Origin: Perkinsus olseni
Lineage: Eukaryota; Perkinsozoa; Perkinsida; Perkinsidae
Length of the DNA: 64,000 nucleotides
Assembly: GCA_013115135.1 (NCBI GenBank)
Contig: JABANP010000038.1
Location: forward strand, 1-64,000
Direction of reading: 5' to 3'
Shown here: positions 1 to 64,000 of the stretch, piece after piece
How positions within the stretch are numbered: the stretch's first letter is position 1
How the letters are laid out: every line of letters starts with the position of its first letter
Position numbers and translations under genes: made by a program
The notes under the pieces: generated by a model
What the model saw: the letters and a program-made list of their open reading frames with translations, nothing else
Told to the model about the DNA's origin: nothing
Databases searched by the model: none

Positions 1-488
1 AAGAGTGGAAACCTGAGGAGGACGGCATGAGTTTCTTAGCGACCTTCCGAGATCTCACATCGCCTTTGGAACAGGGCCCATCTTGAACGTCATTATCGGG
101 TCCATATTAGACACGATAGCCCAGGTACCATCCCCAACAAACTCGACATCTTCCATACCGCCGACGTTCTCCACCTTGCTCGGGGGTTTGATATCACGGC
201 ACTAAGAAGACTAGAGCTGAGCAAGCTGTTATTGGAATCGGCCCTTACCTTGCTCCCTTGTACAGTCTCCGGGATGCTCTCCAGGGCCACATTCATAGAC
301 ATGACCTGGTAGTAAACCCTATAGAAGAGGGCGGACATGAGAACCACTGTGATGGCCATCACGTAGGTCAAACAAGAGAAGGTCCGCACCACAGGCCTGG
401 CTGGAGCTACACCGGTGGGTCTGGCCCTACTGCCGTCGTCAGCCGGCCGAGAAGACTTCTGTTGTGGAGAAGTGGAGGACTTGGCCAT
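1..488 (-). CDS. Paraoxonase/arylesterase-like membrane-anchored protein, N-terminal part (runs off left edge)
   Basis: The start codon is at 486-488 on the minus strand. The first exon encodes a Ser/Pro-rich cytoplasmic tail, then one hydrophobic segment (about residues 39-60, 'YVMAITVVLMSALFYRVYY') and the stretch 'ALESIPETVQGSK'. A short intron leads to an exon reading 'VENVGGMEDVEFVGDG', which then passes through a 46-nt intron (13-58) into the last few visible codons. A single N-terminal anchor, then a 'GxEDxExxxxG' motif, is the layout of paraoxonases, where the equivalent 'G(S/M)ED' segment opens the six-bladed propeller. The catalytic and calcium residues lie beyond the window. An SMP-30 or strictosidine-synthase-like propeller is an alternative. 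A TATA-like 'TATAAAAA' lies just before the ATG, but no promoter claim is made. Confidence 0.45.
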
Positions 489-2132
489 TATAAAAACTGA
501 ATTCAGTGCACAGCTAGAACGGCTGCGATGTAGGAGGTGCGATGTTCCGAGCCTTGCGGCACTTGAGAACTCGGCGTCCGCATGTATGCATCGTACTCGT
601 TAATGAGCTGGTACGTACACTGTCAAAGAAATTGTGCTAGGAGGATTCGCCCAGTCCTTTTAACTAACTGTACCTTGATAGCTCGCTAACTGCCTAACTG
701 GTAGGACAGTGCTGCCTCGCCTGTGTGGAGTAGACAGCTAGTACGTAGCTAGTGCGCACATGCGTCCAAGGAGGGTCATTGTTGGCAAGTACTATCCTAT
801 ACCGCTATCTGCCTCCGGAATTGTGTTACCAGAGTTGTCGATAGCCGACGACATCCACAAATTGATGGCATCATCAATCATCGATCTGATCACCACTTCG
901 AGTTCATACATAAAAACAATGTGTGAATGCTGTCTATTTGCCCAGTCTCAGTGTGCATGCGTACATCCTTCTAGCTACGGAGACATTCTTTGGTTGTTGT
1001 GCGACCAGTAGTGATGAGATCTGTACAAGTCAGGCGGTCTGACTCAGTCCGTAGCCATCCTGGCTCAAGTTACGTAGTTGATGGGCTCAGTCAATATCTA
1101 ACGACCCACAAGTAAGCAGACACCTGCCGATGATACACCACTGAAGAGAACCAAGAATTGCTGTGGAGAAACTCAGAATTGTAGGGGTGGCTGGTGCTGG
1201 GAATCTACTGCTACCAAATGACGATGCACGAGGAAGTAGACAACAAACAGGGCGATCCAGCAAGCGATTACCTGAAAACCGACTAATCCACGAGAAGTCG
1301 TTCTAGGACTGTACGACGAACCAGCTGAGTGAGAGAACTAACGCATACTGTGTAGTTGAACCACTGCCTTCGCGATCGGCACTAGCATCAAGCGAGAATC
1401 CTAGTCATGGCTCCCAAGGGTCGGTCATGATGATCAGACGTCTGAGTTGTATGTAGTAGGGTCATGTAGGACTGGAGAGGAGATGCGTTCGCATTCGACG
1501 TACCGAAAGCCATAACCGAGTGCCGAACATTCCCGCGTACTCCGTCCCACAGACTACGGAAGCAGTTTTAGGCTCCAGTAAAGTGGCTTATAAAGACAAG
1601 CTAGGAACGGACTGAAAGGTGCGGACTCACGGCTCTTGCTCGCATGCATTGGCGAGGGGTTGGTCGATCGAAAGTGATGACTCGAGGCTTCGGACGGCAA
1701 CTCGGGCTCAAGCACTGGTCACAGTTACAGTCGTAGGGGTGAGTGTACACGGTCGAGTCCATGATGATAATATTCAAAGTATTAATAAATGCCTTCTAAA
1801 ATAAAACCACCGTGTGCTAAGCCCATCTGTATATGCAGCAGCTGAGCCACTCACGAAGCTACAGTTAGGAACGGGGCTATCGTTTTTGCGAGCATGCTGG
1901 AAAGTGAACGGTGTGGAAGTTGGAAAAACTCAACTCGTTGCTGAAATGTAGAAACGCGAATCAGCAGACAGATAAAAAACTACCAGCATGTCTACAAGCA
2001 TTCCACTAGTATTCGAACTCGCTAGTGACAAGCGACCTCGAGCGACGGGGGAGGTGCAATAATGATCGGGTATGATGCCGCGTGCTGCCCGAGCTAGTCT
2101 CCAACAAAGATACAAAGGGTTGGAGGGAATCA
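489..2132. other. Intergenic region without a supported gene
   Basis: About 1.6 kb between the divergent left-edge gene and the first carrier. Several open frames of 60-100 codons exist, but none has a family motif or plausible exon joins. The only clear feature is the spliced-leader-like sequence at 1048-1069. Confidence 0.6.
1048..1069 (+). other. Spliced-leader (SL) sequence or SL relic of dinoflagellate/Perkinsus type
   Basis: These 22 nt begin T-CCGTAGCCAT and end TGGCTCAAG. The conserved dinoflagellate SL is D-CCGTAGCCATTTTGGCTCAAG, and Perkinsus variants differ within the central T-run; here only two central bases differ (CC for TT). An SL RNA gene would carry a GT donor straight after CAAG, but TTACG follows. 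A relic of a reverse-transcribed, trans-spliced mRNA, or a degenerate SL gene copy, therefore fits better than an active SL gene. The ten bases just before it (1038-1047, TCTGACTCAG) resemble a decayed end of another SL. No plus-strand coding region follows directly. Confidence 0.6.
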
Positions 2133-3060
2133 TCAGAAGCCGCGCAGACCAAAGACGTGACGGCGTATGGACTCTATTGCGGGCCAGCTGAGCAGGAGGA
2201 ATGGGCCAAGGCGCATGTAAGCAGCTGTCCATCCTCTCCAGAGAACTCGTAGACCCTCTTGCCGCAGAATCCGGATGGCCCCTTCGATACCGGTGTTGTA
2301 TTCACCAGTACTCATGAGCCTTGTCCTAACTACATCGACGGGAGCAGCAACTGTAGAGGCCACCAGGCCGGCTGTCATACCGCCTATGGCTGACAGTAGA
2401 GGCCCCTCTTCAACACCATAGCCCTTAAGAGTACGTTTAGTAGTCTCATAAGTTGTTATCTGGGCACCGGTCACAAGGCTTGCCCGAGTGCAACTAGCCA
2501 TCACTCCTTTAAAGAGAACCCCAGCAGCGTAGTTCTTAGATAGACCATCGACAACAGAGTCAAACGAAGGCTTCGCGCCAACGCACCGACCGGTAACGTA
2601 GCGGCCATCGGGCCCCTTCAAACCTCCTTCGTATTGGGAACGAATCTTCAGCCGATCGAGAGGTGTGGTACAGCAGGAGCCGATGAGACCACTGGTGAGG
2701 GAAGCCGCCAGAATGACCGGGAACGAAGCCGAGTCGAGGCTGGAGGTATCAGAGTAGAACTTCTTGATGGAAGGGTACAAACCAATGCGGAGACATCCAT
2801 TCACGAATTCAGCGGCGATGACGTAGCGTAACCCCGTTCTCCATATCCCACACAGGCCGTCACTTTTGACCTGCATAGCGAACGAACCTCATGATGAGCG
2901 TAATGCCACGCCGAAGAACCGATGCATAGGAGGCCTTACAGTGGACTTCACGATGGTAGTCAGGCTCACACGTGGCTGTTGCGTCTGCATCCTAACCTTC
3001 AGAACCTCAATAGGGTTCAGCAGCGCCGCTGTCGCAGCGATACCGAGCCCACCGGACAAC
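2133..3060 (-). CDS. Mitochondrial carrier family (SLC25) protein, copy 1
   Basis: The visible exons join 3060-2940 to 2870-2133 across a 69-nt intron in phase 0 ('VKST' | 'VKSDGLCGIWRTG'). Carrier signatures are seen in all three repeats: 'NPIEVLKVRMQT' (repeat 1), 'TPLDRLKIRSQYEGG' (repeat 2) and 'APVDVVRTRLMS' (repeat 3). The last helix ends 'WTAAYMRLGPFLLLSWPAIE' before the stop at 2133-2135. An insertion 'GPDGRYVTGRCVGAKP' after repeat 2 is shared with the neighbouring copy. It should be a six-helix inner-membrane transporter; the substrate is not readable, and the UCP/dicarboxylate branch is only a guess. The 5' exon with the ATG, upstream of the acceptor at 3061-3063, is not resolved. 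Confidence 0.8.
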
Positions 3061-3629
3061 CTGAGGCGTATATCTAGTTATTGGTAGCAGAGAAGAGGGA
3101 TGGCTACATATCCAGGTGGGGCGCATGAAGGGGAGCTCCTCGAGGCTCCTGATGGATGACCTTGGTGAGGTTTATAGGAATCGATCCAGAAATATTAAAA
3201 AGACAAAACTGTCGGCAACGGGGCGCTCAAAATGCACTGTTCGTCGTGCGAAAGAGAGGTGGCAAGCTGACGTAGATAAGCGGCACACCCGTCAAGGTAT
3301 ACAGAGCTTAAGGCGGCAATGATACTATCGGTTATAATGCTGCGATATGGTGGCCGGAGAGACGCGGAGGACAGGAGAGGCTACCGCTGAAGAGAGCCAC
3401 ATTCGACAGTTGAGTCTGGCGTCTCAGGACTTCTCTTCGATCGCACGCTTACCGAGAGTAGTTGATGGCTGAGGATACATCTCCATCTGCACACACGGTA
3501 AATAACACCCACCAACGACAAGTTAAGGAGCACAGAAACTTTGTTACCCCATGCAGTGCTGGCTGAGAGCTCCTTCTCGGAGCATCTTCGCGGGCAGTCG
3601 AGCGTGAACCGAGTGGACAGACGTACGGA
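3061..3629. other. Spacer between the two carrier genes
   Basis: About 570 nt. It should contain the unresolved first exon of copy 1 (probably near 3095-3140 on the minus strand, where a GTAGCC donor-like site occurs) and its upstream region. Nothing else is recognisable. Confidence 0.4.
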
Positions 3630-4374
3630 TCAGAACGGTGGAAGCCCCAACACCTGCTCCCTAAGGAGACCAATGAGAGGCCAGCTAATGAAGAAGAGGG
3701 GGCCTATGCGCATGTAGGCGGCAGTCCAACCCACGAACAACCCTCTAACGCCCTCGGCCCTGATGATGTTCGACACAGTACTGGTCAGTGATGGGGAGGA
3801 GGTGGCTGGGCATGGGCCCCTCGGAACAAGGTACCATCTTTGATTAGGGAATAGACGCCCGTCCACACCGAGGGGTACGTCGGCTTAGATCCGACACAGC
3901 GACCGGTGAGGTAGCGTCCGTCGGGACCGAGGAGGCCTGCCTCGTACTGAGACCTAATCTTTATCAAGTCGAAAGGGTTTCCTAGGAACGACCCGACGAT
4001 GCCAGTGAGGAAGGAGGAGCCCAGGGAGAGGGGGAGGCTCGTAGGGGGAACGTCACACAGGGAAGACAGGAAGCCTTTGACCTCGGGATAGAGGCCGACT
4101 CGGAAGGCCCCGTTGACGAAGTCGGAGGCCATGGAGGACTTCAAGCCAGGCAGGAAGAGCCCCTTCACACCGTCCCTGTGCAACTGAGGAGCGACGTATG
4201 GATTCCTGCAGGGAAGGGCGGGCCTACAATGCTTTTCACTGTGGCCCACAGCGTCCGAGTAGTCGTCGAGGTCTGCATCCTCACTTTTATCACATCCATC
4301 GGGTTCAGTATCCCCACGGTGAGAGCCATCGCACTGCCGCATGCAAACCTTCGGAGAGAGCCATACCACAACAT
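3630..4374 (-). pseudogene. Mitochondrial carrier family (SLC25) protein, copy 2, internally deleted
   Basis: The reading starts at ATG 4374 ('MLWYGSLRRFACGSAMA'), has 'NPMDVIKVRMQTS' in repeat 1, crosses a 44-nt intron (4184-4227), then reads 'NPFDLIKIRSQYEAG' and the same 'GPDGRYLTGRCVGSKP' insertion as copy 1. After 'GTLFRG' (about 3815) the alignment to copy 1 jumps and changes frame, resuming at 'TVSNIIRAEGVRGLFVGW' and the terminal 'WTAAYMRIGPLFFISWP'. About 60-65 residues, holding helix 5 and the third Px(D/E)xx(K/R) signature, are absent, and I found no GT-AG intron that restores the frame. It is either a decayed tandem duplicate or an assembly deletion. Confidence 0.6.
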
Positions 4375-5070
4375 CGCGACATCGTCGCTTATCCAGCCCC
4401 TGCACACCTCTGCAGCCTACATATTTTTGTGGAAGGTGCACTCGTCCCGATTAGTCGGCATGAGATGATCGACAGAGTCTCGAGGAAACTCAGCGGACGA
4501 AGGCACTAGAAAAACAAAAACTGTGAACGCATGGGCCGGACCAAACACAACGACACCTCTGACCCTCTGTCCGAAAGACAAGTAAGGAAAGCTGCTGTGG
4601 CCTGAACCACAAGACCCTGGATGGCCTACTCGCCGACTCGGCAGTGCTTATGACTCTCAGAGTGTCTACCCACTCAATCCCTCACCGCGCTACGCAGGGA
4701 CGTGATGGGTCTTCAGGTCCAGGCACACCCACGGGCGATGATCGGGTATGCAGTTCCCTTCTCCTTGCGCAGTTGCCCCAATCATCACTATGAAGTCAAC
4801 AGACTGGCTGATGACGTAGAAACAATTCCAGATAGGAACTTTATGATGGTGATGATCGTAAGTAGTAGTATTGGTATGAGCAACAGTATACTACAATTGA
4901 AGCGACGTTATTTAGTAGTGGTTACCGATGACACAAGCATCCTCCTCTACCCCAGCAACTTCAACGCCTCCGCCTCGAGGTCAGCCATCTCCCCTCGTTG
5001 TCGCTTAGCAGGTGGCTCCACCGATCTGAAACAGCCCAGCATGAAGGCTTAGCCCAAGGCTCCTGCTAGC
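4375..5070. other. Intergenic region, nothing recognised
   Basis: About 700 nt upstream of carrier copy 2 and downstream of the helicase stop. Short open frames only, with no family motif on either strand. Confidence 0.5.
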
Positions 5071-8000
5071 TCACCCTTCTCGGTCGTGATCCTCGGCAGT
5101 GTCACTATCCTCCTCTTCCTCTGGACTCGCCAGCACGGCTCCAACCTCCTCCACGTCATCCTCCCCCTCAAGCCTCTTACGTCGTAGCTTCTCCTTTATC
5201 TTTCGGTGCTTCTCCCGAACCTAGGATGGAGACATCACCTGCCTCGCCTTCCCCTCCCCTCATCATCACCTTCTCCTGCATCAACTTCTTATCCTCCTCC
5301 TCTCGCTCCTCTACCTTCTGCCTCATGGACTCTACGAATGCCTTCTTGGCAGCGGCAGCACCTAGCAGCCATCCCATCACAGACTACCACCTCCCTCCTT
5401 CATCTCACTCTCTTCGTCCTCATCCTCCTCTCCAGCCTCCTCGCGCTCCGACCCCTCATCTCCGCTCTCATCGAACGTCATATGCTGGTTCTTGCCAAGG
5501 CCACCAGTGCCTCTCACGTATATCGAACCTGTGCCAGATCTACTGTAGCCCCGACCGTGATCCCTCCCCTACCGTCCTTCCTCACGCGTAACCGTCCCTT
5601 CTTAACGGCGTCACGTGCCCGAGCCTCAGCCTGTGTTGCCGGTTCCTCCTCCAGAGGGGTATCCTCCCCCTTGTTCACAGTAACCTGCACGTAACGCAGG
5701 CGTCCGCTAGAGCCGCAGCGCTCCCCATACGACCCACCAGAACATCATCTTCCTCGCCGTCCTCCTCAGCCTCTCCGCTAAGGCCATCAGGACCTTGGGC
5801 AGCGAAGAGCTCTTGCTGTCGCTTCTGTCGACGTTCGAACTTGGACAGCTTCGTGGCTGAACGGGAAGCATCGGCAACTTGGAAATCTCGAGGCGCTCGA
5901 AATTCTCCACACATTACCCATTGAGATTCCACACCCCTCTAAAACTAGGGATGAATTAATGACCAAGGGCGCCATTAGCACGCAGCTGTTGGATCCCCTC
6001 TACTTCACACAGATTCTTCTCAATCGACTTGCCCCTTACCTTTCTTTTCTTGCAAATCCTCTTCAAGCTGCGACCATCCACCGTCCTCCTCCACCTTTCC
6101 GGCCTCCCCGGCCATCTCCTTCTGCTTCTTGGCTAACTTCTTCTGCCGTATCTTCTCCTTCAACCGCTAAAGGGAGCTCCATACCCCACGGCCACCAGTA
6201 GCACAATAGCTTTCACCACTACGCTTGCATTACCTCCAACTTCGACATATTCTTCTTTTTCTTCCCGCTTGTCAACTCCTCCTGCGTCGGCAGAGTCACC
6301 GGAGGCGCCTCGTGAAGACCTATCCCATCCAAGCAGCGACCATCACCGTGATGAAGCCCCAGACTCGTATTACCTAGGCTATGGGCATAAGCAGCCACCT
6401 CATCATCAGACAGCTTAGTCCTGCCGGCTAGGGCCACTGAGCGTGCATAGACCTGAGCACCCGCAATTCCCGACGAGTTGATGCCCTCCACGACCCACCT
6501 GTGTCGCCTTTATGGCAAGATGCTTAACCTCAGGCTCTGACGCTAGAAGGCTCTGTAGTTTACCAGTGATCTGAAGCAGCGGTGGGTAGTGAGGAAGGAC
6601 AGGCCCTTGGGCGTTACATTGAACATCCTCCTCCTGTTGATGGAGGTAACACGAACATCCACCTTCTTCTGCGCCAACTCAGACAAGAGTGACTCCTGCT
6701 CAGCCTGCGAGATCACGATCAGGATGGAGTGGTAGAGGCCGCTGCCGCCCTACCTCGGTAGCGAACATGAGAGCGTTGCCTTCCCGGTCGAATCGGGCCG
6801 TCCGGCCGACCCTGTGGATGTACGTGTCAGCGGTATCAGGAGCATCCATTTGTATAACCCAGTCAACCTAGGCCAAGAGGTGGTGGAGGACAGACAGAAG
6901 CAATGACCCTACCTGTGGGAAGTCTACTCCCCTCGCTGCAACGTCAGTGCAGATCAGGCACAGTCCCTTGTCCTTCGAGGCGAACTGGTCAAACACCTGC
7001 CACAGAGATCTACCTTCACGAGGGCCTCTCCCGTCGGCCTCCCCATACCTTCATCCTCTTATCTAGAGACATCCCACCGTGGAGCTCCAGCACAGCCAGG
7101 CCCGGTCTGAGCCGTCGGAAGGTCTCGTACAAGAAGCGTACCTCACAGAGGGGATGCCAACCGATGAGAGGTTGATTTGCGAGCCCTACTTGTTTCGTGG
7201 CGCTGACGAACGCTATGATTTTGGTTTGGGCGTGAGTTTTGAGGAAGGTGAATAAGGAGTTAACCTTCTCTTCTAACTTCACTGTCATGCACAGCTGCCG
7301 CAGTCCGGTGGGAGTGGCCGATTTGAGATTCCGTGATACCTGAATGTGGATGTCTACAGAGGGGATTGAACCCGGGACCTTACGGATAGAAGCTCGGGGT
7401 TGTCCAATGCTAACGTAGCGAGCTGCTGAACACTGGTACGCATGGTCGCAGAGAATAGGAGCGTCTGGCGCTTGGGAGGTAGTGCGTCCAGGATGAGCTC
7501 CACCGTTCTCTTGAAGCCCAGGTCCAAGATCCTGACCAACATCATCACCTCCGCTTCCACGACACCACATGAGCCCAGGCTCTACTACCGATCAGCCTCA
7601 TCCAAGACTAACACTTGTACGTTAGACAAGTCGCTGCCAGCAGTCTCTTCTATGTGCTGCAGTAGTCGGCCAGGGGTGCAGACCACTATTGATAGAGAGG
7701 GGAAGACCTTCTGCTCCTCCTGGAACTTCCGTCCACCAACGACACAGCCGGCGGAGAAGTCGTGATGGCTGCCAACTTGCTGCAGCACAGTGAAGATCTG
7801 TGCCGAGAGCTCCCTTGTAGGGGATATCAGAACCGCACCTAGGTAAGAACAGGCACTCCAACGCGGACCGGTAGGAGCCCAACCCCTACCAACACCATCA
7901 TCAGCACTCCACTTCATGCGGTAGAGTTTCTCGATGACTGGTATGATGAAGGCCAGGGACTTGCCGCTGCCCGTTCTAGCCTCGCCAAGGACCTGCAAGG

Positions 8001-8427
8001 CAGACCATAGACCTCTCCTGCTGCAGCAGCAATGGGCTAGTACATCTCGACCGGCCAGGGCGTAAGGGATGGCGCTCCTCTGGATGGGAGTAAGTTTGGT
8101 AAAACCGTGGTCTTTGAGGCCTAATTGGGTTTTACGAGAGAGGGGGAGCTCACCAAAGGCATGGCCGGTGAGGACAGGGCCCGTCGCTGACAATGACAAC
8201 ATCATGCTCCAACCTAAGATACCCCCACACCTACTGAATCGCTGATGCTCCTCTCCTTCTGCATCCACCAGTCCCCTTCGGCGCTCGAATTGGTCTACAC
8301 TCTCACCCTAACCAACCAAGCTGCAGTGAAGACTGGGCGAAGGGGTACTCACCTCTCGAGGACACTCAATGATGAGCCTGTTCTCGAGGTCAGCTATCTC
8401 CGCGTCCTCACGATGCCGCAACCCCAT
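5071..8427 (-). CDS. DEAD-box RNA helicase, Dbp4/DDX10 type
   Basis: Likely ATP-dependent helicase of nucleolar ribosome biogenesis. The N-terminus '[18 protein letters not shown]' (ATG 8425-8427) joins through two introns of under 50 nt to '[17 protein letters not shown]'. The motifs run in order: Q-motif '[14 protein letters not shown]', motif I 'ARTGSGKS', Ia 'SPTRELSAQ', 'GGRKF', Ib 'TPGRLLQH', II 'LVLDEADR', III 'LLFSATM', IV '[12 protein letters not shown]', V '[11 protein letters not shown]' and VI '[10 protein letters not shown]'. The insert '[12 protein letters not shown]' and '[11 protein letters not shown]' single out the Dbp4/DDX10 subfamily. The C-terminal tail is basic and acidic ('[20 protein letters not shown]') and ends at TGA 5071-5073. 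More than eight introns are present. Around 6500 the frame shifts by one base between 'LAIKATQ' and '[10 protein letters not shown]', which may be an error or an intron I could not place. Confidence 0.88.
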
Positions 8428-8810
8428 CCGCCGATTCTCCTTCTGACCAGCAGACTCTGCTGTATCTGAAGGGAGTATTAGTCCCACTACTAGCTTTCGC
8501 AAATACACGTCTACGCCGTGGGATCGCCGAGGGAAGGGGAGTTAAAATGGCCGCATGCACGCGGTACTCGATGCGAGTCCATCCTCCAACGGAGTTGACG
8601 CCGTGATGAAGGAAAATACAGCGATAGCTGGTAATGGACGGCCCCGCTCCTACGCATAGAGGTACCGTCACCCCTTCAACTCGCGGAGTTTGAAACACTA
8701 GTTCGATAATGATTGCGTATTAACAGCGAATGTATAGACAGTGGCGCCGGGAGGAGGCGTCCGAAGTGGACCACCCTTCCCAATCAACGGCGATTGGATC
8801 CCTAGTACCC

Positions 8811-8880
8811 TTTCTTCCCTTCCCTTTGCCTTTTCCTTTACCCTTCCCTTTTCCTTTTCCCTTCCCTTTGCCTCCTTTCC
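8811..8880 (+). repeat. Polypyrimidine tract (CCTTTTC/CCCTTCC runs)
   Basis: About 70 nt of almost pure C and T on the plus strand, built from imperfect six-base units. On the minus strand it could encode a Gly-Lys repeat, but no flanking coding signal supports that. It lies in the spacer between the helicase and ankyrin genes (8430-9094). Confidence 0.7.
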
Positions 8881-9094
8881 TGTGCATTTTACTCCCCTGC
8901 CTCCGCGTTGAAGGCTCTGCCTCTGCGGTCGTCATGGTGTTGAGGTATACTGACACAGGCTCACTCCAATACCCATACATACTCCCACAACACAACCTCA
9001 TCATTCACAGACACCTTCAGTTAAGACATGTACCATCATTTACTACCAGAACAACAGCTGAGCAGATCAAACATCTTCCTCGCCATCGGGAAAC

Positions 9095-10689
9095 CTAGAC
9101 AGACCCATGGACGACTCCACACACGCACCAGCCCTCATCACGTCCGATTAGTTTAGCATGGTCCCTGGCCTTGAGCCCTCCCATATCGCATTGTATGTCC
9201 TTCAAGCCCGCCCCCACCAACAGTTCGACCAACTGAGAGGCAGGGAGGCAAGATGCTACCGTGCGACGAGTACAGCGCACTGACCTCAGCCTGGCCACCC
9301 TTGACAGCGTCAATCAGGAGACTGCCCGGAAGGCGCCTCAGGCGTCTGATATCCAGCGAGGCCCCCGCGGCTAGCAGCACCTTGACACACTCTACTCGGC
9401 CGAGCTGAATAGCCATGCTGACTGCTGTGCCTAAACCCACCACTACTATGCTATGCATGAGCATTGCGCCTACAGGTAGAAGAGATCTCTTCCACTCCCG
9501 AAGGGCGAACTCCTTCCGGCGTCAGGCCTACTCTATCCGCATCAGCGCCGCACTCCAAGAGAGCTCGCAGTACCTGAACCCACAAAATGCACACAGAGGT
9601 GTAGGTTGAATGGAGTACCTCCCCATGGCCCATGGCTGCGGCAAGTATCACTGGCACACTGCTTGATTCAACTATGGGAGACCTCACAGCAGTAAAGGCA
9701 GCAGCGACCTCTAACACGCCATTAACGTCGGCTCCTCCTTGTACAAGGAGCCTGGCTATGGTCGGATCGTCCTTCCTGCCCAGGCATACGGAGCACCTTG
9801 AAAAGAGCGTACTGCGTTAAGTTTAGTATGGGGAGGTTGATACAAGGCAGCCGTGAGTTGATCTCGACTGGCGGCCTTCCTCCCGATAATCTCTCCTACT
9901 ACAGCAGGTATCTGCCTATCACACGCGTCCAATAGTATCTGGTCCATAACACTGGTACTGCTCATAGCGCAGAACCCAAAGCCTACCTGGTACACTTCTG
10001 CCGAGGCCTTCTCTTCAAGGACCCTCTCAACAGCCTCACACACACCTCCCGATAACAGCTCAGTATGGGTGTACTCCAAGCCGTCTAGTTCTAACATTAG
10101 TTTGACCTGTTCTCGAGAATCCCCCTGTACTCCCTAATAAGCTGGGCCCATATTACCACTTCATCATGACCAGCCTTGGCCGCCATCATAATAGCAGTTC
10201 GGCCCTCTGGAACATCTCTAGCATTGACGTCCATCCCAGGTACGGCCAAGAGCTGTTTACACACGTCCAAACGCCTGAGGCCGTGCATTGCTGAGAGGTG
10301 GCGCATCACAAGTACCCTTCGGAAGCGGCGTGCATGAGGGGCGTTCTTCCGCACTCATCAACCTCATTAACATCTGCACGCATGGACACAAGATACCTGC
10401 GGCCCACTGAAGCACGAGCGTCCTCGGCATTGAATTAAGGCTTTACTTGACAACAGCCCCATGGCCATAATGGGCCGCCTCTATCAGAGCAGTACGACTG
10501 TATCTTCCCCTCTGTACTGCATGCAGCCTGATCACCGCTTCAATATCGCCCTTAGCGGCAGCCCATACCTGAAAACACCATCATCACCAGCAACTTCTCT
10601 CAGTCTTTCCCTTCTACGAATCGTTCGCCAGCAAAGGGGTCCACTCCATCAGTCGTAGCGTACTGTTGTCGGGCCTCCGTGAAAGGCAT
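9095..10689 (-). CDS. Ankyrin-repeat protein
   Basis: The likely start is ATG 10689 ('MPFTEARQQYATTDGVDPFA'); the stop is at 9095-9097. Successive ankyrin units can be read: 'SRTALIEAAHYGHGAVVK', 'DVNEVDECGRTPLMHAASEG', 'YLRLDVCKQLLAVPGMDVNA', 'GRTAIMMAAKAGHDEVV', a poorly matched central unit, 'VPVILAAAMGHGEVL', 'VLRALLECGADADRVGLTP', 'TAVSMAIQLGRVECVKVLL', 'GSLLIDAVKGGQAE' and 'LVELLVGAGLKDIQCD'. The exons are joined by introns of about 35-55 nt. The C-terminus 'KARDHAKLIGRDEGWCVCGV' ends the last unit. No enzymatic domain is visible, so it is a likely protein-binding scaffold with unknown partner. Two of the internal joins are uncertain in phase. Confidence 0.75.
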
Positions 10690-11027
10690 TCGACAGAAAC
10701 GGGGGACTTCAACAGACTGCTGCCTTTCCTGAATACCAGGTGAGCTCCTAGGAGGGAATCTATCGTATAGAAGACGATTCTGGCAGGGCAATTCAGGAGA
10801 CCCAGAAGAAAAATTTGATACAGAAAAATCGCAAATAAAACTCAAAATATTAGCGGAGCGAAGCGCGCTTCGGACTCCCCGCTCGAAAGAGTATCTTGAG
10901 CTCTTGGATGGACCTCACCTTTCTTCTCTACGGAGAACGTGTGTGGTTGCGATGGTTATGCTCAGCTGAGCGCGTGCCTCCTCAGCTCTGCCGGTTTGCC
11001 GTTTGTATTCCCATTGCCATACTCCAC

Positions 11028-13127
<2,100 letters not shown>

Positions 13128-13406
13128 GCAACAACATATCTGATAAGGGATTGGCTACCACCGATGTCGTTGGCTCTTCCATTATCCTGCAACAGCCTTG
13201 GTCAATCGACCCGATCGATTATGATGATGGGTGGATAGGACGACATAGCGGAAGCCATTCGACTTGCGTGTTTTATTATTATCCTAGTTGCATTGATAAT
13301 ATGAATTTACATTGTCAATCTATGATGATCCTCAATTTTGTGTTAGTCTGGGTCCTCGGAGTCCTCCGATTAATACCTCTTGTGAAGATACTGATTACCT
13401 TTTCCT

Positions 13407-14561
13407 ATGACACCCTTTTCTGGTCCTATCTCTTCAAGGAATATCCGTGCCCTGGTCACGGCGGCTACAGTTGCAGTATGTAGTGGTATCGTTGGTGTAT
13501 TATATTACCAGCGAATCAACAGCGTGCCTGATGAGGAGTACCCTCTCAGCGGTCTGGCGGATGATCAGCTTCGTGAGAGGATAAGCGAACAGCAGGAGAA
13601 AGCGAAGAAATGTGGGTCCTTGGTCGCTGTACCGACGACCGAGCAGGCCGTCGAGGGCGGCTGGGTGAGAGTCGCTGAGAACTTGAAGTGGAAGCCTAAG
13701 GGATCTAGCGCTATCAAGAGGAATCCCTTCCTACCCCCCTATGAGCCAGGTCTGTGTATCGGGGACCTCGCAGAGACCGGCCATAGGCTGTTGCTTAATA
13801 AATACGCGGTTATGCCTGGCCATCTGCTGGTGGTGACCAAGCTATATTTCAATCAGAATGATTCTCTCACGTGGGCCGATTTCAAGGCAGTTCACAGAGT
13901 ACTACAAGCTCTAGGGGATAGGGCTGTAGCGTTCTTCAATCATGGGCCTGAGTCTGGATTCAGCCAGAAACACAGGCATATACAGGTAGTAGTGCCGAGC
14001 GCTAGGGACGATAGGCCATGACTAGCCACGTGAGAATATTTGCTTCGCTCCGCCCGATTTTGACTCCACCTAATAGACTGAATGCCATTGAACATCTCGG
14101 CTCGGTTATTGATTTGCCCTGCTGGAATTGGTCAGATTATACCAGACGTTGAGTATCCCTTGAAGGCGGCCTACAAGGAAGGGGCACAGGTCGGGTTCAA
14201 ATACGCTACGAGACCGCAAGCCAGCATCGAGGCAGTTGACTCGGTGAGCGAGACCTCTCTTCCATCGTCTGGGTAGCTCCTCTTCAGGCTCTTAAGGAGT
14301 TGGGCTTAAGCTGGTCGCCTAACAGTAGCTTCAACATGCTCTGGACATTGGACGGCCCTCTCGTGGTCATACCACGATCGAGGGACGCTACCAAGGATGG
14401 AGGCGTGGGCGTTAATGGCATCGGGTAGTAGTCCGGCGGGGGAGAGGAGACTCGCCTAGGTAGCACTGAATAGGATGTGATGTGCATAGTCGTTGTCCTA
14501 ACTGTGCAGGGGAACAATGATAGACAGCTTCGGGACTGGCTGTATTGATGGCAGTATTTGA
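13407..14561 (+). CDS. ATP adenylyltransferase / Ap4A phosphorylase (APA1/2 type)
   Basis: It should cleave diadenosine tetraphosphate phosphorolytically. The first exon (ATG 13407) encodes 'NPFLPPYEPGLCIGDLAETG', 'HRLLLNKYAVMPGHLLVVTK', 'FFNHGPESGFSQKHRHIQ'. The last is the HIT-superfamily active site (H-x-H-x-Q), with the 'NxGPxSGxSQxHRH' form specific to Apa1/2. The later exon reads 'ALKELGLSWSPNSSFNMLWT' and 'GPLVVIPRSRDA', matching the C-terminal half of the family. The middle exons (about 14000-14240) are only partly resolved. Residues about 13-32 ('ALVTAATVAVCSGIVGVLYY') form a hydrophobic segment, so this copy may be membrane anchored, unlike the soluble yeast enzymes. The stop near 14561 is tentative. 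Confidence 0.82.
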
Positions 14562-15075
14562 CAGAAATGTGGTATGAGAAGAAAGGTCTGTTGGTTTATT
14601 CAGGTTCACAGGCTCACTGTTCGTTAAGTCCCAGGCCCAGCTCAGTGTTGTGAAACAACAGACTATCCTAGGGGTAGTACTGAAGAGAGGGCAACGCTCA
14701 ACGCCGTATGCTTTGTGTACAATGTTTTCAACCTTTGCCCGAGGAGAGCGGCACTGGCGGGGATAAATCGGAACTTGGCTGTCCTCCTTTTTTCAGTCTC
14801 ACCACGAGTCCTCGACTAGTTCTCTTCTTAGGTCCTCCGCGAAGTGGGCGTCCGTGCCTAGTTGTGAAGTTTGAAATACCGAATCGATTTGTTAATGCTC
14901 TTCATTGTTTACTACAGTCAAACCTCCTTCCACATAATCGTATGAGGCTTCCAAGATCCACTCTAGTGCTGAGCTTGTCAGGGATGGGGCATACGGAGTG
15001 TGACAATGCCATCGTTCAGGGCTGCTACTAGCACAGTAGTTTGACCACAGCTGCTGCTGCTGCTGCTGAAGGTTC
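14562..15075 (+). other. Spacer upstream of the PPKL gene
   Basis: About 510 nt with no supported gene. A CTG run (about 15050-15066) ends just before the PPKL start codon. Confidence 0.5.
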
Positions 15076-18000
15076 ATGGAAGTCGAGCAGCAGATAGGCC
15101 AAGTGCCCCTGCCACGCTTTGGTCATACCTGCACCCTCATTGGAGGAGCTCGAGTGGTGCTCTTCGGTGGCGCTACTGGCGATACGGGAAGGTAATGGTA
15201 ATAGTTGTAACTATGGAGTGCTGGGATTGGAATCTTAGGGACGCGGGAGAGTCACTTTTCTAGAGGGAAGGAGGCCCTCGGTTCGAGCGGCGGTTTTTCC
15301 ACTGTTACGTCCGTACACGCGCCAATTTGTTTGATTGAGTTGTGGCTCATTCGAACCGGTACTGCAGAGTGCCCACGGGAGTTCTTAGCGGCTGATGATG
15401 CCGGCCCGAATGGAGCTCAAAATGATCGGTGTCGTGTCCTCGGCTGCAAACGATTGTTTGTGATGATAAGGTACAATATAACAGATGACACTTACGTCCT
15501 CGATGTCGAGTCTAATATGTGGAAGAGAGTCGATATGCGGAAAGGTATCCGAGGTCGAAGCTGGCAGAAGACGGAATCCACATTGCCTACAGATTCCTCT
15601 GCTCCGAGTCCTAGGGCGGCCCATGCTGCTGTTTGCGTTGATCATATGCAGCTGGTAGGCTGCACTCCTGCCTCTCAACGGAGGAAAGGTCGCCCGTGCG
15701 GCTCCCATATGCTCGTCGTTCAGGTAGTTTTCGGTGGTGCCACTGGTGGAGGGAGTCTAAGCAACGATGATCTGTACCACAACTTCCACTCTTCCGATCG
15801 TCATGTAATGATGTTAACGTAGATACCTTCTAGATTATCGTGACGAGGACAGACCTGAATGGGTGGCCATACCAGTAGGGAAAGGCCCGACTCCGGGCAA
15901 ACGGTAGTGCACCTGGTGATGATGAGGAACGCTACTTGGAGATCGCTAGATACGGCCATACGATGGTCTTCCACAAACCAGTGCTCATAGTGTACGGCGG
16001 CAATAATGGCACGGTGAGTGGCGTGCTCTATGGGATGATGCTGAGGAAGCTAGCCGATTAGAGTATGGATATCAGCCTCGCTCTTTTCCGTGTCTCGGGA
16101 TCTCCTCTGTTGTTCTACCGTCTCTAGATTTGTACGGCTCCCATAGTGGCTCATGAGAGATGCCTTCACTTCAGGAGACTATGTCTGACATATGGATCCT
16201 GGACGTGGACCGATCACCGTTTCTGTGGAATAAAGTGGATCCTGTGGGAGGAGGGAAGCCAGCACCAGTGCCGAGGGTGAGTAGGGCTCCTGCAGGCAGT
16301 TCCCTCGGGGGCATGACAATTTCTCCGTTGCCCCAGAGCCCCTCTGCTGCAGCTGTGTAGGTCTTCCTGTGTAGGCCTATCACTCAGCCGACGTTTGCCG
16401 CGAAGGCCCTGCAACAGGGATGATGGTGGTCTTTGGTGGGAGGACGGCGGACAATCAGTCTCTTAGTGACGCCTGGGGCCTCCGTCAGCACAGGGACGGC
16501 AGGTAGTAGTGGTAGTGTAAGTGCATTGGTAGGGAGTCGTGGTGGTGTAGATGGGATTGGGTCGAGGCTCCCACTAAGAAGGGAGAGCCCCCCGAGCCCA
16601 GGTTCCAGCATGTTGCTGTCTTTGCCCATACTAAATTCATCATTGGTGAGTGTGGATTCTCATACGCCATCAGTAGTACTTTTCTGTATTCAGTTGGTGG
16701 TCGCTCCGGAGACGTGAGTCGATCACTCGCGACCTGTGTCTATGACACGGAGCAGTGCGAGTGGAGAGAGATCCCGAGCGTGCAGCGCTTTCGGCATGCT
16801 ACTTGGATGCTGGGCCCTCTGCTCTTTACGTGAGCAGCTCGGCCGAGGGTGAATCCCGAGGTACTCTCCTCAAGGTACGGCGGCTTTAATCACGTCCATC
16901 CCTCCGCACCCACCAACGATCTTCAACTACTAGACATTGAGAGGGTAGGTGATTGTGGTGGCGGTAGTGGTGGTGATCGTAAGTGCAGGCTCTGGGACTG
17001 GTACTGCCACGAACAGCGGCACCTCCTGCAGCGGCGACAGAGGCAGCGCAGCAGCATGAGGAAGCTGGGCCTGCTGTGGGGTATGATGCTATTATGGCTG
17101 ATGCCAGAGTACCACAACAACCGCAACAGCCACAACAACCAATGGGGGCTCAGCAACAGATGGACTACGTAGGATGCATTTGTGTCCCCTGCTAGCGGTC
17201 GCCACTGCCCTCAGGCGTACCAAGGGCCAAGGCCACCATCATCGGGCCGATCGTCCTCGCTGTCTCCATCACTACGGGAGGGCATCGAGCAGCAGCATTC
17301 GAAGGGGACATGGGGTCCCATCGGCGCCCCTGCACTGGCTGACAAAGTCTACATCGCTAGTGAGAGGGACTCCTATGGCCACGGTAAGAACATCTCTATG
17401 CTTCCGGTTGGGGGTAGTTCTACCCCAACTGCCCAGGTACATCAAGTTGGTCTAGATGCTCTCGGCGAGGAGTCCAAACGTATACGCCCGCCTGGGTCAC
17501 GCCCTGTTGCAACACCGACAAGGACACGACAGTTGAACTCTGATGAGGGGTCTTTACATCACTTTGTAAGCCTGGCGATGGCAATACCAGCAGCGGCGAC
17601 TTCGTTCTTCCATCTCCGCTGTTTATGATCTCTCTGCCGAAGCATGCGACAAAACTGGCCCGATTCGCTTCCAGGGGTTCCGCGGCCGGCTATGTGGGCT
17701 CGAATCGAAGCTTCCCGGTCGCCTCGTATCATCGCTAATCGCTATTACTAAGAACTGAGGGACACTTACGAACTATTGCGCCTGGACTAATCGCTCTCCT
17801 GGCCTTCAGGTGATCGAGCAACTGCTACGGCCAGAGTCGTGGCAGCCCGATGTGGATCCTAATAGGTTCATACTACAGCCGTCGGAAGTGAGGCAGTTGT
17901 GTAAGTCGGTCCTGCAGTTGTTGAGGAAGCAACCCATGGTGAGTCTGCGTTGAACGCATGCTATCAGTTATCAACTTGAGGGTAGGTGTTGAAGCTTCGA

Positions 18001-19262
18001 GCGCCCATTAAAGTGTATGGGGATATCCACGGCCAATTCATGGACCTGATGCGCCTCTTTCAAAGGTCGGCATTATCGTGCTCCTATGCGGCTCATACTG
18101 AGGCCTGCTAGGTACGCTGCCCCCACCGACGGTCCTGGTGGTGACATTGAGACGATGGACTACCTCTTTCTCGGGGACTATGTCGATCGAGGCTCGTTCT
18201 CTCTGGAGACCATCTGTCTTCTGCTCGCCTTGAAAATAGAGTAAACCCATTCTGATTTTCTAGTAGGGTGGAGTAGGTTGTGGCAGATACCCGAATCAAA
18301 TCCATTTAATAAGAGGGAATCATGAGGACCCCGCCATAAACTCCTCCTATGGTTTCAGAGATGAGTGTAAGCGGCGTCTCAGAGATGATGTTGATAATGA
18401 GCCGAACTGCAGCTGGGCCTGGTTTAACAAAGTGAGGCACGGCTATGAGATCTCCAGTACAGCGGTCGTTCAGGTTTTTGAATGGATGCCCTGTGGAGCG
18501 GTCATAGAGGACCGCATCCTCTGCATACATGGTGGCATCGGTGGCAGTATCGATAAGGTGAAAATCCTCAACTCCGTCAACGCCTTGCATTTGCCGTTTG
18601 CCGGTCAGGTCGAGCAAATAGCTAAACTGGAGCGGCCTCTGGTCGTGGCACAACAACCGATGAGCATGATCGATCAACAAGTGACGGATCTCCTATGGTG
18701 GGTCATGGTCACCTAGTCTTCGTAGAGTACGTAATCCTATAACGTGCCAGGTCGGATCCAACAGACTCGGATGACATCTTCGGTGTGACCTCCAATGAGA
18801 CCAGGGACCCCGATGGCTCGGGGCATATCGTTAAATTCGGTCCGGATAGGTGAGGACAACAGACGAGCGGTCCATCTATCCTGCTGCTGCAGCGGGCCTC
18901 CTGTCCTCAGAGTGGTGCAGTTCCTAGAGGAAAACGCTCCCCTGACGATGATAATTAGAGCTCACGAGTGTGTTATGGACGGCTTTGAGAGATTTGCTGA
19001 TGGTCGCCTCATCACCCTCTTCTCGGCCACGGACTACTGCGGGCATCACAAGAATGCAGGTCAGGGCTTCAGTCACCGAAGCTTCTCTTATCGTCGTGCT
19101 TGACCTTCATCAGGCGCACTGCTCTTCATACGCCGGGATCTAACGATAGTTCCCAAGCTCATCTATCCAGTAGACCGAGCCAACATTGGTTTCGGAGCTC
19201 ACGACACTCCACCGCCGCCAGGAGCGGGCTCAGACATGCAGCATCTAAGGCGGATGCAGTAG
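15076..19262 (+). CDS. Kelch-repeat Ser/Thr protein phosphatase (PPKL / BSU1-like)
   Basis: The start is ATG 15076 ('[20 protein letters not shown]'). Kelch blades follow: '[15 protein letters not shown]', '[20 protein letters not shown]', '[18 protein letters not shown]', '[16 protein letters not shown]', '[20 protein letters not shown]'. A Gln/Pro/Ser-rich linker (about 17000-17600) leads to the PPP catalytic domain: '[17 protein letters not shown]', '[20 protein letters not shown]', '[19 protein letters not shown]', '[13 protein letters not shown]', '[18 protein letters not shown]' and '[18 protein letters not shown]'. All metal-binding motifs (GDxHG, GDxVDRG, GNHE, HGG, RAHE) are present. 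The C-terminus '[19 protein letters not shown]' ends at TAG 19260-19262. This architecture is known from plants and alveolates and is absent from animals and fungi. A 279-nt intron sits at 15192-15470. Confidence 0.93.
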
Positions 19263-19741
19263 GTCTAGGAAGGGCTGTTCTCGATTGTGAAGTCCCACGG
19301 TCAGGCCTAATTGGGACGCCTCCATCACCAGCGCTCGCCCACCCACTCCGCCACGACCGAGCCGAGACCTCCATCCTCCCCCTGGGTCGCATCCGTACTC
19401 CCACAACCACCCTCAGGAGAGCATCCCCCTCCCCTCAGCCGCCTGGGCTTAGCCGTACCATTACGCCACGATGATGATCATCACTGTACCACTGTACCTG
19501 TTATCAGGAGGGCTTGGGCTCGCGATGGCCCCTTGCCGGTTCCTGGGCGTATCATCTCACAATATTATTTTTTCCACTAGTGCTGCCACCTCTTAATTTG
19601 ATTGCGGTTGTCATTGAATTTGATAATTAAGGCCAGACGACTCGGGTGAATTTCACGAGTGTTGTTGGTAAAGTCTTCAATCTCTACGACTACCAGGGTT
19701 ACACCGTATCACCGGGCTTGCTATAATTCTTCTGTAGTTGC

Positions 19742-22180
19742 ATGGTGGTGCCGCGGTCCGTGCTCCTCATAGTCCTTGTCGCCACGAAAACAGCAGCGGG
19801 TGGGGTGGCTTCTCTTTTGTCAGAGCTGAGGGGTTGGCGGGGGCCTCCCACGGCAGAGTTGCTGGACAGCATCATACGTGAGGGGCCTGACCATCTCTTC
19901 GGTTCGACGCGATCTCAATCAGTGAAAACGATTCCCTTGTAGCGCATAATTGTAGTTGAATACACGATAGGAAGCGGGAGTACCACTAGTATGCCCAATA
20001 CTGCTCAGTTGGGTCACTGCCCACAACGTACAACCATGCAAATTCTAGATGATAACCGGGTCCACTGGTGTGAGCGCTGGAGGATTCAGTTCTCCGACCA
20101 ACTATCTACTGTACCTCCATCCATGCTTGACGAACGCAGAGTCATTTAAGGACCCTCAATTCTAGCACATACCACACCGCTCGAGAGGGGCTCGGGACAC
20201 GACCTACAGGTCACACGCGCGGTGTCGCCGAGGACGAGTCCTCCTCGAACGGCGCCAGCAGCGTCCTCTTGAGACTCGGCCGGGCAGTAGAGGCTTGCTT
20301 CGGCTCACAGGACGTTGACTGCACCAACAGGATGGGTAGGAATGGTCGCCAAGGGCCTCTACTCATGCGTCGTGCTAGGGAAGGCATACGGCTGGGAACT
20401 GAGCATGCAGGAGTGGGTCCTCAGCACCCCATTCGGAGTACCGGCTCACGTCCATCTACACACGCTTCCAGTCGGCGACTGGTTGGACGCCCTGCCCAAC
20501 GTCACTTCTGATAGCGTCTGGCGTCGTATGGGGGAAAAGATACGGATAGTGGAGAAGTACACTCCGGAAGAACAGCATCCCGTCCTCGTCGTATCGGACT
20601 CTTGCGAGGCGGCAGGGATGGTGGATCCGCGGACACAGTAGGGCTTATTGCATTCCCCAGGAATAGTGGCTTCGATCGGATGATGCCTCCGTAGCTGGCC
20701 TGCTCCCCTCGTTCAACGCTCAGTCTTCTGTGCATCAGGCATGTACTCCTCTATGAGGATAGCGGCGATTTTGACCAGCTACACGGCTGCCCGCCAGACA
20801 CCAAGGTCGTGAGGCATGACGAGCTGCCGGATGACGTGGCCGACGTGGTGGCTCTGGGAAGGGCCGAAGCTGCTGCTGTGGACACTCTCCTCTCACTAGA
20901 GGCAAAGGTCGACACCTCAGCCCTCCCGCTATGTCTTTCAATCTCTCTGGTAGGTTAAGCCTGGTGGGGTCTTTGTCTCCTGTTGTATCACTACTGCCAC
21001 TGAGGCCTCAGTCGTGGCACAGCTACTCCGCCATCGTAATGGTGGCGAGGTCTACATCGCTCCGCCTGGAGTATTTTGGTGGTACCGAGAACCGCCAGAG
21101 GAAGAGGGGGTCGCATGATGAGCTTTCTTTCTGTTTCGGACCTTCTGCGTTAAGGGAGGGAGCCACTTCTCGCTTTCCAGTCTGTGCTACGCTACGTCTG
21201 GAATAAAGAATGGCGGCGCTGCCGGAGGCCGTCGCTTCTGCTACACCTCGATCGTCTACCTCAGGGAGCAGACCGTACTACGTCTACTCACCTTGAAGGG
21301 TTTCAAAGCTCTCCCTTTTAGAGTTTCGGTGCCCCCAACAGCCGCCGCCGGTGGGGTCTTCAGCGCCCTGGCGGACTTCGTGTCGGATCAGGGGACTCTC
21401 AATGCTATGAGGAGCGCAGCTGCTAGAGAGGCTTCCGAGGGAGCAGCGGACTTGGTACCACCCTGGCAATCTAAACCGCCGCTTGATATTCACGTATCGC
21501 GGTTTTCAACCGACGTCCACGCCCTGCTCGCCGCCTTGATATTTCCTTTCAGTTGCGTCGAGCTGCCACTCTAATTCGGGACCAGCACGGTGAAAGCATG
21601 AAGGAAGCATTCCTGGGAGGGCTCAGTGTGGAGGACAGATTCTACGAGAACCTCAGGCTACTGACACACTCCCTCAGTCACTACCATTGTGCACTTGCGA
21701 CCGGTGAGGCATCCGACGCCGCTCCGCTGTCCATGTCTCCTATCCTAGCGCCGAGCAGTACCGCACCCTCCACCTTGGGCGCTGGCGGACAGACCTCGTC
21801 TACTAGCTCTCACAGGCCGGCGACTGCACCAGCTGAGGGCGTGATTATGGACATTCTAGCGAGTGAGCTCCGAGAGCATCCCCGCGCTAGGCTAGCCTTT
21901 CCCCAGACCACATCACCGAGGTCGTGTCATGCACTCAGGCAGCACTGTGAAGTCTGATGAGGAGCTCAACAGACGACTCGATGACCTCGTAGCATCCACA
22001 GCGTGCGATGTTACTCCCACGGTCAACCGGTCGGGCTCGCTGGACGTATTGATGGGCAGAAACCGAGACAAGGTCTCTTGTAGGCCTGCTGGGTGCGTTG
22101 CCTGACTCGAACTATCGTTCCTTCCTTCAGACCCGCGGTCTCCCTCTTCCGGTGGCATCACTCTGGGTTTACTACAGGAG
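19742..22180 (+). CDS. Unrecognised secreted multi-exon protein (possibly two genes)
   Basis: ATG 19742 opens a clear signal peptide, 'MVVPRSVLLIVLVATKTAAG', followed by 'VASLLSELRGWRGPPTAELL'. Downstream plus-strand exons are visible as long open blocks: 'HCPQRTTMQILDDNRVHWCE' (about 20030), 'VLLRLGRAVEACFGSQDVDC' (20250), 'MVAKGLYSCVVLGKAYGWEL' with 'VSDSCEAAGMV' (20340-20640), 'VVRHDELPDDVADVVALGRA' (20810), 'NGGEVYIAPPGVFWWYREPP' (21040), 'LKGFKALPFRVSVPPTAAAG' (21290), 'RRAATLIRDQHGESMKEAF' (21556) and 'DEELNRRLDDLVASTACDV' (21960). I do not recognise the family. Several joins are unproven, and a break between two genes near 20640-20800 cannot be excluded. Confidence 0.45.
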
Positions 22181-22225
22181 GGACAGCACTCAGACCACTA
22201 CACTCCGAGAGCTCCTCGGTAAGGC

Positions 22226-25200
22226 ATGTGGCCTCCTATTGTGATGATACTGTGGACTCAAAGGCTTCCTGGGTATCCGGACCCGCCACCTGATGAGTGG
22301 GGTGACTGGGATGAGTACCGCGATGACCGTGACCCTGGCTATCGTGTGCGTGATGTGGAGGAGGGTGAGCTCATGCGAGAGATAGCTCAGAAGGAGCGCC
22401 GCAGCGCTGGCCGTTCGACCAGTCACCAGGACTATGTACGTGCACTCAGAGCCTCCGTGCCTGGTCGTCACTTCATCATGGCAGCCTTCCTCGTTTGATC
22501 GACGCGAGCCATCAGCTGAGGCCCCCACTGGAATGGATGATGATGAACTGCTTTTGGTACGTGAACGCTCAGGCACATCCACTCGCTGCGAGTGCGCCTT
22601 CTCCTCCAGCGCTGGAACTTCTAACCTGGAAGGCTGCAGTGCAGTTCTCTCTTCCCTTCTGCCGCCAATGTGAATAACATACTCCTGCGTGGGCAGGCCC
22701 ACTCTGCTGCTGCTTCCACCATCGACAAGGATCCTGCAGCATCACGAAGCTCTGACCATTCCTCGGGTACGGCTGGAGATGAAAGCCTTGTCCCAGGGCT
22801 GCCTCTCGGAGGTGCTGCTTTGCCGTATAAACGTCACCAATATACCTCTGAGTGTGGACCTGCTCGAGCCTCAGGCTCCGAGCCCGAGAGGCCTCCAAGT
22901 CCGTCGTTTGGAGCATCGGCGGTGTCGGATATTCCCAGGGAGAGGCCACCGTCGCCGCCGAGGGTCGTCGACAGTTCGGCTCATCGAGGGCCGTCCGAGC
23001 AGGAGTCTCGTATCAGCTTGAGGTGTGTCTTGTGTATGGGTCCGTGCCGTGTAGCGGCGCGACTCGGGGAGCTATAACCTTACTCCATCGAGTATCCCTC
23101 ACGGTGTCTTGCTAGCAGGTACGATGCACACGGTAGGGCTCACGAAGTAACTGTTGTTAAGGCAGAGGTCACAGCTCGCCACGATGCCGCCATGTGGCGC
23201 AGGAATAACCTCATTTATGGCCCTCCTAGATCCGCAAGCAGAGACGACTTCTATCCGCTCAAATGGTACCACACTTTCCCCTTCTGCTGGCTTTCCTCCG
23301 ACCTTCACCAGGCATCGCGAGCCGTCGCTGGAAGCCATTCCGACGGTTGGGAGCAAGACCATGCGTACACCACCCAGGGCCGAATCCTGTGGGTCCATCC
23401 ATCCTCGCAACTGAGTTGCCATTCACCTGGCAAGGTACGTATGATGTCCTACCGTTGAACGTGGTCTACGAGCGGAATAGGACAGGGTTCGAGGAGACCA
23501 AGGAGTTCCAGGTTGTCACCAACATGGTCATCGCTGCGAGGTGAGGACCAATGATCATCCCCTCGACACACTCGCGCAGAAATCTGATAGCTTTGAGTGC
23601 CTGAGGGCGTAGCTCAATTAAAGGTCGAGAGGGGTCGGCTTTGGGCCTCAGTTGGTACGGTAGTGACTCCGTGTGTTGTGACAGATATAGAGTTACGGGC
23701 TTTCTTGGGTCAGCAGCCTTCAGCAAGGCTGTTCAAGCGTGGGATATGAGGTTGAATCAGCATGTACTCACCGCCCACTACCTGTCCTGTCTCGAATCGC
23801 GGTTCGATGTTATCAGGTATGCATGAAAATTATCAAAAACGACAAGGATTTTTTCGACCAGAGCTTGGATGAGATAAAATTACTCAGTCTCCTGCAGTTG
23901 AACGCTCCAGATGGGGACATCGACAAGACGAGGTGTCTGAGGTAGATCTCCCTCAGGGACCATGCTGCCCGTTGTTATCATAATCTACCGTAGAATGATC
24001 GACTATTTCTATCATAAGGAGCATCTTATTATTGTGACGGAGCTACTAAGGGACAACCTGTAAGGACGAGCATCGGTGTACGAGTACCACACGTTGCGCG
24101 TGCTGCCTAGATACGAGTTCTCCAAGCTCACTCGGGTAGATTCGCCCCAGCCCTTGCCGCCTGTTCCCGCCTTTGGAAGTCCCCTCAGTACCCCCACTGC
24201 GATGATACCTGTACTACCTTCATCTTGCCGCTGAGGCGAGCTCGTTGTCTTCAATAGACTTCTGCCTTAGGACCAAGCCCCCGTGTCCCAGTACTTCACC
24301 ATAGGGCGGCTGCAGAAGATTACGCATCAAGTAGGTTGGGACCCCCAGCCGATGGAGGCATAGGGTAGACCGCTCTCAGCTTGGGGGTAGACGACTTCCG
24401 GTTCACTCTGTTGACCTCTCCACCGTCTCCCGCAATGTGAGTTACCTATTCCTACAGGTACTCACCGCCTTGGAGTACATCCACTCCATGGGCCTCATGC
24501 ATTGCGACTTGAAGCCAGAAAATATCCTGCTGCAGAGCTACACTACCGCTTCCGTGAAGGTGCCATCCAATGGCGCCCCCCTTCGAACTTGTAGGCTTCC
24601 CTCTACCCAGGTTATCGACTTTGGTAGCAGCTGTTTCATCACTGATCATTTGGCTACTTACATCCAGAGCAGATGTTATCGTGCCCCAGAGGTCAGTACC
24701 GCTTCGCTCCGCCGATTGTTGAGCTTATTACGATACTTTAGGTCATCCTGGGACTGTCCTACGATACGTCGATTGACATCTGGTCACTTGGTTGCATAGT
24801 TGCTGAGCTCTGGACTTCAACTGTTCTGTTTCAGAATGATTCGGTAAGCAGTAGATGATTTATCCAACATAGACCGTACGTGTCCCCTCATCAGATCCAG
24901 AGTCTGCTCGCTCGCGTCATCGGTATCATCGGGCCCTTCCCAGAGCATATGATGCGGCTGGGAAAGTACCGTCGGGCACTTTGGATTCCCAAGGCAGTCC
25001 TCTTGCTCAGGCTCATACCACGTTATTTCACCCGTGATCGTCAAATCTACATGGAGCATCTGCCAACTAATGGTATGAAGGAAATGAATATCTCAAGATC
25101 AGCATCATGGGGTAGAGAAGGCCAACTCTCGATACTGTTGGCATCAAGCAGCATCATAGATAACCGTCAGCACCCTTCGCCATCTGCGGCGCCTCGCGTA

Positions 25201-25488
25201 CTGCAAATACTCGTCCCCAAGGAGACTAGTCTACACCAACGCATGCGTAGGCTTCATTACTGCGGAGCCTCTCATTCCGCCCTGAAATGCGACCACCATC
25301 AGGCACGAAAGATGAGGCTTTCCTCGACTTCATCACCCAGTGTCTCCAACTCGACCCCAACTTGAGGCCTACCGCTCGGGAAGCGCTGCAGCACCCCTGG
25401 CTCACTAAATCAAGGCGAGCGGCCTGGAGCTCCTGTACTCACCGTATGCGTCCCCTCCCTTCTCAACAGGTATCCAGATGGTTTGTGA
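22226..25488 (+). CDS. DYRK-family dual-specificity kinase (plant/alveolate DYRKP type)
   Basis: The kinase domain is spread over many short exons: 'RYRVTGFLGSAAFSKAVQAW', 'CMKIIKNDKDFFDQSLDEIK', 'IDYFYHKEHLIIVTELLRDN', 'ALEYIHSMGLMHCDLKPENI' (HCD instead of HRD, usual for DYRK), 'VIDFGSSCFITDHLATYIQS', then 'RCYRAPEVILGLSYDTSIDI', 'WSLGCIVAELWTSTVLFQND', 'LLARVIGIIGPFPEHMM', 'FLDFITQCLQLDPNLRPTAR' and 'EALQHPWLT'. The activation-loop autophosphorylation tyrosine is the Y of 'YIQSR'. 'GSAAFSKAVQA' and 'IIKNDKDFFDQSLDEIK' are diagnostic of the plant DYRKP branch. The long N-terminal part (22226-23600) is polar and Ser/Pro-rich ('ERPPSPSFGASAV'), and its exon structure is uncertain. The 3' end may use a GC-AG intron giving 'LTKSRYPDGL' and stop at 25486-25488. 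Confidence 0.88.
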
Positions 25489-25785
25489 TGTATCAATTAT
25501 TGCGCATTTCAACCGACTTTTCAGTTGCATTATTGTTGCGTCATCAATCGACTGACTCTGATACTCCCCACTCGTGTGCGTGCGTGTGTTTAAAGTCCAA
25601 CGCCGACAGTACGGCTAAGTTAGACTAGCACCGATGTAACATCTGACTCATTGGCTGCTACTATTAGAATGCCCGTGAGAGTTGCTCGACTTTTCAACGC
25701 TAGGCGGATTCTGTTCATACAAGTACATCACAGCAAAACAGGACGCTTCATAAACAACTGATGATAGACTGATGGGATATGGGCA

Positions 25786-28700
25786 TTATTGTGGCGCTGG
25801 GTCAGTTGTGACTTGGAAGGGGGTTTCCGTCTCTCCAGTCAGTTTTTTGATTAAGTCATCATTCCAGGCTTCCTGATAATCAGGTTCGGCCTAAAAGGGA
25901 GTTGCGTGTCCATTCGGGTTCATGCTAGCGTGATGTTCGCACTACCTTCCGCTCTTCAGCGATCTCTCCGAGCTGCCTGAACCACTCGCCCAGTGAGGTG
26001 CCGTTCCCCACAGTAAACTCATAGCAGCCCTCCTGGACCCCTTTCCGTCTTTATCAGTTCCAAGTCGTCCGAGGTTAGGATCTCCAGTGCCGGACTCTCG
26101 GTGTTAGACGCTCCTTCGGCCCGCGTGAAGCGTTTAGCAGCGAGCAAATAGTCGTATAGCGCAGTCTTGCACAACATTTCAGTCGAGCTCGGGTCGACCC
26201 CTTTGTTTATTGCGGGGTCTGGGAAGTAATTCTTGATGTCCCTCCATATGTCGCGGAGCTCGTACAAGCTGCCCCTGAAAAGAAGGCGTGTTATTCAACC
26301 TTGGGGAATCAGAGCAGCGTATTCCTGTTAGTCCGCTCACAGCCGTCAACGCAATGACTGCAGAGTGAGTATCTCCGTCACGCCTAGCTGCGGCGATGCT
26401 TGTGTAAACTGCTTATCAGAGCCTACCGTGGCGTGGTTATCCTATTGATTCGGAACTTTTTGCTCAGCTGGAGTGAATGCCTGAGGTGGCTAGAGCCTTT
26501 CTCCTCCGGAAGAACATTCTCGCCTTCAATGATGAGACGACAAAGTCCCGAGCCCTGAAAGACCGTAGACAAGTGAAGGGGCTAACAGATTAACGATTAA
26601 TTTCCCATCAGGTTTAGGAAGCTAGGAGAAGTCACGGAACGCCGGCATGTACAGGAGAAGTCCCAGCCTAATCGACGACAGTCCTAGCCGCTTATCGTTT
26701 ACATCTTTCAAATGGCGAAACAGTTTGATGCTGTCGTCTATGTCCGGGGTGCTTGTATACATATTTTCAATGAGTATATCGGCTGTCAATGAGGACTTCT
26801 CCACCAAGTATAGCCGTGGTTCTTTCTGGTCTCCCATTGCCTTCCACGACCCATCTCGCGACTCCATTTCTATTTGTTTCCGCACCAGCAGAGACAGTTT
26901 TCGGTAGAATCTTTCTCTTCTGCCGGTGTCAAGATACCGAACAGATCGCGTGACCAGGTCAACCAGTTGACTGTGACAGCTTTGTGAGACTTCTTCCTCC
27001 GAGGCAGTGTTAACGCTTGGATTGGAGGAGTGAAGGCGTAATGGTGTAACCACAGCACTGAGAAGCAGCAACACTCCAAGCGTCGTCTCCATCTCTATCG
27101 AGAAAGATTAGCAATGCTCTTACGGGCGCATCGCGCAATCTGAGCCGTGGCAATGATGCGTAAAATAACCGTTCTGAAAGTCATCGCGTGTTATGGCCAT
27201 CTCGTAGAAGGCATATTCCGGTGAAGCACCCATAGGGATGGGCTTGATCCTGATACTGCATTCGAAGTCCTGAGGAGGTATTAACATCTTCTAGGCGCTT
27301 CTTGAATAGCCATTGGTCATTCAAGTAATATTCAATCGACTAGTCATTCGGACAGCGAGCGAATGACAGCAGAGGATAAGTCGAACACCCGACGGTAGAA
27401 GGCAGTGCGCTCCACTCACTGCGCGCTGGCCATATCCTTTCTCCTCATCAGTTGATATTTGCTCCCGTGTATCTTCGTACAGCCTATCGAGTTTTTCTTT
27501 CCATTGAATGAGGAGTTTGCCGTCGACGCCTCTATCCTCCCCGTTGTCGAGGGCAATCAACGTTTTCCGCCCATTGGCCCACTCATGATTATCAGTGATA
27601 CTTTCGGTAAGAGAGAAGCCGAAGCCAAGGTGCTCACTCATCCCTTTCAGACAGACATCGAGGAGGTCGTGATCTGCCTCTTGTGGCGGCTCCGGAATGT
27701 CGTCGAGTTCAAGCTTCGATGTAGGATACAGATTGAGCCTAAGTCAGAATGCCACCTCTAGGGCATATCCAACCGGAGCGTCTATTGCCGTATAGATCGA
27801 TGAACGGAGCTAGAATCTCACTCTCCATCGCTGATCATCCTTATTTGCCTCCTTGTGGCGTCGTATTCGAAAGTGTAGTGGATATATAACGGCTCACCCT
27901 CCTCGTCGAGGTTGTCAGATCGGTACTCGTAGTTCAGGGCACAGTCAGTATTATCGAATGTCTGCAAAAAACAGCGGTTCAGAAGAAATCAAGGGAACAA
28001 TCGATTTCTTGTAGTGAGATGAGATTCACGCAACGGAAGGTGGTTCGATCATGGAAGGTGAAGACTCTGCAATACTGAGGACTGGTCGAAAATGGAGTAA
28101 ACGGTGATTGACGTGCTAGTTGTTGCTCACGTGTCCCTCCTACCGTTTTGACCTCCACCCAGTCATCGCTACTCTCCGATTGGGTCGCGGAGAACTCAGT
28201 CTCTAAAACTCTCTCCAAGGCTGCGTTCTCCGTGGTGAAGTCAAATAAATTGTCGCCTTGCTTGGCCTTCTCCAACTCGCGGACACTGACGATCGACTCA
28301 TCCGTTTTCACTCTCATGGACCTCCGAAGACTCGCTGACTTCGACCCGAGTTGTTTGCCTCCAATTCTTCTACTCAAATATCCGTAGATCGCCTCTTTGC
28401 AATTTCGAGGCTGCTTGCTGGAGCTATCGAGAGACCGCCCCAATAGGGATTGCACGGTTTTGATCAGCCTCCACCTACAACAACGACGTTACGAGTCTTC
28501 GCGCATCGGATTCTTTCGCCCTGTTGGGACGGGAAAATCTAAATGACCAAGATCCCAAGTTGATCGTAAGTGGGACGTGGCTCGATACACCTCGAATCAA
28601 CAGGCTTAATTCAATTTGCGAGCTTACTCGTTCCTTCTAAACATTCGTACATCCCTCTTGTCATCAGTGAACTCTAGATAATAAGAGTTTCTACCAGCCG

Positions 28701-29148
28701 CAGAGTACTTCAATGAGCATCTAGCTTCAGGCTCCTTAGGTAGAGAGCTCTGATCACGAACAACCTCACATCCACGCTGCTCTCGCAATGAACGTTCGCA
28801 TCTCGAATGAGGGCAGAGAGGGACGTTTCACGACTCGTGATGCAGAGACTCCAGAGACTGATTGGGGAACCGAGGGAAAATATGCATGTTGACCTTCTTG
28901 GATGAGTATGATGACGCAGGATACACGGGCTAAGAATCCCCGTCTTACCTTTCTTCTCCGACTGAAGAGGCCCTGAAAACGAAACAGGATACGTGACGAA
29001 CTCTAGGAGGCCACCTTGATGGTATCAGCGCTCGACGTGGCTACATGAAACCACCACCTCCACCTCGCCCCACCTGGCTTACCCTGATACTGTGTAGCCC
29101 ATCACTGGGCATTAGGATGCTGAAGATGAGGGTGAGGCCAAAATACAT
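25786..29148 (-). CDS. Modular secreted protein, family copy alpha (unknown function)
   Basis: I do not recognise this family. ATG 29146-29148 starts a signal-peptide exon ('MYFGLTLIFSILMPSDGLHS'). Strand-type and helical modules then alternate. The strand modules are keyed by 'ARCSLKYSAAG' (~28.7 kb), 'TDCALNYEYRS' (27.95), 'FECSIRIKPIP' (27.26) and 'GLCRLIIEGEN' (26.56). The helical ones are 'NCKEAIYGYL' (28.4), 'DVCLKGMSEHL' (27.66), 'SCHSQLVDLV' (26.97) and 'MLCKTALYDYL' (26.18), with 'SLGEWFRQLGEIAEE' after the last. The final exon reads 'AEPDYQEAWNDDLIKK' and stops at 25786-25788. Introns after the strand modules can all be placed in phase 2. Near 26045 the reading shifts by one base, so this copy may be damaged or an intron there is unusual. 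'METTLGVLLLLSAVV' at 27092 looks like a second signal peptide but falls mostly inside a phase-2 intron. Confidence 0.65.
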
Positions 29149-29301
29149 CCCGGACTAAAAATGGCCCTGTGAAACCGAGTAGTTGATGAGAATCACGAAG
29201 AAACACGGCGTGCAAGCCAAGTCGTGGATAGGTGGGCTTGCGACCGTCGGCTCAACTCGCAATGTCCCTTCTGATCGCTAGGCGAGAGCATTGAGACGTT
29301 C

Positions 29302-32300
29302 TCACGCTCTCAGGCCTGTGACCTTCATATTGCGAATAAAGACTCCCCAACAGGGCGATTCCCAGAGTTCCGCTGGACGCAATGGAAGCTTACCAATCAG
29401 AGCTCGTACCAGGAGCTTTGCAAATCCCAGGACCCAAGAACGCAATCTCTCAGTCTTGTAGACATCAGCAAGAAGTAAGATACAGCAATGACAATGCGAG
29501 TAGATAAGTTTGGTATTCCTCGCTGATTCACAGAGGGGAGAGAAGGGCCTTCGGCTCTGAATAATCTTCGAGCAAGAATGTGTCCACCTGAGCAACAACA
29601 AAAAAGCATGCCTCGAACTGAGAAGGTGTATCAAGGAGGAATTTGTGAGTCATACCCGAATTTGTGTAAATTCTACCTTACTTTGCGAGCAATGGAGATG
29701 AGCTTTTTCATTTCAAGAGCGAAATCTAGGCTGGTGGTGGTGAACCGTCGCTCGGACTCCTCCTTGCACGACTCGGGGTCGAGCGTAGGAAATCGCTCGC
29801 TACTTGTTGACGTAGCAGCAGCAGCGGCAATCAAATACGCTATGTAAACTTGCTTGCACAGTTCTGATGTCGTCGTGACATTGCTAATCCCCAGCCGAGG
29901 GAATACCAATAGTTTTTGCAGCTCTGCCATGGATCCCTCTGGCTTATAGAATCTCATCCTAAGCGAGGAAGCCATCATGATGAATGCGTAGCATAGGGAG
30001 CCTTCCACTAGAGCGTGACGTTTCGAGTCTTACTCCTCTCCATGAATGTAGTTGATACCGAATGATTGGTTGAGTCCAAGGGCATATTGCTGCCCAGATC
30101 GGCCGAACGCGGTGAAGTGACATACAGTGTCGTCCTGAAGGGCGCCCGACGTTGAACGAAGGTGGAGGAAAGTGGAACCGAAGTGGAATGCCATGAAGCC
30201 GGAGCCCGGAGCGTGTCCTCGAGAGAAGCTACTCAGCATGCTTACACGCATTAAAACCTGTCGTTGTATTCGAAAATGTTTCTTCCGATCAGGGTCAACT
30301 TCCATGGCCTCCATGGTCTGCACTATGAGCTTGCTAGCTAAACTACTCGGATGAAGTTGATATAGCCTTGGATCATTTTCCCAAGACGAAATCGCCTTCC
30401 ATGCGGGCTCCAGCTCCAATTGCTTTGCTCCGTACCGAGCTAAGCCGAAAGGTGTTTGAGGCCTTGTCGCGTTGCTTGAACGGCTTTTCAGCGTTTCTAT
30501 GAGCTTCTTCTGACAGCTGTCGGCTTTCCCGCTCTCTCGAGGGAATGAACTCGGAAGAAGTACGTAGATTCCCCACGATTGCTGGACCAATCTGAAAAGC
30601 TAGGCCAGGTGCGCTCTAGTCGGTACTGTTCCAGTCCGAGTTGTGTGGCATGCTCGGCCGGTTGACAGAGTCTCAGAAGCGTACTCACGGCTTAAGGAAA
30701 TTCACGTCATCCACGCTGGAAAAGTAAGCCTCAATGAGGCCATTTTTCTTCACAGCAAGCCCGTAATGGCCGTTAAATCTGTGTTGGTTCGAATGGGATG
30801 AAAATCGAGCGATACAATCGAGGTCCTGAGCGGGAATGACAACACTCGAGAGCCGAAGGCGATCGTCTGGAGTAGATATCACACAAGTAGGAGTCTTACG
30901 GATCTCATGAAGTATCCAGAGATGGATCCCTCTTTCATAAAGTTGGAGATCTTCCTGTACAGGACTTCCAGACTTGACTCCCATTCCTTTAATATACCGG
31001 TATTCACTGCACTGTCGTCGTGTTCAGCCAACCCTTCCACAGTTTGCCGGATCTCCTCTTCGGAATAAGGAGTCGAATGACCAGTCTCGAGCTCGCTCGC
31101 AGAATGCAGCCACCGAGCTAAGGTTTCATCGCAGCAGCATCTTTCTCCCTGACCGCCGCCGTCAGTCAACTTGAATCTGCGGCTCTCTTCTACTCCCCAG
31201 AAGGGTCCTGGATAAAGTGAGAGTCTGACATAGCGGAGTTGTGATCTGAGCAAAGGGTGCTGGACCAGCTCACATGCCGTCACTTAGGCTTTCAATATAG
31301 TTGGAATCCGCTCGACACTGGAGGCGGTACTCAGCCGGGATCCATTCATTCTTTGCGTCACCTCCACACACGATCTGGTTGAACTTGTATACTAGAGAAT
31401 GTGCATTGGGGTCAACTACCTGCGAGGAGTTCAGTGATTTCAACCACCTACGCGCCGAATTCGAAGGCATACCGCGGAGATAGATTTCCCTTGTTCTAGG
31501 ATCGTTCCGCTGGCTTCTTCGAACAAGATGCCGAGAAGGTGGTCAAGAAATCCCGATTCAACTGCTGTGAATATCCCATTTTTTCCACGGTCTAGCCTCT
31601 TCAAAGTGGTAGACACTCGTTTTTTCTTGTGCTCTGGTGTCTCCGGTGGGAGATGCATAGGTCCAGGCTTGGGAACAGTCTTGTCCAGGTCGACACCTCT
31701 ATGTAGGTAGCTGCTCAAGGCTTGCTCGCACTTTTTCGGATGCTTAGACAATGAGAATACTGAGCGATCTGTGAAGTAATCCGTGGGTATCAGCCTCAGC
31801 CTGTCAGCAAAAACCATGCCTCGTAATGGCAAAGCGTCTCGATGAGCGTGATGGGAGAGCACCTACTCGTTCCTGCGGAAGAGTTCTATCCTTCGATAAT
31901 CTGGGGCAAGCTCGAGGTAAAAGTCAGTTGGTCCTATCAGACGCAGTCCACATTTCTTGGGGACCTGAGCACCCGAAACACCACTATACATCGTCATCAC
32001 AAGCCGGGTTCGGATGAATGAGAGGGAAGAACATCTTTTTGGGGCTCACGTTTTTATTGCCTCGGCTGCCGCGCGAACCCTGAGACAGAATGCTTTCACT
32101 GTTCTTGCAACCGCCAATCTGCACCGATCAACCAACTCTGCACCGTATGCGAATCATTAATACCATTCATCGTAATTTTGGAACTAGGCTCTGCTTGGAA
32201 AAGTGTGATGGTACTTCGCGTAGCCCTGAAAGTTACTGTCTCACTTTTTTCAGCTTGGATCCACTGCTAAGCTCGAATGGTCCAAAGATGGAGAGGAGCA

Positions 32301-32328
32301 CGAATGCTTTGAGAAGCGGCTTGGACAT
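29302..32328 (-). CDS. Modular secreted protein, family copy beta (unknown function)
   Basis: ATG 32326-32328 starts a signal peptide, 'MSKPLLKAFVLLSIFGPFEL', with a GTGAGA donor after 'GSKLKK', the same position as in the other copies. A poorly resolved short exon follows. Then strand modules 'KKCGLRLIGPTDFYLELAP' (31.95 kb), 'LVYKFNQIVCGG' (31.40), 'LDCIARFSSHS' (30.83) and 'TVCHFTAFGRSGQ' (30.13) alternate with helical modules 'KKCEQALSSYLHRG' (31.73), 'CCDETLARWLH' (31.13), 'SCQKKLIETLK' (30.52) and 'ELCKQVYIAYL' (29.87). The strand modules end 'ELFRRNE' and 'ESLSDGM', mirroring 'RMFRRNE' and 'RMISDGE' in copy alpha. A tail exon with 'RSWVLGFAKLLVRALIG' leads to the stop at 29302-29304. 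One Cys per module is typical. Confidence 0.62.
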
Positions 32329-32588
32329 GAGGGATGGCTACTGCAGAGGTGGGTCGCATCAGAGTGGCTTCAGTCTCTTATCGGGAGCGTTGCTCCAAGG
32401 TCCACCTTATTAGTAGTACAAGAGTCACGCGAAGTACACACAGCGACAGCACATGGCATACATCATGATAAACGGTGTAAAACCTTTACAACGGAGATCT
32501 AGCTTCAGATTACGACAACCGAACTTCTAAGCATACTAATTCCTTCTACCAACGAATTCAGCGAACGTTCAAACGTCAGTCGAAACGA

Positions 32589-33618
32589 TTACACGACATC
32601 TCCTTCCGGCTCAGTCTCGGCCGTCCGTTGAGCCCTCGGGGGCTCAATCGAGACTTCTAGCATTCTTCCATCGTCCACGGTTCCTCCGAGCTGTTCGAAG
32701 AGGGCATCCAGCGCCGGTCTCATGAACGTGCTGTATGTCAGGTCGATGACCCCGGGGTCTTTGTAGCCCGATAGGACGCGCGAAATCCTCTGGGCAGGAT
32801 CCATGGCATTCTCTACGCGGAATGTCTCCCTGCTGGTCGAGTCTTTGGAAGCGGTCGAAAGAACGTGGCCCAATGCCGCACCGCAATCGACTCTATTTTC
32901 CTCTGGTATGTTCCACGACGAACTCAGCTCGCCTTCTGAAGGGCGTTCCAAAACTTCCCTGAAAAATTCATCACTTGAAACTGACTCGACCCTCCAGTTC
33001 GCTGGGATCAGCCTACTCAGCTCTCTCCATTCTCTGTATTCCGTCTAAAGTCGGCGTGAGTTCAAGATAGATAGCAGGTTGGTTAGACGCTTTATCCATG
33101 AGCAAGGCGCATACGGGCTGAATATTGAAGCGAGGAGGCGTAGTTCCGTGCGGCCATCTGTGTTTTGACGCACCTTGCCCGTCTCGTGAGACGCAGGTCT
33201 TTTTTCTCCATCCTTGCTGCCACTTATGCGCTTAATTGTCTTACTGAATCGCTGAAAAGACAGAGGTCGGCCCGGGCTTCCGAGTCCGAACGGCAATGGC
33301 ATGCTATCGCAACGAAATTCTGGCTCAGTCCCTTCGAGGGAGCCGAGGCTCTGCTCAGAGTTCGACTTCAGACTCGCCAAGCCGTTCACCTTCTTATGGA
33401 GTATTTCTATACGCCTCTCTCTCACCAATACTGGTGCAATGCATTGGCGGTGCTTCTCCATGGGCAATATCATTCGAAACACCGCGACTCGCGGTGTTTC
33501 GAATGATATCGCCCCGGCCGTGGTCCGCGAGATCCCGCGTCTTCCTGAGAGCGGCCGCTTCAGATTCAATCGCAGCCAGGATTCCAATGAAGATGATATT
33601 CAAGAAGGTGAATTGCAT
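32589..33618 (-). CDS. Modular secreted protein, short family copy delta
   Basis: ATG 33616-33618 opens a convincing signal peptide, 'MQFTFLNIIFIGILAAIESE'. The first exon also encodes 'DIIRNTASRGVSNDIA', which comes from a near-perfect inverted repeat (33462-33514). After an unresolved join come 'RFSKTIKRISGSK', one strand module ('PVCALLMDKAS', 'PAIYLELTPTL'), a phase-2 intron, and one helical module ('SSSWNIPEENRVDCGAALGH', 'FMRPALDALFEQLGG'). It ends 'ETEPEGDVV' with the stop at 32589. With only one module pair it is the smallest copy, yet the intron phase and order match the larger ones. A decayed close relative lies at 51990-52441. Confidence 0.58.
33462..33514. repeat. Perfect-type inverted repeat (26-bp arms, 1-nt centre)
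   Basis: The arms GGGC-a-ATATCATTCG...CCGCGA and TCGCGG...CGAATGATAT-c-GCCC pair across a single central C at 33488 with one mismatch. It lies inside the first coding exon of copy delta, so both strands encode nearly the same peptide ('IIRNTA(S/T)RGVSNDIA'). Confidence 0.9.
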
Positions 33619-33911
33619 CGCGGAAGTACTGAAGTACTGCCTATGAGTATCACTCCTTTCAATGGCTCCCTTGTTCGTGGATTCCCGATGGAACGATTAT
33701 TTCAGGTAAACTACCCCCTGTGTATGTGACAAAGCAAGAGATGTAGACACTTGAGTGTACACACGGTAGATTGATAAATTACAAGAACAGCACACAACTG
33801 GTTATCCTCAGCTCATGACATGGAGCTCACGCATCGATCAGTCGGACCACTCTGCATACAGCTATGTGATACATATGATATGAGGATAATCATTGGTGAG
33901 CTAGGGAGGTC

Positions 33912-36900
33912 TTAGCCTTCTCCAACCCAAGAACTCGGTCGAGGTATCGCGTAGTCGCCGTCCCTATCAGCAGAAACACACGGGTCAATCACAGTAATCG
34001 GAAACGAGAAGGCTGAACATCTAGCGTGAGACTTACTCGTCAGCGAGCATCTCTTTGGCCACCTCCCCGAGCACAGTTAGAAGCCTTCCCAGAGCTGAGC
34101 TTGCAGCCACGTAGTAACGTCCAGCCTCGCGCTCAATGATACCCTCAAGATTAATAAAACCAGGGCTTCCTCTTGGCAGCTCGTTAATGTATTTGGCTGC
34201 GGCTGGTAGCAGCCGAGTCGTCTCAAGATAGTAGACAAAAGCAAGTTTGCAGAGCTCTGCTGTGTTCTTCCCGCTCGGTGTCCCATGGCCCATCAAATCC
34301 TCACTTGCCTCTGAGCTACTCTGTGAGGCCGTTCTTCCAGGAAGAGAGCTTGTGTCCCAGCGGCTATACCACCCAACTGATTTCAGATCCTGCTCGATTT
34401 TATCCACATTCACCATTACGGACCTGCAGCACGTCCGCATCCTGACTGATGGCAGCATGAATTCGAGGACGTACCCTTCGAGTCCAACAAAGGCTAGCCT
34501 GAAAGAACGGTCGAGACCGACGCGGTAGCCTCCTTCACTGTCCTTCATTCGCAGTTCGCAACGCGGATTCCTGGGGTCCCGGGCAAGGTTCTGCAAGATA
34601 GTCGACTACTTACCGAAGAGCAGCCAGCAATCGTCCTACCATTGCACTCATCTTTCCTAGCTCCTGTAGGTAATCTTCATTTCTGTTCAATCGCTGGGCG
34701 AGACCGAAGATAACGTCCGTGGTCAAATCCGAGGCAAGTGATTGGAATGCAGTTGGTCGACGAGCCTTCCAATCCAGCCGAGCCCAGTCATTTCTCGCTT
34801 CATTTGCGAGTTGCTGGTGAGCGAATCCTCGTAATTCGTCGAAGAGCAGCTGCCTCCGGCGTGGCTCTGGCATTGACTCCACGAGGTAATTCCATGAAGC
34901 GGCCAAGATCGTAGCAAGCTTGTACTCGCAGGACCCAGCCTTGGTGGTGGCGGAAGTCGACGAAATATGCGAACTTAGGTTCGGGATGACAGACGAAAGG
35001 GGTATGTTAATCCTGAAGGGTTCGAGGTGAGACATGGAGAATACCGTCAGACTGACGGCGTCAGTGATCAGCAGTGTGCTTCCAAACCATCAGTCAACTA
35101 CGGAACCGGTTTGTGGGCGATGAGTTCGCTCTCTTACCGCGATGGAGGTTTATGTCGAGAGAGGATGGATACTGCGAGGAAAGCCTGATTGTTCTGCGCG
35201 ATATCCAAATGTAGAATGACTCCAGCCGGAGAGGTATTCACCATCTTGTGTAGACTGCACTGTGTGTCCTGCAAACGACAATGCGAAATCGACGTGGCGG
35301 AAGGTATCGTGAGAACACTACTTCATCCATGGAGTCTGCTCTTGAAGGATTAGCAACTGCTTTTTCCGCGAAAAGGCTATAGAGAGATAGTATACACTTG
35401 TGTATATCCTGGAGTATTTGGATGTCCAGCGCTTTGTCATCAACGGCGTGAGATCCATCAGGCGTAGTTCTCATAGCAGTGAGGGTCGCCAGCATCCTTT
35501 GCCCATGATCCGGAACAACTGGCTCGTCCTTAGCGCGATGCCGGAGATATCCGATCCTCAAGAGAGTCGCTATCGCCGTAGGGCAGTCCTTGATGTAAGG
35601 CATTGAAATTACTCTATCGAGCTCATCACGCACATCCACTGTAGGCGTGAATGATCTCTTGAAGAGTAATCTCATTCTAAACAGGAATCAGCTGCAGAAT
35701 CGCGGAAGTTACAGATCTTCCTACTGCGAGAGTGTGAAGCTATGCGCGTAGAATATGGAGAATCGGTGTTTACCTTCCGTCGCTGATCATGTTGATGCTC
35801 CCGGGGTAATAGCCCAAACGTAAAGGCCCCTTTAAATTATCCGGCGGGCCCGTAACTTTATAATTAAACTCGCAGGTCTCTGTATCTAGCCCCTGAGAGG
35901 TACTAGATTCCAGACTTTGTTATTAGAATCACAGAGACTAGAGGAGACGGCCTACCTCCCGCAAATCGATGGCGGTTTCTTTCCCATGCATGTTCTCGAA
36001 TGCAAAACCAAGTGCTGCTAACGCACACTTATGGGCTCGGAATTGGGTGGAGGTTTGTCCCTTACGGGCCTTCTCAGTCGACACCACCATAGTCGGGTGT
36101 TTGCCGTTCAAGGCTGTTTTCTCTGCATCGCCGCATAACCATCTCATGGTGCTGCCCTTGGGGGAAAGGGAGTACTGTGTGCCATTAATGATATATTCAT
36201 TTAAAGCATCCTCGCAGCTTCGAAGTTTTCCGTTCTTCGTAAGTTCGCTAGCGCCTCTGATCACAGTGGAAGCTCTTCCTGCCTCTTCCGAGACTAGGGA
36301 GGGGACTATCATGGTGCTGAAGAGACGGGATCAATCGAGCGACTGGTAGACGCGTCATGGAAAAGCCTACGAATCTTTCCGGAAGCTCAGTAGCCGGCCC
36401 TCATTTGGATCTAATACGAGATGGAAGTCTCCTGCATCGCCAGTACCATGAAGAACGCATTGCCGGGGTGGAAACTGATCAACAACGGATGGATGACATC
36501 GATGGGTGAGAAAACAAGGGGACTCACCGAGCGAACGACGGCCCTCTTGCCCGCGAGAACCTCCTCGACTTCCTTGTATAAGTCCTCTATTATCGGGCAC
36601 AGTGAGTCGTGCTCGGACAGATCGAACAACATGAAGCGATTGTTGTACGGAGTGGAGCGAATGGCCTCAAGTCGCTTCATGGCCACCTCCGGTGAGATGA
36701 GACGCTTCATCTCGCAGTTGGCCGTTGAAGCTGTCCGATGCTCTCCGATATGAACGCCCATTTTCAAGATGCTCTCGAACGCTTGAAGACATCCTTCCGG
36801 CTGCGGGTCGATAATGACAACATTGGGGTTCTCCTCTATTGGCAATGCGTCGTAACTAACAACGGCACGTAATTATATATCCTTATAGACTCTCGAAAAC

Positions 36901-37369
36901 GTCGGCCTTTTTCGGACCACTGCTCAGCATCCACCCCGGTCGAGATGTTGAGATACTGGGGCCCCTTCCTTACGTGCCAAATTGGAACATTTCGATGCGG
37001 GTACGGTCCGAGGTGAGCTGCAAGTAGTAGGAGTTCGGGCCAGCCGTTGAGTTGATAGTGTAGGAGGCAGCACAGGTGTCGGGCTCGGGCTCCACTGCCT
37101 GACTTAGAGCACTTAAAACTTCGATGAGTGACGACATTCGGGACGCTGTCATCACCTGAGCTTTTGATCTTGTTCTTGACCTCAGCGAACGTAGAGACCT
37201 GCCTATGGATCTGCCTAGGGATCTGCGCAGGGAGTTGGCGGCTTTCTGAGTCGGACCAGCATCTCAATAGTGTCTTAGGCAAATCGCTTACCTTCATCGA
37301 AGACCCTAGCACCTCGTCGTAGCGCTGCAGACTCAGGAGTAGACCAAAGGTGAATGATAGACGCCGCAT
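33912..37369 (-). CDS. Modular secreted protein, family copy gamma, longest member (unknown function)
   Basis: ATG 37367-37369 starts 'MRRLSFTFGLLLSLQRYDEV' (signal peptide), with a GTAAGC donor after 'GSSMK'. Five module pairs follow. Strand modules: 'DTCAASYTINS' (37.05 kb), 'RQCVLHGTGDA' (36.45), 'ETCEFNYKVTG' (35.88), 'TQCSLHKMVNT' (35.26) and 'PRCELRMKDSE' (34.56). Helical modules: 'EGCLQAFESIL' (36.79), 'RSCEDALNEYI' (36.21), 'DCPTAIATLL' (35.58), 'SCEYKLATIL' (34.93) and 'ELCKLAFVYYL' (34.25). The strand modules end 'RIEMFQFGT', 'LLSFRKDS', 'NMISDGR', and the introns after them fit phase 2. The last helix 'SALGRLLTVLGEVAKEML' matches 'SLGEWFRQLGEIAEE' of copy alpha. An acidic tail ('DEDGDYAIPRPSSWVGEG') ends at TAA 33912-33914. 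Likely secreted; no enzymatic motif is seen. Confidence 0.68.
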
Positions 37370-38422
37370 AGGGGAAAGTTGCTCACTCTGAGACGGTAAG
37401 GGCGGTTAACGAAACATCCACTTGTGTGCAAGTGAACGGCAGCCTTCGCGTCCCTCCCCCCACAGCACAGTTAGCCATGCCATGCGCGCTGAGCGTTGAC
37501 TTTGACCGACGCAGCAGAGGTACGAGCCTTAAGCCTGCAACCATGGACAGGGCGGTCTTATGCGAGAATGTATACAAAGGCCGATAATGGAACAGTTACT
37601 TTCGTGCTGCGAGCTCAAACCGAGGCGAGCGAAACTTGCTCTTTCACTGCACTTGCACGCATCAGATGTTGCGTACGATGTCGTCGTCGTCGTCGTCGTC
37701 GGATGATGATGATCATCATCATCCTAAGTTGAGTTGATTTGAGATAACATGACATTGTAGCTCCAATTTTTTCTGGTCCGATTATCATCCCTAGGCCTCG
37801 GGAGTGAACAGTTTGTGACTTTGCTGTGGTCCTGAGGTCGTTTAGGTTGAACTCCCGTAGGGTCTATCGGCTCTAAACTGAGTTCAGGGAACAGCAACAA
37901 CAGCAGCAGCGGTGGCTCTTAGTGCTGTTGAAGCGGTAGTACCGACTCGTCGAGAAGGTTGTTAGTGTCATTTTCGAGGTGATCCGAGACGCTAATTTTC
38001 GTCCGCAGGCGGCGGCTCACGTCTCCTAGCATGTTCGTTAGCACATAGCTGAACAGGTCACATTTTCGGTCTGGCCTGTAAAGGAATCGCGTTCGAAGAC
38101 TTCACCAACGCATCGGGTGTTTCACAGATCGGTTGATGAGAAGCCTTCTGAGGGCGTTGACTTGTCTGAGGAAGGCCCGCCTCCTTCCTTAAATTACCTC
38201 GCCTGTTGAACCCCACTTTGCGGAGCAACAAAAAGGAGCCCCGTTCTCTCTTAGTGACTTGATGCACTACGTTGCTATCCACTGTAGTCTTGAGGGGAGC
38301 GTAGGTCGGAGGACAGGTCCGTGCACGACGTAGTCGAGGCTGCTTGAACGTCCCGAGGATGCCGGGTCGTGTCTCCTGATTTCTAAGTTGTAGTTTTTGC
38401 TACTGTACCATCCTCCTTCGCC
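37370..38422. other. Divergent intergenic region between family copy gamma and the proteasome gene
   Basis: About 1.05 kb between two head-to-head genes, so it should hold both promoters. It contains a CGT/TCG triplet run followed by a 24-bp perfect palindrome (37701-37724). No coding region is supported. Confidence 0.55.
37701..37724. repeat. Perfect 24-bp palindrome of GAT/ATC triplets
   Basis: GGATGATGATGA is followed directly by its exact reverse complement, next to a run of about seven CGT/TCG triplets (37680-37700). This is simple-sequence DNA able to form a hairpin. Confidence 0.85.
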
Positions 38423-39584
38423 ATGTCGGGTTATGATCGTGCTATCACCGTATTCTCGCCCGATGGTCATCTCTTCCAAGTTGAGTAAGTATTCTGGGTA
38501 TCCTAGGTTGACCCAAGCAAATTATCCATCATAAGATACGCTTTGGAGGCAGTAAGAAAGGGCACGACAGCCGTTGGAGTTCGAGGAAAGGACACTGCCG
38601 TCCTTGCCGTTGAGAGGAAGGCCATTCCTAAGCTCCAGGACCCCAGGTATGTCACCAGGTCCTCTGAACCTAGTCGAATGCTCTACATCAGGACGGTTCG
38701 GAAGATCCTAAAAATCGACCAGCATGTGGTGCTAGCCTTTGCTGGTCTCAACGCTGACGCGAGGGTAATAGAGGGTAGAACCGCCGTATTCAAAGACGTG
38801 ATTTGGTCGATTGCAGGTATTGGCTAATAAGGCTCGTGTAGAGTGTCAGAGCTATCGTCTTAATGTCGAGGACCAGCCCACAGTAGACTACGTGGCTCGT
38901 TATATCGCGGGAGTTCAACAGCAGTACACCTACAAGGGAGGTCATGAGGGAGGGTTCTATCGGCTCTATCGTATTCGTCAATGACAGGACGTATTACTAC
39001 TACCTCACATGTGCTCGAATGCGCCTGAGCGTAATTTGTCTTTCCTCAGGCGCTCGCCCATTCGGTATTTCCACTTTGATCATTGGCCAGAATGAAAATA
39101 AGAAACCACAATTGTAATAAACATCCCTACAGTAGTGCTGTGTTGAGCTCACTCTCAACTGTTGTCGTTGTTGCAGGTATCAAACCGATCCTTCCGGTTC
39201 CTTCAACTCGTGGAAGGCTGCTGCTATCGGCAGGAACAGCAAGACTGGTAATATTCACAACTACTGAGCCCGCCTCCACGCCCCCTTCTCAGTGACTGAT
39301 TACCTCGAGAAAAACTACAAGGAGGACATGGCTGAGCAGGAGACGATCGATATGGCCATCAGGGCTCTGCTGGAGGTTGTGGATCCCAGTGGGAAGAACG
39401 TCGAGGTCTGCCTCATGAAGCCTGATGGCACTCTTGTTATGCTCGAGGACACTGTGGTGGAGGATCTTTGCAAGGTAATGCTGCCATGGAGACACTCATG
39501 ATGATAATACTCACCCTAACTCCTGATCAGTCGCTCGATGAGGGTCTCGAAAAGGCCAGGCAACAGCAGCAGCAGCGCGCCTGA
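38423..39584 (+). CDS. PSMA7: 20S proteasome subunit alpha type-7 (alpha4)
   Basis: The start is ATG 38423 ('[20 protein letters not shown]'), the N-terminal proteasome alpha signature, continuing after an intron as '[20 protein letters not shown]'. Later exons read '[20 protein letters not shown]', 'ADARVI', '[20 protein letters not shown]', '[11 protein letters not shown]', '[20 protein letters not shown]' and '[20 protein letters not shown]'. The C-terminus is '[17 protein letters not shown]', with the stop at 39582-39584. Exon order and motifs match alpha4/PSMA7 along its whole length, including 'VGVRG' and 'DARV'. Like other alpha subunits it has no N-terminal catalytic Thr. At least five introns, all short except about 110-150 nt near 39050-39175. 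Confidence 0.95.
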
Positions 39585-39708
39585 GTAATAAACCACCATT
39601 TGTGAGCGTACTAGGAATGATAGTTTCTCACACCGATCTTTGTTCGTTTTGTTGGTTACGGCCGAGGCTAGTTTTCGAAGGTAATTTTTCCTCTCTGTTA
39701 TCACCGGC

Positions 39709-40132
39709 ATGGTAGGCGTCTCCCTGCGGGCACTCTGGCGTCTGACAATTCTCCGCTTCGCCATTGTTACGGTGATTGTTAACCTACCCTGCACGCGTAA
39801 GTTCATCGGTCATGCTATCAACACCATGCTCATCCCTGTCGATATACTCTCCAACGGCGACCCGATGATCATGGACACGAGCGGTAGTGCAGTGAGTCTG
39901 TGTCTGTCATTAATGGGCTCTGCGCTACTACATCGACTCTAGCCTTGAGGTGGATAAGGCTCACCCTTTTTGGCAACAACAGCATCTTTTTGACACCCCC
40001 ACCATCCTGTACCATACTACTCCATGCTACACTCTACCGTCGATCCTGCTGGCCGTCACGTCCGCGGGGCTTTTTTCGATCATCATATTTTCGTACGGTA
40101 CTGAGCTGTGCATTGATTGTTACATTGTATAA
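39709..40132 (+). CDS. Small two-helix membrane protein, unknown
   Basis: ATG 39709 begins 'MVGVSLRALWRLTILRFAIV' (first hydrophobic helix), then 'HAINTMLIPVDILSNGDPMI'. A GTGAGT donor after 'TSGSA' and a CTCTAG acceptor lead to 'EVDKAHPFWQQQHLF' and a second helix, 'LPSILLAVTSAGLFSIIIFS', ending at 40130-40132. The phase of the join is off by my reading, so one boundary is wrong. The family is not recognised. Size and two-helix form would suit a small organelle membrane protein, but that is a guess. It starts 125 nt after the proteasome stop. Confidence 0.4.
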
Positions 40133-41210
40133 AGGGAGACCGTTCCATGTCAGTAGGCGTCTCCCTTATTACTGCTGCGTCGTCTGAGCACATGAGATAA
40201 GCTGTTGAGGCCACGCAGATGATGAACATGATGATGGATTCTGTAGTAGCCAATCCTATTAGACAACTCTGATTTGTGTTGCTTGCTCTCCGCCGATTTT
40301 GTTGCTACTTGCTCTCAGCTGATAGCATCTTCATAATGTCAAACGTCACACCGTCTCGTGTCGGGTAAAAGTACAACCGTCGTATTGGCCAACCGTGACT
40401 TCATCCGGGATATCAGGGATGCTTGTTGACTAGATATCCTCGTACGAGCATTCACTAACGCACCGGGCGAATCGTTCTCAACGGCGGTGTCGAGTATAAT
40501 CCAACAGACCATAGGCTAGAGGTTCGGCAATACCTCACCAGAACTTAATCACAGGGAGTGGTAGTAGTCACCTGCTGCTCACTGCCAGCCAGGGGGTCTG
40601 AGAAAACTGTGTAGCGGGGCATCCATTCGGGTGTGTCTCTTCAAGCGTGATCATACTGAGAGAGAGCTGTAATCTCATTCTCCCCAATCGTGGGTAATGG
40701 TTGAAGGTATTGTAGCGGCATGGTAAGGCATGGCTGACTTCCTCCCTGTGTTCTGCTTCGGATTGCTCCTTTGGGAGGTGCTGTAGCAGAGCGAATAAGC
40801 AGCGCAGTACACATCAGAGCTTGCAGTCGAGAGCAATGCTCTCAGAGCATCCCTGAAGCCTGGAGCCTCGGTGAACCCAAGGCACGATGACTACTCAATT
40901 GAGGGGCCAGATGGTATTTTCTGCTGCTCCACGGAGATCTTTCAACTCGGAACATCTCTGAAAGTTTCAAGTGGAAGAGTTGGATAAATACTCATAGATG
41001 ATAGCAGCGTGGCCTTACTTGGCAGAGGTTTCGTCCGACTCACGGTGTCGCATCCGCCTGCTACCCACTTCCACCCTCATGGTGCCTCCATACTGTATAG
41101 CATGTTGTGTTACCAGTCTATGGTCAATATCTTTACTCATGGGGTGCAGCTCGCCACCACTCTAGGCAGTCGCAGTGTAGTCCTCTATATATAGTACTCA
41201 CTGCAGGGTC
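40133..41210. other. Intergenic region, nothing recognised
   Basis: About 1.1 kb. A 61-codon frame at 41009-41194 has no supporting features. No repeats or RNA gene seen. Confidence 0.5.
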
Positions 41211-41878
41211 ATGGATGAGAGAGGGGCGTCAGAGACGGCCATGATACCTCAGCCGACTGGAGAACTCGGTGATGGGCCTTCTGGCAGCAGCAGTCCGCCC
41301 TTCAGTCCGGCTCGCCTTGTTGTAGGTGTTTCCACCCGTCCTACTACGGCGGCGGATTCGGAGAAGATGACGGGCGATGGTGAGCACGCGAGGGAGAGGA
41401 TGGTAGAGCAAGTAGATGAGATGGCTACCGAGGGAACGGTAGCTAGGCCATGCTCATCCCGATGCCGAAGTGTCTCGACAGGTCCTCAACCTAAAGGCAC
41501 GGTTCCTCATGGATTTGAACACGAGGGACTTCCCTAAGGCTTTGGAGACGGCGAGGGAACGTAAAGAGGAGAGCTGTCGTCGCTATGGGGCATCAGAATT
41601 GATGGCCATTTCCGGGTGGGAAGTGGACGAACCTGGTGGTGATCTCTTCAGTATCGGCTCTGGACCCTGAGGATGCCACCGTGAAGGAGTTCCAAGTGGT
41701 CATCCAAAGATGGATGGATCTATTATGTCGGTGCCGATGAGTTCCCTCACTTGTACATTACTTGTTTACAGGCATGAGAGACGATGATGATGATGATGAT
41801 GAGGCGGAGAAGGATGAGAGCTCAGACCATTCTTCCAGCAACGGGGATGGGCATGCCGAGATGGACAGTTGTCCTTGA
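41211..41878 (+). CDS. ERICH2-like (glutamate-rich protein 2) small acidic protein
   Basis: ATG 41211 starts a Ser/Pro/Glu-rich region ('MDERGASETAMIPQPTGELG'). After a short intron, the helical core reads 'DAEVSRQVLNLKARFLMDLN' and 'TRDFPKALETARE'; then, after a further intron, 'ALDPEDATVKEFQVVIQR'. A last exon is strongly acidic ('MRDDDDDDDEAEKDESSDHS') and stops at 41876-41878. The pattern of a helix pair (aligned with the ERICH2 core 'A..LC..IL.YEP.N..A..F') is what I recognise. ERICH2 is tied to cilia and sperm in animals, but that role is not shown here. Confidence in the family is moderate, in coding status good. Confidence 0.55.
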
Positions 41879-41985
41879 CTAGGATGACTTGCGTTAGTCA
41901 ATAAGGAGGCAGCCAGGAGCGGTCTACAGCAGCCCCTCGGTGCCGCTGCTGTCCATCCGGTCGGATCTTCAAACCCAGATACATC

Positions 41986-44900
41986 ATGTTACTCAATTAT
42001 CATTCTCTCTTCCTTCTTATCCTCCCCAGTTGGGGACAACACTGTGATCAACATCAACTGCAGTACTCTGTTCTAGAGGACTGTCCAACCTCCCATCCAG
42101 ACAGCAGCCATATCAGCATCTTTGCTGAGAGGCTTCCTGACGTGGGTGCCTGCGAAGTAACTCTACCCACACTATCCGCAGTCCGGAGAGGGCCTCGTCC
42201 AGGTCCCAGACCCACTGCATGGCGTGCCCTGCGATGTACGCTGCGAGAAAGGGGAGTTCTATACGGGCCTCCTGGTCAATCGTCATATAGAGGGTCGATG
42301 TGTCAAGTGTCGAAGCGGCCAGTGAGCCGTGGTGGATACAAGGGGCCGGTGATAATTTCCTGTCAATAGATACAGCGTGGGAGGAGGCCGAGTGTTGACG
42401 AACTGGGTGCCAGCGGAAGCACACCCCTCCATGAAAAGCTGGTGTGTCCATTCTCTCGAGTTTGGGTACGGATGGGCCATTGGGGAATCCTGGGTGCCGT
42501 ACAGGGTCAACACTAGCACGGACAACAACAGCAGCAGCGAGAGATGTAACTATCGACATGGGTGTCGTGCGGTAATGGTAGTCCTAGCAGGCATGTCATG
42601 GGTTGCGAGTGAGGACGGCGAAGTGGTGTACTCCGGCGAGAACTACGGCAACCCAGATATCGACAGCGTCCTCAGACTGCAGGACAATTGGCTCAGCGAT
42701 GGAGAGGCCCGCTTCGTGTATATGGTAATATCGGGCTGTGGGCATCGGTAGACCAACGACGCACAGGTTGACGGCGAGGACGAATTTGACGGTTTTCGGT
42801 TCATGGTTGACGGGGTGATGATGCTAGGCCCCGAGTACACCACCGTTGATGATGATGGTAATCTCGTTTGGAAGGAGGTGAGGTCCTTGAGGCGGCTGTG
42901 CCCCATCGCTGTCATAGGGAAGTGTGTCGTTGGAGGCCGGGCCGCACACGTTGGAGTGGGTCTACTCTAAAGATATGTCGGAGGACTATGGCTATGACCG
43001 AGCTTGGATACGGTCTATAGAGCTCCTAGGGACCCGGACGGTGGATCTCGACTGCCTCCCCTGTCCGCCCGGTGACCAACGTGGGTCCTTTGTCTCCGCC
43101 TCCTTCGGGGCGCAACCCTCCTCAGGGCTGCTGACGAGTACCGTAAGGGAGCAGTGCCTGTTCTGCGGGAGGGATGAGTATCCAGATCACAACACTAGTG
43201 TGTGCCAGCAGTGCCCTCCTGGACAGTAGGTGTCGTCATGCTTTTCCACGATGCTTTAGCCGGCCGCAGGTATGCAGCTCCTGGGGACTCCTCATGCTCT
43301 GTAAGGCCCCCGTGCACAGCCGAGGACTATTCTATACAGTACTCGGACTGTGACGCGGCGACGTGGAAGAGAACGGTACCTCTACCTTCACTTTCTGCTA
43401 CACCACCACCAATGCGGGCATAGGGACGCTACGGCTGGTCATCTCCAATCGTCTGCGATTCTCAACTGCCCGAGAGTGTCCCTCTTCCTACCGAGACGAT
43501 AACGACGGCCTGTGAGGATTGCCCTACAGGAAGCTATCTGGACCCTCAGGAAGGCAGGTGTATCCGGTAACTCTAGGGGCTATACACCCGTCGTCACCTT
43601 GCAGTCTTCAGGTGCCCGGCTGAGATGGGCAAGATCGCTACAGCGCAGGGCTGTGCGGCATGCCCCGATGGGCAGGTCAGTGCTCCCTCCATGCCAAGTA
43701 GCAGCCTGGTGGTAGCAGGTACCCGCGATAGAATTGGTGGTCAACTCATTCCCTGCCCTTTGGTCTCTTCCATTCCGTTTCCGAGGGGGGTCCTGGCAGG
43801 CCCGACAGGAATCTTTGGCGACGGAGGTCAGCCACCGTCAGCCCTAATGCTTCCATAAGGTCGGCCTCAGCTAACTGACCATCTCACGAGGAGCGTCGAA
43901 TTGACGTGGAGGGTTGAGATGCTCGCTCGAGGTGTCCTCAAGGTCAACTACTCCGTCCAAGCCGAGGGAGAGACCCCACCAGTCATTGTTGTACTCAGCA
44001 TCGCAGCTCCTTGTGGTGTACTCTAATGAGACAGGTATTCTTTGGTGCCCGAGCCGGTCAGGAGCCCATCAGGCTCACGCCGTTCGATGCCGCCAGAGGA
44101 GTGACGGTTCCTCTAAGGAGGTCACAGAGATCTCTATACGCTGCGAAGGGCCAGTTGGATCGAAGTAGTTCAGACGGCATCTGCTGTGCCCTATTAACCT
44201 TCAGGTTCACTTTCACGTCTTTCTCCCTCTCTTCTAGTAGAGGAGGTGGGGCTGCAGAGTGTCATCCCTGTGATCCTGGCCAAGCTCTGGTTGACGGCTC
44301 CTGCCAGGAGTGTCCCAAAGGGCAGTACTCTTCTAAGGATGGCGCGGCGTGCAGACCTTGCAGTGTGAGGCTAAGGCGTCCACTGGTTAGTAGTGAATAC
44401 TGCCCCAGGCGAATACCTATACCTCCCATGAGGGGTCAGCAGCCTGCCTTCCCTGCCCCAATGGGATGGTCTCGGAGGCAGGGGCCGACTCGTGCACTAT
44501 GAGCATAGGCTCAGATCTGGCCCATAGGTGATGGTCTATTCGACCTCAAGGCCCTCAGTGATAAGGTGGGTATCAGCCTTCCAGCTGTCCTCAGGGGCTC
44601 ATGCAGATAGCGGGAGAGTACGGGCCATTGGCTCTGCCCGACGGCCGCTCGGTCTACTTCGACCCCATCGCAGGGCGCGCCGACATAACTAAGGCTGTCG
44701 TGGCCGGCAAGTGCGCCGCCTCTGCATCACCGACAGCAGCAGAGGTGGAAACAACTAAGAGGTGGTTCAACGCGCTCCGGTATATCCTTGCAGGGGGACA
44801 CCGATCGTGTGCCCATTGGCAAGTCCATCGCGGAAGTGGAAGCCTCTGGTCATGGAATAGGACTAGTGCTGGTCGCCCCTGCCGAGGTTGGAGCATGCCA

Positions 44901-45659
44901 AAGCGTAGCCGCGGTAAGTGACGGCGGCAGCCAGTAGCAGTACGGCTCAGAAACCTCCACAGATCAACCTCATATGCGACCCCTCCGTTGCGAACAAGTC
45001 CACGTACCCAGTGGCCACGCTACTGCCAGCACCTCAGAATACACGTAGCCGTATGATCAGCACTCCTCTGCCAGCCCCTTTGGGCAGGTATCTGCGGTGG
45101 ACAGTATGTATCGATAGGATGGCACCTGGCTGAGGCCTGTCGGCTTTGTTCTCCCGATGACTATGTCCGTACCGTCAGTGAATGCACCAATGGCACTCAG
45201 CAGGTAGCCAGTATAATTTCTTGACGGCGGCCGAGAGCGGCATTAGGTATCTTATGTGCTGTCGGACAGCCTTTGCATGGTAAGAGATGGGCCACCAGCC
45301 GAGGCCTCCTGGCAGAGCTGTGAAAGCAGCCTCCCTTGGTGAGGGTCCAACGGAGCCTGTATACACTAGAAGCTGTCCTCAGGTACTTCATCCTCGGCAT
45401 CGCCGCCGGATGCCTGGCTTTAGTCTCATCATTGCTCTACGTCCTCTACCTTCAACGTCGATGGAATGAGACCTACGGGGCCTACATGAAGCTGAGGGAG
45501 CATGTGGGACCACAGATGGAGGCGCGGACCGAACCTGTAGGAGACAGCTGTGCTCTCGTTGACCATCTCGCCAGTGTTCAGCTGGAGCTGGGGAGATCAG
45601 TCATAACCTACACTATGGAAGAAGGCCCCGATCCCTACACGGCTATTACTCCTACATGA
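41986..45659 (+). CDS. ELAPOR/EIG121 (KIAA1324)-like Cys-rich transmembrane receptor
   Basis: ATG 41986 opens a signal peptide ('MLLNYHSLFLLILPSWG'). The ectodomain contains 'GRCVKCRSGQ', then 'YSVGGGRVLTNWVPAEA', 'GYGWAIGESWVPYRV', 'SGENYGNPDIDSVLRLQDNW', 'DEFDGFRFMVDGVMMLGP', and a run of GCC2/GCC3-type Cys motifs: 'VDLDCLPCPPGDQRGS', 'CQQCPPGQ', 'CHPCDPGQALVDGSCQECPK'. 'SVRPPCTAEDYSIQYSDCDA' is highly characteristic of the ELAPOR family ('NVRPACTxxDYFxxxxxCD'). A late 'ACRLCSPDDYVRTVSECTNG' matches its membrane-proximal Cys cluster. One TM helix ('FILGIAAGCLALVSSLLYVL') and a cytoplasmic tail with 'DSCALVDHLASVQLELG' end at 45659. Many short introns. In animals the family acts in endolysosomal and autophagy traffic. 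Confidence 0.8.
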
Positions 45660-45792
45660 GCATGCCCATTACTCGTCATTCTAGTTCCTGTCTTTAACTC
45701 CCGCTCAGTCTGTTGAAGTGCTCATATTATTCTCCCCTAGTCTTGGGTTGATTCCTAAGCTGTCTTTTTGCCTGAACTCAGCCAACTTTCTA

Positions 45793-48700
45793 ATGCTGAT
45801 AACCTCCCCTCTGGCCACAAGAATTCCCCAGGGCAAGTTCACCAACTTGAGATGCGTCGAATTGGTGAACATACCGGAAGTAGTCCATAGGCCCTTCAGT
45901 GGCGATTGGATGCTCCTCCTCGCTGACGAGAAGGAAGGCTTCGCCGTTGTTCAACCGGATGGTGATGAGACTATGCTTGTTGAAGTACCCTCAGTGACCG
46001 TGGGTCGCAAGATAACCGCCATGGCGGTGACCAGCAGCTGTTCTATGCTGGCCGCCTTGGTAGCCGCTGAGGACGCCAGGCTAGAGCTGCGTATATGGAA
46101 GGACATCGCTGAGATGCTGTTCACTCCTACCGGCTGCACTACCAATTTTGCCGGCCTTCTCGACTGATACATCCATCCCATCGCGACTCTTGTGGACAGC
46201 CGACGAGGCCTTCCTAGTGGTGGAAAGGGATGGTGTCCTAGGAGGGATAGCGATGCCTAAGGGCCTGGGCCTTGCCTGATGATGACGAGCCTTTGGAGTT
46301 CAAGGCGATAGCACGACCGCATGCTCATATGCCCCTGAGGATTGGAGGTTTAGCGGTGGCCTCCTCGTCATGGGACTGGATCTACCCCGACAGCAGTATG
46401 GTACCAGTCTACGGCTCTGAGGACTTCCCTCCCTCCTCGGGCATCACCGTTGAGAGAGGCTTGGCAGGGGAGAAGTTCCCTGTGGTTGCCTTCGTCCAGG
46501 AGCACACCATCCACGTCGCCACGGGCCTCTGTATGAAGAGGATAGAGATGCCGAGGTGCCGTCCCTCCTACAGTTCCCTAAGGCCTCTACTACCGAGATG
46601 CCTGGAGAGCTGTGCTTCCTGCCGCGGACAGACCTCCACCCTTGTCTGAGGTTGGCTTCGAGTAATGCTAATCAACGCTCCATCACCATCCGTAACTTCG
46701 AGATCTGGGATGTCGAAAGGACGATCACCTTCCCAGAAGCAGTACTGCCTCGAGGCCTCAGGCCTCCTATTGTAAGCATGTCGGCTACGCGACACCAGGT
46801 CACTACTGTCAGCACTAAGGAGATGAGCGAGCGCGATCAGCCGGAGTCCCCCTTGCCCTCAAGGGTCGTCAAGGGGGTGGCTAACGTTATGGGCGAGGCC
46901 GTGGTGAGGAGCCGTGGGGGAATGAATAAACTGAGGGAACGAGCGCGGAGCAGCGGTTTTGGTTTCATGCTCAACTCCCGCAGCGGATCGTCGCCAAGAC
47001 AGTCTGCCCGGCTATCGAGGTGAGCACCATCTCAGTATCGCAGTAGTACTGTGCCATTGCGAGGGTTACCCTACCGTAGGGAGAAGACACAGTGGGCGCC
47101 TGTGGTGATGCTCATCCTAGCTGGAGGGGACCTTACTGATGGCATCCTGTACACGGTGGAAGTCGATTGTTCCTCCTCGGGATCCCTGATACGTGCTGAT
47201 ACTGTACCCTGCTTTACTACGTAGGCCCGCCTTTGCCGACTAAATTCGGATACTGGATCACCATTCCCTCAGGTCCACTGCTAGGCACGACTCGCGGCGT
47301 CCTTCTGCCCTCGGTCAGCAATTGAGCCGGGTTTGCTGCGGGACCTTGGGGTTGACCTGCCCCGGACCAGCGGGGCCCCTTACACTATGGAGGCCTACCA
47401 ATGGCTCTCGTATTCATAGACTCGGAGGTCCCGAGACTGTTGCTGTTGAGAACGAGAACACCTCTATAGAACAGCCAGTGATGGTCACTGGACGCCTCAA
47501 TGGGGCCTTCCTGGTTGTCGGTGATGCCCATACCATCCACTGGTACTCCACCGATGACCACATCGTTGGTGATGGACTGGTGGAGTTCTACACTTACAGT
47601 CGAAACAACGACTTCAACATCGCTATGGACTGTTCGGGCACTGACAGCTCTGACCACTATGAGATCCTTATAGTGCCTCTGGTCACTGGAGCTGACAGGC
47701 CCTTCTGCCTTCTCAATGTACGCCATATAGAAGACAGGGTGGAGGTGTCGGAGGTTACTAAGAGCCATGCAATAGCACCGAGGCTTGCTAGAGCTTTCAA
47801 GGAGAACCCTCAAGTACCGGTAACCGATGTAAAGCACTTGCTGCATCATGACAGCTGGGCCCTCATATTCGACAGTAAAGTTGGGCTGTTCTCCTCCACT
47901 AGAACTCAATGGGTGTCGTTGGATCGGCCATCTCTCTTCCCTCATGGTCTCCGCGGCCTCGTGGAGAGTCCCCACAATAATGAGCTCCTCGTCATGCCAC
48001 ACCGCAGCTCCACCTTCTATACAGTCAGTGTTGACCAACCGGAGAAGCCCTACGGAGCCTTCGTCGGCCACGACTCCTACGTGTCAATTCTCCAAGTCCT
48101 GAGAGACCCTTCTAGGGTGGTCAGCGCTGATGAGGCTGGAGTTCTACTAGTCTGGCATATACCCGGTCGAGTCTGCCTATGCTCCCTCGAAGGCCACTAC
48201 AACACTAGCAACTACCGCCTGAAGCCTGCCGGCCCTTCCGGTGTAATTGTCAGCTGCCAGCTCGCAGATGACCCGAGAGACCTCCTCACCGTTGACGTCT
48301 ATGGGGTCTGCATTCGCTGGGATATGCTAACTTGCCGAGCTAGCCACCTCTGCCTTGTTGGTCGTGGGTCAAGCCTGGCTGGCTTCACCTCCTTCGGAGG
48401 GATATCTCGCGTGCGCTCTGAGCGAATCATCACTGCGGCCGCTGATATCACCGTCGTCGGCTTCTGTGTCCTCACGCCCCGGCAAGTGGCCCTGGTCCTA
48501 TCGGACGGCTCCCTCGAGATCCATCCTATCGAACGTGGTGGCGAGGCAAGCCTCGGTGAGATCTGGGGTGAGCTCACCGCTCTGAGCAACAGCGCCGCCG
48601 CATTCACCAAGGCTGGGTACTCCTTCCAAGGTCGAGATGCTGGGACGCCTGGCTGGGTCCTGGCAACTCTCCTCCGAACCCAACCACGTCTACTTCTAGA

Positions 48701-50850
48701 TTGGCTACCCGACAACTGTTCCACCATCCTTCACTACTGGGCGGAGACAGACAACACTGCAGGGCTGGCCACCGCTTACGCCCTTGCTGAGGAGCTCGGT
48801 ATTGAGCTCTCCTTCCGACTCGACAGTAGACTCACTAGCACAATGCTCATCAGCCTCTCCAATAAGTCTTTCGAGGCTGTTGATGTTCAGTTAGCGTACG
48901 CGACATCACTTTCGAGGCACGGCGCGGGGTGAGTTGCTAGTTGCGCGAAGGTCCGTGCGATATGTTTTCAGGTACGTCTCGTCGCTATTGACTCCGATAC
49001 TCATGGCCTCCACCTACAGAGAAAGCGACATGCCCTCTCTGAGGGGCTTCTTGGACTCTCGCCTCATGCCGACTGGAGGCAATCGCAAAGCTCCTGAGGT
49101 CGAATGAAACTGGCGGGAGTATCCACAGTGTATTTTTTTCTGCGGTAGGTGCTGCCATCGAGTGGCCGCCATGAGATAACCTCCTGCATAACGACTTCCT
49201 ATTACTCCCTTTGCGCCAACGCCTACGGCCTCCCTCGCAAGGACTACTATCGAGCCCTGGGGATACGCAAGCCAGAGTCTGATGAGTACACCACAGAATC
49301 TAACATAAGGGTGACCAGCATCATCGTCAGGCCTCTACTCCCATAGCTCTAGTACCCGCTCTTTGTGCAGTCGCGGAATCTCTTCTTCTAGTCGGAGATT
49401 CTGAGCGGACTGAAGAACCCGCCTTCACATAACGTGCTCAGGTGCTCTGTCTTCCCAACGCCTCGTGGTCACTCAAGTGGGACCTCTGGTTCTCCCACCT
49501 CCCTGATAACATACTAACTTCCCCTACTATGCGTTTGCTCTTCGCTCATCAATGGCAAGCCTTCGGCTGGGTCTCCTTCATAGCAGCCTTGGTGCAGTGG
49601 CTCCTGTACGTAACCCTCGGCACCAAGTACATCATCGATTACAATACTGATAGAGACGGTCGCGAAGTCTTAGCCTTCATCTTGCTCATCCTTTCCTTCG
49701 CCTACTACGTCAAGGAAGGCCTTCAACTCAGGAGAATTTCCTGGCGCAACTACCTGGATGATGCGACTAACCTCTCCCTCCTGCTGGCAGTCAGTATGAC
49801 GGTTGCTCTTATCATCATCGACTTCGCCACCGATCACGACTTCCACGAGCACTGGCGGGGCCAGATATCGGTGTCTCAGTACGCCTCGGTGACCATGATC
49901 GTTCTTCTGATCAATACTGTTACTATGTTCCGCGGCTTTGAGAATCTGGCCTGGATGTTCCGTCTGGTCGTTGAGGTCACCTACTCTGTCCGCTGGTTCT
50001 TCGTCATGCTCACGGTCTTCGTAGTATCGATGATGCTTGCTGTATGGGTTGTTGATTATCCCGTTGACCCTACTCAAGCCACATTGGGTGGGCTCATGGC
50101 CAATTCTAGGCCCGGCAGTCTCGGAAGAATATGGCACTACTTCCTTTCTGTATATCGAATTGGTCTTCTGGGAGACACCATGGAGAGCCAGATCGACAAC
50201 ATGAGGGTAGCCTCCCCTTCAACCATCATTCTTATGGCCGCTCTCAGGGCGCCAACTACTTGTGGTTCATATTCGTTGCCACCACCTATATCATCAATAT
50301 CACTCTCCTCAATCTCCTCATCGCGATCATGTCGAGTAGCTATGAGGATATCTCAGTAAGCGTGTTGCTCTCACTCCGACCGCTCTTCAGGCATACAATT
50401 TCAGTTCTAGGCAGCAGTAAAGGTATTTTCTCAGTCCCGCGCGGCCGTCATGGTCTCTCGGGAGCGCTGGGCGATGCTCGGAGAGACCGGAGTTCTCGTC
50501 TGCTGGTGTTTCGAGCTGGGTGCTCAGTTGGTTTGGTCGTCATGTCGTGCCGGAGAAAAGGTAGGACCTGCGCCAAAGGCAGAACTGCTTTATTCGGTGG
50601 TCTCAGGTACCCGCGGTATCTTGTGGCTAACTTCCCTCCCCACGGACATGAACCTCCAACCCGAGCTGAAAATCTGGCTTCTGATCATCCTCTGGCCCTA
50701 GCGCGTGCGAGCCTGGATGGATATCGTCGCGAATGTGAATCGAGCACAACGGAGATGGAAATGAGGATGGTTGCGGCTTTGGGGGGAATACCGGGGAGAA
50801 GCTTTGAGGGAATGAATAAGAATGATGAGAAGCGTCATGCTAAACCATGA
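45793..50850 (+). CDS. WD40-propeller protein joined to a TRP-like six-TM cation channel
   Basis: It starts near ATG 45793 ('MLITSPLATRIPQGKFTNLR'). The N-terminal half is propeller-like: 'FSGDWMLLLADEKEGFAVVQ', a long exon 47322-48932 with 'GHDSYVSILQVLRDPSRVVS', 'DEAGVLLVWHIPGRV', 'DLLTVDVYGVCIRWDMLTCR', and helical 'LLLDWLPDNCSTILHYWAET'. An exon at 49149 bridges to the membrane part: 'FIAALVQWLLYVTLG', 'VLAFILLILSFAYYVKEGL', 'NLSLLLAVSMTVALIIIDFA', 'ASVTMIVLLINTVTMFRGFE', 'WFFVMLTVFVVSMMLAVWVV', pore-like 'IWHYFLSVYRIGLLGD', and after an intron S6 'NITLLNLLIAIMSSSYEDIS', a TRP/ion_trans hallmark. It ends at 50850. No stop plus new start with a promoter-sized gap separates the two halves, but two adjacent genes remain possible. 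Confidence 0.68.
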
Positions 50851-51337
50851 CTGAGTATCCGAAACGGTTATTGTTGGGTTCAGCGTGGGGATTTACAATG
50901 GGATTGCTGTTGTTTATTGTACCGAACTGTATTCGGAGAGGACCAACCCGATGTCTGAACAATGGTGAGAATAAGACAGGGAATCATGCTGCTTTCTCAA
51001 GATACTCATCTCGAGGCAAGAGTGTATCACGTCATTCCTGAGAAAACTTTTCTCTGCACTTTTGCAGGCTTGTTGCTTCCCTTAGTGCGTCGACATCATT
51101 ATCGATAGATCATCAGCGTCAACTGCTACTGGAGGCTTCAAACCCTAGTCGACGATAGCGGGCGACGCCGCAAGCTACTAAGAATTTAGCGAGCCTTGCT
51201 GTAGAGCGCCGCGGAGTTTAACGTAGGATTCTACAATATTGAAGGTCTCTAAAAGTATTTATTTGCTTATTTATTCTCGAGATCGACCGCAGAGATCACA
51301 CCGGCCGTAAGACTCGCCGCAATCTTTTCCCTGATCA
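50851..51337. other. Intergenic region, nothing recognised
   Basis: About 490 nt. An open frame of 64 codons (50847-51041, plus) has one hydrophobic stretch but overlaps the channel stop and lacks support. A/T-rich around 51230-51290. Confidence 0.45.
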
Positions 51338-53870
51338 CTACGTTCGCCTTCCAGAAGGGAATACTAAGCGGATAGTTCGTAAACTTTGACCCGCCCCCTC
51401 GGGTTCTAACATGGCTACAATCATTGGACCTTGTGAGCATAGTTCACTCTGGTTTTCTCTATTCTCTTGGTGTGCACGATACGATATGCCTAGGAAGCGA
51501 GCCTCAGGTCGAGGATCTGAACGTCCGAAATATTTGCGATGTATCGGTATGAGCGAACCACGGGGGAGCGATACCAGGAACATTCGCATCCTATCTACGC
51601 CCTCGGTCGCTGCCTGAACCACGGAGAACGTCTCGACCATCACGGAATCCGGAAATCTGCTTTGATACGGCTAGAGGCTTTATGGTAAACGTCCCCGATT
51701 ATCATGATGATGATATCAGATCCCTGCAATCGGGCAGAGCTAGGAGCTACGTGCTCTCCTACAGCTCACGCCAGGGCCCACTCACTCGATAACACTACCT
51801 GTCCTCAAATAGCACACATCAAGGCCTCACGGATAGACCATGATAAAAATAGGTCTCAACTGGATATTTGACTTCACAGACCAAGAAAGTCTGAGTTCGG
51901 TGAATCTTCATAAATATAAGTGATACTTCATTTTTGCAACAACTCAGATCTCTTAAGCTCAACCTGTCTCTTCTCCCCTGTGGGGCGTCTCAGTCGGAAG
52001 CCCCACTCTCTCCTATGTGTCCTCCAAGTTGTATGAATAGGTTGTCCAATGGCGGCCTCAGCAAGGTTCTTTGCGTGAGGTCACAAGGCTCGGAGTCCGG
52101 GCAGTCCGATAGGATCAGTGATATCAACTTCGGATCGATCGGCTCCACCAGCGTGGCAAACGAAAAGGAAGCCGCATGAAGGGTGTCACCTAGTGCCACG
52201 CGACAATCAGTCGCCTCCTCGCTGGGTACGTTCCAGAAAAAGTGCCTCGTCTGAATAACGCGTCAGCAATTTCCTGAACGTTCATGGAAGAGATGCGGAC
52301 TAACCCGAAGGTTCGCGATGGCTTGCTTACTTCCCTCTCGTCATTTTCTTTATTTTTTTCAGATTCGGTTCAAGCTCCAGGTAGATAGCAGGGCCGTCGC
52401 CCGATTCCTCCATGCGTAGGGCACATATAGTCTGAATTTTGGAGCCAGGAGAAGGGGTTACATTCGCAGCGCTAAGAGTTATAAACGCACCTTCCTCTCA
52501 GTTCGAACGTCTTTCTTGTCACCCCTGCGGCCTCTCGCTCCACTCGGCTTCTGACAGAAAGAAGAACCACTTGAAGTTACCTCATCAGAGTGTGTCGGTA
52601 ATGAAGATACAGATAGAAAGGAGTCGCTCACACACTAACCCCCCCCCTCGCCTATCGTTGATAGTCTATCGAGAGCCCCGAGGGCTGGAGTTAATTGAGT
52701 AACCTTGCGAAGCCAGGGAAGTATTGTAGCAGGTTGCTCTTATTACGAAGATCTTCCTCAACGTGGACGTTCCGGAAGCGATCGAAGGGAAGGTTGCAAT
52801 GAGAATGAGGTATGGAACGGTGAATCGCATGGCGGGAGGTCGAACGAAAAACTAATTGATGACTTTCCTTAGATGAGCTAGACCTAGCGTGTCACGCATC
52901 CGCGAACTTCGCGGCGCGAAGCCGTTACAAGAACACCATGAGTATGTTCATCGAACATTTCCACCCGCTCCCGATATGTGAAAAGACAACAAAAATAAAA
53001 GTTACAGTTGAGGCAGCAGATAGAGACGGCCAGTCTGATAAATTAAAAAGCCTCTATCCATCGGTCATTCCGTTGTGCATACACATCCATTCGAATGGCC
53101 TCGGGCACTGTCGAGTCGACTGTTCATGTACCAGTGACTGCAGCAGACTCGGTTGGTCGCTCCGATGATGAGCTGAGGACATTGAGCCCCACATGCATTC
53201 TACGCTACCCCTCCTACTCCCATTCATCAGCTCGATCGAGGTATCGTATACCGGTTGTCCCCGCAATCAAGAACAGAGAGCCTGAGCGAGGGGACTCGAC
53301 AGCAATGACACGGATGAGCGTTGGACATCGTCACCATCATTTACTCCTCTGTCACCACCATTCTCTCTCGAACAAGCATCAGGATTCTCACCAGAGCCGG
53401 GCCCTCAAATACCGCATCATATTCATTCTCCGTTGCTACACTGTAGTAACGCGACGTAGGGAGATATTTGGGAATATCAGCTTGAGGGACAGGGAATAAG
53501 GGTGAGAAAAAGACGGGTATTTCAGACGCAAGACCATGTCTCGTCTCATGTGGCGAGCGAGGACTTCATATGGATTCGTCGCGCGTGCCCCGAAGAGCCC
53601 GATAGACGAGGTGGATATCGGTCTAACAAACATTTGCGCATAAGGGAGAAGGGACTCCGAGGACCTTCAAGCTTGAGCGCCCGACACGCTTCCCGCCGCG
53701 CCAAGCTGCCGGCGATGAAATCCAGAAAGTCCATCCCTCTCCGACCTGCAGAATCTCGGAGCTTGATTCATCGCATGTGACCACGAGATACTCCGTCCGC
53801 ACCAATGTCAGCTGCAAGTGCTTCACTTGCGTGCAAGTTGAACCCGAGTTGTTTAGAGGACCGATATATC
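51338..53870 (-). pseudogene. Decayed locus of the modular secreted family
   Basis: Minus-strand fragments with family-like pieces but broken frames: 'SELCSQGPMIVAMLEPEGAG' (about 51.4 kb), the clear strand-plus-helix pair at 51990-52441, 'MVLRLKYPSFSHPYSLSLKL' (about 53.5 kb) and 'CTQVKHLQLTLVRTEYLVVT' (about 53.83 kb). No signal-peptide exon or continuous exon chain could be assembled. Plus-strand frames of up to 134 codons overlap this region (53095-53499) and have no recognisable family. Confidence 0.4.
51990..52441 (-). pseudogene. Close relative of family copy delta (strand module plus helical module)
   Basis: Minus-strand reading 'IQTICALRMEESGDGPAIYL' aligns with 'IQPVCALLMDKASNQPAIYL' of copy delta. 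After an intron-like gap, 'FFWNVPSEEATDCRVALGDT' aligns with 'SSSWNIPEENRVDCGAALGH', and 'LLRPPLDNLFIQLGGHIGES' with 'FMRPALDALFEQLGGTVDDG'. The GTAAGC donor is phase 2 while the frame at the acceptor is phase 0, so the join breaks the reading. The C-terminus is cut shortly after the helix. It is most likely an inactive duplicate, 20 kb from the main array. Confidence 0.6.
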
Positions 53871-54322
53871 ACGATGAGTGGTTGCAATTCACGGTAATTC
53901 CCCATGCACAGGCTCTCAGGGACACATTGTCGGCTCTGTTAGAACGAACTCTACGTCTTGTGTGAAGTATACGGGCGCACTCCAATAATGCGAAGGCTCG
54001 CTGGCGGTACGTCTACCAGCGTGTGCGCGACTGAGGGCATTCTGTCAACTAAGTCAAACCATTGCGACCACGTGAAAGTGGCCTACTGTTAGCAGGTTCC
54101 GGGAATACTCAATATACACCGTATACTGCGCTTGCCCTGTCTTCACAGTGCTATCCACCTAGTCCGCTGCGTTGACTCACGAACCCGAACCCTCTGACTA
54201 CACCGTACCCTAATGAACACAAAACTCCAGTAGTGACTAGTAAGTTCGAGAATAAAATTCACATTTAAGAGCCTAGATATGTGTGTTTTTAATAAAGAGC
54301 CAAATGACCTTCAGAATTGCTT
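53871..54322. other. Intergenic region, nothing recognised
   Basis: About 450 nt downstream of the PB1-protein stop (in its own orientation). No gene, repeat or RNA seen. Confidence 0.45.
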
Positions 54323-55417
54323 TTACTGAGCCTTCTGTTCCACAGATTGCTGCTGCTTGCCACCAGAAGAGGACTTCTTGGCAGACTTGTCAGCGTCAGT
54401 GAACCGCTGAGCGAGTTGGGCAAGATCTGCCTGTGCAGCCTCGAGTGCTCCGACCAATTCTCGAGCGACGGCTTTGTTCTCAACAAATCCACAATCGCTT
54501 AGCATGTCGACGAAGTCTTTGGCTGCTGGGCTAGACTCGACCTGTTGAAGCTGCTTAGTCTCATCGGCCACCTCCTTGGCATCCTTCTTGGACTCGGGCT
54601 TCTCATAACCCATAAGACGATCGGTGACCTTCCGCATGGCGCCAACATTCTCGAACATTCGGTTAACCAAGTCGTCACCGCTCTTCTTGTCGGCCACGAA
54701 CCCCGACTTCGCGAGGAAGTCCGCCATGGCGTCCTTAGCCTCCTTCTCAGAAGACACCTCCTTCTCCATATGAGTCACCTCAGGCTTGGAACCGGCCTTC
54801 TGGACCGACTTGTCGACTGTAACTTGGACCTCGGGCTTCTTCTCGCCGGTGGTTGCCTTCTTCTCGACAGCAGCTGAAGTATTGGAACTCGCTTGGGGCT
54901 GGGAGTTGGCAGCAGTGGTTTGACCCTTAACGGCACCCTGCTGCTCTTGCTCATCCTTCTTAGCCTTCAACGAGTGGGCGATCTTACCAATATCCTGGTC
55001 CGCAGCCAACATACTGTCAACCAATTGTAGAGCAGAAAGAGGACTGCTCACGTAGTCAAGATCGTCGAGTAGATCGGCTACCATCAAACTAACAGGATCA
55101 AGAGGGACGAAGCTAGGCTCTCTGCCGCCCTCGACATCGACGTAGATATCCAGAACCGCCACGGAGTCAGTTGCCTTTCCCTTAGCCTCGGCGACTGCTA
55201 TTGCATCAGGAAGTGACAAGTCATTGAGAATGCAGAATTCGTTATCCTCATCCATGTAGAATAGACGATAGTCTCTCACTTGGAGTTCACGCCAGGCCTT
55301 CTCAACATATCCACAGAGCTTGTCGTAGGTCTGAAGCTCCTCAGGGTCAACTCTTATACGAAGTGTTTCGGAATCGGTGTGTAATTTAAGGCAAATAACG
55401 CTTGCTGTTGATGACAT
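54323..55417 (-). CDS. Intronless PB1-domain protein with three helical repeats
   Basis: A single uninterrupted frame of 364 codons, ATG 55415-55417 to the stop at 54323. Residues 7-82 form a PB1 domain: a basic/hydrophobic first strand ('VICLKLHTDSETLRIRVD') and an OPCA-type acidic motif, 'YMDEDNEFCILNDLSLPDAI' (54-73). Three related helical units follow at about 115-150 ('DLLDDLDYVSSPLSALQLVD'), 233-268 ('DFLAKSGFVADKKSGDDLVN') and 303-339 ('DMLSDCGFVENKAVARELVG'), separated by Lys/Glu/Gln-rich linkers. PB1 domains pair with other PB1 or acidic partners, so this is a likely adaptor of unknown pathway. It is the only long gene in the window without introns. Its even codon use and long flexible linkers fit a cytosolic, well-expressed protein. 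Confidence 0.85.
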   Translation of the reverse strand: MSSTASVICLKLHTDSETLRIRVDPEELQTYDKLCGYVEKAWRELQVRDYRLFYMDEDNEFCILNDLSLPDAIAVAEAKGKATDSVAVLDIYVDVEGGREPSFVPLDPVSLMVADLLDDLDYVSSPLSALQLVDSMLAADQDIGKIAHSLKAKKDEQEQQGAVKGQTTAANSQPQASSNTSAAVEKKATTGEKKPEVQVTVDKSVQKAGSKPEVTHMEKEVSSEKEAKDAMADFLAKSGFVADKKSGDDLVNRMFENVGAMRKVTDRLMGYEKPESKKDAKEVADETKQLQQVESSPAAKDFVDMLSDCGFVENKAVARELVGALEAAQADLAQLAQRFTDADKSAKKSSSGGKQQQSVEQKAQ

Positions 55418-55875
55418 AATAAAGAGAACTTATTAAAACTAATTCAAACTGAAGGGATGTCAACTTACAAGAATCACTCAAGCCCACGATATCGTCGAAG
55501 TTGATGCGACAGCTCCTCTCCAAGCTCTAGCGGGTTGATATCCGACAGCACAAGCTAAGGTGTCCCACCGTCACAATCCCGATGTATCGAAGATACACTC
55601 CTGTCTCCTGTATTGTAAGTCTACGACTGTATGTACGGTAGCGTAAACCATTGAGTGAGCCAGAGTGAGAGTCTGGCGGACATCACCGGTCCTTCCCGAT
55701 ATGAATGGTATCGGAAAGGGAGTGGAGAGGTTGGCCGAGACGCAGGTTTCCCCGATGGCTGTACTCCTCACTCAACAACTGCTACTGACGACATCGATGT
55801 GGCATGCATTCCAGGGCAGAATGGCAAATACTAGTAAATGGAGTCACAATCTTTTTGACCGAGTGAAGGTGCAGT
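55418..55875. other. Spacer upstream of the PB1 gene
   Basis: About 460 nt. The 60 nt before the PB1 ATG are A/T-rich with a TTTCAG-like pyrimidine-AG (about 55455-55462) that could serve cis- or trans-splicing. Nothing else supported. Confidence 0.4.
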
Positions 55876-58228
55876 TCAAGACTGAAAGAGTCCACTGTGC
55901 CGTGTTATAGTATATAGGGAAAGAGCGACCTCCGTCTTGTTCGGGTCCTCAGCACGGCACCATGGACAACGCACTCCCAGCGTTGCTGCAGCCGAAGTGC
56001 GCCTGTTCAACGACGCCTTGAAGCCTTCGGTAGAGTTGACGCAAATACTCCCTTGACGAAATGGATGCACTGAGGAGAGGAGACATCTCATATTCTAGAG
56101 TGCCCCAGCACCTACCTCCTATACTTTATCCGCCATATTCCCTTTTCCAGAGACCTGACGGGAGCGGGGACAGGGGTGACGATTTTCTTCAGGAAGCTAT
56201 TCTTCTCCACTTGGCTCATGGTGTAGATAGTGCCGAACGACAAGGATCGGCGTGGAAGGTCCATCGGGTTCCTGATGCAGGAGCATGCTAACTCAATGCA
56301 ATCAGAGTGCAGGCCTACATTGAGCAAGAGCCTCTGCTCGTTGGAAAGGTCGACCAGCTCAGGCCGGCACCTCCGCTGCTTAGCCTGCTGCAGTATGTTA
56401 CGCCGGTAGAGTTGACCTCGACGTGAATGCTCAGTAGTCCGATAAGGACTCGCCAGATGGTTGTGCCATGGGTCGAGGGGAGACTCGTCTAGTCTGGAGC
56501 TTCCCAGCCAGTGACCTACACGGGGATGATGAGGACATCGATTCTAAAGTTTCCCTCACGCAACGTCACTAGTGCGCCCAGTGAAGACTCACCTAAATGG
56601 GGTGCCGCATTTTTCGGTCTGGCATGCTCGGTATGATCGTGTGCCGGGCCATCTGTCGACGCCAATGGAGCCGATGATTTAGTTCTCATCAGCGGCTTTA
56701 ATCGAGCTGAACATGCACAGAACATCAAGAGGACGGGACTGCGTAGCCTCACTGCCGCCCCCACCTTTCTTGGTTATACCCCTCCATGTGGAGGAGAACT
56801 GCGACCACAGATGCCAATCTTTCCATACGTCATCCTCTTTGGTCGAGGGCGCCGCAGTCTCCTTCAAACCCACAGTGGTTCCTGTTACGGCAGAGTGCAC
56901 GCCTATGGATACTCTACTAGCGTTCTTACCAACAGACGGATTACTATGATTTGCATGAGGAGGCAGCAGCTCCTTGAAAGACCCCCTCGTAGGTTCACTC
57001 ATCGCCACCGGAGGCCGCTTCTGCCGATCTCTAACCGTTATAGCGACGATGCTCGGTGGGGCATTCTGAGGAGAGCTCGGTGAGGACAAACTATGGGGCC
57101 GTGTAGAAGACGAGTGGATTCGTGCTCTTCACAACTCTCACCTGGCTTGGTGGACGCCGCAAAAGCAACACGGTGGGAGCCTCCTGCTTCCCCTCGAAGG
57201 CAACCCCCAGCGGCACAACGTTCTGCATCAAGAAGCGCAGGTTGATAGAATAGCGACATGCCCAGCAGCTTCCCTACCTCTGGACCACCAGAATTCCGCT
57301 GATTGATCGACGCCGGCTTTGTGAGGGTGGACATCTCGAGACAGCCGTACCGATCCTCCTCCCTAGTGTTCATGGATCGAGTTAAGATCTTCAAACACTT
57401 AGCGTTCCACAACAAGGCAACGACGATGCCGGGCTTCTGGTCCGCCAGTAGCAGCCTCGACTCCCAACCAGCAGGCGATTCGAGGTAAGCCACAGGACGC
57501 AAGGACAGCCTACGAGTGCCGCGGCCAGAGGGAGCACACTTGAACGCCGTGAAACCACGCCGGGTCGTGGCCAAGCAATACAGAAAGGATTGACCAGCAC
57601 TGCCATTCAGCGTTACCTGCTCTACCGTACTTCCCGGGGGGAATGGCGGAGTGTAGGAAGCAAGGCCTATCGACTTGAGATTCACGAGAGCGAGCTTCTC
57701 GCTACGCCCACAGCGGAGCAGCACCGCCGCCATCTTTCCTTCTTCGTCACATCCAACCCGCAGAATTGTCTCGCCGTCCTCCGCCTCGAACGCACTCCTA
57801 CAGCCCTGCTCTGAGTTGGCATCGAAAAGCCAGAGAGTCTCCATGGTTGCCGAGAGAGTGATGCGAGCCCTGACGGTGAGGGCCACGACCTGGCCGTCGG
57901 GAGCAGGCAGTCGATGGGATAGCTTCCACTCAGTTGCTTGCTCGTTGAAGTCGAGGATGATAACAGTAGAGCCGCAACCAATACCGAGTCTGAGCCGGCG
58001 GCCGAGCAGCTTGGCACAGATGCAGGCAGGGACGGCCGGGAGGTCTGTGATATGCGCAACCACTTGGCAGCGGGTATGATCTTCAGAGGAGGTCATGACG
58101 AGTATGTCGGATTCCGAGCCTGGGATAACGATGTAGGGGTAAGCCGTGAGTATGACTGATGAAGAACGCTCAAGACTATGCTTCGGCAACGGGGCCTTAG
58201 CAAGTGCCTCGTCGGCGGTGGGAGCCAT
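55876..58228 (-). CDS. Unrecognised protein with N-terminal beta-propeller-like half
   Basis: ATG 58226-58228 starts 'MAPTADEALAKAPLPKHSLE'. The first long exon (to about 57100) has repeated strand-rich segments typical of a WD/propeller fold: 'VILTAYPYIVIPGSESDILV', 'LGIGCGSTVIILDFNEQATE', 'VVALTVRARITLSATMETLW', 'LFYCLATTRRGFTAFKCAP' style blocks. A CTCCTCAG acceptor leads to 'NAPPSIVAITVRDRQKRPPV' and 'EDDVWKDWHLWSQFSSTWRG', and further minus-strand exons show 'HLGESSLGALVTLREGNFRI' (56560), 'DESPLDPWHNHLASPYRTTE' (56460), 'RRCRPELVDLSNEQRLLLNV' (56350) and 'GVRCPWCRAEDPNKTEVALS' (55950). The family and function are not recognised; whether the 3' exons belong to the same transcript is inference. 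Confidence 0.5.
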
Positions 58229-58572
58229 ATAGCACAACAACTGCGGTGCACATCGAACAATATCGTGAATCAGCGGCAGTGAGAGGAGGAATAACAGCGC
58301 ATCATGAATAATGATGGGGACTGGACCAGTCAAAAGGCGCTTGTTTCATTGCGGCATTCTACTGCGGAGGAGCGAATCGTGCACGAGGTCGATGGGAACC
58401 AGTCGAGAGATCAGTCCATCATCGATCGAAATTGCAGTGGTCGTGACTACGGCTCCCACTGTCCGATTGACACAAACACAAGGCACGGATCATGATGAGA
58501 AGAAAGGAAATGAGGACTGCGGTGGTAGTAGTGGTAATAGTAGTAGCAAAGCCCCAGTGTACGTAAGAGGAG

Positions 58573-58758
58573 TCAATCCGAAAGGGAGATAACCTCGATC
58601 TCATCCTCTGGTGGCGTGTAGGTCATCGTGCCGGTGACCTTATTGTACAGCAGCACCTGCCCAGGACGGCACTGGTCGGGAGGGAAGAACTGGACAATCC
58701 CATCGGGGAGGGGGAACTGAACCTTCTGCCCCGTCTTCCAGCCATCCGGTATCCGGAC
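58573..58758 (-). CDS. C-terminal exon with small 'IPDGW' domain (shared with the right-edge gene)
   Basis: After a GATGCAG acceptor at 58759-58761 the exon reads 'VRIPDGWKTGQKVQFPLPDG' and 'FFPPDQCRPGQVLLYN', ending 'EDEIEVISLSD' with the stop at 58573. A GTGAGG donor after 'GRQISAPRMA' gives an in-phase upstream exon (to about 59040) encoding a basic, nuclear-type stretch, 'IPKRKKKRKSQQQRQSS'. The '(I)PxGWxxGxxxxF...PxxxRPGxxL' pattern is a small all-strand domain seen widely in alveolate, especially dinoflagellate, proteins; the pattern recall is approximate. No start codon was found for the upstream exon, so this could be the 3' end of the repeat gene next door. Confidence 0.5.
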   Translation of the reverse strand, partial: VRIPDGWKTGQKVQFPLPDGIVQFFPPDQCRPGQVLLYNKVTGTMTYTPPEDEIEVISLSD

Positions 58759-59054
58759 CTGCATCGTAGGAAGTGATGATGACAAGGAGAGGAGGAAGAG
58801 ACGGACTTCGCCGACGCCTCCTCACGGCCATCCTCGGTGCCGAGATCTGCCGTCCGAATCCGCTTCCGTGAGGCCGCTGCATACTAGACTGATCACTCGA
58901 TACGCTATCACGACTCTTCACCAACTCAGAGCTTTGCCGCTGCTGCTGCGACTTCCGCTTCTTCTTCCTCTTCGGGATACCGTCGACCGTCCCAGTGTTG
59001 GTCCCTCGAGGACAGTTCGAGGTGAGGTTCTCCGGCCCAGTACACCCCTCATCA

Positions 59055-62000
59055 TTAATCGACGCCGACAGGCTCCCTTGAGTGCTTGGTGATCTTCGCA
59101 GCTTTCTCTTCACTGCCTGCCGTGGATGCTCGTTTCCCTGGCAGCAGACTCCGACGCTCCCGCGTCCGTGCGACCTCGTTGTTGGCCATCACAGAGGCGC
59201 CCTTCGGCTCAGCCGTCCCCACGATCTTGTTGGTGGCCATCAATGAGGCTCCCTTCGGCTCCTTGGGCTCAGCCGTCTCCACGGTCTTGTTGGTGGCCAT
59301 CACAGAGGCTCCCTTCGGCTCCTTAGGGTCAGCCGTCCCCACGGTCTCGTTGTTGGCCATCACAGAGGCTCCCTTCGGCTCCTTAGGGTCAGCCGTCCCC
59401 ACGGTCTTGTTGTTGGCCATCACAGAGGCTCCCTTCGGCTCCTTAGGGTCAGCCGTCCCCACGGTCTTGTTGGTGGCCATCACAGGGGCTCCCTTCGGCT
59501 CCTTGGGCTCAGCCGTCTCCACGGTCTTGTTGGTGGCCATCACAGAGGCTCCCTTCGGCTCCTTAGGGTCAGCCGTCCCCACGGTCTTGTTGGTGGCCAT
59601 CACAGAGGCTCCCTTCGGCTCCTTGGGCTCAGCCGTCCCAATGGTCTTGTTGGTGGCCATCACAGAGGCTCCCTTCGGCTCCTAAGGGTCAGCCGTCCCC
59701 ACGGTCTTGTTGGTGGCCATCACAGAGGCTCCCTTCGGCTCCTTGGGCTCAGCCGTCCCAATGGTTTTGTTGGTGGCCATCACAGAGGCTCCCTTCGGCT
59801 CCTCAGGGTCAGCCGTCCCCACGGACTTGTTGTTGGCCATCACAGAGGCTCCCTTCGGCTCCTTCGGCTCCTTTGGCTCAGCCGTCCCCACGGTCTTGTT
59901 GGTGGCCATCACAGAGGCTCCCTTCGGCTCCTTAGGGTCAGCCGTCCCCACGGTCTTGTTGTTGGCCATCACAGAGGCTCCCTTCGGCTCCTTAGGGTCA
60001 GCCGTCCCCACGGTCTTGTTGTTGGCCATCACAGAGGCTCCCTTCGGCTCCTTGGGCTCAGCCGTCCCCACGGTCTTGTTGTTGGCCATCACAGAGGCTC
60101 CCTTCGGCTCCTTAGGGTCAGCCGTCCCTATGGCCTTGTTGTTGGCCATCACAGAGGCTCCCTTCGGCTCCTTAGGGTCAGCCGTCCCCACGGTCTTGTT
60201 GGTGGCCATCACAGAGGCTCCCTTCGGCTCCTTGGGCTCAGCCGTCCCAATGGTGTTGTTGGTGGCCATCACAGAGGCTCCCTTCGGCTCCTTGGGCTCA
60301 GCCGTCCCAATGGTCTTGTTGGTGGCCATCACAGAGGCTCCCTTCGGCTCCTTGGGCTCAGCCGTCCCAATGGTATTGTTGGTGGCCATCACAGAGGCTC
60401 CCTTCGGCTCCTCGGGCTCAGCCGTCCCAATGGTATTGTTGGTGGCCATCACAGAGGCTCCCTTCGGCTCCTTGGGCACAGCTGTTCCTCCAGAACCAAC
60501 TGAGAAGGCTGAAGTTTCCTTCAGCGGCGGCCCTAATCTCTCCTCTTTAGATCCCACTGAGCGGTCAGCGGGGCCCTCCCCATACGCGTCTCTGCGTGAA
60601 GCGTCTCCTCTAGCCGCCGCGGGTCGACCGTCCACAGCGGCAGCAGCAGCAGCAGCAGCCGACCGCGGCTCGCCTCCTCCCCTTCGCTCCTCACTCCTCG
60701 CCGCATCCCCACTCATAGCCGCCGACCCCGGCTTCTCAGCGGCAGTCTTGTCCACCCCTTCTGCCCCAACTCCCGTATTGGTAGTTCCCTCTGCAGCAGG
60801 AGGTGCACTCCTCGATGCTCCCACCGGAGGCACACCCGCAGCGGGAGACCCTCGTGCATCTCACCCCTTCTTTCCCAGTGCCAGGAATGGTTGAGTTCAC
60901 TCGGGGACCATCAGGGCTTCCCGCTGGCGGCTGGTTCGATGAACTGGAGGGACTGTTTCCCTGTGGCTGCATCACACCGCTCGACACCTCACAGGCCTTC
61001 CGGACAGCCGCCAGCACTTTCTCAATGGGCACTTTATTACCATTACTACTACCGTCACTAGAGATCCTGCTCGCAACTTTCTCAGCCAGCACCACCTGCT
61101 CCTTGAGGCACTTCTCACAGGCTGCTTTTACTTTCTTCTCGGGAGCTTCGGAGTCCATCTGAACCACCTTCACGTCCCTAGCAAGTGCCGGCTAAGCTCT
61201 TCGAGAGGGAGTCCACCACCTTGACTATGGCCGCAAAGCTCCCGACGGCATTTGCCACAGTTGCTCCTCGTCGGCCGATGGACTGTGCCAAGTCTTGCAG
61301 GCACGGGTCCTTGTTGGCGGCAGCAGCTTTGCCTTGAACCGAGCGAGCATTGATAGTAGCCTCCATTTGGGTCCGCTGTATTCTGGATCTAGCCCCGGCG
61401 AGAGAACGCTCAACACCGTGGAAGAGAACTTGCAGATGGCGTATCTCGTCCTGTATGGCGTTGAACAAGGGATCGGAAGCTCGGTTAATCTCTAGCCAAG
61501 CTTCAAGGGCCGCCTTTCGCCTGGCCAGGTCAATGCACTCCTCCAGGCACTTACCACCTGAAATCAAAAGAAGAATCTGGGTCGACAATCGTCAGGCAAC
61601 CCCTCGTCACCAGGAGAACTCAACAGCTCCGCGACGGCGTCTGCTTGACTGGTGCTGCCCTTATCATGCGGAGGAGTAGTCGAGTGAGCCTTGGGTGTAG
61701 CTGGTGTCCTCGAAGACGCCGTTGCCTGAGGTCCCAATGGATTCTTCAACGCAAATTAGATAGGCAAATCACCCCAACTCGAGATGAGTCCTGCTTAGCT
61801 GCAGTATTATCACCACCATCCTCTGCAGCCGCTGACCCTGACGGCTTGCTGCCATGGCTGACCTGAGCATAAGGTACTCTACGAGTTCCAATGAGGAGGG
61901 ACATCCCCCCAACGACCGACCCTTCGCTTGATGGCAGATATTAGCTCCTCCTTCTCTATGCAGTGGCTCATATTGATACCCAAACTCTGAGGAAATCAGG

Positions 62001-62462
62001 TCCGAGGCCGATCCCATCATTGCCCAAGGCTCCCTACAGTGGCTATCTGTCTCAGCGTTGGTACCGTGAGAGCGGTGAGGGCCGCATCATTGATAGTTGT
62101 GGTCTTGAACGCTGGGCTCTGCTTGTCAGCGTTGGCCGGCCCTGAAAAAACGCGGACGGGACTTGGTGAGGTGAGGAGGAGTGTGGTAGTGGTACTACCA
62201 GGGGCAGCAGAACTGGACGATCCCGAGCGCTGCGGAAAGGCTCCGGAAAGCTTGTCCGCCGCCTGGGGAGCCCGGAATGACGGTGGACGGGCTGAGGTGA
62301 ATGAAGTAGTCCCACCGGGTGAGGTAATTGCTGTTTACAACTTGTAGGCTGTTGTTGTTTGGGGCAGCTCTGTCTAATAGCACGGGGGAGATCTGTTCGG
62401 TCGTATCTGGGAATTGCGGGAGAGGATAGCGCCAATCGGAAGCAGTCCGACGGATCTACCAT
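59055..62462 (-). CDS. Large low-complexity protein with 22 tandem 20-residue repeats
   Basis: A possible start is ATG 62460-62462 ('MVDPSDCFRLALSSPAIPRY'). Ser/Pro-rich exons follow ('RPPSFRAPQAADKLSGAFPQ', 'ADKQSPAFKTTTINDAALTA'), then a helical exon 61560-61190 ('ECIDLARRKAALEAWLEINR', 'DEIRHLQVLFHGVERSLAGA'), another helical exon ('KKVKAACEKCLKEQVVLAEK'), a poly-Ala segment, and the repeat exon, unit 'EPKGASVMATNKTVGTADPK'. It ends 'ERRSLLPGKRASTAGSEEKA' and stops at 59055. An in-frame TAG at 59684-59682 interrupts repeat 13/14. N-terminal exon joins are uncertain. No known domain; the repeats are polar and should be unstructured. Confidence 0.55.
59180..60488 (-). repeat. 60-bp tandem repeat array, 22 units
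   Basis: Twenty-two near-identical 60-bp units (one 69 bp, carrying an extra 'EPK'), coding on the minus strand for variants of 'EPKGASVMATNKTVGTADPK'. Variation is concentrated at T/N, K/N/E, V/I and D/E. The opposite strand is also open through the array ('ITEAPFGSLGSAVPTVLLVA'). Confidence 0.95.
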
Positions 62463-62503
62463 AACGAGGCGAGACAAGCTTGGCGGCAGAGATAGACCGT
62501 CTA

Positions 62504-63073
62504 TCATAGACTATCCGGCTCTAGCCAGATCGTCGTCGAACGACCCCGAGATCTCGAAGGTGGACGCCTGAGTTCGTCTGTCGGGTTGGTCCCCTTTCAA
62601 TGGCGTGATCCGGTGCTTGCTCGTGGCGCAGACCAGAGCCGACCAGCAATCGGCACTCGACCATACCCTCCTTCCCTCTATACCATCCGCGTGGGCATCA
62701 CGGCATTTTAAACTAATCTATTGTCGCTCCGAAATACGACAGGAGAGGCCCGAGGGTCAGTAATTCACAAGGCAGCGCATAGTACAGCAACCTCTACTGC
62801 AGAGGCGGAGCTCACCGTTGCCTTTCTCGAGGATCGCTCAGTGTCTCATAAGCCTGCTGAATGCGATGGAAATCGTCGATAGAGCCTCCCTTGTCCGGGT
62901 GGTACCTCAAGCACAACCTGAACGAGGCCGCCATCCGAAGGTTCGCCGCCCTAGCTGCTAGCGACTTGCTTGCGGTAATTCTGCCTGATCTCCTCTTGAC
63001 CGGCGTACACGCTCGTTAAGCCAAGCACCCGATAATGGTTAGGAGGGACCCCGGAAGGAGCCCCAGGGGGCAT
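62504..63073 (-). CDS. J-domain (DnaJ-like) co-chaperone
   Basis: ATG 63071-63073 begins 'MPPGAPSGVPPNHYRVLGLT', followed by 'SVYAGQEEIRQNYRK'. The next exon reads 'LCLRYHPDKGGSIDDFHRIQ' and 'QAYETLSDPRERQR', giving a complete J-domain with the invariant HPD that stimulates Hsp70 ATPase. The two exons join in frame only if the intron uses a GC donor (AA|GCAAGT) with a normal CAG acceptor. A GTGAGC donor ends the J exon; a distant acceptor near 62575 would add 'RRPPSRSRGRSTTIWLEP' and a stop at 62504-62506, which is tentative. No Gly/Phe or zinc-finger region is visible, so it is a type III (DNAJC-like) protein. Confidence 0.75.
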
Positions 63074-63643
63074 GGCAAAAACGATGAAAACAACTATATT
63101 GTAGCACGCCTAGTCCTGTGCCATCCCGGAAGCCTGTGATGGGTTCAATATGACCAATCCCTTCAAAGGATCCACAGCAACGAGATGCCGAGCGCGCGTG
63201 GGGAGAGCAGCAGCGAACGACGATCACCAATCACTAACGTCCCTGAGCCATTGATGCCTAGTACCGCTAGGGGTTGTAGTCGATAAAGTCGCGCTAGACT
63301 AGTAACAACGAAGACCGAGAGAATTCATTCAACCAGTTTTGCCCCTTTACCACCTCCTAATTCTCAAATACAGCAACCGCAGCAGCATCAGCGTCCATTA
63401 CTACCACTCAGGTCGCCCGCACAGGAGGTCGAACATGAGGCAATGAGAGAGAGGCATTGATGGCGCAGTCTAACAACAGCGATCGTCGATACCCTCCATT
63501 GACGCCCCCTCCCTATCACTATTGACCAAGTCCACTTCGATAGGCATCTGTAGTGTACTAAAGAATCTTGAGCCCAATGGTATAGTCTGATACAGTACGT
63601 TATTACAAGCAGCCTCTGCTGCCGTTGCTGGTCAATAATACTA
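63074..63643. other. Spacer between the J-domain gene and the right-edge gene
   Basis: About 570 nt with no supported coding region. A 14-nt stretch at 63567-63580 (minus strand, CCATTGGGCTCAAG) resembles the 3' half of the spliced leader but is too short to call. Confidence 0.4.
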
Positions 63644-64000
63644 CTAAGATTGGACAGGAGGAGCCGTGGCTGCCGCGGGCTCCGCTGCTGCCGCTTGGAT
63701 CAGCTTAATCTTGCGAGATTGAGGATCGTACTCCATAAGGTCACCAGGGCGGCAGCCAGAGGGAGGCATGAATCGGATAGCGCCACGACCCGTATTGAAC
63801 TTTACCTTGCTACCAGGCTGCCAGTTGTCTGGTATCCGTACCGTAACACGCGCAACTGCCGAGTCGGAATAAGTGCGGGTCGCGGATGGAGCTTCCGAGA
63901 CTCTAGCCGCTCCGGGAGGCACCGTTGCTGCTGCTGCTGCATTATCAGTCGACGAAGGAACAGTAGCCCCACACTCCCACCACCACCCTCTTTTACCGTG
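63644..64000 (-). CDS. Small 'IPDNW' domain protein (5' part beyond right edge)
   Basis: The minus-strand frame is open from the window edge and reads 'VPSSTDNAAAAATVPPGAAR', then 'VARVTVRIPDNWQPGSKVKF', 'GAIRFMPPSGCRPGDLMEYD' and 'SRKIKLIQAAAAEPAAATAP' to the stop at 63644. The core aligns with the exon at 58573-58758 ('VRIPDGWKTGQKVQF', 'CRPGQVLLYN'), so the two genes, 5 kb apart on the same strand, share a domain and may be duplicates. The Ala/Pro-rich flanks are low complexity. Function unknown; the N-terminus is outside the window. Confidence 0.6.
   Translation of the reverse strand, partial: HGKRGWWWECGATVPSSTDNAAAAATVPPGAARVSEAPSATRTYSDSAVARVTVRIPDNWQPGSKVKFNTGRGAIRFMPPSGCRPGDLMEYDPQSRKIKLIQAAAAEPAAATAPPVQS

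What the first reader, a model, noticed from the sequence alone, without database searches (positions are those of the whole stretch)
25786..37369. Tandem array of an undescribed modular secreted protein family
Four adjacent minus-strand genes each start with a signal-peptide exon and then alternate a roughly 40-residue strand-rich module (C-x-[LI/F]-x pattern, then alternating hydrophobics such as 'YYLEF', 'FYLEL', 'FHLVL') with a longer helical module (C-x2-[AL]-x3-[YLW]-[LI]). Module pairs number about 5 (gamma), 4 (alpha), 4 (beta) and 1 (delta). Almost every module carries one conserved Cys. I recognise no known family. A secreted, expanding, modular family in what looks like a parasite genome is a candidate for host interaction, but that role is inference.
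Basis: partly seen in the sequence, partly recalled or inferred. Interest (0 to 1): 0.9.

Follow-up and report, generated by a model that had tools for sequence, protein, structure and literature searches.

The report
Orphan secreted multi-domain Perkinsus gene cluster
The clam parasite Perkinsus olseni carries a cluster of genes for probably secreted proteins built from a repeated two-part domain that matches no protein family searched here; the genes look real and maintained, but what they do is unknown.

Summary
The window lies in Perkinsus olseni. Four head-to-tail minus-strand genes (gamma, delta, alpha, beta) each start with a signal-peptide-like exon. They then carry 5, 1, 4 and 4 copies of a unit made of one short beta-type exon (S) and one longer alpha-type exon (H), with an aligned Cys in nearly every half. 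NCBI's gamma model (FOZ60_009413) agrees with mine at all five unit joins. Between the window and a near-copy contig, nonsynonymous change is about a quarter of synonymous change, and introns change at the synonymous rate: real genes under constraint.

A fifth, delta-like gene ("epsilon") lies outside the given range at 52.8-52.0 kb. Units match by position, clearly between alpha and beta and less clearly in gamma, which suggests a fixed-order chain (1-2-3-4) copied whole. Profile comparison supports homology of position 1 with 2 and with delta/epsilon; position 4 is borderline and position 3 rests on architecture.

No match was found in Pfam, NCBIfam or PDB sequences, and no relative outside P. 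olseni in searches of limited sensitivity. "Expanding" is weak (5 genes found) and "host interaction" is untested.

The parts
33911..37369 (-). gamma gene: signal-peptide exon 37369-37292, five S-H modules, short tail exon 33963-33911
   Evidence: joins agree with NCBI FOZ60_009413 = P0004
36528..37155 (-). gamma module 1 (S 37155-36974, H 36855-36528); NCBI splices the part before the S core differently, giving a basic stretch
35956..36474 (-). gamma module 1' (S 36474-36371, H 36316-35956), second position-1 type by its match to alpha and beta module 1
35322..35892 (-). gamma module, assigned to position 2 (S 35892-35774, H 35676-35322); also similar to gamma module 1
34640..35268 (-). gamma module, assigned to position 3 (S 35268-35138, H 35012-34640)
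34037..34590 (-). gamma module, assigned to position 4, weakest match (S 34590-34475, H 34423-34037)
32589..33618 (-). delta gene: signal-peptide exon from 33618 (3' end uncertain, palindrome in it), linker exon 33430-33174, one module (S 33117-33017, H 32958-32589)
29528..32328 (-). alpha gene: signal-peptide exon 32328-32245, four S-H modules, tail exon 29587-29528
   Evidence: NCBI FOZ61_009301 = P0001
31473..31964 (-). alpha module, position 1 (S 31964-31867, H 31800-31473)
30900..31419 (-). alpha module, position 2 (S 31419-31274, H 31224-30900); the first-strand Cys is missing
30246..30825 (-). alpha module, position 3 (S 30825-30689, H 30591-30246)
29682..30134 (-). alpha module, position 4 (S 30134-30034, H 29958-29682)
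25786..29148 (-). beta gene: signal-peptide exon 29148-29083, basic exon 28972-28949, four S-H modules, tail. In the window the frame of the last helical exon closes early; the C767 frame is longer
   Evidence: N-terminus also in P0002
28144..28776 (-). beta module, position 1 (S 28776-28628, H 28474-28144)
27420..27961 (-). beta module, position 2 (S 27961-27822, H 27738-27420)
26703..27269 (-). beta module, position 3 (S 27269-27124, H 27057-26703)
26022..26554 (-). beta module, position 4 (S 26554-26427, H from 26274)
51990..52830 (-). epsilon gene, outside the given range: signal-peptide-like start at 52830, basic linker (exon ends not fixed), one delta-like module (S 52431-52331, H 52245-51990; H acceptor weak)
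   Evidence: delta-epsilon match E 1.6e-9 to 7e-9 in whole-genome searches

Best explanation
A small P. olseni family of soluble secreted (or secretory-lumen) proteins. Each is a chain of one domain type: about four beta strands encoded mainly by an S exon, then helices encoded by an H exon, with one Cys in each half, probably disulfide-bonded. The ancestral large protein had four domains in fixed order (1-2-3-4). It was copied whole into alpha, beta and gamma, and gamma gained a second position-1 domain; delta and epsilon are single-domain relatives. Shown: the gene structures, the constraint, position matching (clear for alpha-beta), and lack of known relatives in the libraries searched. Inferred: secretion, strand count, the disulfide, whole-gene copying for gamma, and the function. 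Because each position has its own long-diverged domain, I think most likely that the chain works as a multi-site extracellular binding or scaffold protein at the parasite surface, wall or in its surroundings, each domain binding something different, rather than as an avidity repeat.
Confidence: 0.5

Rival explanations
1. The proteins are released into the bivalve host and act on host cells or immunity, and the family diversifies under host pressure.
For: Signal-peptide-like starts. No relative detected outside P. olseni. Array paralogs diverged to about 21-33% identity over the matched parts. Epsilon was found on one contig only, though C767 loses synteny before that point.
Against: Whole-gene dN/dS of 0.14 to 0.45 shows constraint; only five genes were found; module order is largely conserved. 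No host data.
Confidence: 0.2
2. They are lumenal proteins of a parasite compartment (vacuole or relict plastid), with the signal peptide followed by a Lys/Arg-rich stretch as a second targeting or processing segment.
For: Segments picked by eye before the first module are rich in K/R: gamma 11 of 39, epsilon 9 of 20, delta 8 of 26 (end of its linker, not directly after the signal peptide), alpha 5 of 10, beta 5 of 13, against 12% in the modules. Not tested against other genes.
Against: The stretches share no motif that I recognise; the gamma and beta ones look as much like convertase sites (recalled). No compartment marker.
Confidence: 0.2
3. Gene ends are wrong: alpha and beta, or gamma and delta, are one longer gene, and some 'signal peptides' are internal hydrophobic stretches.
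For: My own first automatic model fused gamma with delta and alpha with beta; NCBI's FOZ62 model P0002 fuses alpha with the start of beta.
Against: NCBI P0004 ends gamma and P0001 ends alpha where I do. Each gene has its own hydrophobic start, and the gaps between genes are about 260-380 bp. Delta and epsilon stand as single-module genes.
Confidence: 0.1

Closest known systems
Uncharacterised P. olseni proteins FOZ60_009413, FOZ61_009301, FOZ62_029062 (partial), FOZ60_015536 (NCBI 'hypothetical protein')
   Same: These are gamma, alpha, alpha-beta (partial) and the C767 alpha themselves.
   Different: Unnamed; P0002 and P0003 look like fused or truncated models.
Lineage-specific secreted multi-domain families of other alveolate parasites, such as SRS and 6-Cys proteins (recalled, not compared directly)
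   Same: Signal peptide, repeated domains with cysteines, gene clusters.
   Different: Usually one aligned Cys per half instead of their Cys patterns (recalled); no Pfam hit to any family.
Multi-domain secreted inhibitors such as multicystatins (recalled)
   Same: Tandem beta-plus-alpha domains in a secreted chain.
   Different: No Pfam or PDB sequence match; element order is strands first, and no structure could be predicted.

Membership tests
Any Pfam-A family | score at or above the curated cut-off | tested here: not met
   10 exon ORFs of alpha and beta, P0001, P0004 and beta to its frame end, delta and epsilon modules: best 15.8 bits against a cut-off of 27. One search, with ten gamma and alpha ORFs, failed and was not repeated
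Any NCBIfam family | any match up to E 1 | tested here: not met
   P0001 and P0004, delta and epsilon modules: 0 families; beta not scanned
Any family with a solved structure | significant profile match to PDB chain sequences | tested here: not met
   profiles A1, A2, A3: best E 0.83, 0.29, 0.32; A1 and A3 hold position 1 and delta (A3 also position 2 and epsilon), A2 whole proteins
SRS / 6-Cys surface proteins | beta-sandwich domains with 4-6 conserved Cys (recalled) | tested here: not met
   two aligned Cys per module in 14 of 15, extra unaligned Cys in some; no Pfam hit
Cystatin-like inhibitors | helix wrapped by a four- or five-strand sheet, QxVxG loop (recalled) | not testable with these tools
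   structure prediction switched off; no sequence match
This orphan S-H family (epsilon as a member) | S exon then H exon, S ending in phase 2, Cys in each half, signal-peptide-like start, significant match to another member | tested here: met
   delta-epsilon E 1.6e-9 and 7.1e-9 genome-wide; module built; without delta in the profile epsilon's S exon scores only E 2.6

The most novel reading that the evidence does not exclude
The S-H unit is a previously undescribed protein domain, possibly with a new fold, restricted to Perkinsus. A fixed chain of four specialised copies forms a secreted multi-ligand protein used by the parasite at its boundary with the bivalve host.
Probability: 0.2. Interest if true: 0.75.

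Novelty: new variant of a known kind. Interest (0 to 1): 0.5.

Why it matters
Perkinsus sits near the base of the dinoflagellate side of the alveolates, and little is known of what it secretes (general knowledge). A domain family with good gene models, conserved cysteines, repeated intron phases and a largely fixed domain order gives a concrete profile to look for in other Perkinsus species and in secretion data. It would also let the host-facing and wall hypotheses be separated.

Tried and rejected
Possible distant paralogs at C25 (E 0.47) and C90 (E 0.11) were read: C25 is a mobile-element-like region by eye, and C90 gives no significant family-profile score (best 2 bits). C199 and C284 (E 0.59, 1.2) could not be read. 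Prokaryote and viral contig scans with P0004 matched short patterns in 32 and 1 stretches, none of which was a relative; these scans find close relatives only. Three protein-database searches returned four P. olseni proteins in all; each scored only about 8000 candidates, and I did not verify that P. marinus or P. chesapeaki proteins are in that database, so absence there is not shown. One search did not return P0004 although gamma was in the query alignment, which shows how much such a search can miss. Rejected: an avidity repeat of equal modules, and a non-coding or artefact reading.

Not in print, as far as searched: paper searches searches listed nothing that describes this family. I saw listings and abstract starts, plus passages of PMC2868825 and PMC9550989. 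The P. olseni draft-genome paper (Bogema et al. 2021) was seen only as a citation and reference-list entry in the latter and was not read.

Full report
WHERE IT IS. The window is part of contig C312 of a 61.5-Mb assembly. All four protein matches found are Perkinsus olseni. P0004 lies on a contig of exactly C312's length and P0003 on one of C767's length. Contig C767 carries window 23776-43654 at 96.5% identity in the same order; on the low side this ends where my fetched stretch of C767 starts, so it may go on. Beyond 43654, C767:43,889-53,999 has no match to the window. C767 may be another haplotype or a segmental copy; I could not tell. Of 10 neighbouring open frames scanned, 3 reach a Pfam cut-off (mitochondrial carrier, DEAD helicase, Ap4A phosphorylase), 4 have weaker matches (kelch, TNFR-like, WD propeller, kinase) and 3 have none.

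GENE MODELS. A simple spliced-gene search, corrected by hand, gives four minus-strand genes. Gamma, alpha and beta have a signal-peptide-like exon, then pairs of a short S exon and a long H exon, then a short tail. Delta has such an exon, a linker and one pair. Pair counts are 5, 4, 4 and 1. S exons start in phase 0 and end in phase 2, 14 of 14 in the array; epsilon's fits, with its upstream exon not fixed. I used that rule to choose some joins, so the count is not independent everywhere. For gamma it is: my model preceded P0004, which agrees at all five pairs. Alpha agrees with P0001 at 611 of 633 residues, but P0001 helped set two joins. Against this, P0002 fuses alpha to beta and P0003 is cut short, and my own automatic first pass fused neighbours. 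Gene ends therefore need transcripts.

CODING CONSTRAINT. Window against C767 over 25.4-37.6 kb: 313 substitutions and 19 length differences. Synonymous divergence is 0.045, nonsynonymous 0.012 and intron 0.041 (17 of 2403 codons skipped, beta only to its frame end). The nonsynonymous deficit has p 1.3e-13, and introns do not differ from synonymous sites (p 0.65). Per gene dN/dS: gamma 0.25, delta 0.45, alpha 0.14, beta 0.35. Of 16 length differences not divisible by three, 3 fall in predicted exons, although these are 7240 of 12200 bases (beta's last exons were not in that count): one at the edge of an alpha exon, one in delta's uncertain first exon, one in beta's last helical exon. In the window the beta frame closes early there; the corresponding C767 frame is longer (133 against 91 codons, stop to stop). 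Whether this is sequencing error or an allelic difference is open.

A FIFTH MEMBER. The profile picked up 52497-52330 (E 5.6e-4; E 2.6 when delta is left out). Inspection gave a delta-like gene: a signal-peptide-like start MRFTVPYLILIATFPSIASG, a basic linker, one S and one H exon. Delta and epsilon align at 38% identity and find each other in whole-genome searches at E 1.6e-9 and 7.1e-9. No other copy of epsilon was found at DNA level.

KNOWN RELATIVES. None found: Pfam, NCBIfam, PDB sequence profiles, prokaryote and viral contigs. Eight protein queries against the own genome found no further convincing member; two weak matches, on C199 and C284, stay unread. Sensitivity is limited: beta's search saw the alpha copy on C767 only at E 0.1.

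FUNCTION. Shown: conserved gene structure and constraint. Predicted: entry into the secretory pathway (hydrophobic N-terminal cores in 5 of 5, no later membrane-length stretch in the 4 long models, by hydropathy alone) and, from the Cys pattern, a within-module disulfide. Lys/Arg-rich segments precede the first module in all five genes, picked by eye. Inferred: because positions are more different from each other than from their counterparts, they probably do different things, which suits a multi-site binding or scaffold protein. Host interaction remains possible but nothing here tests it, and the selection signal is plain constraint. The family is new to the libraries searched; the general kind (clustered, lineage-specific, secreted multi-domain proteins of a parasite) is familiar.

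Noticed in passing
window 33487-33523: A near-perfect palindrome (37 bp, 97% to the opposite strand of C767) sits in delta's first exon; window and C767 differ in length around it, so delta's 5' structure is unsure.
   Followed up: partly
window 43654; C767 about 43,889: 96.5% identity between C312 and C767 stops abruptly here, next to a cysteine-rich gene with a weak TNFR-like match; no match further on over 10 kb of C767. Haplotype rearrangement, segmental copy or assembly join.
   Followed up: partly
window 59055-60860: Long tandem repeat of a roughly 20-residue unit (EPKGASVMATNKTVGTAD type), open in several frames on both strands.
   Followed up: no
window 51338-51670, minus strand: An open frame containing 'VDRMRMFLVSLPRGSLIPIHRKYFG' looks by eye like the strand 3-4 hairpin of an S-H module, just downstream of epsilon; the family profile did not report it. 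Possible decayed member.
   Followed up: partly
P0002, P0003: Public P. olseni gene models for this locus disagree: alpha fused to beta in one, a truncated and shifted alpha in another.
   Followed up: yes
L031 (C25:51000-60999): Mobile-element-like open frames (integrase- and transposase-like by eye).
   Followed up: no
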